A stretch of 38,964 nucleotides of DNA, taken from the NCBI GenBank assembly GCA_003169235.1, contig PMPX01000214.1, positions 1 through 38,964 on the forward strand. Direction: 5' to 3'. The position numbers were made by a program, and so were the translations under genes. Numbering within the stretch: the stretch's first letter is position 1; every line of letters starts with the position of its first letter. The notes beneath the pieces were generated by a model, which was not told the origin of the DNA, ran no database searches, and worked only from the letters and a program-made list of their open reading frames with translations. This document shows, in pieces, positions 1 through 38,964 of this stretch. This DNA is from Acidimicrobiaceae bacterium. Its GTDB lineage: Bacteria > Actinomycetota > Acidimicrobiia > Acidimicrobiales > RAAP-2.

Positions 1-1850
1 ATGATCAGCTTGGCCATGCGGTAGCCGGGAGCGGCCTTGGCGCCGAACAGGAAGGTGCGCGGCACGATCTCCATGTTGGGGTCGCGCTGGATGCGCTTCA
101 AGAGCGTAAGGATGTGCAGGACCTGCAGGTGCTGGCGCTTGTACTCGTGCAACCGCTTGGCCATCACGTCAAACATCGAGTGAGGGTCGACTGCAATGCC
201 GAGCCGGTCCTGAATATAATCCGCCAGCTTGACCTTGTTCTCCAGCTTGACGGCTCTCCACTGATCGTGAAGCTCGCGATCCGCGGCCAGTGGTTCGAGG
301 CGCCGGAGTTTTTCCAGGTCGCGAATCCAGCCCGCGCCGAGCCGGGCGGTGAGCAGCCGGGTAAGCCCTGGATTGGCCAGCACCACCCAGCGGCGAGGCG
401 TAACTCCGTTGGTCTTGTTGGAGAATTTTTCCGGGGAGAGCTCGTAGAAGTCGCGCAGGACTTCGGCCTTCAGCAACTCCGTGTGCAGCGCGGCAACGCC
501 GTTGATGGCGTGGCTGCCGAGTGCCGCCAGGTGGGCCATGCGCACGTATTTCTCGCCGTGCTCATCAACCAGGGAAAGCCGCAGGGCGCGCTCTTCGTCG
601 TTGGGAAACCTCTGCCGCACGTTCTCCAGATGCCGCCGGTTGATCTCGTCGACGATCTCCAGATGCCGCGGAAGCAGACTGCCGAACAGGGCGCGCGGCC
701 ATTGCTCCAGCGCCTCGGGCAGCAGTGTGTGGTTGGTGTAGGAGAGAGTACTCTGCGTCACGTGCCACGCCGCGTCCCACTCCATCCCGTGCTCATCCAC
801 CAGCAGGCGCATCAGCTCGGCCACCGAGATGGCAGGATGCGTGTCGTTCATCTGAATCGCGAAGTTGCGGTGCAGGTCGGCCAGCGGACGGTTGGCGTGC
901 AACTGGATCTTCACGATGTGCTGCAAGCTGCAGGAGACGAAAAAAAACTGCTGGGCCAGGCGCAACTGCTTGCCTTCCGTGAACTCGTCGTTGGGGTAGA
1001 GGATCTTAGAGATATTCTCCGAGGCCACCTTGTCGCGCACCGCGCCGAAGAAGTCGCCGTGGCTGAAAGTCTCGAAGTTGAAGCTCTCCACAGCCTGCGC
1101 CGACCACAGGCGCATGGTGTTGGCGGTGTTGGTGTGGTAGCCCAGAATCGGCGTGTCGTGGGGAACGCCGCGTACCACGTGGCCGGGAACCCAATGCACG
1201 TGCAGGCGGCCATGGGCGTCTCTGTGCCGCTCGGTGTGTCCGCCCAGCTTCACCTCGAAGGCGTCTTCGGGGCGCTCCAGAGCCCAGGGATTGCCCAGCC
1301 GCAGCCACTTGTCGGTCGTCTCCACCTGCCAGCCGTCGCGGATCTGCTGGTCGAAGATGCCGTACTCGTAGCGGATGCCGTAGCCGATGGCGGGTATATC
1401 GAGCGTGGCCAGCGAATCCATAAAGCAGGACGCCAGCCGGCCCAGCCCGCCGTTGCCCAGGCCCGGCTCTTCTTCCTGCTCGATCAGCTTGCCCAGGCTC
1501 AGCCCGAGTTGTGTCATGGCCTGCTCGGCTTCGTCGCGGATGCCTAGATTGACCAGGTTGTTAGCCAGGTGCGGCCCGGTCAGGAACTCGGCCGAAAGGT
1601 AGCAAACCACCCGCACATCCTGGGCCTGGTAATTCGTCACCGTCGAAATCCAGCGCTCCACGATGCGATCGCGCACGGTGTGGGCCAGCGCCATGTAGAG
1701 ATCGTTCACGGTGGCCCGTTCCAGGCTCCGGCCCTGCACAAAAAAGAGGTTGTCGAGGAAGCTGCGGGCCAGCGCCTCGGCGGTCATGGCTGTCTTCTGT
1801 TCCTTCATCGATCCCACTTTCTCCAGTATCGTTACGCGCGCATCGGACAT
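1..1850 (-). CDS. glgP: Glycogen/starch phosphorylase, 3' end beyond left edge
   Basis: Glycogen phosphorylases (GT35, PLP-dependent) release glucose-1-phosphate from alpha-1,4-glucans in the cytoplasm. About 616 of the usual ~820 residues are present. Reading from the ATG at 1850, I see YLSAEFLTGP (residues 84-93), GLGNGGLGRLASCF (130-143) and GYGIRYEYGIF (156-166). Further on come NKTNGVTPRRW and, at the very edge, GAKAAPGYRMAK, all family hallmarks. The PLP-lysine segment would lie off the left edge. The frame is open throughout, with no frameshift seen. A second in-frame ATG at 1808 is possible. Codon use (many GAA and AAG/AAA mixtures, CAG/CAA) differs from the genes after ~2.8 kb and looks acidobacterial. 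The gene is divergent from the aldo/keto reductase, with 276 bases between them. Confidence 0.95.
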   Translation of the reverse strand, partial: MSDARVTILEKVGSMKEQKTAMTAEALARSFLDNLFFVQGRSLERATVNDLYMALAHTVRDRIVERWISTVTNYQAQDVRVVCYLSAEFLTGPHLANNLVNLGIRDEAEQAMTQLGLSLGKLIEQEEEPGLGNGGLGRLASCFMDSLATLDIPAIGYGIRYEYGIFDQQIRDGWQVETTDKWLRLGNPWALERPEDAFEVKLGGHTERHRDAHGRLHVHWVPGHVVRGVPHDTPILGYHTNTANTMRLWSAQAVESFNFETFSHGDFFGAVRDKVASENISKILYPNDEFTEGKQLRLAQQFFFVSCSLQHIVKIQLHANRPLADLHRNFAIQMNDTHPAISVAELMRLLVDEHGMEWDAAWHVTQSTLSYTNHTLLPEALEQWPRALFGSLLPRHLEIVDEINRRHLENVRQRFPNDEERALRLSLVDEHGEKYVRMAHLAALGSHAINGVAALHTELLKAEVLRDFYELSPEKFSNKTNGVTPRRWVVLANPGLTRLLTARLGAGWIRDLEKLRRLEPLAADRELHDQWRAVKLENKVKLADYIQDRLGIAVDPHSMFDVMAKRLHEYKRQHLQVLHILTLLKRIQRDPNMEIVPRTFLFGAKAAPGYRMAKLI

Positions 1851-2126
1851 TGTGATCCTCATTTCTCCAGGGAGGCCGGGACTTTCCCGGATGGAGCGGC
1901 GTACCCAACGATACGGCCTCAGGAGCAGCCTTGGGCATGAAAAATCAAAAAAATGATCTTCCGGATGCTATTTCCAGGAAAGCCCGCACTCCATCCTTGC
2001 GGCTTTTTCCCATCGCAAGGTCGGGATAGCGCCTGAGTTGCGTATACCACCCCGGAACTGCTGCAGAGCCATCTTCCGAATCACCGCACCGCCCTATCCG
2101 CACTAAACTCTAGACAGGAGCACCCC
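1851..2126. other. Divergent intergenic region, glgP / aldo-keto reductase
   Basis: This 276-base region separates two divergent starts and so must hold promoters for both. It is visibly less GC-rich than most of the window, including an A-rich patch near 1938-1952. The only element I can place firmly is the ribosome binding site AGGAG at 2116-2120, six bases before the ATG at 2127. No tRNA, convincing hairpin or repeat was seen. Confidence 0.5.
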
Positions 2127-3131
2127 ATGGACTACATCAATCTCGGCGACACCGGCCTTCAAGTCTCCCGCATTTGTCTCGGCTGCATGACCTACGGATC
2201 GCCCGCCACCGGCAAAATCCTGCCCGGCCGCCAGTCCTGGGCGCTCAACGAATCCGACAGCCAGCCCTTCTTCCGCCAGGCCCTCGAACTTGGCATCAAT
2301 TTCTGGGACACCGCCAACGTCTACTCCGGCGGCGACAGTGAGATTGTTATCGGCCGGTTTCTCAAGCAGAACAGCATCCGCCGCGAATCGATTGTCCTCG
2401 CCACCAAGGTCTGCAGCCCCATGCGCGAGGAACCCAACGGCCACGGCCTCTCCCGTAAAGCAATCCTGTTCGAGCTCGACGAGAGCCTGAAGCGTCTCCA
2501 GACCGATTACGTGGACCTTTATCAAACGCACCGCTGGGACTACGAAACCCCCATCGAAGAAACCCTCGAAGCCCTGCACGATGCGGTCAAGGCCGGCAAG
2601 GTCCGCTACATCGGCGCATCGTCGATGTACGCCTGGCAATTCGCCAAGGCCCTGTATCTCTCCCGGCTCAACGGCTGGACCCGCTTCGTCTCCATGCAGA
2701 ACCACTACAACCTCCTCTACCGCGAGGAGGAGCGCGAGATGATCCCGCTCTGCCTGGACCAGGGCGTCGGCTGCATCCCGTGGAGCCCTCTGGCCCGTGG
2801 CGTCCTGGCCGGGAACCGAACCCGGGAAGGGGGGCGGCACACGACGCGCTCGAGCACCGACCCGTTCACCGACTACCTCTACGACCAACCAACGGACTTC
2901 GACGTCGTCGACGCCGTGGTCGAGGTGGCGGCGGCGCGTGACGTGGCTCCGGCGCAGGTGGCACTCGCCTGGCTGCTCGCCAAGCCGGGCGTGACGGCGC
3001 CCATCGTCGGGGCGACGAAGAAGAGGCACTTGAAGGACGCGCTCGCCGCCGAGGAGCTCACCTTGAGCGAGGAGGAGATCGCGCTGCTCGAGAAGCCGTA
3101 CGTCGCGCACCCCGTCCTCGGTCACTTCTAG
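2127..3131 (+). CDS. Aldo/keto reductase (possible hybrid gene)
   Basis: This is an NADPH-dependent aldo/keto reductase of the TIM-barrel family, 334 residues, of the subgroup related to voltage-gated K+ channel beta-subunit and YghZ/Tas-type proteins. The catalytic tetrad is visible: D61 and Y66 in FWDTANVYSGG, K94 in LATKV, and H135 in LYQTHRWD. PWSPLARG (218-225) and the late IVGATKKRHL segment (cofactor phosphate binding) complete the fold. AGGAG six bases upstream fixes the ATG. The substrate is unknown. Codon style changes within the gene: 8 of the 12 Glu codons in the first 150 residues are GAA, against 1 of 12 after residue 199. The front resembles glgP and the back resembles the actinobacterial genes downstream. 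The protein is in frame and full length, so it could be functional or an assembly product. Confidence 0.9.
   Translation: MDYINLGDTGLQVSRICLGCMTYGSPATGKILPGRQSWALNESDSQPFFRQALELGINFWDTANVYSGGDSEIVIGRFLKQNSIRRESIVLATKVCSPMREEPNGHGLSRKAILFELDESLKRLQTDYVDLYQTHRWDYETPIEETLEALHDAVKAGKVRYIGASSMYAWQFAKALYLSRLNGWTRFVSMQNHYNLLYREEEREMIPLCLDQGVGCIPWSPLARGVLAGNRTREGGRHTTRSSTDPFTDYLYDQPTDFDVVDAVVEVAAARDVAPAQVALAWLLAKPGVTAPIVGATKKRHLKDALAAEELTLSEEEIALLEKPYVAHPVLGHF
2690..2830. other. Candidate composition/assembly junction inside the reductase gene
   Basis: Sequence style switches here from an acidobacterial-looking left side to the high-GC actinobacterial style of the rest of the window. The switch falls in the best conserved part of the family, from QNHYNLLYREEEREM to PWSPLARGVLAG, where two unrelated reductase genes would be most alike at DNA level. 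This is inferred from codon use. No breakpoint can be proven from one sequence. Confidence 0.45.
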
Positions 3132-3198
3132 GGCGCCACCGGGGCCGTCAACTAGGGTCGGCCGCAGGAGACCGAGTTCGAGAGATCGGAGGGGTGAC

Positions 3199-4746
3199 AT
3201 GCAGGTCGCACTGACGGTGTCCGACTTTCTCAACCGGGCTGCGCTCGTCTACGGGCACCGCGTCGCCGTGGAGGACGAGCCGGACGTGGCGGGCTCGCTC
3301 GGGACACAGACGTACGCCGAGATGGAGGCGCGGGCGCGAGGCCTGGCCCTGGCCCTCGACGACCTGGGGGTCGGGCACGGGGAGCGGGTCGCGATCGTCA
3401 GCCCGAACTCGGGCCGATTTCTCACCTCGTTCTTCGGGGTCAGCGGCTTCGGCCGCATCCTGGTCCCGATCAACTTCCGGCTGACGACCGACGAGATCGG
3501 CTACGTCGTCGGGCACTCCGGGGCGTCTGTGCTCCTGTACGACCCCGAGGTGGCCGACCAGGTCGATGGCATCAAGGTGAGCCACCGGTTCTGCCTGGAC
3601 GGCTCCGACGACGAGGCGTTGTTCGCCCCGGCGCCGCCCGACGCGGCCCCCCGCCCGTGGGAGCCGGACGAGAACGCCACGTGCTCGGTCAACTACACCT
3701 CGGGCACGACCGCCCGGCCGAAGGGTGTGCAGCTCACCCACCGGAACTGCTGGCTCAACGCGACCATGTTCGGGTGGCACACCGGTGTGAGCGATCGCGA
3801 CGTGCTCCTCCACACCTTGCCGATGTTCCACTGCAACGGCTGGGGGATGCCGTACGCCGTGACCGGCATGGGCGGCGCGCACGTCGCGCTGCGCAAGATC
3901 GACGGCGAGGAGATCCTTTCGCGCATCGAGCGCCACGGCGTGACGCTCCTCTGCGCCGCGCCGGCCGTCGTGGCGGCGATCCTCGGCGCAGCGGAGACCC
4001 GGGCCGGCGAGGGACGGGACGTGCCCGGGCGGGGCACGGTACGCATCGTGGTGGCGGGCGCACCCCCGCCGTCCAAGACGATCGAGCGGGTGGAGGCCGA
4101 GCTCGGGTGGGAGTTCATGCAGATCTACGGGCTGACCGAGACGGCGCCGTTGCTCACCATCAACCGGGCACCCTCGGAGTGGGACGACCTCGACGCACCC
4201 TCGCGATCGATGCTGCTCAGCCGCGCCGGCGTCCCTGCCATGGGTGTGCGGATCGAGACCGATGCCGAGGGTGAGGTGCTGGCGCGCGCCAACCACGTCT
4301 TCGCCGGGTACTGGGAGCAGCCGGAGGAGTCGGCGAGGGCGCTCGAGGGCGGTTGGTTCCACACCGGGGACGGGGGCTACCTCGACGGGGCCTACCTGGT
4401 GATCTCGGACCGCAAGAAGGACGTGATCATCACCGGCGGGGAGAACGTGTCGTCCATCGAGGTCGAGGACTGCCTGTACCAGCACAGCGCCGTGGCCGAG
4501 GTGGCGGTGATCGGTGTGCCCGACGAGAAGTGGGGTGAGACGATCAAGGCCCTGGTGGTGGTGCGCGACGGCGAGACGGTCACCGAGGCCGAGCTGATCG
4601 CGCACTGCCGCGACCGGCTGGCCCACTTCAAGGCGCCGACCACGGTCGAGGTGCGCGACGCGCTCGACCGGACGGCCACGGGGAAGCTGCAGAAGTACAA
4701 GCTCCGCCAGCCCTACTGGGCGGGGCGGGAGCGGTCGGTCGGCTAG
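3199..4746 (+). CDS. Acyl-CoA synthetase / AMP-dependent ligase
   Basis: An ANL-superfamily adenylate-forming enzyme of 515 residues, which activates a carboxylic (probably fatty) acid with ATP and transfers it to CoA. Core motifs in order: P-loop YTSGTTARPKG (166-176), IYGLTE (309-314), HTGD (388-391), DRKKDVIITGGENV (404-417), and the catalytic lysine K496 in TATGKLQK. The last segment belongs to the mobile C-terminal domain. GGAGGGG at 3188-3194 precedes the ATG. The closest style is the medium/long-chain fatty-acyl-CoA synthetases annotated FadD- or AlkK-like. The acid cannot be named from sequence. The gene lies 67 bases after the reductase on the same strand. Its stop overlaps the stop of the convergent ribonuclease D gene. 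Confidence 0.93.
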   Translation: MQVALTVSDFLNRAALVYGHRVAVEDEPDVAGSLGTQTYAEMEARARGLALALDDLGVGHGERVAIVSPNSGRFLTSFFGVSGFGRILVPINFRLTTDEIGYVVGHSGASVLLYDPEVADQVDGIKVSHRFCLDGSDDEALFAPAPPDAAPRPWEPDENATCSVNYTSGTTARPKGVQLTHRNCWLNATMFGWHTGVSDRDVLLHTLPMFHCNGWGMPYAVTGMGGAHVALRKIDGEEILSRIERHGVTLLCAAPAVVAAILGAAETRAGEGRDVPGRGTVRIVVAGAPPPSKTIERVEAELGWEFMQIYGLTETAPLLTINRAPSEWDDLDAPSRSMLLSRAGVPAMGVRIETDAEGEVLARANHVFAGYWEQPEESARALEGGWFHTGDGGYLDGAYLVISDRKKDVIITGGENVSSIEVEDCLYQHSAVAEVAVIGVPDEKWGETIKALVVVRDGETVTEAELIAHCRDRLAHFKAPTTVEVRDALDRTATGKLQKYKLRQPYWAGRERSVG

Positions 4747-5945
4747 CCCCCGGCGGAGGAGTGGCCGCCTGTCGGCGGCACCGGCCTTCGCGAGCGCTCC
4801 TCAATGACGAGATGGCCGCGCCGGTCGAAGGCGGCCGCGACGTCCCCGTCGATGAGCCGGCGCAGGGGGTCGCCCACGATGGTGCGACGCCAACCCGTGT
4901 CGAGGCGGCTGGGCTCGGCCGCGAGCAACTGTGCGATGTCCGCCCGGGTGGCCAGGAGCCCCTGGTCGAAGTCGAGGTCGTCCGCGATCTGGCGCACCAC
5001 GCCCGAGCAGACGGCGACGGCGGCGGCCGGGGCGACTGCGTCGCGTCCCTCGGTGGGCATCCGGATCTGGTCCGGCTGCAGCCCGAGGCCGCGGTTGACC
5101 GCAGCGAGGATCTCGGCCGCTCGACCCTGGGCCAGGTGCCGGCCGTCGACGCCGCGGGCGCGGCGCAGCTCGTCGCCGTTGCGAGGCGGGCGCTGCGAGA
5201 TCGCCATCAGGCCGAGGTCCGACAGGATCATGCGCCGGGGGCGGTTCGTCTCCGCGGCGGTGCGCTCCCGCCAGGCCGCCACCTCCTGGGCGACGCCGCG
5301 GCTTCGGCGCGACATGCCGCGGATGTCGCCGAGCTTCCACCACGCCTCCTCGGGCACGCGGGCCGGAGCGCGATCGCCGAGCACCTGGTCGCACTCGTCG
5401 AGCGCCCAGTCGAGGCGACCGAGGGCGCGGAGCCGTTCCGTCAGCACGAGCCGCAGCTCCAACAGGTGGGCGACGTCGTTGACGGCATAGGAGACCTGCC
5501 GGTCCGAGATCGGGCGCTCCAGCCAGTCCGACAGTCGGTCGGCCTTGGGCAGGGAGACGCCCAGCATCTGGTCGACCAGTCGCGAGAGCGAGGGTGAGGA
5601 CATCCCGAGGAAGCCGGCAACGATCTGGGTGTCGAACACGGTGGCCGGGACGGTGCCGCAGGCGGCCATCAGCACATCGAGGTCCTGCGAGGCGGCATGG
5701 ACCACCGCCGTGCCCGGTCCCCCGAAGACCTCGGCCAGGGGGGCGGGGTCGACCGCCAGCGGGTCGACGAGCGCCACCTTGTCGGCCCAGGCGATCTGAA
5801 TGAGCGCCAGGTCGGGGACGTAGGTCTTCTCCGTGTGGAACTCGGTGTCGAAGCCGTAGAACTCCTCGGTGACGAGGTCGGCCACGAGGGAACGGAGGCC
5901 GGCGGTGTCGACCACCATGGTCGCCGGCTCGGTCTGCGGGGTCAC
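4743..5945 (-). CDS. rnd: Ribonuclease D (DEDDy 3'-5' exonuclease with HRDC domain)
   Basis: RNase D trims the 3' ends of tRNA precursors and other structured RNAs. The 400-residue protein starts with the DEDDy exonuclease domain: D33 and E35 in GFDTEFHTEK (Exo I), D88 in AASQDLDVL (Exo II), and Y153/D157 in SYAVNDVAHL (Exo III). An HRDC nucleic-acid-binding domain follows at about 205-285 (REVAAWRERTA-like start, NRPRRMILSD). A second weaker HRDC-like region lies towards the C-terminus, as usual in actinobacterial forms. The start is taken as GTG at 5945, because an in-frame stop lies just upstream. No clear ribosome binding site is seen, and ATG at 5918 is an alternative. The gene converges on the acyl-CoA synthetase with overlapping stops. 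Confidence 0.93.
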   Translation of the reverse strand: MTPQTEPATMVVDTAGLRSLVADLVTEEFYGFDTEFHTEKTYVPDLALIQIAWADKVALVDPLAVDPAPLAEVFGGPGTAVVHAASQDLDVLMAACGTVPATVFDTQIVAGFLGMSSPSLSRLVDQMLGVSLPKADRLSDWLERPISDRQVSYAVNDVAHLLELRLVLTERLRALGRLDWALDECDQVLGDRAPARVPEEAWWKLGDIRGMSRRSRGVAQEVAAWRERTAAETNRPRRMILSDLGLMAISQRPPRNGDELRRARGVDGRHLAQGRAAEILAAVNRGLGLQPDQIRMPTEGRDAVAPAAAVAVCSGVVRQIADDLDFDQGLLATRADIAQLLAAEPSRLDTGWRRTIVGDPLRRLIDGDVAAAFDRRGHLVIEERSRRPVPPTGGHSSAGG

Positions 5946-6281
5946 GAAGGCGTCACCATGTCGTCGCGCTGGGGCAGAGGTCGGGCGCGGTCGTCGTCGC
6001 GGTGGGAGGAGGTGGGTGAAGGTGCAAGGCCAGCGGCGAGGCTAGCGCGGGTCGGTGACGCCGCCCGGCGCCGGTCGGGCTCGTGATCACTGCACCCTTT
6101 TCGCAACCGTCCTGCAGTCTTTTCCAGGCCTGCATTTCACCCTCCGGGAGTAAACTTGACGCTCTACCGAGAACGTTTTTCGGTGCGCGACCGGGCGTTC
6201 GGCCCAGGTCACGAGACTTCTGGCTCTGGTTCAGACGGGACCGTTCCGATAACAGTGAAAAGTCGGATCGGAGGGGGAACT
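5946..6281. other. Intergenic region between rnd and the GGDEF gene
   Basis: These 336 bases lie between divergent starts and carry no supported gene. A TTG at 6156 would extend the downstream frame by 42 codons, but that extension has no ribosome binding site and no domain. TTGACG at 6156-6161 resembles a -35 box, but I find no good -10 partner. The stretch 6090-6260 is less GC-rich than its flanks, consistent with promoters. Confidence 0.4.
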
Positions 6282-6947
6282 GTGAAGAAGGCGAAGGGAC
6301 AACGTGGTGGCGAGACCGCCGGCACCGACCGGGTCCCCGCCGACGCCGCCGGACCGGCCGCCGCGGAGTCGTCGCGGGGCGGGTCGGCGAGGACCGTGGA
6401 GTCGATGCTGGAGGAGTTCGGCGCGGTCGGGGACGGAGTGCCGGGACGGCGTGCGCCGGGCACGGGCAAGTACGACCAGCTCTGGCAGCTCTCCATGGCC
6501 GACCCGCACACGGGACTGGCGAACCAGCTCCTGCTGCTCGACCGCCTCACCCAGGCCCTGACGCGCCGCCGGCGCCACGGCGGCGAAGTGGTGGTCTGCC
6601 ATATCGGCCTGGACAACCTGGCGGAGATCAACGTGGACCTGGGGTACACCACGGGCAACGCCGTCCTGTGCGAGGCGTCCCGCCGCCTGGTGTCGATCCT
6701 GCGCAGCGAGGACACGGTGGGCCGGGTGGGCTCGAGCGAGCTCGTGGTCGTGCTCACCGTCAGCGACGAGCAGGCGGTCGGGCCGCTCATGCGCCGGATA
6801 CAGCACACGCTCGACGAGCCGGTCATCGTGGGCGTGAGCGACATTCGCGTCCATTCCTCGCTGGGCGTCGCGATCGCAGAGGACACCGAGTCCGCCGAGG
6901 ACGTGCTGGCGCGAGCGGATCGCTCGACGCGCGTCGCCAAGCGCTGA
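6282..6947 (+). CDS. Degenerate GGDEF-domain protein
   Basis: A soluble protein of 221 residues from the GTG at 6282, which has GGAGGGGG at 6270-6277 just upstream. Residues ~1-65 are low-complexity and charged, with no known domain. Residues ~70-220 form a GGDEF domain with recognisable DPHTGLANQ and GLDNLAEINVDLGYTTGNAVL segments. The signature loop is GSSEL (150-154) instead of GG(D/E)EF, and the first Asp of the metal-binding DxD pair is Gly, so diguanylate cyclase activity is unlikely. Such domains can bind GTP or act as protein partners. No REC, PAS or EAL domain and no membrane segment are present. A genuine cyclic di-GMP riboswitch lies 2.6 kb downstream, so the region is linked to this second messenger even if this protein does not make it. 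Confidence 0.85.
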   Translation: MKKAKGQRGGETAGTDRVPADAAGPAAAESSRGGSARTVESMLEEFGAVGDGVPGRRAPGTGKYDQLWQLSMADPHTGLANQLLLLDRLTQALTRRRRHGGEVVVCHIGLDNLAEINVDLGYTTGNAVLCEASRRLVSILRSEDTVGRVGSSELVVVLTVSDEQAVGPLMRRIQHTLDEPVIVGVSDIRVHSSLGVAIAEDTESAEDVLARADRSTRVAKR

Positions 6948-7073
6948 CCGCACCGCTCCCTCCCGACACCCGCCACGACCCCGGGAACCGGTCGTCGTCG
7001 TGGACAAACCAGCAGCGTACGGTCCATGTTCGCCGCCCGGGCACGCTCGGGCACGCTGGGGCGTGGCGTGCGA

Positions 7074-7115
7074 TAGGGAGTATCGGCCCTAGACAAAACA
7101 GGAGTATCGGCTCTA
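7074..7115 (+). promoter_or_regulatory. Direct repeats, candidate operator
   Basis: Two copies of GGAGTATCGGCYCTA lie at 7077-7091 and 7101-7115, 24 bases apart. The first also sits in an inverted repeat, TAGGG (7074-7078) and CCCTA (7087-7091), so GGG and CCC are eight bases apart. That is the spacing in the DevR/DosR box, although the middle bases differ. A related string, GTACTCGGCTCTA, occurs at 8260-8272 before the histidine kinase. A site for the neighbouring NarL-type regulator is an inference. Confidence 0.45.
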
Positions 7116-7142
7116 CTCCGCTCGCCCAATTCCAGCAAAATT

Positions 7143-7490
7143 ATGTTTGCGATGTCGATGTACAGCGAATTACTGGTGGGCCTGTGTTCCGAAGTGGAGC
7201 CCCTGCCCCTGCCCTCGTCGAGCGACGAGCTCGTCGTGGTGCTCCTGCAGCGCCGGCGCCAGCTCACCGGAAACGGCCACGACAGGAGCCACATCATGGC
7301 CGAGGACCTGGCGCTCGAGCTCGATCACGACCGCATGCTGTTGCGGCTGTGCACGGCGCTGGGCATAGAGAGCGACCCGACCTGGTTCGCCAACCCCCTG
7401 GCCGAACGCGAGCGCCTGGAGGAGCTCCTGCGCACCGTGGGGGTCGATTTCCGCACGCTGGACGACCATCGCCGGGCGACGGTGGCCTGA
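7143..7490 (+). CDS. Small conserved-looking protein of unknown function
   Basis: A 115-residue protein that I do not recognise. Third-position G/C bias is strong through the body (runs of CTG, GTG, GAG, CGC), which supports real coding. It has no signal peptide, membrane segment or cysteine pair. It looks helical and charged, with a Leu/Arg-rich centre and an acidic LALELDHDRM stretch. The start is uncertain: ATGs at 7143, 7152 and 7158 are all in frame and none has a good ribosome binding site. Candidate operator repeats lie 28 bases upstream. The gene converges on the DevR-like regulator with a 25-base gap, so it may belong to the same regulatory circuit. That is a guess from position. Confidence 0.6.
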   Translation: MFAMSMYSELLVGLCSEVEPLPLPSSSDELVVVLLQRRRQLTGNGHDRSHIMAEDLALELDHDRMLLRLCTALGIESDPTWFANPLAERERLEELLRTVGVDFRTLDDHRRATVA

Positions 7491-7515
7491 CACCGACGGT
7501 CGGGCGCCGAGGTGG

Positions 7516-8187
7516 TCAGGCGTTGGGGTTCGTACCCTTGGGGTTCGTACCCTTGCGCTCCGCGAGGACGGCGGCGTACACCGCGGCCTCGGTCCGGCGG
7601 CGCATGCCGAGCTTCGACAGGAGGCTCGAGACGTAGTTCTTCACCGTGGCCTCGGCCAGGAAGAGCTGCTCGGCGATCTGGCGGTTCGACTGGCCCTGGG
7701 CGATCAGCTCCAGGACCTTGCGCTCCTGGGGAGTCAGCACGGTCAGGCGCGACTCGGCCTCCTGGTCCTTGCGGAGTCGGTCGAACAATTCTTGCGTCAG
7801 CATCGGATCGAGCAGGGACATCCCCTGGCTGACCCGCCTGATGTCGCCGAGCAGGTCGCCGCTGCCCACCTCCTTGAGCACGTAGCCCGACGCCCCCGCC
7901 ATGATGGACGAGAACAGCGCGTCGTCGTCGGAATAGGACGTGAGCATCAGGCACCGGACCTGGGGAGAGGTGGACTGGATCTCCCTGCAGACCTCGATCC
8001 CGTTGCCGTCGGGAAGGCGGACGTCGAGGATGGCCACGTCCGGCTCGAGGTCGCGTATCAGCGTCAGGCCCTGCTCCGCGGTGCCCGCCTCGCCGACGAC
8101 CTCCATGTCGTCTTCGGCCTCGAGCAGCGTATGCAGGCCTGTCCTCACCAGCTCGTGATCGTCGAGGACGAAGACCCTGATCGCCAT
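7516..8187 (-). CDS. NarL/FixJ (DevR-like) response regulator
   Basis: A DNA-binding response regulator of 223 residues. The receiver domain (1-120) has acidic D9/D10, phospho-acceptor D55 in VAILDVRLPDG, T83 and K105. A LuxR-type helix-turn-helix at ~150-205 carries TPQERKVLELIAQGQSNRQIAEQL and TVKNYVSSLLSKLGM, very like mycobacterial DevR/DosR. The start is the ATG at 8187 beginning MAIRVFVLDD; the frame stays open further upstream, but that part lacks domain similarity. It is divergent from the histidine kinase with 97 bases between starts, so the two are probably a cognate pair. Oddly, the C-terminus carries a tandem five-residue duplication, KGTNPKGTNP, from a 15-base repeat at 7525-7554. 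The regulon is unknown. Confidence 0.93.
   Translation of the reverse strand: MAIRVFVLDDHELVRTGLHTLLEAEDDMEVVGEAGTAEQGLTLIRDLEPDVAILDVRLPDGNGIEVCREIQSTSPQVRCLMLTSYSDDDALFSSIMAGASGYVLKEVGSGDLLGDIRRVSQGMSLLDPMLTQELFDRLRKDQEAESRLTVLTPQERKVLELIAQGQSNRQIAEQLFLAEATVKNYVSSLLSKLGMRRRTEAAVYAAVLAERKGTNPKGTNPNA
7525..7554. repeat. 15-base tandem duplication in the regulator C-terminus
   Basis: GGGGTTCGTACCCTT occurs twice in direct tandem (7525-7539 and 7540-7554). It is in frame and adds a second KGTNP to the tail of the response regulator. It looks like a recent slippage event, or an assembly artefact. Confidence 0.9.
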
Positions 8188-8284
8188 CTGGCCAATACTG
8201 CCACGCGACGAACGGAGGACCAGAAAGGCCGGAGCGCCGAGGCGGGCGCGCCGTGCGCCGTACTCGGCTCTATCCTGGCGCGTC

Positions 8285-9442
8285 GTGCAGCCGTTCGACC
8301 GTATCGACGATCCCGTCAAGCTTCGCCGGCTCGTGCAGGCGATCCTCATCCTCGATGCCGAGCTGCACCTGCCGGCGGTGCTCCGCCGGATCATTGAGGA
8401 GGCAGTCGACCTCGTCGACGCGCAGTACGGCGCACTGGGCGTCCTGACCGAGGACGGGCGGGCGCTGGACCAGTTCCTCACGGTGGGACTGACCAGCGAG
8501 GAAGAGCAGGCCATCGGTCCCCGCCCCACCGGGCGCGGTGTCCTCGGGACGTTGATTGCGGACGACAAGCCCCTCCGCCTGGCCAACATCGCCGACAGCC
8601 CGGACAGCTTCGGCATCCCGGCTCACCACCCGACCATGAGCTCGTTCCTCGGTGTCCCGGTCCGGGTGCACGGCGAGGTCTACGGGAACCTGTACCTGAC
8701 CAACAAGACGACGGCGCAGGAGTTCTCCGAAGACGACGAGGAGCTGGTGCTCGCCCTGGCGATGGCGGCCGGCATCGCCATTGAGAACGCGCGCCTCCAC
8801 GGCCTCGTGCGTGATCGCGCGCTGACCGAGGACCGCGACCGCATTGCCCGCGACCTCCATGACTCGGTCATCCAACGGCTGTTCGCCATCGGGCTCTCTC
8901 TGCAGGGCACGGCTCGCCTGGTCGAGAGGCCGGAGGCGGTCATGCGCATCGGGGAGGCCATCGACAAGCTCGACGAGACCATCCGCCAACTCCGTAAGGC
9001 CATCTTCGACATTGAGCTCACCATCAACAAAGAGGGACTGCATCCCAAGGTCCTCGACCTCGTGCACGAGCTCCGCTCGGTGCTGGGCCTCCACCCGCAG
9101 GTCTCGTTCAGCGGCCCGGTCGACAAGGTCGTCACCGGTCAGCTTTCCGAAGAGGTGCTCGCAGTGCTCCGGGAGGCGCTCACCAATGTGGGCAAGCACG
9201 CGCACGCGAACCAGGTGGTCGTCACGATTGCCGCCGGCGAGGAGCTGCGGCTCGTCGTGGCCGACGACGGAGACGGCATGGGCGACGCCGGTTCCACGGG
9301 CCGCGGCCTGAAGAACCTCCGGCAGCGTGCCGAGCGTCTGGGCGGCAGCGTGGAGCTCGGCATCTCCCGCGAGGGCGGCACCCGATTGACGTGGCACGTG
9401 CCGATCGCTCCGTTGGAGACCGAAGCGAACCTGGCCGTCTGA
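8285..9442 (+). CDS. GAF-domain sensor histidine kinase (DevS/DosT-like)
   Basis: A soluble sensor kinase of 385 residues. One GAF domain (~25-175) contains GRGVLGTLI, GIPAHHPTM, FLGVPVRV and YGNLYLTNK, closely resembling the first GAF of mycobacterial DevS/DosT, which binds haem. The HHP at 114-116 falls where I expect their haem-ligand histidine region, so gas or redox sensing is plausible but unproven. The HisKA_3 dimerisation region has H192 in DRIARDLHDSVIQRLF. The HATPase domain shows LREALTNVGKHAHA, DDGDGM and GRGLKNLRQRAERLGG. DevS is ~580 residues with two GAFs; this one has a single GAF. A GTG at 8285 starts the frame, with TATCCT at 8271-8276 as a possible -10 box for near-leaderless transcription. 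It is divergent from its likely partner regulator. Confidence 0.92.
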   Translation: MQPFDRIDDPVKLRRLVQAILILDAELHLPAVLRRIIEEAVDLVDAQYGALGVLTEDGRALDQFLTVGLTSEEEQAIGPRPTGRGVLGTLIADDKPLRLANIADSPDSFGIPAHHPTMSSFLGVPVRVHGEVYGNLYLTNKTTAQEFSEDDEELVLALAMAAGIAIENARLHGLVRDRALTEDRDRIARDLHDSVIQRLFAIGLSLQGTARLVERPEAVMRIGEAIDKLDETIRQLRKAIFDIELTINKEGLHPKVLDLVHELRSVLGLHPQVSFSGPVDKVVTGQLSEEVLAVLREALTNVGKHAHANQVVVTIAAGEELRLVVADDGDGMGDAGSTGRGLKNLRQRAERLGGSVELGISREGGTRLTWHVPIAPLETEANLAV

Positions 9443-9449
9443 CAGGGGC

Positions 9450-9487
9450 AACGAGCGTCAATTGACGCGTCGTTGATCGCAATTGCG
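9450..9487. promoter_or_regulatory. Twin CAATTG-centred palindromes, operator or terminator
   Basis: GCGTCAATTGACGC (9455-9468) is a perfect 14-base palindrome flanked by AACGA and TCGTT, which also pair. Ten bases on, CGCAATTGCG (9478-9487) is a second perfect palindrome. They sit just after the kinase stop and ~50 bases before the riboswitch. There is no T-run, so a regulator-binding site in the promoter of the riboswitch-controlled gene is more likely than a terminator. Both remain possible. Confidence 0.45.
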
Positions 9488-9536
9488 GGCCGGTAGTCCG
9501 AATGCACCTTGTACTGCAACGCCCGTCGGTTCATCC

Positions 9537-9625
9537 TTGCAAGTGAACGAAAAGGCAAACCTCCCGTGAGGGGGGGACGCAAAGCTACGGGACTCATGGA
9601 GTTCGCCGGGCCGCCGATTCAGCAA
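9537..9625 (+). promoter_or_regulatory. Cyclic di-GMP-I (GEMM) riboswitch
   Basis: The conserved GEMM core is present: AAGGCAAACC (9552-9561), a short hairpin, then GGGACGCAAAGC (9573-9584), the tetraloop-receptor-like second stem region, and GCCGGGCCGCCGA (9605-9617). The outer P1 stem can form from TTGC and TGAA (9537-9547) with TTCA and GCAA (9618-9625). This class binds cyclic di-GMP and switches the downstream gene on or off. Here it lies 58 bases before the start of a secreted hydrolase-like protein. Confidence 0.92.
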
Positions 9626-9643
9626 TAAGCACGCTGCTTGTCG

Positions 9644-9676
9644 CCCCACGGCCCGACCTCTTCGGTCCGTCAGGGG
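9644..9676 (+). promoter_or_regulatory. Possible riboswitch expression platform hiding the ribosome binding site
   Basis: CCCC (9644-9647) can pair with the GGGG of the ribosome binding site (9673-9676). Inside, ACG pairs with CGT, and GACC (9655-9658) pairs with GGTC (9664-9667) around a TCTTC loop. Such a stem would block translation of the gene at 9684, so control of translation initiation is suggested. This is inferred by eye, without energy calculation. Confidence 0.4.
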
Positions 9677-9683
9677 GGAGACA

Positions 9684-11402
9684 ATGCAGAAGACCCGCAG
9701 TCGTCGGGCACTGACGGTCCTCATTGTTCGAGGCATCGCCCTGATTGGCCTTCTTTGCGCGCTGGGTACGGGCCTGGCCGTCGAATCCTCCACCGGTGCG
9801 GGCGCCGTGGTGCGCACGGCCGGCTACGGCGGCGGCCAGATGATGACTGCCGACCCCAACGGCGGCTACTGGACGGACAGCGCCTCGGGAACGGTCACAC
9901 CGTACGGAGGGGCTCCTTCACTGGGTTCCCCGGCACTGTCGGGGCTCACATTGAGCAAGCCCATCGTCGGCATGGCCTCCACGCCCGGCGGCAACGGCTA
10001 CTGGCTCGTCGCCTCCGACGGCGGCATCTTCAGCTTCGGCGACGCGGGCTACTTCGGCTCGACGGGCGCCCTTCACCTCAATCAGCCCATCGCCGGCATG
10101 GCACCGACTCCCGACGGCAAGGGCTACTGGCTCGTGGCCGCCGACGGTGGCATCTTCACCTTCGGTGACGCCGGCTACTACGGCTCGACGGGCGGCACCG
10201 GCGTGACCGCTCTCGGCATGGTCATCGACCCGGCCAACGGTGGCTACTTCATCGTGGAGTCGAACGGATCGGCGGTCTTCTTCGGGCCTGCCACGACCAC
10301 CACACCTCCGGCGCCCGCCATCACCACGACCACCACACCTCCCGCGCCCGCCATCACCAAGACCACGACACCTCCGGCGCCTGCCGTCACGACGACGACC
10401 GCCCCGCCACCGCCGCCGACCTCGACCACCTCGACGACCACGACGACCAGCACGACGCGGCCGACCACCACCACGACCGTGACGTCGACCACGCCGCCGG
10501 CGACCACTCTGGTACAGGGTGCCTACGTCTCCGGCGGGACCCCGTCGGCCATGGCGTCGTTCGCCTCGGCCACCGAGACCTCGCCCACCCTCGCCACCGC
10601 CTACCTGCCGGGGAATGCCGGATGGACGGGCATGGACGGCACCGGGGGGAGCCTCAACTGGCTGCTTGGACCCTGGGAGGGAAGCCACTACGCACTGTCG
10701 TTGGGCGTGCCGATCGTCCCGACCAACTCGAGCGGCACCGCGGTCGCCACGCTGGCCACGGGCGCCACGGGGGCCTACAACTCCTACTACGTCACCCTGG
10801 CGCAGACGTTGGTCAGCGCCGGTGAGTCGAACGCCTACCTGCGTCTCGGCTGGGAGTTCGACGGAACCTGGATGCCCTGGCAGGCCACGACGGCCAGTGC
10901 CGAGGCCAGCTACGCCTCGTACTTCCAACAGATCGTGTCGGCCATGCGGTCCGTGCCCGGTGCGGCCTTCCGCTTCGTGTGGAACCCCGATGCCGGAGCC
11001 TTCACCGAGTCGGGATACTCGGTGGCGGCGGCCTACCCCGGGAACGCCTATGTCGACGTGATCGGGCTCGACGCCTACGACCAGACCTGGGCCACGCCGC
11101 AGACACCGGCGAACGCCTGGACCGCGACCACGCTGCCCTCGCTGACCGCGGCGCAGCAGTTCGCAACCTCACACGGCAAGCCACTCGCCTTCACCGAATG
11201 GGGTCTCTCCATCCGCAGCGACGGCCACGGCCTCGGTGACGACCCGTACTACATCAACCACATGGCCTCGTGGATGGAGACCGCCTCCAACGACGTGGCG
11301 TTCGAGAGCTACTTCGACTGCAACGCCGGCGGGGTCAACTCCTTCATCACCGGGGGATCCTTCCCGAACAGCCTGGCTGCCTTCAGCGCAGACCTGGGCT
11401 GA
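9684..11402 (+). CDS. Secreted repeat protein with GH26-like glycoside hydrolase domain
   Basis: A 572-residue exported protein. Residues 1-38 form a signal peptide (basic start, long hydrophobic core, ALGTGLA). Residues ~45-200 hold 42-residue repeats (GYWLVASDGGIFSFGDAG, GSTG) likely to make a beta-propeller or wall-binding module. Residues ~203-275 form a Thr/Pro linker. Residues ~278-572 resemble clan GH-A, family GH26-type beta-mannanases: E391 in LRLGWEFDGTWMPW fits the acid/base, and E505 in LAFTEWGL fits the nucleophile. The substrate could be a mannan or the cell's own exopolysaccharide, which is not known. The start has AGGGGGGAG upstream and is under the cyclic di-GMP riboswitch, so expression should follow this second messenger. 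It converges on the DUF4012 gene with an 18-base gap. Confidence 0.88.
   Translation: MQKTRSRRALTVLIVRGIALIGLLCALGTGLAVESSTGAGAVVRTAGYGGGQMMTADPNGGYWTDSASGTVTPYGGAPSLGSPALSGLTLSKPIVGMASTPGGNGYWLVASDGGIFSFGDAGYFGSTGALHLNQPIAGMAPTPDGKGYWLVAADGGIFTFGDAGYYGSTGGTGVTALGMVIDPANGGYFIVESNGSAVFFGPATTTTPPAPAITTTTTPPAPAITKTTTPPAPAVTTTTAPPPPPTSTTSTTTTTSTTRPTTTTTVTSTTPPATTLVQGAYVSGGTPSAMASFASATETSPTLATAYLPGNAGWTGMDGTGGSLNWLLGPWEGSHYALSLGVPIVPTNSSGTAVATLATGATGAYNSYYVTLAQTLVSAGESNAYLRLGWEFDGTWMPWQATTASAEASYASYFQQIVSAMRSVPGAAFRFVWNPDAGAFTESGYSVAAAYPGNAYVDVIGLDAYDQTWATPQTPANAWTATTLPSLTAAQQFATSHGKPLAFTEWGLSIRSDGHGLGDDPYYINHMASWMETASNDVAFESYFDCNAGGVNSFITGGSFPNSLAAFSADLG
9960..10286 (+). repeat. 42-residue repeat array within the secreted protein
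   Basis: Units begin at P93 and P135 of the protein (9960 and 10086, a 126-base period), followed by a decayed third unit to about 10286. Consensus pieces are PIxGMAxTPxGxGYW, DGGIFSFGDAG and GSTG. The same unit recurs in the protein at the right edge. Confidence 0.85.
10290..10510 (+). repeat. Thr/Pro-rich low-complexity linker
   Basis: Imperfect in-frame repeats encode TTTTPPAPAIT-like units followed by Thr runs. This is a typical extracellular linker between repeat and catalytic modules, and probably a site of O-mannosylation in actinobacteria. The unit lengths vary and the frame is coding, so it is not a CRISPR array. Confidence 0.85.
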
Positions 11403-11420
11403 CCATCGAGAGTCCTGTCG

Positions 11421-13271
11421 TTACCAACTGACGGTGTGGGGCGTGTCGTCCTCGAATGTCGTGTCGCCGACGTGCCACGTGACGGGTGGGATGCGCGCGC
11501 TGGGCATGACGGTCAGCGTGCCCTGCGACTGGGGGAGCACGAAATTGAACGTGACGCTCTGCGTCGCTCCGGCGGGGATGTCGACGGACACCCCGACCAA
11601 CAGGGTCGGGCCCTCTGGGCCGTTGGTCACGACGGAGTGTGCCGACGGCGACGAGACGTGGCGGACGTCCCCAGGGAGATTGACGGTGGCGATGCCGACG
11701 TACTCGCCGTAGTGCGTGCCGAGGCCCGGGTAGGGACCGGCGATGTAGGGCGACTGGCCCGGCGGGGTGTGGTTGGCGAGCGTCATGGTCAGGCGGCCGT
11801 CCGTCTGCGCGCCTCGCGGCGTCAGCTGCAGTGAGGTGGTCACCGAGAGGTACTGGTCGAGCTTGTTGCCGCCGCGATTGATCACGTTGGCCACGAGAGA
11901 GCTCGGCTGGAGCTCGCCCGACACCCCCACGGCGCGCCAGATGGCCTCCGTCCGGGGGTTGGCGGACCAGATGAGCACGTGACGTCCCGACGAGGCCGCC
12001 GAGAGTGCGTTGACCATCGCGTGCAGACCGAACGGCCGGTCCTCGAGCGCGTGCAGCGTCGCGGAAGCGAGGGTGGACAGCTCGTCGAGCCGGTTCGCCG
12101 CACTGGAGGAGTAGTCCTCCCCGACGTACTGGTCGTGCAGCAACAACTGGTCGACGTTGTCGGCCGTGACGACCGAGCCGGTCGAGGTGGTCACGGGCCC
12201 GGTCACGGTGAGGAGCTCCTGAAGGCCCTGGACGTCGATCGCCATGACGCCGTCCACGCTCTGGCCCGTGTTGGCCTTCCACATGCTGGCGGCCAACGGG
12301 CCGGTGACGTCGAACTGCGGCGTGAGCCCGAGGTTGCGCCAGTCGACGCCGGGAAGGAGCCACCCCCACCGTGCCTCGAGGTCGCCGCCGACCGTGACGG
12401 CGCCTTGCGGGAGCGTCAGTGACGGCGTCGGGACCATGTCGGAGAGATGGAGCTCGCCGTCGCCCGTGGTCACGATCCCGGCCTCGAGGAACGCACCTGA
12501 GCCCGAGCGCATCTCGGCGTTGTTCCCGGCGAGGAGGAGGTAGGTCCCGGGCCCCTGGAGGATGGAGGCCGCCGCGGCGCCGGCCGCCGACGTGCGCGCC
12601 AGGGTCGTCCGCACCTGGGTGAGGTCGTTGAGGAAGGTGCTGCGCTCGTGCGCCAGCGGCCCGATGAGGCCCTGATCCGGCCCCAGGTCGACTCCGGCCA
12701 GGGCGAGGTGGGTGCTGGCGGCGAGCGCCGCGAGCTGCCGCAGCGCGGTGACCCGGTCGGGTCCAGCCGTGTGGGGGAGGCGGAGCAGCGACCGGGACTG
12801 GCCGACCGCCGTGATGCCCGTCCGGGCGACCTGCTCGGCCGCCCCCGACAGGTCCTGCACCGAGCGCAACTGGCGCCCGGCCACCGGGAGCACGTCCACC
12901 GGCCAGAGAAGGGGGGACGAAAGGAGGCCGTGCGCGGCGCCGAAGCTGGAGGCCGCCGAGTGGAGGGGCCCGATGGGGGCGCCGGACAGGACCCCGTCAG
13001 CGGAGAGGCCCTGACGGGCCGACTGGACAGCCGCCTGGCCCTGGTGGATGTGCTCGGCGGCCACGACCACATCGACGACGACGGCGACCGCCCAGATCAC
13101 CACGAGCGCCACCACGACCGCGGCGACCTTCCACCGCGTGGAGCGGCGACGGGTCAGTGCGCCGCTCGGTCCGGAGTCCGTCGGCGGGTCGGCCTCGGCG
13201 CTCGGATCGCCCGGCTCGCCGTCGTTCACCGGGGGGATCGTACTGCTGGGGTTGCCGGAGCCGGCGGGCAC
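11421..13271 (-). CDS. DUF4012 family membrane-anchored protein
   Basis: A 616-residue protein with a Pro/Ser-rich cytoplasmic start, one transmembrane helix at ~48-70 and a large extracellular part. The segment YLLLAGNNAEMRSGSG (~244-259) is the hallmark of DUF4012 proteins, whose function is not established and which are commonly found beside polysaccharide genes in actinobacteria. The central region continues with FLEAGIVTTGDGEL and FDVTGPLAASMWKANTG, also family-like. A LytR-CpsA-Psr-like role in attaching polymers has been imagined for such proteins, but nothing here proves it. The GTG at 13271 is the likely start, with only weak ribosome-binding potential. It is divergent from the LAFTG protein and next to the exopolysaccharide operon. 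Confidence 0.85.
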   Translation of the reverse strand: MPAGSGNPSSTIPPVNDGEPGDPSAEADPPTDSGPSGALTRRRSTRWKVAAVVVALVVIWAVAVVVDVVVAAEHIHQGQAAVQSARQGLSADGVLSGAPIGPLHSAASSFGAAHGLLSSPLLWPVDVLPVAGRQLRSVQDLSGAAEQVARTGITAVGQSRSLLRLPHTAGPDRVTALRQLAALAASTHLALAGVDLGPDQGLIGPLAHERSTFLNDLTQVRTTLARTSAAGAAAASILQGPGTYLLLAGNNAEMRSGSGAFLEAGIVTTGDGELHLSDMVPTPSLTLPQGAVTVGGDLEARWGWLLPGVDWRNLGLTPQFDVTGPLAASMWKANTGQSVDGVMAIDVQGLQELLTVTGPVTTSTGSVVTADNVDQLLLHDQYVGEDYSSSAANRLDELSTLASATLHALEDRPFGLHAMVNALSAASSGRHVLIWSANPRTEAIWRAVGVSGELQPSSLVANVINRGGNKLDQYLSVTTSLQLTPRGAQTDGRLTMTLANHTPPGQSPYIAGPYPGLGTHYGEYVGIATVNLPGDVRHVSSPSAHSVVTNGPEGPTLLVGVSVDIPAGATQSVTFNFVLPQSQGTLTVMPSARIPPVTWHVGDTTFEDDTPHTVSW

Positions 13272-13521
13272 CCCGTCCGGTCAGCGCGACTGCTCGAGTC
13301 GGTCCCGAGTGGCGGGGCGTCGTTTGGATGCACCGAAATTGCCAATTGTCACGATATTGTGCCATCGCGCGCCGGATTATGACCTTTGGCTCTGCCCGCC
13401 GACCGATTTCCCTGGAATGATGATCAAGGCGGCCCGGTGTCTTGGCGATTAGTTCGTGCAGGGCACGATTGGCCCTTTCGAATCAAGCGCTCTTGGGAGC
13501 GATACAGGTGGAGGAGATCAA
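13272..13521. promoter_or_regulatory. Divergent promoter region with 5' leader hairpins
   Basis: This region serves the DUF4012 gene (minus) and the LAFTG gene (plus). 13335-13365 is locally A/T-rich (repeated ATTG), as expected for promoters. In the plus leader, GGGC/GCCC (13461-13475) and a perfect CGCTC-TTGG-GAGCG stem-loop (13488-13501) lie just before the ribosome binding site GGTGGAGGAG. The hairpins could be regulatory; they match no riboswitch class I know. Confidence 0.4.
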
Positions 13522-13836
13522 ATGAAGAGGTCCAAGGCACGGCGGTTGCTTTCCATGGCCAGTGGTCCCGTCCTGGGCGTGATGCTGGCGGTTCCGGTTG
13601 GTGGGCTCCTGGCAGGAGCCGCTGGGGCGGACACGACCTGTTACACGGGCTGCACCTCTCCCGCGGCCGGTATCACGACCTCGTCGGGCAACGGGCCCGT
13701 GGCCAATGACGGGGCGTCGACCTCACCGAGCGGACTGGCGTTCACCGGTGCTGACATCGAGGAGATGGCGCTGATCGGCGTCGTCGCCATTGGCGTGGGC
13801 ACCGTGCTGGTGCGCAGTCGCCGCCGCGCCGCCTGA
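13522..13836 (+). CDS. Small sortase-anchored surface protein (LAFTG)
   Basis: A 104-residue exported protein. A basic start (MKRSKARR) and hydrophobic stretch to AGAAGA form a signal peptide (~1-36). A short Ser/Thr/Gly-rich mature part follows, with a CYTGC cysteine pair. Then comes a sorting signal: LAFTG (residues ~72-76), a hydrophobic helix, and the RSRRRAA tail. LAxTG is the type recognised by class E sortases in high-GC Gram-positives. No sortase gene is in the window. The ATG at 13522 has GGAGGAG upstream; the frame is open 22 codons further but without such a site. Only ~35 mature residues would be displayed, so it may be a linker or scaffold for surface polymer rather than an enzyme. 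It lies 32 bases before the exopolysaccharide operon and may be its first gene. Confidence 0.85.
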   Translation: MKRSKARRLLSMASGPVLGVMLAVPVGGLLAGAAGADTTCYTGCTSPAAGITTSSGNGPVANDGASTSPSGLAFTGADIEEMALIGVVAIGVGTVLVRSRRRAA

Positions 13837-13868
13837 CCCCCGACATTTCTCGGCGGATGGAGTAGCGG

Positions 13869-15269
13869 ATGTCGTCGGTGACGATTGGAAGAGATCTGCA
13901 GCACTGGCAGTGGACACGTGAGTCGGAATCGGCTGCGGGTGCCCGCCGCCGGTTTGCCGCCCACACCAGTGGAGAGGCCGTCGCGGGCATGGACCTCCTG
14001 GTCCTGGCGCTTGCCGTGGTGATCTTCGCGCCCAGTGTGCTCCAGTGGTCGGTCGCGGTCTTCGTGCTGGGGGTGCTGGCTCTCTGCGCGCTGCGCGGCC
14101 AGTACGCACCTCGGATCACCCTGAGTGTGAGCAGGGATCTGGGCTCACTGGCACTGGCGGTCACCGTGCCGCTCATGGTGATCGCGACGTTGGACGACTT
14201 CGACCCGCGGGTCCGGCCGTTCGTCGTGGTGGCCGTCGCCTCGTTCTGCCTGCTGGTGCTCGGCCGGGCCGTCGCCTACGCCGGCATCCGGCGCGCCAGG
14301 ACGAAGGGCGCCTTCGCCCAGAGGGTTCTCATCGTGGGAGCTGGGCAGGTGGCGGAGCGCTTCGCAGATGTCCTCGAGACGCACCCGAGCTACGGGTTGC
14401 ACCCGGTCGGGCTGCTCGACGACTGCGCCGACGAGTCCCTGTCGCACCCGGTGCTGGGCGGGATCGATCAGCTCGACGACGTCCTGAGCAAGCACCGCAT
14501 CGACCGGGTCGTGCTCGCGTTCGGCGTCAACCGCGACCCGGATCTGGTGCGGGTCATCCGATCCTGTGAGAACGCGGACGTGGACATGTACGTCGTCCCG
14601 CGTTTCTTCGAGTTGGGCCTGCAGGCCGCGGCGCGCGACGTCGACATGGTCTGGGGCTACCCCCTCGTCCGTCTGCGGCGGTCGACGATGCAGTCGTCGT
14701 CCCGCTGGCTCAAGCGGGCCTTCGACTCGGCCGTCTCCGCCTCGCTCCTCCTGATCGCCGCGCCGATCTTCGGAGTGCTCGCGCTGGGCGTGAAACTCAC
14801 CAGCCCCGGTCCGGTCTACTTCCGCCAGCGCCGCATCGGGAAGAAGGGGCGCGAGGTGGAGATCCTCAAGTTCCGCTCCATGCGGGTGAACAGCGAGTCG
14901 GACACCCAGTGGAGCGTGAACGACGACGCGCGCGTCACGAAGCTCGGGGCATTCATGCGCAAGACGTCGCTCGACGAGCTGCCGCAGCTCTGGAACGTGC
15001 TGCGGGGCGACATGTCGCTCGTCGGCCCCAGGCCGGAGCGCCCCTACTTCGTGGAGAGGTTCGAGAGAGAAGTCCCCGGATACGGCGATCGGCACCGCGT
15101 CCCGGTCGGGCTGACCGGCCTGTCCCAGGTCAACGGGCTCCGGGGCGACACGTCCATTGAGGACAGGGCCTGGTTCGACAACCACTACATCGAGAATTGG
15201 TCGGTTGGCGGAGACCTGGCCATCCTGGCGCGGACGGCCGGCGCCATGATCAAGCAGGTCAGGGACTAA
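13869..15269 (+). CDS. Exopolysaccharide priming glycosylphosphotransferase (WbaP/WcaJ type)
   Basis: A polyisoprenyl-phosphate hexose-1-phosphate transferase of 466 residues, which starts repeat-unit synthesis by loading a sugar phosphate onto undecaprenyl phosphate at the inner face of the membrane. The N-terminal half has about four membrane helices (~40-140). A Rossmann-like domain follows, beginning RVLIVGAGQVAERF (152-165). The catalytic domain starts KRAFDSAVSASLLL (282-295) and contains the re-entrant helix, FRQRRIGKKGREVEILKFRSM, the Asp-Glu pair D369/E370 in SLDELPQLWN, and SLVGPRPERP. GGAG is seen upstream of the ATG. This is the first enzyme of the operon. The sugar added (glucose, galactose or other) cannot be read from sequence. 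Confidence 0.95.
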   Translation: MSSVTIGRDLQHWQWTRESESAAGARRRFAAHTSGEAVAGMDLLVLALAVVIFAPSVLQWSVAVFVLGVLALCALRGQYAPRITLSVSRDLGSLALAVTVPLMVIATLDDFDPRVRPFVVVAVASFCLLVLGRAVAYAGIRRARTKGAFAQRVLIVGAGQVAERFADVLETHPSYGLHPVGLLDDCADESLSHPVLGGIDQLDDVLSKHRIDRVVLAFGVNRDPDLVRVIRSCENADVDMYVVPRFFELGLQAAARDVDMVWGYPLVRLRRSTMQSSSRWLKRAFDSAVSASLLLIAAPIFGVLALGVKLTSPGPVYFRQRRIGKKGREVEILKFRSMRVNSESDTQWSVNDDARVTKLGAFMRKTSLDELPQLWNVLRGDMSLVGPRPERPYFVERFEREVPGYGDRHRVPVGLTGLSQVNGLRGDTSIEDRAWFDNHYIENWSVGGDLAILARTAGAMIKQVRD

Positions 15270-15325
15270 GCGCAGGAGACGTTGAATTCCCACAGAGGGG
15301 GTGGCGAGCGCAGCGTCGCGCTCGC

Positions 15326-16885
15326 GTGGTGACGACGGGCTTGGTGGCCTCCGTCCCCTCGGTGCCGGCGGAGCCGGTCTCTGAGGAGAGAGTCGAGACG
15401 CGGCGCTGGCGCCTCGCCGTCGTCGCGGAGCTGGTGCTCGGGGGGATCCTCGGGTCGTTGTTCCTCGGCACCCACAGCCTCTTCCTCGACGAGTCCGTGA
15501 GTGCCAGCCTGGCCACGGCACCCTGGCACCGTTTCGTCAACGTCGTGAGCCACCGCGAGGCGAACATGGTGCTCTACTACGTGCTGTTGCGCGGGTGGGT
15601 CGTGCTGGGTCACAGCGAGATCGCACTCCGGAGCCTGTCCGTGGTCCTCGCCGTCGGCGCGTTGTGGGTGGTGATCCTGCTGGCGCGCTCGCTGTTCGGC
15701 CGTCGCGTGGCGCTCCTCGCCGGGCTGCTGCTCGCAGTGAACCCGCTGTACGTCCAGTTCGCGCAGGACGTCCGGGGGTACTCCCTGGCGCTCCTCCTGG
15801 TCTCCGCGTCCTGCCTCCTCTTCGTCCGGGGCATCCGGCAGGTCGATCCGCCTCCCCGGCTGTGCTGGACGGCCTACACCCTCGTTACCGCGCTGGCCGC
15901 CTACAGCAACTTCTGGGCGGCGTTGGTCCCCGTCGCGCAGGCGTTGTCCCTGGCGTTCTTGCCGTCGGGACGCATCCCGTGGCGCCGGGTGCTGCCGTCG
16001 GCTGCCGCACTGGTCGTGCTGCTGGTGCCGCTGGGGCTGCTGATCCAGTCCACCGACAGTGCCGGCGTCAACTGGGCCGCGGGGTCCTCGGCCGGGCATC
16101 TGTTCACGCACATCCGGGCGACGGTCCCGCACGCCGTGCTCGACGTGCTGGTACTGGCGGCGGCGGTCTTCGTCGTGGCGGTGATCTTCCTGGCGCGCCG
16201 GCGCCCGGGCGTGACCGGCGTGTTCGCCCGCCACTGGCCGCTCCTGTTCACGGCGTGCTGGCTGGTCGTGCCGGTCGCCGCCGTGATCCTTCTCTCCCTG
16301 GTGGACAAGCCGCTGCTCGTGGTGCGCTACCTGATGGTCAGTCTTCCGCCGGCGATCCTTCTCGTGGCGCTGGCGATCGACCGCATCGCCTCGCTCACCC
16401 GCCGCGGCGCCACCGCCGTCGCGGCGGTGCTGCTGGTGCTGGCCGTCGGCCTGTCGGCTGTCGGTGTCGCGCAGTGGTATTCCCTGGGCGGGCCCCAGGA
16501 CTTCCGCTCGACCGTCGCGTACATCGCCGCCCGGGCGCAGCCGGGGGACGGCGTGCTCATCTTCGCCCCCTACGAGCGGGTGCCCGTCGAGTGGTACCTG
16601 GTCGGGCGGCCGGTCACCGAGCGCGAGGTGCACCCCGTCTACCCGACGACGGCGTGGGGTGTGGACCCGCTGTACTTCGACGGGAACGTGCCGTTCAGCG
16701 CGAGCGCGGTCGAGCAGGCGGCATCGGGGTACCAGCGGCTCTGGCTCGTGAGCGTGACGGCGGACCAGTCCCTGTACCCGGCTCAGGCGGCGGCGGTGGA
16801 CGCGGCCCTGCGACGGGCCGGGTTCACGCCGGCCGGCACCCGGACCTTCCGTGGTGTGGACGTCACCGAAGAGGTGCGGGGGTGA
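15326..16885 (+). CDS. GT-C type membrane glycosyltransferase (GT39/mannosyltransferase-like)
   Basis: A polytopic membrane protein of about 519 residues with ~10-12 helices. The first extracytoplasmic loop has SLFLDESVSASLA, where GT-C enzymes carry the catalytic acidic pair. A later loop has NPLYVQFAQDVRGYSL, typical of the GT39/ArnT-like superfamily, whose members use polyprenyl-phosphate sugars. A soluble tail follows the last helix (~residue 385 on). The start is uncertain: two GTGs at 15326 and 15329 precede the first hydrophobic segment, but the G-rich stretch at 15293-15303 is far upstream. A longer frame from 15197 would overlap the priming transferase and lacks similarity. It probably decorates the polymer outside the membrane. 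The stop overlaps the next GTG in GTGA. Confidence 0.85.
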   Translation: MVTTGLVASVPSVPAEPVSEERVETRRWRLAVVAELVLGGILGSLFLGTHSLFLDESVSASLATAPWHRFVNVVSHREANMVLYYVLLRGWVVLGHSEIALRSLSVVLAVGALWVVILLARSLFGRRVALLAGLLLAVNPLYVQFAQDVRGYSLALLLVSASCLLFVRGIRQVDPPPRLCWTAYTLVTALAAYSNFWAALVPVAQALSLAFLPSGRIPWRRVLPSAAALVVLLVPLGLLIQSTDSAGVNWAAGSSAGHLFTHIRATVPHAVLDVLVLAAAVFVVAVIFLARRRPGVTGVFARHWPLLFTACWLVVPVAAVILLSLVDKPLLVVRYLMVSLPPAILLVALAIDRIASLTRRGATAVAAVLLVLAVGLSAVGVAQWYSLGGPQDFRSTVAYIAARAQPGDGVLIFAPYERVPVEWYLVGRPVTEREVHPVYPTTAWGVDPLYFDGNVPFSASAVEQAASGYQRLWLVSVTADQSLYPAQAAAVDAALRRAGFTPAGTRTFRGVDVTEEVRG

Positions 16886-18069
16886 GCCGGCCGCGCCTCG
16901 GAACGAGCGCGGCGGTGGGCGCACTGGTCGCCGGCGCCACCGCCGGCCATGTCCTCTATCCGGCGTGGTTGGCGTGGCGCACCCGCGGCGGCCGCGGCCG
17001 GGTCGCACCCGCGACGGCACCCCCGGCACCCGGCGCATGGCCGGACCTCACCGTCCTGGTGCCGGCCTACCGGGAGGCCGGTGTGATCGCCGACAAGTTG
17101 GACGACCTCCGGGCGAACGGCTATCCGGGCCGCCTCCGGATCCTCGTGATCGCCGACGGGGATCCCGAGACCGCGGCGGCCGCGGAGCGAGCGGGCGCCC
17201 GCGCCCTGGCCTCTGAGCAGCGGCTCGGCAAGTCCCAAGCCCTCAACTGGGGCTTCGTGGAGGCCGATACCCCAATCGTGGTGATCAGCGACGCCAACAA
17301 CCGCCTTGCCCCCGGTGCCCTCGCCGCGGTGGTGGAGCACTTTGCCGATCCCGAGGTGGGTGCGGTGGCCGGCGAGAAGCTCGAAGACGACGGCGGAGGG
17401 GGCGAGAGCCTGTACTGGAGGTTCGAGTCGTGGCTGAAGCAGCGAGAGGACCGGCTGGGCACGACGATCGGCCTGGTGGGCGAGCTCTCCGCCATCCGCA
17501 CCGAGGCCTGGCGTCCCATCCCCGCCGACGTCGCCATCGACGATCTGTGGGCGGCGCTCGACATCATTGAGCAGGGCTACCGGGTCGCCTACGAACCCCG
17601 GGCCCGGGCGCTCGATCCGGCCGTGCCGTCCCTGGCCGTCCAGTGGGAGCGCCGGACGCGCAACGTCTCCGGCGCGCTGCACGTCCTCGTGCGCCGCCGC
17701 CGGCAGCTGCGGCCGTCGGCGGGTCTCGTGGCCGCCGAGCTGTGGGGGCATCGCCTGGTCCGCTTCACGGTGGGCCCCCTGTCGCATCTGGCCCTCGTGG
17801 CTCTCTCGGCCTCCAAGGTGCGTTCGAGCAGGCTGGCCCGGCTCTTCCTGTTCGCCAACCTGTGCGGCTGCGCCGGCCTGGTGGCGAGCACCCGGGCCGT
17901 CGACACCGCGGCCGGGGATGCCGCGGTCGGACCCACCCCCCGCCGCCTGCTGGCCGCCGCGGCGGCGGGGTCGGGACAGGTCATGTTCCTCCAGGCCGTC
18001 GCGCTGGGCGGCATGGCGCGCTACGCGCGTGGTGACCGGCCGACCATGTGGTCGACTGTGGAGCGATGA
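16882..18069 (+). CDS. Glycosyltransferase family 2, membrane-associated
   Basis: A 395-residue GT-A-fold transferase of the cellulose-synthase-like style. A short hydrophobic N-terminus (~8-30) is followed by DLTVLVPAYREAGVI (55-69), VIADGDPE (nucleotide-binding Asp), VVISDANNR with D137 in the metal-binding position, VAIDDLWAALDI with the likely catalytic base near D220/D221, and QWERRTRN (254-261), a variant of the QxxRW motif. C-terminal hydrophobic segments (~290-385) suggest membrane attachment. The GTG start at 16882 overlaps the previous stop by four bases, indicating translational coupling. The sugar donor is unknown. It probably extends the lipid-linked repeat unit on the cytoplasmic side. 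Confidence 0.9.
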   Translation: MSRPRLGTSAAVGALVAGATAGHVLYPAWLAWRTRGGRGRVAPATAPPAPGAWPDLTVLVPAYREAGVIADKLDDLRANGYPGRLRILVIADGDPETAAAAERAGARALASEQRLGKSQALNWGFVEADTPIVVISDANNRLAPGALAAVVEHFADPEVGAVAGEKLEDDGGGGESLYWRFESWLKQREDRLGTTIGLVGELSAIRTEAWRPIPADVAIDDLWAALDIIEQGYRVAYEPRARALDPAVPSLAVQWERRTRNVSGALHVLVRRRRQLRPSAGLVAAELWGHRLVRFTVGPLSHLALVALSASKVRSSRLARLFLFANLCGCAGLVASTRAVDTAAGDAAVGPTPRRLLAAAAAGSGQVMFLQAVALGGMARYARGDRPTMWSTVER

Positions 18070-19292
18070 GTGGCAAGGCGACGCGGCCGGACCCCGGCGC
18101 ACCCGGCCGGCTGAGCGTCCTCGTCGTTTCGATCTCGCCCGAGGTGTGGGGGGCCGAACGGAGCCTGCTCGGCCTGGCGCCGCTCCTGGAGGAGCAGGGG
18201 GTCGCGCTGACGTTGGCGTCGCCACCCGGCCGCCTCTCCGAGGCGTGGTCGAGCCTGGGTCTCCCTCATGTGGAGTTCTCCGCCCCGGACCGCCTCGGAC
18301 TGCGGGCGGACGGCGGCGGACGCCCCGGCGTGCGCGCCTTGTCGAAGGAGATCGCCAGCACGGCGCGCAGCGCGCGACGCCTGGCGCAGCTGGCGCGGGG
18401 TGCGGACGTGGTCCACTCCAACAGCTTGTGGGCCCATCTGGACTGTGCCGTGGCCGGCCGGCTCGCCCGCCGGCCGGTGGTCCTGGAACTGCACGACCTC
18501 GTGCGTCCCGGGCTGGGCCGCGTCGTGCTGAGGGCGTCCGTGCGGCTGGCGTCCGGCGGCATCGCGGTCAGCCAGGCGGTCGCGGACACAGTGGGGACGG
18601 GCCTGCGTCGCCTCCGCGTCATTCCCCAGGCCGTGGACCCGGAGCGATTCCATCCCGGCCCGCCGGACGCGTCCTGGAGAGCACGGCTGAGCAGCCGACC
18701 CGACGAGCCCATCGTCGGTGTGGTCGGCCGTGTCGATCCCGAGAAGGGCATCAGGACCGTGGTGCAGGCCATGAGCATGCTCGACGGGCCGGCGCGGCGC
18801 AGCCACCTTGCCGTCGTGGGTGCCCCGGGCCTCGACGACGGCGCCTACGAGGCCCAAGTGCGAGCGGAAGCGTCAGACCTGCTCGGCGAGCGCGCCCGCT
18901 TCGTGGGCCCGGTCGACGAGGTGCCCGCCGTGTTGCGTTCGCTCGACGTGCTCGTCAACGCCTCCACGTCGGAGCCTTTCGGGTTGAGCATCCTGGAGGC
19001 ACAGGCGTCCGGCGTCCCGGTGATCGGAACCGATGCTGGCGGCATCCCCGAGTTCGTCACCGATGGCCGGACGGGGCTGCTCGTCGCGCCCGGTCGACCG
19101 GATGCCCTGGCGGCCGGCCTCGACCGCCTGCTCGGAGCGCCGGCCCTGCGCCACGAACTGGCGGCCGCGGCCCGCCACGACGTCGTGGCGCATCACACGT
19201 TGGCCGCCCGGGCGCGGGCGGTGGCCGACCTGTACCGCGAGGTGGCCCGGGCGAGGGCCACGGAAGGCGCGGGGGCGGGGGCGGCGCGGTGA
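18066..19292 (+). CDS. Glycosyltransferase family 4 (first of three)
   Basis: A 408-residue GT-B-fold retaining glycosyltransferase. The N-terminal domain has the acceptor-side VWGAERSLLGLAPLL (28-42) and ELHDLVRPG. The C-terminal nucleotide-sugar domain shows VVGRVDPEKGIRTV (219-232) and the EX7E motif SEPFGLSILEA (E303 and E311), followed by GTDAGGIPEF. The ATG at 18066 overlaps the previous stop (ATGA); the frame is open a little further upstream but lacks a better site. It is probably cytoplasmic, adding one sugar to the undecaprenyl-linked intermediate. The linkage is not predictable. Confidence 0.92.
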   Translation: MSGKATRPDPGAPGRLSVLVVSISPEVWGAERSLLGLAPLLEEQGVALTLASPPGRLSEAWSSLGLPHVEFSAPDRLGLRADGGGRPGVRALSKEIASTARSARRLAQLARGADVVHSNSLWAHLDCAVAGRLARRPVVLELHDLVRPGLGRVVLRASVRLASGGIAVSQAVADTVGTGLRRLRVIPQAVDPERFHPGPPDASWRARLSSRPDEPIVGVVGRVDPEKGIRTVVQAMSMLDGPARRSHLAVVGAPGLDDGAYEAQVRAEASDLLGERARFVGPVDEVPAVLRSLDVLVNASTSEPFGLSILEAQASGVPVIGTDAGGIPEFVTDGRTGLLVAPGRPDALAAGLDRLLGAPALRHELAAAARHDVVAHHTLAARARAVADLYREVARARATEGAGAGAAR

Positions 19293-20431
19293 GGACCCTC
19301 ATGGTGACCAAGTTCCTGCCGTTGCCGGACAACAACGGGGGGCACCAGCGCTCCCTGGCGATCGCCCGCCGCCTCGCCGGCCTCGGCGACCTCGTGCTGT
19401 GTGGGTACGACGACGGCACCGCGGACAGGGCGGGCCTGCGCGACCTCGGGATCGACGTCCGGGCCGTCCCGTGGCGGGTGACGCCGGTGGGGGTGGCCCG
19501 TGGGATGCTGGCGACGCGCAGCCTCTCGGCGGCACGGTTCTGGAGCCCGGCGATGGTCGAGACGGTCCGCGGCGCGGCGGACGAAATGGCCGTCGACCTG
19601 TTGCAGGTCGAGTACCAGCAGATGGTGCCGTTCGTGCTCGACCTCCCGGCGAAGACATCGGTCCTCGACCTCCACAACGTCGAGTCGGCCCTCGTGGCGA
19701 GCTACGCGCGGGCCCGCCGGGGTGTGCCCGCCGCGCTGCTCCGCTCCGAGTCGGCCGCGTTGAGGCGGATGGAGCGACGCACGATCGGGGAATTCGACCA
19801 CGTGGTCGTGGTGAGCGAGGAGGAGCGGGCCAGGCTGCCCGCCGGCGCTCGCTCCGTCCTCGTCTGCCCCAACGGCCGGGAGCCGTCGGTGGTGCTCCCC
19901 GACGCGCCGGACGCGGTCGTGGCCTTCGTGGCCACCATGGGATGGGCCCCCAACGTCGATGCCGCCGTCTGGCTCGGCCGCGACATCTGGCCCCGGGTGC
20001 TGGCCCGGGTTCCCGGGGCCCAACTCCTCATCGTCGGCAAGGACCCGGCCCCGGCGGTGCGCGCCCTGGCCGGCGGGAGCGTCCAGGTGACCGGAACGGT
20101 GGACGACGTGACCCCCTACCTGGCACGGTCCCGCGTCGTCGTCGCCCCGCTGCGGGCCGGCGGAGGTACCCGGCTCAAGATCATGGAGGCGCTCGACGTC
20201 GGCCGGCCCGTCGTGGCCACCTCCGTCGGCTGCGAGGGGATGCAGGACCTGGTGGGCCGGGGCGTGGTCGTGGCGGACAGTGCCGGGGGACTGGCCGACG
20301 CCATCGCGGGGCTCCTGCTCGACCCCGCCCGGGCCTCAGCGCTCGGGCAGGCCGGCCACGACGCGGTGGTCGCCGACCACACCTGGGACGCCGCGCTGGC
20401 GCCGCTGCTCCAGGCGGTACGCCCGTGTTGA
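19289..20431 (+). CDS. Glycosyltransferase family 4 (second of three)
   Basis: A 380-residue GT-B enzyme with an unusually short opening, MRTLMVTKFLPLPDNNGGHQRS, typical of WcaI/RfaG-like family members that begin directly with the first beta strand. LDLHNVESAL (127-136) lies in the N-domain. The C-domain has VATMGWAPNVDAAVWL (214-229) and APLRAGGGTRLKIMEALDVG (286-305) with the conserved EA pair, then GCEGMQ. The GTG at 19289 overlaps the preceding stop (GTGA). The sequence differs clearly from the other two GT4s here, so it is a distinct enzyme rather than a recent duplicate. Confidence 0.92.
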   Translation: MRTLMVTKFLPLPDNNGGHQRSLAIARRLAGLGDLVLCGYDDGTADRAGLRDLGIDVRAVPWRVTPVGVARGMLATRSLSAARFWSPAMVETVRGAADEMAVDLLQVEYQQMVPFVLDLPAKTSVLDLHNVESALVASYARARRGVPAALLRSESAALRRMERRTIGEFDHVVVVSEEERARLPAGARSVLVCPNGREPSVVLPDAPDAVVAFVATMGWAPNVDAAVWLGRDIWPRVLARVPGAQLLIVGKDPAPAVRALAGGSVQVTGTVDDVTPYLARSRVVVAPLRAGGGTRLKIMEALDVGRPVVATSVGCEGMQDLVGRGVVVADSAGGLADAIAGLLLDPARASALGQAGHDAVVADHTWDAALAPLLQAVRPC

Positions 20432-21870
20432 AGCTGGTGGAGGCCGTCATCGCGCTCGGACTGGCGGCCGCCGTCGTGGCGCTCTTCGTTCGTTGGGAGC
20501 GGGAGGGCAAGGAGCAGCTCGTGCCGCTCGTCCTCCTCGGGCTGTTGGTGGTGGAGGCCACGATCTACGCCGACGACAACACGCTGCCGCGCAGCATCTT
20601 CCACCCCGGATCGGGGTCGGCGCAGCTGCGACTGCCCGAGATCTACATCACGCTCGCGCTGGTGGCGCGCCTCATCGCGCGGGGGAAGCCCACGCGGATC
20701 GGCCTCCCGGCCGGCCTCTGGCTCGCCTTCGCGGCCTGGTTGGCGGTCGGCGCGGTGGAGGGGAGGCTCTATCACAACGCCCTGTCGCAGGATCTCTTCG
20801 AGGCCAAGGACATCCTGTACATCGTCGGGGCGTACGCGCTGGCCGCGGGAGTGCCGCTGCGGCGCTACTTCGACCGAGGCGACCTGTTCAAGCTCGGAAG
20901 CCTCTGCGTCGCGTGCGCGTCGCTGCTGGACGTGATGACGATCGCGCACATCGGCCTCAACACGAACCTGCCACTCCTCCCGCTGCAGAACTTCGGCCTC
21001 GACGGTTCCGGGGCGGCGGCCCTGTTCGTCGCCATCGGAACGATGTGCTTCCTCACCAGGTTGGCGTCCGGAACCGTCCGGGTACGCCATGTCGTGGCGT
21101 TGGTCCCGTTGATCGCCGCCGTCGTGTTGGCCGACCAGCGTGCCGTGCTGGTGAATCTCGGCGCGGTGGTCCTGGTGCTGCTGCTCGTGCTGCTCGTCGG
21201 GCACCGCCAGAGCGTGGGCCAGAGCCTCCACGTCAAGTCGGGCCAGGTCGTGGTGACCCTCCTGGCCGTCGTCGCGGTCGGCATCGTGGTCGTGGTCGTG
21301 CCGGCCGCGGCCGACCGTCAGCCGGCGCGGATCCCGCTCGCCTCGACCTTCGAGAACCTCTTCCACGGTGGGGCGAAGGCGGAGTCGGCTCAGGATCGCC
21401 TGAACCTGGCGTCCGAGGCGGAAGCCCTCATTCCCCAGCACCTGGTCATCGGATGGGGCCTCGGGGTGGAGCTGCAGTACTACGAAACCGGGTCCCGCTC
21501 GGTGAAGACCATCGCGTACGCCCACAACATCGTGCTGGACCTGTGGCTCCGGGTCGGCCTCATCGGCCTGCTGCTCTTCGTCTTCGCGCTGTGGGCTTCG
21601 GTCGCCGATGGGCTCAAGGTGTGGCGACGACATACGGACCCGGTGACCGCCGCCCTGGCCCTGGCTCTGGTGGCCGTGCTGGCGGGACTCCTGGCCACGG
21701 CGTTCATTGAGCCCCTTCTCGACGAGTACCGGCTTGCCACCCTGTTCGGTGTCAGCATCGGCATGCTGCGGGCCACGGTCACGTCCATGGACATGACGAG
21801 CCGATTGCCGACCTGGCGGGGCGAGGTGAACCGCTTGCGGCCCGCGGCGGGGGGTGTCCCGTGGACCTAG
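20425..21870 (+). CDS. O-antigen ligase / Wzy-like polysaccharide polymerase
   Basis: A multi-pass membrane protein of about 481 residues with ~11-12 hydrophobic helices. VLADQRAVLVNLGAVVL and the large outer loop (FENLFHGGAKAESAQDRLNL) are followed by AYAHNIVLDLWLRVGLIGLLLFV, the characteristic Wzy_C / O-antigen-ligase segment. In a Wzx/Wzy-type pathway it would join flipped repeat units into a polymer on the outer face of the membrane. It may instead be a ligase; the two cannot be separated by eye. The start is GTG at 20425 (7-base overlap with the previous gene) or TTG at 20428 (4-base TTGA overlap). Confidence 0.88.
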   Translation: MLKLVEAVIALGLAAAVVALFVRWEREGKEQLVPLVLLGLLVVEATIYADDNTLPRSIFHPGSGSAQLRLPEIYITLALVARLIARGKPTRIGLPAGLWLAFAAWLAVGAVEGRLYHNALSQDLFEAKDILYIVGAYALAAGVPLRRYFDRGDLFKLGSLCVACASLLDVMTIAHIGLNTNLPLLPLQNFGLDGSGAAALFVAIGTMCFLTRLASGTVRVRHVVALVPLIAAVVLADQRAVLVNLGAVVLVLLLVLLVGHRQSVGQSLHVKSGQVVVTLLAVVAVGIVVVVVPAAADRQPARIPLASTFENLFHGGAKAESAQDRLNLASEAEALIPQHLVIGWGLGVELQYYETGSRSVKTIAYAHNIVLDLWLRVGLIGLLLFVFALWASVADGLKVWRRHTDPVTAALALALVAVLAGLLATAFIEPLLDEYRLATLFGVSIGMLRATVTSMDMTSRLPTWRGEVNRLRPAAGGVPWT

Positions 21871-23003
21871 CGATCGGGATCCACTCCATGGCCCCCGCCG
21901 GGGGGACGGAGCTGAACGTGTTCCAGGTCTCGCGCGGGTTGGCGCAGCGCGGCCATGCCATCGACCTGATCGCGGCGCGGGACGGCAGCCTGGCCGACGA
22001 GTACCGGACCTTCTGCCGGAGTGTGACCAGGCGTCCGGTCTTCGACTTCGCCCGCTCGACGGCCCTGCGCGACCTGGTGCGCATGGCACCGGCCGTGGTC
22101 GCGGCCGCCAGGAAGAAGCCCGACGTCGTCTACCCCAATCGGTTCGCCGAGATCGTATGGGCGGTGGCGGCGGGCCGGCTGTCGGGGGCACCCGTCGTCT
22201 GTCACCTCCACGAGATCCGTCATGCCCGACCGGGGTCGTTCCCCAATGAGCACGTGCGCCGGTTCATCGCCGTCTCCGAGTTCCTCAAAGGCCAGTGGGT
22301 GGAGATCGGGCTCAACCCGGATCTCATCGACGTGGTCCACAACGGGGTGTCGTCCGACCAGTACCCCGCCGGCGGGAAGGAGGAGCGGGCCAGCGCCCGT
22401 GCCCGTCTCGGACTTCCCCAGGAGGGGTTCATCGCCCTGTACTTCGGGCGCCTCGACCCGGAGAAGGGGATCGACGTACTGCTCGACGCCTGGCGGAGGC
22501 TCGGCCTGGGCGGCGAAGAGGGGCGGCTCCTGCTCGTCGGCTCACCGAGCACCCACCTCCGGGACGGGAACCGGTACGTCGAGGGTCTCCAGGCGAACGC
22601 CCCGCCGGGGTGCATCTGGCTGCCGTCGCAGGCGGACGTGGTGCCCCCGTTGCACGCCGCGGACGTGGTGGTCCTCCCGACCATCTGCGACGAGGGCTTC
22701 CCGCGGGTGATCGTCGAGGCGATGGCCACCGGCCGCCCGGCCCTCGCCTCCCGGATCGGCGGGATCCCCGAGCTCCTCACGGGGGAGTTCGAGCGGTTCC
22801 TGATGGAGCCCGGCGATGCGGGGATGATCGCCTCCGCCCTGGACAGCCTCGTAGGCTGGCAGCAGCGGGAGCCTGAGCTGGCCGGCCGCTGCAGCGCTCA
22901 TATTCGGGATCACTTCTCACTCGACCGGCTGGTGGAAGGTGTGGAGCGGTCGCTCACCGCGGCCGCCGGAGAGGTGCAAGGAGAGGGATCGGCGTGGATC
23001 TGA
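21861..23003 (+). CDS. Glycosyltransferase family 4 (third of three)
   Basis: A 380-residue GT-B enzyme. The N-domain has IHSMAPAGGTELNVFQVSRG (7-26) for acceptor/donor binding and VCHLHEIRHARPG (113-125). The C-domain has YFGRLDPEKGIDVLLDAW (194-211) and the EX7E motif DEGFPRVIVEAMATGRP (E278 and E286), followed by SRIGGIPELL. It starts with GTG at 21861, ten bases inside the polymerase gene, and ends ten bases inside the next. The neighbouring Wzy, Wzz and Wzx functions place it in repeat-unit assembly. The sugar specificity is not known. Confidence 0.92.
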   Translation: MDLAIGIHSMAPAGGTELNVFQVSRGLAQRGHAIDLIAARDGSLADEYRTFCRSVTRRPVFDFARSTALRDLVRMAPAVVAAARKKPDVVYPNRFAEIVWAVAAGRLSGAPVVCHLHEIRHARPGSFPNEHVRRFIAVSEFLKGQWVEIGLNPDLIDVVHNGVSSDQYPAGGKEERASARARLGLPQEGFIALYFGRLDPEKGIDVLLDAWRRLGLGGEEGRLLLVGSPSTHLRDGNRYVEGLQANAPPGCIWLPSQADVVPPLHAADVVVLPTICDEGFPRVIVEAMATGRPALASRIGGIPELLTGEFERFLMEPGDAGMIASALDSLVGWQQREPELAGRCSAHIRDHFSLDRLVEGVERSLTAAAGEVQGEGSAWI

Positions 23004-24349
23004 GGCAGATCGTGCGCACCGTGCGCGCCAACTGGGTCGTGGCTCTGGTCACCTTCCTCGTGTGCGTGGGCATCGGCGCAGCCTTCGCCGTGCTGCCTGC
23101 GAAGCAGTACCAGGCCTCGGTCGTGCTCCTGGCGCAGCCTCCGCCGGGTGCCTCCGACCCGGGCTCGGACGTGGGTGCGATCCAGATCGAGGTCCCCCAG
23201 ATCGTGGTGGAAGCGACCAACGCGGGCGTGGCCGACCAGGCGCGCGCGCTCGTGCCCGCCCGCTACCGGTCCGAGCCCGTGAAACTGTCGGCAACCGGTG
23301 ATCCCGGCTCCAACTCGGTGACCATCGTCGCCACCAGCAGCGACCCGGCCGTCGCCCAGGCCTATGCCAACGCCCTGGCGGCCAAGGTGCTGCAGCTCAC
23401 GAACCGCGAGGCGACGACGACCCTCGTCCTGTCGGAACTGGGTCCGGCTCAGCTCCCGACCACACCGACGAATCCCCGCAAGACCATCGTCGTGGCGTCC
23501 ATCGCCCTCGGTCTGATCCTGGCCGTGTTCGCCGCCCTGGAGGCGGCCTCCCTGCGCCGTCGTTTCGTGACCGCCGACGAGATCCGCGAGCGGGTCGGGC
23601 TGACCGTCCTGGGCGAGGTGCCGTTGCTGATCCACGCCGGCGGAGGCCCTGCCGAGATCTTCGAATCCACCGAGGACCAGCGCGCCCTCGAGGCGTTCCA
23701 GCAGCTTCGCAGCTCGCTCCACCTCCTGTTCCAGGAGACGAGCCCCACCATCGCGGTGACCTCCTGGGATGCTCGTGAGGGCAAGTCGTCCGTCGCGTCC
23801 CACGTGGCGTGGGCGCTGGCGATGCCGGGTCGCTCCGTCGTGGCGGTCGACTGCGACCTGCGCAAGCCCACGCTCCACGAGATCTTCGGGGTGGCCCTCT
23901 CGCCCGGCGTGAGCGACTACTTCGCCGCGGCCGGCCCGGACGAGCTCATGGCCCCCACGGGCAACCGCTACCTCGATCTGATCCCGGCCGGCGTGCCGGG
24001 ACGGCACCCGACGGACATCGTGACGGCCGACGTGCCCCGGCTCCTGGCCGCCCTCCACGAGTCGGACCGGACGATCATCGTCGACTGCCCGCCACTGTCG
24101 GGCGTGGCCGAGACCAGGATCCTGGTGGCCAAGGCGGACGCCGTGGTGCTCGTGGTCGACGCCCGGAAGTTCGACCCCGAGCATCTCGAGCAGAGCCTGG
24201 TGCAGCTGCGAGCCTCCGGTGCCAACGTGGCGGGCATCGTGCTGAACCGCGTGCGACGCCGGAAGGTCGACGAGAGCTACGGCTACTACGGGTCGACCTC
24301 CGAGCAGGAGGCCAGCACGTGGCGCCGCTGGCTCGCCCGATCCGGCTAG
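22994..24349 (+). CDS. Wzz/BY-kinase fusion: polysaccharide co-polymerase with tyrosine-kinase-like domain
   Basis: A 451-residue inner-membrane protein that sets polymer chain length. Two helices (~13-34 and ~164-184) bracket an extracellular Wzz domain. The cytoplasmic part is a bacterial tyrosine-kinase (CpsD/Etk-like) P-loop domain: Walker A TSWDAREGKSS (256-266), Walker A' VDCDLRKP (285-292) and Walker B IIVDCPP (361-367). Walker A has DAREGKSS rather than the more usual PGEGKS/T. The C-terminus has only a small tyrosine cluster, YGYYG, with Y429, Y431 and Y432, as target for autophosphorylation. No separate phosphatase is seen nearby. The GTG at 22994 overlaps the GT4 gene by ten bases. 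Confidence 0.92.
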   Translation: MDLRQIVRTVRANWVVALVTFLVCVGIGAAFAVLPAKQYQASVVLLAQPPPGASDPGSDVGAIQIEVPQIVVEATNAGVADQARALVPARYRSEPVKLSATGDPGSNSVTIVATSSDPAVAQAYANALAAKVLQLTNREATTTLVLSELGPAQLPTTPTNPRKTIVVASIALGLILAVFAALEAASLRRRFVTADEIRERVGLTVLGEVPLLIHAGGGPAEIFESTEDQRALEAFQQLRSSLHLLFQETSPTIAVTSWDAREGKSSVASHVAWALAMPGRSVVAVDCDLRKPTLHEIFGVALSPGVSDYFAAAGPDELMAPTGNRYLDLIPAGVPGRHPTDIVTADVPRLLAALHESDRTIIVDCPPLSGVAETRILVAKADAVVLVVDARKFDPEHLEQSLVQLRASGANVAGIVLNRVRRRKVDESYGYYGSTSEQEASTWRRWLARSG

Positions 24350-24353
24350 GGAC

Positions 24354-25967
24354 GTGCTGAGCGAGCCAGAGTTCCCGCCCGGCGACAGGGCCGGGAACAG
24401 CCGGCCCAAGAAGGCGAGCCTCCGCCGCAACGTGACCACCAACTACGCCGTGGTCGTCGTGCTCGTGGTGGTCGGGTTCGTCACCACGCCGATCCTCACC
24501 CACCAGCTCGGCATCCTCCGTTACGGAGTGTGGGCGCTCATCGGCTCGCTCATCCCGTTCCTCGAGCTCTTGGAACTGGGGTTCGCCAGCGCCACGGTGG
24601 CCTTCGTCAGCCGGCACCTCGAGCTCGAGGACGACGAGAAGGTCGCGGCGACGCTCAACACCTCGTTCCTGTGCCTGTCGGCGCTCGGGGTCCTCGCCTT
24701 CGCGGGCGTCGTGGTGTTCGCGATCTTCCTTCCCGACCTCATCACCAGCATCCCCAAGAGCCTGGTGGGCCAGGCCCAGTTCCTCCTCCTGCTCCTCGCA
24801 TTCGACATGGCGATCTCCATCCCGATGGACACGTACGGGGGCGCGCTGTGCGCCCTGCAGCGATTCGACCTCCTGAACTACAGCCTGATCGCGGTCATGG
24901 TGGCGCAGGCCCTCGGCTGGGTCGTCGTCCTGTGGCTCCACGGTGGGCTCATCGCGCTCGGTGCTGTCACGGTCGCGATCAGCCTGGCGGGCCAGGCCTC
25001 GCGCGGCGTGATGGTGCACCGCCTCCTGCCGTGGTTCCATCTGTCCCTGCGACGGTTCGACCGCAGCCTCCTGCGCACGTTCACCGCAGCGTCGGGCCGG
25101 TACTCGGTGCTCCAGGTCGCGGACGCGGTGATCGCGCTCTCCGACGTCCTGATCGTCGGCGCCGCCGCGGGGGTGCGCGCCGCCGCCATTTACGCAGTCG
25201 CACAGCGGCTGGGCCTGCTTCCGGCCCGGATCGTCCAACCGCGGACGACGCTCTTGTTCTCGAAGGCGGGGCAGCTGGCAGCACGGGACAACCGGTCGGG
25301 TCTGCGGGACAGCACCGACGAGGTCGTGCGCTACGTGCAGTACCTCGCCATCCCCGCCGCGATTGCGTTGGGGTTCCTGGCCGGGCCGACCATCGAGGCA
25401 TGGGTGGGGCCCCTGTACCGCGAGGCGGCCACGGTGATCGGCTTGCTGTGCCTCGCGGCCGTCGTGCAGGTCTGGGCGCTGACGCTCCGCAACGTGCTCA
25501 GCGGCTCGGGCCGTCCGACGCTCGCCGCCGTGCTCTACAGCATCGAGGCGGTGTTGCACGTCTCCCTCGGCATCGCGCTGGCTTCCCGTTACGGAGCGAC
25601 CGGCATGGCCGAGGCCGTGCTGATCAGCGTCGTGGTGATGGAGGGGATGCTCATGCTGCCCCTGGCGTACCGTCGCATTGAGGACTCGTTCGCGCGCCGG
25701 GCGCGCCGCGCCGTGCGCACCCTGGGCCTGCCGGCGCTCGTCACGGGCGCTCTCGCCTGGGTCCTCGGGCGCGGCGCGGGCCCGCTCTTCGCCTTTACCG
25801 ACTCGCATGGCCGCCTGCTCGGCCTGACCGCGGTCGCCGCCGCCGCGGTCGCGCTCCTCGCCGTGTTCTACGCGCTCCTCCTGGTGTGCCTGCCGTCCGA
25901 TCAGCGGCAACGGCTCGTCGCCCGCTCCCGCAGCTCGTTGGGCCGGTTCACCGCACGGGCCCACTAG
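24354..25967 (+). CDS. Wzx-type polysaccharide flippase
   Basis: A 537-residue membrane protein of the MOP (MATE/Wzx/MurJ) exporter superfamily with about 14 helices. It starts with a charged cytoplasmic stretch (EFPPGDRAGNSRPKKASLRR), then NYAVVVVLVVVGFVTTPILT and QLGILRYGVWALIGSL, which match the polysaccharide-synthesis transporter pattern. It would flip the undecaprenyl-linked repeat unit to the outer face for the polymerase. The GTG at 24354 follows the previous stop by four bases, without a strong ribosome binding site. It is the last gene of the tight run begun at 13869. Confidence 0.9.
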   Translation: MLSEPEFPPGDRAGNSRPKKASLRRNVTTNYAVVVVLVVVGFVTTPILTHQLGILRYGVWALIGSLIPFLELLELGFASATVAFVSRHLELEDDEKVAATLNTSFLCLSALGVLAFAGVVVFAIFLPDLITSIPKSLVGQAQFLLLLLAFDMAISIPMDTYGGALCALQRFDLLNYSLIAVMVAQALGWVVVLWLHGGLIALGAVTVAISLAGQASRGVMVHRLLPWFHLSLRRFDRSLLRTFTAASGRYSVLQVADAVIALSDVLIVGAAAGVRAAAIYAVAQRLGLLPARIVQPRTTLLFSKAGQLAARDNRSGLRDSTDEVVRYVQYLAIPAAIALGFLAGPTIEAWVGPLYREAATVIGLLCLAAVVQVWALTLRNVLSGSGRPTLAAVLYSIEAVLHVSLGIALASRYGATGMAEAVLISVVVMEGMLMLPLAYRRIEDSFARRARRAVRTLGLPALVTGALAWVLGRGAGPLFAFTDSHGRLLGLTAVAAAAVALLAVFYALLLVCLPSDQRQRLVARSRSSLGRFTARAH

Positions 25968-26011
25968 GGTCCCATTCGCCGCTCAAGGAACACGGGTCGA
26001 CGGTCGACATC

Positions 26012-26031
26012 GGAGAGGAGGTCCTCCCTCC
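26012..26031. terminator. Possible hairpin after the exopolysaccharide operon
   Basis: GGAG-A-GGAGG-T-CCTCC-CTCC can fold into a stem of about eight pairs, 45 bases after the flippase stop. No T-run follows, so it may be a weak terminator or an attenuator before the hydrolase gene. Confidence 0.35.
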
Positions 26032-26151
26032 GCAGCCGGGGGAAAGCTGGACCGCCAGGCGTCGCTGCGAGGATGCTCACCGGGCGGTGCTCACGGGCGT
26101 GACCGCTGGTTGGCGCCCGGGCAGGCGGGCCGACACGTGAAGAGGCGCACC

Positions 26152-26205
26152 ATGCATGACCAGACCACTGAGGACCGGCCTCGCCGGCCCGGAGCCCACC
26201 GGTGA
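26152..26205 (+). CDS. Possible 17-codon mini-ORF coupled to the double hydrolase
   Basis: ATG at 26152 has AGAGG (26141-26145) six bases upstream and encodes MHDQTTEDRPRRPGAHR. Its TGA overlaps the GTG of the next gene (GTGA), as in the coupled genes upstream. A GTG at 26137 could extend it to 22 codons. It may be a leader peptide or microprotein, or chance. There is no domain to judge it by. Confidence 0.35.
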   Translation: MHDQTTEDRPRRPGAHR

Positions 26206-28013
26206 CCGCTGACGCCGGTCCCCCCAACGAGGTGGAGTCCGTCGCGCAGTGGCTGGGGAGACCCGACAGGCCGCTGTTCGCCTGGCTGGACGTGCCCGAC
26301 GACGATCTGGTCGCCGGTGTCGCCGTCATCTGCCCGACCATGGGGTTGGAGGCCGCCTACTCGGCCCGGGCGCTGCGCGACCTGGGGCGACGGTTGGCCG
26401 CATCCCGGTGGGCCGCGCTTCGGCTGGACTACGCGGGCACAGGAGATTCGGCCGGCACCTGGACGGACCCCGGCCTCGTGGCGGAGTGGCTGCAGGGTGT
26501 CCGCGGCGCCATCGGGTGCGCCCGTTCGCTCGGGGCGCCGAGGGTGGCCGTGGTGGGCCTCCGGCTCGGCGCCACGCTGGCGGCGGCCGAGCTCGCCGAC
26601 GGCGGGGGCGTGGACGACCTGGTGTTGTGGGACCCGTGCGCGTCGGGCCGGAAGTTCCTCCGCGAGCAACGCGCGCTGTGGGCCTTCCTGCGCGACCAGG
26701 CCACCGAATGGGGGACGCTGCGCGAGGGTGAGGTGTGGGGCTCGGGAGGGGAGAGCACGGACGCCTCGCTCGAGGCGCCGGGCATCCTGTTCTCAGCCGG
26801 CACCGTCGCGGAATTGGAGCCGGTGGCGATCGCCGGCGGCGATCGCAGCCTGGCCTCGCGGGAGCTGCTGCTGACCCGTGAGGGGAGGAAGCTCGACCGC
26901 GTGCTGGCGGAACGGCTGGCGCTGCCCCATGTGGAGACCGAGCAGATCGCCGGCCAGGAAGCGCTCCTCGATGTCGACGCCGTCACACCGGAGCCGACGC
27001 TGGAACGGATCGTGCACTGGGTCACCGAGCCCCGGGGGCCTCTCGTCCGGATCGAACGACCGACGCACCAGACCACGGTGACTCTCCGGAGCGAGGGCCG
27101 GCCCAGCGTGCGCGAGCGACCCCTCGACATGGGGTCCGCCCACCTCTTCGGCGTGCTGAGCGAGCCGGAGCACCAGGCCGAGCCGTCGACGCCGACGGTC
27201 GTCTTCCTCAACGTGGGCCGGATCGGTCACGAGGGCCCGGCCCGCCTGTGGGTGGACCTGTCCCGGTCGTGGGCGGCCGAGGGGCTGCGGTGTGTGCGGG
27301 TGGACTTCAGCGGGATCGGCGACAGCCCCACGAGGCCCGGCCGGACCGAGTTGGTCGAGTTCCCCGCCGATGCGCTCGAGGATCTGGACGACATCCGTCG
27401 GGCCGTCACCGCGGAGGGGGGCACGGAGCTCGTCTTGGTCGGGCTGTGCTCGGGCGGCTACCACGCCATTGAGTCGGCGCTCGCCGCACCCGTCGCGTCC
27501 GTCTGCCTGATCAATCCCGCAATCACCTACTACCGGGGGGTGCAGCACCCCGAGCGACGATTCGAGCCCAACGTCGAGGCCTCCGGGCTCAGCGACCGCG
27601 AGGCCTGGGGGTCGACCCGCCCCTTTGTGTCGACCGCGTTGTCGCGGCTCGCGCCGCTGCGGGACGCGGCGCGGCGGGTCCCCGGCAGCTGGTGGGTCCT
27701 CAAGCGGTGGTTCGTGACGGCGAGCCCGGGCCGGATGTTCGAGCGCCTGGCCCGGAGCGGCGTGGACGTCCTCGTCGTGTCGGGGAGCGTCGAGGAGCGC
27801 AAGTTGTGTGAGGGCGAGCGGCGCCGGATCGGCGCGCTGATCCGCAAGGGTGGCCTCAGCATGGAGACCATCCCCAACCTGGAACACACCCTCTTGGAGC
27901 GCACCGGCCGCGACCGCGTGTCCGCGCTGCTGCACGCCCACGTCACACGCCGTGTCGCCGGGGCGCGAGGGGCCGGTCCGGCCGGGCGCGGCGCCATCGG
28001 CCTCCGCCGCTGA
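26202..28013 (+). CDS. Two-domain alpha/beta hydrolase with unusual active sites
   Basis: A 603-residue protein made of two alpha/beta-hydrolase domains. Domain 1 (~20-275) has PTMGLEAAYSARALRDLGRR and LRLDYAGTGDSAG, but the nucleophile elbow reads GLRLG (119-123) with Arg in place of Ser, so it is probably not catalytic. Domain 2 (~305-585) has NVGRIGHEGPARLW, VDFSGIGDSP and the elbow GLCSGG (414-419), placing Cys416 as nucleophile as in dienelactone-hydrolase-like enzymes. H562 (NLEHTLLE) could complete the site. The layout recalls the paired hydrolases found with exosortase/polysaccharide loci, here fused, although no exosortase is present. GGAG at 26191-26194 supports the GTG at 26202. 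The substrate is unknown; acyl groups on the polymer or carrier lipids are guesses. Confidence 0.8.
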   Translation: MTADAGPPNEVESVAQWLGRPDRPLFAWLDVPDDDLVAGVAVICPTMGLEAAYSARALRDLGRRLAASRWAALRLDYAGTGDSAGTWTDPGLVAEWLQGVRGAIGCARSLGAPRVAVVGLRLGATLAAAELADGGGVDDLVLWDPCASGRKFLREQRALWAFLRDQATEWGTLREGEVWGSGGESTDASLEAPGILFSAGTVAELEPVAIAGGDRSLASRELLLTREGRKLDRVLAERLALPHVETEQIAGQEALLDVDAVTPEPTLERIVHWVTEPRGPLVRIERPTHQTTVTLRSEGRPSVRERPLDMGSAHLFGVLSEPEHQAEPSTPTVVFLNVGRIGHEGPARLWVDLSRSWAAEGLRCVRVDFSGIGDSPTRPGRTELVEFPADALEDLDDIRRAVTAEGGTELVLVGLCSGGYHAIESALAAPVASVCLINPAITYYRGVQHPERRFEPNVEASGLSDREAWGSTRPFVSTALSRLAPLRDAARRVPGSWWVLKRWFVTASPGRMFERLARSGVDVLVVSGSVEERKLCEGERRRIGALIRKGGLSMETIPNLEHTLLERTGRDRVSALLHAHVTRRVAGARGAGPAGRGAIGLRR

Positions 28014-28028
28014 GGTCGTCTCTGCGGC

Positions 28029-29468
28029 TCAGGCCCGTGCGGCCTGGTGCGGCCCCCGGTCCGGATGCGGCACCGCGGTGACGAGTTCGGCGAAGCAGCG
28101 CTCCATGCCCCGGGCGAGAACCTCCGCGTCGGGGCAGGCGACCGGGTCGGCGAGGATGCCGATCGCCAGCTGGCCGTCGTAGGACAGGGCGGCCACTCCC
28201 ACGCTGAGGTTGCCCGCCAGGGGCACGATCGGGACGGCCTCGAGCATGCGGGCGCCCAGCACGTAGAGCGGGACGTCGGGACCGGGCACGTTCGTGACGA
28301 CCAGGTTGACGAACGGCTGGTGGTGGACGAGATGGCTGGCCGCCGACAGTGCCGCCGGCGGCAGGGCGTCGAGCGAGGACAGGAACAGGTGCGTGGCCAG
28401 TGGCTGGGCGTGGTCCTTGGAGTCCCGCTCGGCCCGGGCCACCTCCTGCAGGCGATCGGCCGCGGGTGCGGCACCGATCGGGAGCCGCACCACCATGGCG
28501 GAGACGTCGTTGCCGAGCCGATGGTCGCCGTGGTGATCGGCCCCGACCGGCACGAGGACGTGCAGCCGGCGCCCCTCCATCACCTCGCCCCGCGCCGAGA
28601 GCAGATCGTGGACCCCGCCGGCGATCGCCGTCAGGAGCAGATCGTTGAGGGTGACGCCGAACCGGCGTTCGGCCCGGCGGAGTTCGTCCATGGGCTGGCG
28701 CACCACGACGACCTCGCGATCGAAGCCGACCGGGGTGTTCAAGGAGCAGTCGGGCGTGACGGGCGACAGCGGGAGCAGGCTGCGGAAGGCCGACGTGTAG
28801 CGCGCCAGCACGTGGCCCGCCGACGACGGGTGCCACACGGCGTGCCACCCGTCGGCGGCGACCGTGCGGGCGAACCCGGCGAGACGGGCCGCACCGCCCG
28901 TCGCCACGGCCACCCTCCCCGGGGGCGGGGTGGGCTGCCACCCGTCGGATTCGTGCGGGGCGGGCGCACGGGGCTCCAGGTCGAGCAGGACCGTGGCCAG
29001 CTCGACGCCGGCCAGGCCGTCCGCCATGGAGTGGTGCAGCATCTCGAGCAGCGCGACGCGCCCGCCCTCGAGCCCGTCGATCAACCAGATATCCCAGAGC
29101 GGCCGGGTGCGGTCGAGCCGGCATGACACCAGCTGGGCGCAGAGCTCCAGCAGCTGGGCCTCTGTGCCGGGTGCGGGCAGCGCGGCCTGGTGGATGTGGT
29201 CGGTGATGTCGAAATCGGGTTCGTCGACCCACACCGGCGCGGCCTCGCCGAGCGCCGGGAACCGGACGACCTTGCGCAGCTTGGGCACGAGGTGCAGCCG
29301 GCTCTCCACCTCGGCGCGCACCTCGTCGAGCCGGAGGCACCCACGGGCGTCGTGCAGCGGGCCACCCTCGAAGATCCCGATGAAGCTCATGTGCATCGGG
29401 GTGTGGTCCGACTCCATGTAGAGGAAGGACGCATCGAGCGGCGTGAGGGAGTCGGTGGGGGCCGTCAT
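28029..29468 (-). CDS. Wax ester synthase / diacylglycerol acyltransferase (WS/DGAT), second of pair
   Basis: A 479-residue WS/DGAT-family acyltransferase, which transfers fatty acyl-CoA to an alcohol or diacylglycerol to make storage wax esters or triacylglycerol. Typical opening LTPLDASFLYMESDHTPMHM; the active-site motif HHSMADG (HHxxxDG) lies near residue 145. Later family blocks include GVTLNDLLLTAIAGG, NDVSAMVVRLP and NLVVTNVPGPDVPLY. The ATG at 29468 overlaps the stop of the other WS/DGAT gene (ATGA), so I prefer it over the longer frame from 29504. It is convergent with the double hydrolase, 15 bases apart. Confidence 0.92.
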   Translation of the reverse strand: MTAPTDSLTPLDASFLYMESDHTPMHMSFIGIFEGGPLHDARGCLRLDEVRAEVESRLHLVPKLRKVVRFPALGEAAPVWVDEPDFDITDHIHQAALPAPGTEAQLLELCAQLVSCRLDRTRPLWDIWLIDGLEGGRVALLEMLHHSMADGLAGVELATVLLDLEPRAPAPHESDGWQPTPPPGRVAVATGGAARLAGFARTVAADGWHAVWHPSSAGHVLARYTSAFRSLLPLSPVTPDCSLNTPVGFDREVVVVRQPMDELRRAERRFGVTLNDLLLTAIAGGVHDLLSARGEVMEGRRLHVLVPVGADHHGDHRLGNDVSAMVVRLPIGAAPAADRLQEVARAERDSKDHAQPLATHLFLSSLDALPPAALSAASHLVHHQPFVNLVVTNVPGPDVPLYVLGARMLEAVPIVPLAGNLSVGVAALSYDGQLAIGILADPVACPDAEVLARGMERCFAELVTAVPHPDRGPHQAARA

Positions 29469-30859
29469 GCCGACCGCGGGGGGTCGGGTCGCCGGGCGGA
29501 GCACACCTCGGCGAAGCCGTCCTCAATGCAGGCGGCCAGCTTCGGGCTGTCGGGCACGGCGGCGACGTCGGCGGTGATGGTGACGCAGGCACGGTTCGCG
29601 GCAGACACGAGCGACACGTTGAGCGCCGCCCCCGACGGCGGTGACACCGCGTAAATCCCCTCCACGCCCGTGCCGGCAAGGAAGGCCTGGAACGGCGGCC
29701 CGGGGATGTTGGTGATGCAGAAGTCGTCGCCCAGGAGCATGGAGCTCCACAGGTTGCGGGCCACGACGGCCGGCAACGCGCTGAGCACGGTGGCCATCAC
29801 GTCACTCAGGGCCAAGCCGGGCGCGTGCTTCCACTGCGCCGCGTTCTGGCGGACCTCCGCCATGCAGTCCGCCACGTCGGTGTGGACCGGGATCACGAAC
29901 CGGGCGGGGACGAAGTGGTTCCCCCCCGCCCCCTCGCCACCCCCGCGCACGTTCACGGGCATGAGGGCCCGGAAGCCCGAGCTCGTGGCACCGTGCTGCT
30001 CGTGGTAGAGGCTGAGGCCGCGCACGACGGACGCCACGAACACGTCGTTGACCGTGCCGCCCCACGCCCGCGCCACGCTCTTGAGGTTGGTGAGGTCGAA
30101 CTCCAGGACTTCGACGTGGCGTCGGAAGCTCCGCCCCGTCATGATCGATGAGATCGGCTTGCCCGCCGGGGCCATCAACCGGGCGACCGAGCCGCCCACC
30201 GCGATCAGCTGTCCGAGCGAGCGAACGGGGTGGGTCACCGCGTCGACGGCGCCGCTGACGAGGCCGATCGGATCCGGCGGCAGGGGCATGCGACGGCGCC
30301 ACGACCCGTTCGGTCCACCGTCCGGCGACCGGCCCGCGTCCCCCCTCGTCGAAGGCGGCGCCACCGGGGCGGAGGGGTCGAAGAGATTGGCCAGCACCGC
30401 CAGGCCGCCCACGCCGTCGATGAGCGCATGGTGGACCTTCATCACGAGGGCAGCGCGATCGCCCATGCCCTCGACCAGGACGGCCTCCCACAGGGGGAGC
30501 GCCGAGTCGAATCCGCTGGTCGCCATCGTCTGGGCCATGTCGAGGACGTCCCGCAGGCTTCCGTGCCCGGCCAGGCGCATGCGCCGCAGGTGGGTGTCCA
30601 GGTCGAAGGACGCGTCGGGCACGAATTGGGGGCGGCCCCGACCCGGGGCCCGGGTCACGGCCCGCGAGCGCAGGCGTGGGACGGCCACCGTGAGCGCGCC
30701 GACGCGGGCACGGACCTCCGCCCAGTCGGGTCTCCCGTCCAGGACCATGATGGCCACGATGGTCGGGCGCATCACCGGATCGGCACCGATCGTCCACAGC
30801 AGGGCGTCGGAGCCGCTCATGGTGTCGGCAGCCGGCGCGTGCATCGCTTCTACTCCCAT
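29465..30859 (-). CDS. Wax ester synthase / diacylglycerol acyltransferase (WS/DGAT), first of pair
   Basis: A 464-residue WS/DGAT-family protein. It begins with MSGSDALLWTIGADPVMRP, has the active-site motif HHALIDG (HHxxxDG), then GGTVNDVFVASVVRGL, ALMPVNVRG, GGNHFVPARF and FCITNIPGPPF in the usual order. It is only distantly similar to its neighbour, so the pair are paralogues of different subgroups and not a fresh duplication. ATG at 30859 (GAGAAGGGG upstream) or 30844 (GGAG upstream) may start it. The two are translationally coupled and may have different acceptor preferences. It is divergent from the MFS gene. Confidence 0.92.
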   Translation of the reverse strand: MGVEAMHAPAADTMSGSDALLWTIGADPVMRPTIVAIMVLDGRPDWAEVRARVGALTVAVPRLRSRAVTRAPGRGRPQFVPDASFDLDTHLRRMRLAGHGSLRDVLDMAQTMATSGFDSALPLWEAVLVEGMGDRAALVMKVHHALIDGVGGLAVLANLFDPSAPVAPPSTRGDAGRSPDGGPNGSWRRRMPLPPDPIGLVSGAVDAVTHPVRSLGQLIAVGGSVARLMAPAGKPISSIMTGRSFRRHVEVLEFDLTNLKSVARAWGGTVNDVFVASVVRGLSLYHEQHGATSSGFRALMPVNVRGGGEGAGGNHFVPARFVIPVHTDVADCMAEVRQNAAQWKHAPGLALSDVMATVLSALPAVVARNLWSSMLLGDDFCITNIPGPPFQAFLAGTGVEGIYAVSPPSGAALNVSLVSAANRACVTITADVAAVPDSPKLAACIEDGFAEVCSARRPDPPRSA

Positions 30860-31087
30860 GACACAACCCCTTCTCCGTGCGATTGTGGGTTCGTGCGGGC
30901 CACTGGCATAGAGCCGGAAGTCCCCAATTCCGGGCGCCCCGGCCCCGGCGGACGGACGATGTGTCTTTGGACCCTTCAGGTCGCCCCGCCGCCGCCCTAG
31001 CATCGGTCCTGGCCCGACGCCGTGGCCGGCCCGGAACGGGGCCGTGGGGGGCATGGGGCTACGGAGTTTCGGGAAAGGGGATCCATC
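30860..31087. promoter_or_regulatory. Divergent promoter region, WS/DGAT pair / MFS transporter
   Basis: 228 bases between divergent starts. It contains an inverted repeat CGGAA/TTCCG (about 30911-30928) whose loop has GTCCCCAA, resembling half of a DevR box. This is suggestive only. No tRNA or small gene was seen. Confidence 0.3.
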
Positions 31088-32923
31088 ATGACCACGACAG
31101 CGGTGAGCACACCGGTCCCGCGGAGTGGCCTGGCGAACGCCCTCGGGCGGCGCCAGCTCTACAAGTACCCCAACACCCTGCCGCGGCTCGGGTACCTGTC
31201 GATCGTGGTGCTCACCACGATCATGCTCTATTACCTCTACTACGTGGAGGGTGCGGTGACGCCGCTGTTGCTGCCCTACTACCACATGTCGTTTCAGTAC
31301 TTCTTGTACCTGCTCGTGGTCTCCAACGCGATCGGGGCCTTCAGCGCGTTCGTCGGCGGCCTGTCCGACAAGATCGGCCGGGCCAACCTCACGATCTACG
31401 GGACGCTGGTGGTCGCGCTCATCCAGCTCCTCGCCATCCCGCACATCCACGACAAGTTCTGGTTCGCCGCCTCCTACTGCGTCATCGGTTTCGTGGAGGG
31501 TGTGATCCTCGTCTCGACCCCGGCCCTCATGCGCGACTTCTCTCCCCAGATGGGACGTGGGGTGGCCATGGGGTTCTGGGCGCTCGGTCCCACCATGGGT
31601 GCCCTGTGCGCCAGCCTGGTGGCCACCCACACGCTGAGCCACCTCGCGCCGTGGCAGGACCAGTTCATCATCTCGGGGCTGGTGTGCATGGGCGTGGTCG
31701 TGATCGCGTTCTTCTTCCTGCGGGAGCTCTCCCCGCGGCTGCGAGACCAGCTCATGGTTTCCGAGCGCGAGCGCGCGCTCGTCGAGGCGCGCGCCAAGGG
31801 TATCGACGTCCAGAAGGCGACCAGGCACCCGATCCGCTCCATGATGAAGATCGACCTCGTCGCCTCGTCCATCGCGATTTCGGTGTTCCTCCTCTTCTAC
31901 TACGCGTCGGTCAGCGTGCTCACGATCTACTGGGTGGTGACGTTCAACCGGACCACCCCGCAGGCCAACGGCATCAACGTGTGGCTTGCCGCCTCCCTCT
32001 CGATCGGACTGGTCGTCGCTGGGGCGCTGTCGGACTGGGCCCGGGTCCGCAAGCCGTTCATGCTCGTCGGGGCGATCTGCACCATGGTGATGATGGGCTT
32101 CCTCATCGTCCAGACGGGCCACCCCCACACCGGCTACTACTCCAATGTCCTCGTCATCGTGCTGCTGGCGCTGTCGATCGCTCTCGCCTACGCGCCGTGG
32201 ATGGCCAACTACACCGAGCAGGTTGAGTCCCACAACCCGGCGCTCACCGCATCGGGCCTCGCCGTCTGGGGCTGGATCCTGCGCATCACTGTCGCACTGT
32301 CCTTCCTCGTGCTGCCCCACGTGATCACCACGTCGACCGTGTTGGTGGACAACCAGACGGCGGGCGCCACGTTGCAGACGATCGAGGCCGCCGTACCCTA
32401 TGCGCCGGCACCTTCCGCGCCGAAGTGCTCTCCGGGCCAAACGCCCGCACAAGTGATCACCAACCTGCAGGCCACGAAAGAGGTCGGGCCACAGACTTTG
32501 GCCAAGCTCCTGGTTGGGTGCAACTCGACTCACGACCTCAATAAGGCGTTGTCGGCCGCTGGCGGCCTCACCAATCCCCAAGTGCAAGGCCTGCTCGCCT
32601 ACTCCCCTCTGGCGACCGCCATTCAGAACGGCCAGCCGGTGAGCCAGGCCGAGATCCAGGCCAAGGTGGGAGTGCACTCACAGAACCTGGCCAGCCTGCT
32701 CGTGGCCGAGCAGAAGCTCGTGCCGGCCCAGAAGGCCTCGCCCAACGAGTGGAAGCGGTGGTGGACGGTCTGCCTCCTCGGCGAGCTGGTGTTCGCCATC
32801 CTCGTCTTCTTCATGCGGGGGCGGTGGAGCCCTCGGGCGGCCCGGCGCGACCTGGCCGAACACGACCGCATAGTCACCGAGGAGCTGGCCAAGCTGGCCC
32901 GGGAGCCCGCCCCGGTCGGGTAG
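31088..32923 (+). CDS. MFS transporter with large extracellular insert
   Basis: A 611-residue major facilitator protein. YLSIVVLTTIMLYYLYYVEG begins the first helix, and the loop after helix 2 holds GGLSDKIGRANLTIYG, the family A motif. A second half begins around residue 255. Unusually, residues ~416-555 before the last helix form a ~140-residue polar, Ala/Gln/Pro-rich insert with two cysteines (KCSPGQ and VGCNST) that may form a disulphide outside the cell. The last helix (WWTVCLLGELVFAILVFFM) is followed by a basic tail. AAAGGGG precedes the ATG at 31088; an upstream ATG at 31022 lacks support. The substrate is unknown. The neighbours deal with acyl transfer and hydrolysis, so a hydrophobic or aromatic acid is possible. 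Confidence 0.88.
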   Translation: MTTTAVSTPVPRSGLANALGRRQLYKYPNTLPRLGYLSIVVLTTIMLYYLYYVEGAVTPLLLPYYHMSFQYFLYLLVVSNAIGAFSAFVGGLSDKIGRANLTIYGTLVVALIQLLAIPHIHDKFWFAASYCVIGFVEGVILVSTPALMRDFSPQMGRGVAMGFWALGPTMGALCASLVATHTLSHLAPWQDQFIISGLVCMGVVVIAFFFLRELSPRLRDQLMVSERERALVEARAKGIDVQKATRHPIRSMMKIDLVASSIAISVFLLFYYASVSVLTIYWVVTFNRTTPQANGINVWLAASLSIGLVVAGALSDWARVRKPFMLVGAICTMVMMGFLIVQTGHPHTGYYSNVLVIVLLALSIALAYAPWMANYTEQVESHNPALTASGLAVWGWILRITVALSFLVLPHVITTSTVLVDNQTAGATLQTIEAAVPYAPAPSAPKCSPGQTPAQVITNLQATKEVGPQTLAKLLVGCNSTHDLNKALSAAGGLTNPQVQGLLAYSPLATAIQNGQPVSQAEIQAKVGVHSQNLASLLVAEQKLVPAQKASPNEWKRWWTVCLLGELVFAILVFFMRGRWSPRAARRDLAEHDRIVTEELAKLAREPAPVG

Positions 32924-32926
32924 AGG

Positions 32927-32943
32927 GGGGCCGGCCGCGCCCC
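32927..32943. terminator. Possible bidirectional terminator hairpin
   Basis: GGGGC and GCCCC pair around CGGCCGC between the convergent MFS and hydrolase stops. No T-run is present, so support is weak and mainly positional. Confidence 0.3.
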
Positions 32944-32945
32944 GA

Positions 32946-33800
32946 CTACAGGGCGGCGGACCAGGCCGTGAGCTGAGGTGCCAGCAGCGGCCAGTGGGCG
33001 AACAGGCCCTCCCCTGACGCCGCCGCGACCATGCGCTCGTTCCACTCGGCGTCCCCCCACGGGGGCTCGATTAGATGGGCCGCGGGGAGGAGCGCAGCCA
33101 GGCGCTCCGAGGTGGCCCTGGTGTGGTGAGGGTCGCTCACGCCGCTGCGGAACACGAGGGCCGGCAGGTCGAGCCGGCGGAGCTCGTCGTCGGTGACCCC
33201 CGGGACGAGCTGGTCCGGCCGGGGGCAGTAGGCCAGCATCCATTGCTCCAAGGTGGCGATGAACTCCTCGGGGTCCTGGGCGAGGAAGCGCTGCCGGTTG
33301 GCCGGGTTGCGCTCCAGGACCTCGGACCACTCGGGCAGCTCGGGCACGGCCGCCATGCCGCCCCGCCAGGCAGCGGCGATGGAGTCCCCGCAGTAGTGCG
33401 TCGCCAGGCTGAGCAAGCCGTAGGGGCCGCCGCTGATCCACCACAGGGCCAGCCGCCGGGCCACGTCGCGGTGGCGGGCCGCCGTGAGCAGCGAGACGCG
33501 GGACCCCCCCGACCCCCCGGCGATGGTCGCGGGTGCGAGGTCCAGCCGGCGGAGCAACCCCGCCAGCACGTCCGCCTGCATGGCCGACTCCGAGCTGCCC
33601 GCGAAGCACACGTCGGAGGCACCGGTGTTGGGCCGGTCCCACACCAGCACCCGTTTCCCGGCCGCCACCAGCGCGCCCGCCAGTTCGTGGAGCCCGGGAG
33701 TGTCCTTGCTGAACCGCCCCCCCGGGGTGAGGACCCAGGGATCGCCCTCGCCGACCACGTCGTAGGCGATCCGCAGTCCCTCGATCTCCGCCACGGGCAC
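32946..33800 (-). CDS. Alpha/beta hydrolase
   Basis: A 284-residue alpha/beta hydrolase of the epoxide-hydrolase/haloperoxidase-like style. The oxyanion-side strand has VLTPGGRFSKDTPG, then VLVWDRPNTGASD, and the nucleophile elbow GGSGGSR with S97. ALVFRSGVSDPHHTRATSE carries the likely acidic residue and a histidine-rich turn, and the C-terminal part has PWGDAEWNERM. The catalytic His is less clear than usual: the expected position has few histidines other than AHLIEPPW and FAHWP. The GTG at 33800 is the start. It is divergent from the amidohydrolase, with a perfect palindrome between them, so both are probably controlled together. The substrate is unknown. Confidence 0.85.
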   Translation of the reverse strand: MPVAEIEGLRIAYDVVGEGDPWVLTPGGRFSKDTPGLHELAGALVAAGKRVLVWDRPNTGASDVCFAGSSESAMQADVLAGLLRRLDLAPATIAGGSGGSRVSLLTAARHRDVARRLALWWISGGPYGLLSLATHYCGDSIAAAWRGGMAAVPELPEWSEVLERNPANRQRFLAQDPEEFIATLEQWMLAYCPRPDQLVPGVTDDELRRLDLPALVFRSGVSDPHHTRATSERLAALLPAAHLIEPPWGDAEWNERMVAAASGEGLFAHWPLLAPQLTAWSAAL

Positions 33801-33806
33801 GGCCGT

Positions 33807-33823
33807 ACCCTACGTCGTAGGGT
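33807..33823. promoter_or_regulatory. Perfect 17-base palindrome, likely repressor operator
   Basis: ACCCTACG-T-CGTAGGGT: eight-base arms about one central base. It lies in the 50-base gap between the divergent hydrolase (33800) and amidohydrolase (33851) starts, six bases from the first and 27 from the second. Size and position suit a TetR- or GntR-like dimer. No such regulator gene lies in the window. Confidence 0.6.
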
Positions 33824-33850
33824 TTCGTCGTCGCTGACCTGGGAGGGACA

Positions 33851-35017
33851 ATGGCTCTTGCACTGGACGGGCTCCGGGTCATTGACGCGGACACCCATCT
33901 GACCGAGGCCCACGACCTGTGGACGAGCAGGGCGCCGGCCAAGTACGCGGACCGCGTGCCCAGGGTCCAGGAGATCGACGGGCGCCCGATGTGGGTCGTC
34001 GACGGGTGTGAACTGGGCTTTGCCGGCGGCGGCGGCGTCATCGACCGCGACGGGGGCAAGGGGCGGGCCCTCGAGGCACTCTTCGAGTGGACGCAAGACC
34101 GCATCCACCTCGGCGCCTTCGACCCCGAGGCGCGCCTGGCGGTCATGGACGACTCGGGCATCTGGGCGCAGGTCTGCTTCCCCAACTCCATCGGGCTCGG
34201 GGGCCAGGGGATCTCCGACGTGGTCAAGGACCCCGAGCTCCGCCTCCTGTGCGTGCAGATCTACAACGACGCCATGGCCGAGGTGCAGGCGGACTCGGGT
34301 CTCCGTCTGCTGCCCATGCCGGTGCTGCCGGCCTGGGACCCCGCGGCGTGCGTGGCCGAGGCGACGCGGGTGGCCGCCCTCGACCTGCGCGGCGTCAACA
34401 TGACGTCGGACCCCCAGGACCTCGGCGCGCCCGACTTGGCCAGCCGGGCCTGGGACCCGCTGTGGGAGGTCTGCGCCGACCTGCGGCTGCCGGTCCACTT
34501 CCACATCGGCGCCAGCCTCACCACCATGACCTACTTCGGGACCTACCCCTGGGCGTCACAGGACGAGGACACGAAGCTGGCCATCGGCGGGACGATGCTC
34601 TTCATCGGCAACGCCCGCGTCGTGAGCAACATCATCCTGAGCGGCATGCTCGACCGTCACCCGACGCTGAAGATGGTCTCGGTGGAGAGCGGCGTGGGCT
34701 GGATCCCCTTCATCCTGGAGGCGCTCGACTACGAGATGTCGGAGAACGCGCCGCAGCAGCTCGCGCAAATGTCGATGCTCCCCTCGGAGTACTTCCGGCG
34801 CAACCTCTACGCGACCTTCTGGTTCGAGAAGACCAACGTGCCCGCCCTCATCGCGTCGGTCGGGGAGGACAACGTCCTCTTCGAGACGGACTTCCCCCAT
34901 CCGACCTGTCTCTACCCCAAGCCGCTCGACACGGTGGAGGAGAAGATGTCGACGCTGGCGCCGTCGGTGCAGCGCAAGATCCTCGGGGAGAACGCGGCGA
35001 AGCTCTACCGGCTCTGA
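33851..35017 (+). CDS. Amidohydrolase-2 family (ACMSD-like) metal-dependent hydrolase
   Basis: A 388-residue TIM-barrel protein. The N-terminal metal motif DADTH (12-16), HFHIGAS in the middle, and ETDFPHPTCLYP near the C-terminus (metal Asp) are the family's marks. It is related to aminocarboxymuconate-semialdehyde decarboxylase and to other decarboxylases/hydrolases of aromatic compounds. MVSVESGVGWIPFILEALDYE is also typical. GGGAGGGA lies before the ATG. Divergent pairing with an alpha/beta hydrolase and a shared palindrome suggests a small catabolic unit, probably for an aromatic or cyclic compound. The substrate cannot be named. Confidence 0.9.
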   Translation: MALALDGLRVIDADTHLTEAHDLWTSRAPAKYADRVPRVQEIDGRPMWVVDGCELGFAGGGGVIDRDGGKGRALEALFEWTQDRIHLGAFDPEARLAVMDDSGIWAQVCFPNSIGLGGQGISDVVKDPELRLLCVQIYNDAMAEVQADSGLRLLPMPVLPAWDPAACVAEATRVAALDLRGVNMTSDPQDLGAPDLASRAWDPLWEVCADLRLPVHFHIGASLTTMTYFGTYPWASQDEDTKLAIGGTMLFIGNARVVSNIILSGMLDRHPTLKMVSVESGVGWIPFILEALDYEMSENAPQQLAQMSMLPSEYFRRNLYATFWFEKTNVPALIASVGEDNVLFETDFPHPTCLYPKPLDTVEEKMSTLAPSVQRKILGENAAKLYRL

Positions 35018-35025
35018 CACTCGCC

Positions 35026-35883
35026 CTAGCGTTGAGGCGTCACCGAGTCGAGCGTGAAGTCACCGTGCGCGTCGAGCGTCGACGTGCCCACCGGTGAGGC
35101 CGTCGACACCGTGGTGTGCCACGTCCCGCGGAGCGGGAGCCCGTCGGTGACGGAGAACCACGTGTCGGAGACGTTGGAACCGCTCTGGCCCCCGGAGAAC
35201 GTCACCTTCTCGCTGACGAGGACGGAGGCGAGCCGTCGGGTGCCGATCGTGAGGTCGGCGGCGCGCACCAGCGTCGAGGTGCCGTGCATGAAGACCGGGC
35301 CGATGGACAGGTGGTCGTTGTGGCCGGTGCACGCCACCGCATGGGACGCCCCGGGCACGAGGTGGCCCGCGACCGTCGTGATCGACGGGCGGCAGACGAA
35401 GGTGGACGTGTCGTCGACGTGGAAGGCGACGAAGTCCCAGTTGTAGTACCCGGCCCTCGACGGTGAGACCAGCGCCCCGTCACGGACGCAGTAGTCCCAG
35501 CTCTGCCAGTGGTAGTCGGAGAAATCGAGGCGGAACTCGAAGCACCCGCCGGCGCGGCGGACCACCGTGCCGGGGATCCCGGGGCCCTCGGTCTGCGACT
35601 TGGGCGGGACCGTGAGGGACTCGGTGCCCGTCCCGTGGTACGAGTAGACACCGGGGGCCGGGCCCGTCCCGGGGCCGCTGCCGGCGGTCCCACCCTCCTG
35701 GAGGAAGCGCTGGATCGCCACGCTCGAGGGCACTGCGTGGGCGCCGCTGTCGGACCACAGGTAGGCGAAGGTGCCGGCGCCGGCGAGCACGACGACGGCG
35801 ATCCCCGCCAGCACCCAGCGGAGCGTGTGCCGGCGCCTTCGTGGAGTGGGAGGGGGGCCGGACGGGTCGTCGGGGCGCGCCAT
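35026..35883 (-). CDS. Membrane-anchored extracellular protein of unknown function
   Basis: A 285-residue protein. A short cytoplasmic stretch ending PRRRRHTLRW leads into one hydrophobic helix (~22-41), acting as a signal anchor, and the rest would be outside the cell. I recognise no family. The outer part is rich in Thr, Ser, Gly and aromatic residues, looks beta-rich (repeated TVS, STF, TWHTT patterns) and contains four cysteines (GGCFEF, DYCVRD, FVCRPS, VACTGH), perhaps two disulphides. The ATG at 35883 follows AGAGG closely; a GTG at 35910 would add nine residues. It converges on the amidohydrolase, eight bases apart, and lies upstream of no obvious partner. Confidence 0.75.
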   Translation of the reverse strand: MARPDDPSGPPPTPRRRRHTLRWVLAGIAVVVLAGAGTFAYLWSDSGAHAVPSSVAIQRFLQEGGTAGSGPGTGPAPGVYSYHGTGTESLTVPPKSQTEGPGIPGTVVRRAGGCFEFRLDFSDYHWQSWDYCVRDGALVSPSRAGYYNWDFVAFHVDDTSTFVCRPSITTVAGHLVPGASHAVACTGHNDHLSIGPVFMHGTSTLVRAADLTIGTRRLASVLVSEKVTFSGGQSGSNVSDTWFSVTDGLPLRGTWHTTVSTASPVGTSTLDAHGDFTLDSVTPQR

Positions 35884-35968
35884 GGCCTCTGTTGTCGCGC
35901 CGGAGCGCACGCCCGGGCAGGGCCGTTCGCCCCCATTGCGGGACCTTTCGGGCGGTGACGGCCGGGGA

Positions 35969-36823
35969 TCAGGCGGAGCGATGGGGCCGGTGCTGCACCG
36001 TGCCCGGGTCGAGAGCCGCGAGGAACGCCACGATCTCGTCGGTCAGCCGCTTCGGCCGGAGCCTGAGCTCCAGCGGTGAACGGGCCCGGATGAGCACGCC
36101 GTTCGGCATCCGGGCCACGAGGCCGGCGGCGTCGTCGAAGGGGTGGATGACGTCGTTGCGGTGCGCGAGGACGAGCGTCGGGACCGCGATGGAGCGCCGC
36201 TGCTCCTGGGTCGGCGCGACCGGCCCCACGAGGACGCCGTGGAGCACGGCCGACGTGACGTCGGGGGAGACCGACAGCGCGTGCAGCACGCTGTTGAGCG
36301 GCCCGAACCTCGTCGCGGGGATGCGCTGCATCAGGCGCGACGTCAGGTTCACGACGCCCCGCCCGTAATGGGCGGCGAGGACCATCGGGACGAACACCAT
36401 GGCCGCGGCCGGCACCGCCCGTTCCAACACCGGCATCTCGAGGATCAACGCCCGCGTGCGCTCCGGGTAGCGGGTGGCGGCGAACAGGCTCACGTTGGCG
36501 CCGAGCGAGATGCCCCCGAGCACGGCCTCGTCCACTCCGAGATGGTCGAGCAGCGCGATGACCTGCTCCGCGTAGCTGTCGATGCGGTACGTCGACGCGT
36601 GGGTCGGCTTGTCGCTGCGTCCGTGCCCGAGAAGGTCCAGCAGGACGACGCGGTAGCCCTGCTCGGCGAGGGCCTGGGCGATGCCCCGGTTGAGCTCGGC
36701 GTCCAGCAGCAGGCCGTGCAGGTACACCACGAGGGGGCTCGTGGAGGAGCCGTAGACGTCGTAGACCAGCCGGTGCCCCTGCGCCGTGAAGGAGAGGTCG
36801 AACTCCACCGGGATCGCGCTCAC
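35969..36823 (-). CDS. Alpha/beta hydrolase, catalytic histidine not evident
   Basis: A 284-residue alpha/beta hydrolase. VVYLHGLLLDAEL (oxyanion region), LLDLLGHGRSDKP and the nucleophile elbow GGISLGAN with S106 are standard. LVLAHRNDVIHPF supplies the likely acidic Asp. Near the C-terminus, where GH is expected, the sequence reads GVLIRARSPLELRLRP without histidine. So the enzyme either uses the nearby His after the Asp, is altered, or is not a classical hydrolase. The GTG at 36823 is the start; the ribosome binding site is weak. It is on the same strand as the anchored unknown protein, 85 bases upstream of it, and may be co-transcribed. Confidence 0.85.
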   Translation of the reverse strand: MSAIPVEFDLSFTAQGHRLVYDVYGSSTSPLVVYLHGLLLDAELNRGIAQALAEQGYRVVLLDLLGHGRSDKPTHASTYRIDSYAEQVIALLDHLGVDEAVLGGISLGANVSLFAATRYPERTRALILEMPVLERAVPAAAMVFVPMVLAAHYGRGVVNLTSRLMQRIPATRFGPLNSVLHALSVSPDVTSAVLHGVLVGPVAPTQEQRRSIAVPTLVLAHRNDVIHPFDDAAGLVARMPNGVLIRARSPLELRLRPKRLTDEIVAFLAALDPGTVQHRPHRSA

Positions 36824-37127
36824 AAGGCCACCCGTGCGTCACGCGTCAGCATGTCTCCGTCCTCTCCGCCGATGCAGCTTCCACTCTGCACGGTACGGCC
36901 GGCGGGGCGAGGGGTGACAGGGTCGTTCGGCAGGAGTTCGCCCCGGGTGGCCCGCCGCTCGCGAAAAGGGCCGGGTGCACAGGCATTGCAGCCCATGTCG
37001 GTGGCGCCGGGAGATTGGGAGGGGCGGCTTCTGGACATGGTTCCGGGAGCCCGGCGGGGCTCGGACCGGCGATCCGGCGGGTCCGGTCGGAGCCGGGGCG
37101 TAGCGTACGACGACAGAGGGAGCCACC
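36824..37127. other. Divergent intergenic region before the right-edge secreted protein
   Basis: 304 bases between divergent genes. No supported gene, tRNA or riboswitch was seen. AGAGGGAG (37115-37122) is the ribosome binding site for the ATG at 37128. Short frames exist on both strands, but their composition matches chance GC-rich frames. Confidence 0.45.
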
Positions 37128-38964
37128 ATGGGCACCAGGAACACCCGCTTCATCCGGCCCGGCCTCGTGGCCGCCATCGGCACCCTCGCCGCCGCCCTTC
37201 CCGTCGCCGCCCTCGCCTTGCCGCCGACGACCTCGGCCGGCGCAGTCGCGGCGCCGCACTTCGGGGTGACCCAGATCTGGCAGCAGACCCTCGACGATCC
37301 GAACAACGAGATCGCGCTGTCGTCGCCCAACGTGGCCGACCTCGACGGCCAGCCCTCGGTCGTCGTGGGGGACCGGGGTGGGCACGTGTACGCCTACCAC
37401 CTGTCCAACGGCTCGGGGGTCGCCGGGTGGCCCTACGACACCGGGGCGCCGGTCGATTCGTCACCCTCGGTTGCACCGATCGACGCCAACGGGCTCGACT
37501 CCGTGTACGTCGGCACCGGCAACGTGACCACGCCGGGCTCGGGGGGCTACCAGGCCATCGCTCCCAACGGAGGCGACCAGTGGTTCGTCCAGGAGGACAA
37601 CCCCGCGGGTGACCCGACCCCGCATTCGGCCGTGTCGGCCTCATTGACGGTGGGCGGCTACGCGGGTGGGTACGGCGTCGAGGCGGGCTCGCTCGGGCAG
37701 AACGCAGACGCCCTCGCCGCCGCCAACGGCTCCATGCTCGCCGGCTTCCCGTGGTTCACCGCGGACTCGGTGTTCTCGACCGCCGCGCTCGCCGACCTCT
37801 ACGCCGACGGCAACAGCGAGATCGTCAGCGGTGGGGACTCCAGTGCCGGCGTGGCCTACGGGCAGACCTACACCGACGGCGGCCACATCCGCATCCTCTC
37901 GAGCGCCGGCAATGCCGGGAGCGCCAACCCCGCCGGGGGGCTGATCTGCCAGTACGACACGACGCAGAACATCGACCGCTCCTCGCCGGCCGTCGGCCAG
38001 TTCCTCTCCGGGGGCGCCGTGGGGATCGCCGTCGGGGACGGCAGCTACTACCAGGGTGCCTCGGACTCGGACAAGGTCTTCGCCATCAATACGGGCTGCG
38101 GTCTGGCCTGGAGCGACACCCTCGACGGGATCACGGCGGACTCGCCCGCCCTGGCCGACGTCGAGGGCAACGGCCAGCTGGCCGTGGTCGAGGGGGCGCA
38201 GACGGGGAGCTCGAGCGGCACGATCTACGCGCTGAACGGCAGCAACGGGGCCATCCTGTGGTCGGATCCCACCTCGGGCGCCGTCCTCGGCTCGCCGGTG
38301 ACGGCCGATCTCACCGGCGGCGGCTACCAGGACGTGCTCGTGCCGACGACGGCCGGCATCGACGTCTTCGACGGGCGCTCGGGCGCCCAGGTCGCAACCA
38401 TCGGCGCCGGGTACAGCTTCCAGAACTCCCCCCTGGTGACCGACGACCCCGACGGGAGCATCGGGATCACCGGGGCGGGCTACCAGTCCGACGGCGGCAC
38501 CCTGGTCAGCGTCATCACGCACTGGGAGGTCGGCGGCGGCGGCTCGGGCTCCAGCGTCGACGAGGCCGGCGCCTGGCCCCAGTTCCACCACGACCCCCAG
38601 CTGACCGGTGACGCCGGCACGCCGGGGCCGACGATTCAGGTGCCCTGCAACGCCCCGAGCGATGGTCCCGACGGCTACATCCTCTCGGCGACCGACGGCG
38701 GCATCTTCGACTACGGCAACATCCCCTTCTGCGGCTCGACGGGCAGCATCCACCTCAACCAGCCGGTGGTGGGGGCCGCGCTGACCCGCGACGGGGGCGG
38801 CTACTGGGAGGTGGCCTCCGACGGCGGGGTGTTCACCTTCGGCACGGCCAAGTTCTACGGCTCCACCGGGAACATAACGTTGAACAAACCGGTGGTGGGA
38901 CTGGCTCCCACCTTCGACGGTCGGGGCTACTGGGAGGTCGCCTCCGACGGCGGCGTCTTCAGCT
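37128..38964 (+). CDS. Secreted beta-propeller-like protein with 42-residue repeats, 3' end beyond right edge
   Basis: 612 codons are visible and the frame is open to the edge. Residues 1-~45 form a signal peptide (TRFIRPGLVAAIGTLAAALP, cleavage near TTSAGA). Residues ~50-475 carry FG-GAP/PQQ-propeller-like blades: NVADLDGQPSVVVGDRGG, SSPSVAPIDANGLDSVYVG, SPALADVEGNGQLAVVEG and SPVTADLTGGGYQDVLVP. From ~residue 510 the protein switches to the 42-residue repeat (GYWEVASDGGVFTFG, FYGSTG) with units at P546 and P588. The same repeat is in the riboswitch-controlled protein. Likely an extracellular adhesion or binding protein. More repeats or a catalytic domain may follow past the edge. AGAGGGAG supports the ATG. 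Confidence 0.88.
   Translation, partial: MGTRNTRFIRPGLVAAIGTLAAALPVAALALPPTTSAGAVAAPHFGVTQIWQQTLDDPNNEIALSSPNVADLDGQPSVVVGDRGGHVYAYHLSNGSGVAGWPYDTGAPVDSSPSVAPIDANGLDSVYVGTGNVTTPGSGGYQAIAPNGGDQWFVQEDNPAGDPTPHSAVSASLTVGGYAGGYGVEAGSLGQNADALAAANGSMLAGFPWFTADSVFSTAALADLYADGNSEIVSGGDSSAGVAYGQTYTDGGHIRILSSAGNAGSANPAGGLICQYDTTQNIDRSSPAVGQFLSGGAVGIAVGDGSYYQGASDSDKVFAINTGCGLAWSDTLDGITADSPALADVEGNGQLAVVEGAQTGSSSGTIYALNGSNGAILWSDPTSGAVLGSPVTADLTGGGYQDVLVPTTAGIDVFDGRSGAQVATIGAGYSFQNSPLVTDDPDGSIGITGAGYQSDGGTLVSVITHWEVGGGGSGSSVDEAGAWPQFHHDPQLTGDAGTPGPTIQVPCNAPSDGPDGYILSATDGGIFDYGNIPFCGSTGSIHLNQPVVGAALTRDGGGYWEVASDGGVFTFGTAKFYGSTGNITLNKPVVGLAPTFDGRGYWEVASDGGVFS
38660..38964 (+). repeat. 42-residue repeat array at the right edge
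   Basis: Units start at P546 (38763) and P588 (38889), exactly 126 bases apart, preceded by a first unit beginning near 38660. The array is still running at the window edge. Confidence 0.85.

Follow-up and report, generated by a model that had tools for sequence, protein, structure and literature searches.

The fused double alpha/beta-hydrolase described here belongs to a family whose genes are tied to carrier-protein cassettes and to flippases, and this tie is the main new result of the analysis. We give about an even chance (roughly 50%) to the reading that the fused hydrolase2-hydrolase1 module is a carrier-protein-dependent acyltransferase in polysaccharide assembly, in which domain 1 is a non-catalytic docking half. 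The evidence comes from the window, which is the whole stretch of 38,964 nucleotides of an Acidimicrobiaceae bacterium that was analysed, and from relatives of its fused gene in other genomes.

The fused protein and its polysaccharide locus

The fused gene stands last in a row of genes that are all on the forward strand, in the order WbaP, GT2, GT4, GT4, Wzy, GT4, Wzz/Wzc, Wzx and fusion. The window gene calls were based on GC3 and the frames of the GT2 and Wzy genes were set by Pfam; Pfam also identified the neighbours, in agreement with the Wzx/Wzy setting given in the original prediction. The genes, domains and codons are as follows.

13869-15269, + strand: WbaP-type polyprenyl-phosphate sugar transferase (PF02397)
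15595-18069, + strand: GT2-containing glycosyltransferase protein
18048-19292, + strand: GT4-type glycosyltransferase
19292-20431, + strand: GT4-type glycosyltransferase
20425-21870, + strand: Wzy-type polymerase/ligase (PF04932, E 6e-17)
21861-23003, + strand: GT4-type glycosyltransferase
22994-24349, + strand: Wzz/Wzc-like chain-length protein with a P-loop domain (PF02706, CbiA)
24354-25967, + strand: Wzx-type flippase, directly upstream of the fusion (PF13440; 12 hydrophobic segments by a simple hydrophobicity window)
26202-28013, + strand: fused double alpha/beta-hydrolase, hydr2-like plus hydr1-like (603 aa, GTG start)
26202-27071, + strand: domain 1, nucleophile-less half, relative of TIGR03101 (hydr2_PEP)
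26562-26564, + strand: Arg121 codon, domain 1 elbow (R 46/50, G 4/50; elbow in the model)
27072-28010, + strand: domain 2, Cys half, relative of TIGR03100 (hydr1_PEP) and Pfam Abhydrolase_6
27447-27449, + strand: Cys416 codon, putative nucleophile (50/50; elbow in the model)
27792-27794, + strand: Glu531 codon, putative triad acid after strand 522-528 (D/E 44/50; model)
27885-27887, + strand: His562 codon, putative triad base (50/50)

Neither an acyl carrier protein (ACP) nor an amino acid:[carrier protein] ligase (aa:CP ligase) was found in the window, and six-frame translation of the 234 bp between the Wzx gene and the fused ORF revealed no ACP. The PP-binding proteins of this genome (82% complete, 380 contigs) are on other contigs, and the window copy presumably borrows a carrier encoded elsewhere in the genome. 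An AMP-ligase at 3199-4743 was ruled out as a partner, since it lies 23 kb off and outside the operon. The window also holds two tandem WS/DGAT wax ester synthase genes (28029-30862, - strand), convergent with the fusion, and a protein with a GH26-type glycosidase match (9684-11402) upstream of the polysaccharide operon.

A fused hydrolase pair with Arg in one elbow and Cys in the other had been noticed, and this is what the single ORF encodes. The motif GLRLG (residues 119-123) places Arg121 at the elbow position of domain 1, the nucleophile of which is lost, and GLCSGG (residues 414-419) places Cys416 in that of domain 2; the G-x-S-x-G elbow of the Ser alpha/beta hydrolases is found in neither half. 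The AlphaFold2 model of the whole protein (pLDDT 83, pTM 0.85) consists of two hydrolase folds, in which Arg121 lies between strand 115-120 and helix 122-132 and Cys416 between strand 410-415 and helix 417-428, the turn at which a structure prediction had been expected to place it. The alpha/beta-hydrolase fold with this elbow topology was seen in both halves in the model and in Foldseek matches, and domain 2 modelled alone gave the same fold as in the full-length model. In the model, the putative Cys-acid-His order is compatible with the fold, strand 522-528 being followed by Glu531 and strand 553-557 by His562. The second half is recognised by Pfam as an alpha/beta hydrolase; the first is left nearly blank. 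Profile-profile comparison showed homology between the N-terminal halves of domains 1 and 2 along some 135 columns and matched R121 with C416; the two domains are therefore tandem members of one subfamily.

The solved structures that match the fused protein are single generic esterases, lipases and thioesterases, with no double-domain relative among the matches listed. The closest are feruloyl and cinnamoyl esterases and monoglyceride lipases, which, like the adjoining Wzx/Wzy genes, would suit an esterase removing or editing acyl groups on the polysaccharide or the carrier lipid. We regard such an esterase as improbable: the enzymes named use Ser, the carrier-protein linkage would be left unexplained, and the fused protein, in which a simple scan found no hydrophobic signal or membrane segment and which is predicted to be cytoplasmic, would not meet exported polymer. 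Editing of the polymer or carrier lipid was also the function first proposed for this protein; the neighbourhoods indicate instead carrier-protein thioester chemistry tied to polysaccharide assembly.

Conservation and kinship of the family

The fusion was found in 5 of the 296 genomes of a class-wide sample, and a scan of named genomes with a three-sequence alignment as query gave 35 loci, mostly from Acidimicrobiia and other Actinomycetota, some being labelled Proteobacteria, Acidobacteria or Planctomycetota. The total is at least 36 fused loci, including one from Pseudomonadota (L070). The genome of the window encodes a paralogue of the fused gene on contig C276, and the nearest relatives of the window protein (L020 and L021) are about 40% identical to it. 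Split pairs have the same Arg/Cys elbows, bar one pair with Gly, and no match to the family was found in phage records. Since the fusion occurs also in relatives, and the Arg/Cys elbows in relatives, split pairs and hydr2/hydr1 pairs, neither is peculiar to the window; the elbows are a family signature, and the earlier view that a single fused chain of this kind is unusual has to be given up. A functional study of the hydrolase pair was not found in the literature. The family is widespread and functionally uncharacterised, and the window fusion is a variant within a known kind.

R121, C416 and H562 are kept in all of the 36 fused sequences and are within the 11 invariant columns of 29 sequences whose mean column identity is about 30%. 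When sequences from plasmids, split pairs and exosortase loci are added to the 36 fused ones, the set numbers 50; C416 and H562 are each present in all 50, an acid at position 531 in 44, and Arg at position 121 in 46, which rules out that the elbow-like motifs arose by chance. The remaining 4 members have Gly, not Arg, at position 121, and this counts against the acyltransferase reading. Mean column identity is 37% in domain 1 versus 27% in domain 2; thus the nucleophile-less half is the better conserved and is not a decaying pseudogene half. Judged from the alignments, domain 1 is certainly under constraint, and its near-invariant Arg and better conservation suggest a binding role; the 'regulatory' role once assigned to it is unsupported.

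The better conservation of domain 1, a half without catalytic residues, and the existence of a hydrolase-flippase fusion (see below) would also be in keeping with a scaffold in which neither half is catalytic and which unites carrier protein, glycosyltransferases and flippase. A pure scaffold would have no need of an invariant Cys416 and His562 or of an acid kept in 44 of 50 sequences, and we consider it quite unlikely.

The protein was also compared with the exosortase-associated hydrolase models of NCBIfam, the status of which is only 'hypothetical equivalog'. Domain 1 scored 76.3 bits (E 2.8e-21) against TIGR03101, under the curated cut-off of 202.75 bits, and domain 2 scored 46.1 bits (E 3.8e-12) against TIGR03100, under that of 168.45 bits. 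In Pseudomonadota pairs with hydr2 over the TIGR03101 cut-off, the hydr2 elbows are LWGLRSG and LWAVRHG and the hydr1 elbows LWGLCDG and LWGECDS. The window protein shares the Arg elbow (R121) with the TIGR03101 members over the cut-off (L068, L069) and the Cys elbow (C416) with the TIGR03100-type halves of L068, L069 and L070. The hydr1 half of the Pseudomonadota fusion in L070 passes the TIGR03100 cut-off, and its contig also encodes an exosortase, at a distance of about 25 kb. No exosortase gene (PF09721) was found in the window locus, and among 18 other genomes that have a fused locus a PF09721 match was obtained in only one, that of L020. The genome of the window has one PF09721 protein (69-76 bits; contig C215, L081:3352-5148), which adjoins purH and lies away from the hydrolase pairs. 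As far as sequence comparison indicates, the predicted exosortase link is real at the level of the family, as kinship with TIGR03101 and TIGR03100, and does not extend to membership.

Carrier-protein cassettes and flippases

Genes that recur near the fused ones encode an ACPS-superfamily phosphopantetheinyl transferase (PPTase), an acyl-CoA dehydrogenase (ACAD), a GH2 glycosidase, DUF1839 and a class-II synthetase-like protein, the last of which matches PDB 3mey/4h2w with E about 1e-76 and is amino acid:[carrier protein] ligase 1. Within 10 kb of the 36 fused loci, the ligase was found at 18, ACP at 19, PPTase at 17, ACAD at 14, GH2 at 14, DUF1839 at 12 and a glycosyltransferase at 14; 5 of the 36 are from Williamsia, so the loci are not all independent. 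The aa:CP ligase occurs in 3 of the 296 class genomes; each of these 3 belongs to the 5 that have the fusion, and in each the two are linked on a contig (chance figure 2e-6, which ignores phylogeny). The C276 paralogue has ACP, ACAD and aa:CP ligase nearby, and in both L020 and L021 ACP and PPTase adjoin the hydrolase, L021 having the aa:CP ligase as well. An operon ACP-ACAD-ligase-DUF1839-GH2-hydrolase is annotated on plasmids of Azospirillum, Phyllobacterium and Mycetohabitans. By hand comparison of 60 ligase-bearing plasmid records, which are redundant, the hydrolase is within 25 kb in 33 and within 5.5 kb in 21. Counted against the acyltransferase reading are the absence of ACP and aa:CP ligase from the window, the 15 of 36 fused loci in which the searches found no carrier gene, and the cassettes of Caballeronia, R. 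leguminosarum (IS-rich) and Tsukamurella, which have no hydrolase nearby.

The link to flippases is seen most directly on plasmid p3 of Rhizobium sp. NLR16a (L072:8191-11502), where a Wzx-type flippase (PF13440), hydr2 and hydr1 form one chain of 1103 aa, encoded within an aa:CP ligase operon together with a GT4. A Wzx gene is near the fused hydrolase in L025, L030 and L033. On a plasmid of Shinella sp. WSC3-e (L080:29047-36433), a flippase and the fused hydrolase are followed, after one unknown gene, by ACP, a TIGR03098-like ligase and a TIGR03099-like decarboxylase in an unbroken row. No exosortase is annotated in the Shinella stretch read; this exosortase-A-like set has an aa:CP ligase cassette about 20 kb from it.

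The split pairs adjoin NRPSs in 4 of 6 loci. In Hydrogenophaga borbori, the locus of an Arg/Cys pair also holds a further, divergent hydr pair (L052:14620-16325) that has Gly instead of Arg and is near another NRPS gene. On a Priestia megaterium plasmid (L077:7532-16079), an ACP/ACAD/aa:CP ligase set is accompanied by a type II thioesterase, an ATP-grasp protein, an alanine permease and an alanine racemase, hinting at alanine as the substrate there.

It is conceivable, though we doubt it, that the fused protein is a proofreading (type II) thioesterase, in which Cys416 hydrolyses misloaded or stalled groups off carrier proteins and domain 1 binds the carrier. The NRPS-linked pairs are located where type II thioesterases are common, and a genuine one (PF00975, E 2.7e-40) is encoded a few genes on from the Priestia set. 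A housekeeping editor would, however, leave the fusion and adjacency to Wzx unexplained, and an invariant Cys is unusual in a hydrolytic thioesterase. A Cys elbow steers to acyl transfer: the C1146S change in ObiF leads to hydrolysis (PMC6668435), so that Ser, not Cys, favours the latter. By analogy, ObiF would be a precedent for Cys favouring transfer in the window protein; SulM is another case of a Cys thioesterase (PMC11298585).

Proposed mechanism and comparison with known systems

Triads of alpha/beta hydrolases attack acyl groups, and NRPS thioesterases use carrier-protein thioesters as substrate. In the acyltransferase that we propose, an adenylating enzyme (aa:CP ligase, AMP-forming ligase or NRPS, depending on the locus) would charge a phosphopantetheine carrier protein with an amino acid or another small acid, and Cys416, with Glu531 and His562, would attack the thioester to give an acyl-cysteine. 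The acyl group would then pass to a sugar hydroxyl or amine, probably on an undecaprenyl-linked repeat unit, which Wzx would flip after the transfer. Domain 1, all catalysis lost, would be a conserved docking half, with Arg121 positioned to hold an anionic group, either the carrier phosphopantetheine or an acceptor phosphate. We infer transfer rather than hydrolysis, and likewise the substrate, the acceptor and the domain 1 ligand.

Work of 2010 reportedly established that aa:CP ligases load carrier proteins with amino acids; neither an established pathway nor a product of the aa:CP pathway was found in the literature. That a cell-surface sugar is aminoacylated through this pathway was independently predicted in 2010, in a note added in proof (PMC2922099), and this speaks for the acyltransferase reading. 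The same paper assigns the transfer to Atu2574, an uncharacterised ORF in tight linkage, not to the hydrolase, which counts against that reading. From operon order, Atu2574 is probably a DUF1839 protein; DUF1839 is predicted to be papain-like and glycan-processing (PMC10318531). The fused hydrolase may be an additional or alternative transferase tied to the flippase step.

We tentatively suggest, with somewhat less confidence than for the acyltransferase itself, that the orphan aa:CP ligase pathway has its missing transferase in the fused Arg/Cys protein, which would pass a carrier-bound, possibly ACAD-oxidised, aminoacyl group to a lipid-linked sugar just before flipping, and that the same transfer module recurs elsewhere as the exosortase-A hydrolase pair and as the NRPS-linked pairs. 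The evidence links the aa:CP ligases and the exosortase-A hydrolases with one module, recognisable by its Arg/Cys signature, and, through a direct fusion, with a flippase; it offers a candidate transfer step in a testable pathway from amino acid to carrier protein, Cys enzyme, lipid-linked sugar and flippase. If true, this would be a further route to decorate bacterial surface polymers, beside acetyltransferases and Dlt-type alanylation.

Among known systems, the aa:CP ligase operons (Bll0957-type, PDB 3mey/4h2w) are those in which relatives of the window gene, including the C276 paralogue, recur, whereas the window copy is in a Wzx/Wzy locus without ligase or ACP. With the Cys thioesterase domains of the ObiF and SulM NRPSs the protein has in common the alpha/beta-hydrolase fold and the Cys nucleophile, and it may share their carrier-protein thioester substrate and preference for transfer; those are single, cyclising domains at the NRPS C-terminus with no Arg half. 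From the exosortase-A hydrolases (TIGR03101/TIGR03100) the window protein differs in its sub-cut-off scores, its single chain, the absence of an exosortase from the window and its own branch in a midpoint-rooted tree, but it resembles them in domain order, in the Arg elbow of hydr2, in the Cys elbow of hydr1 and in its polysaccharide setting.
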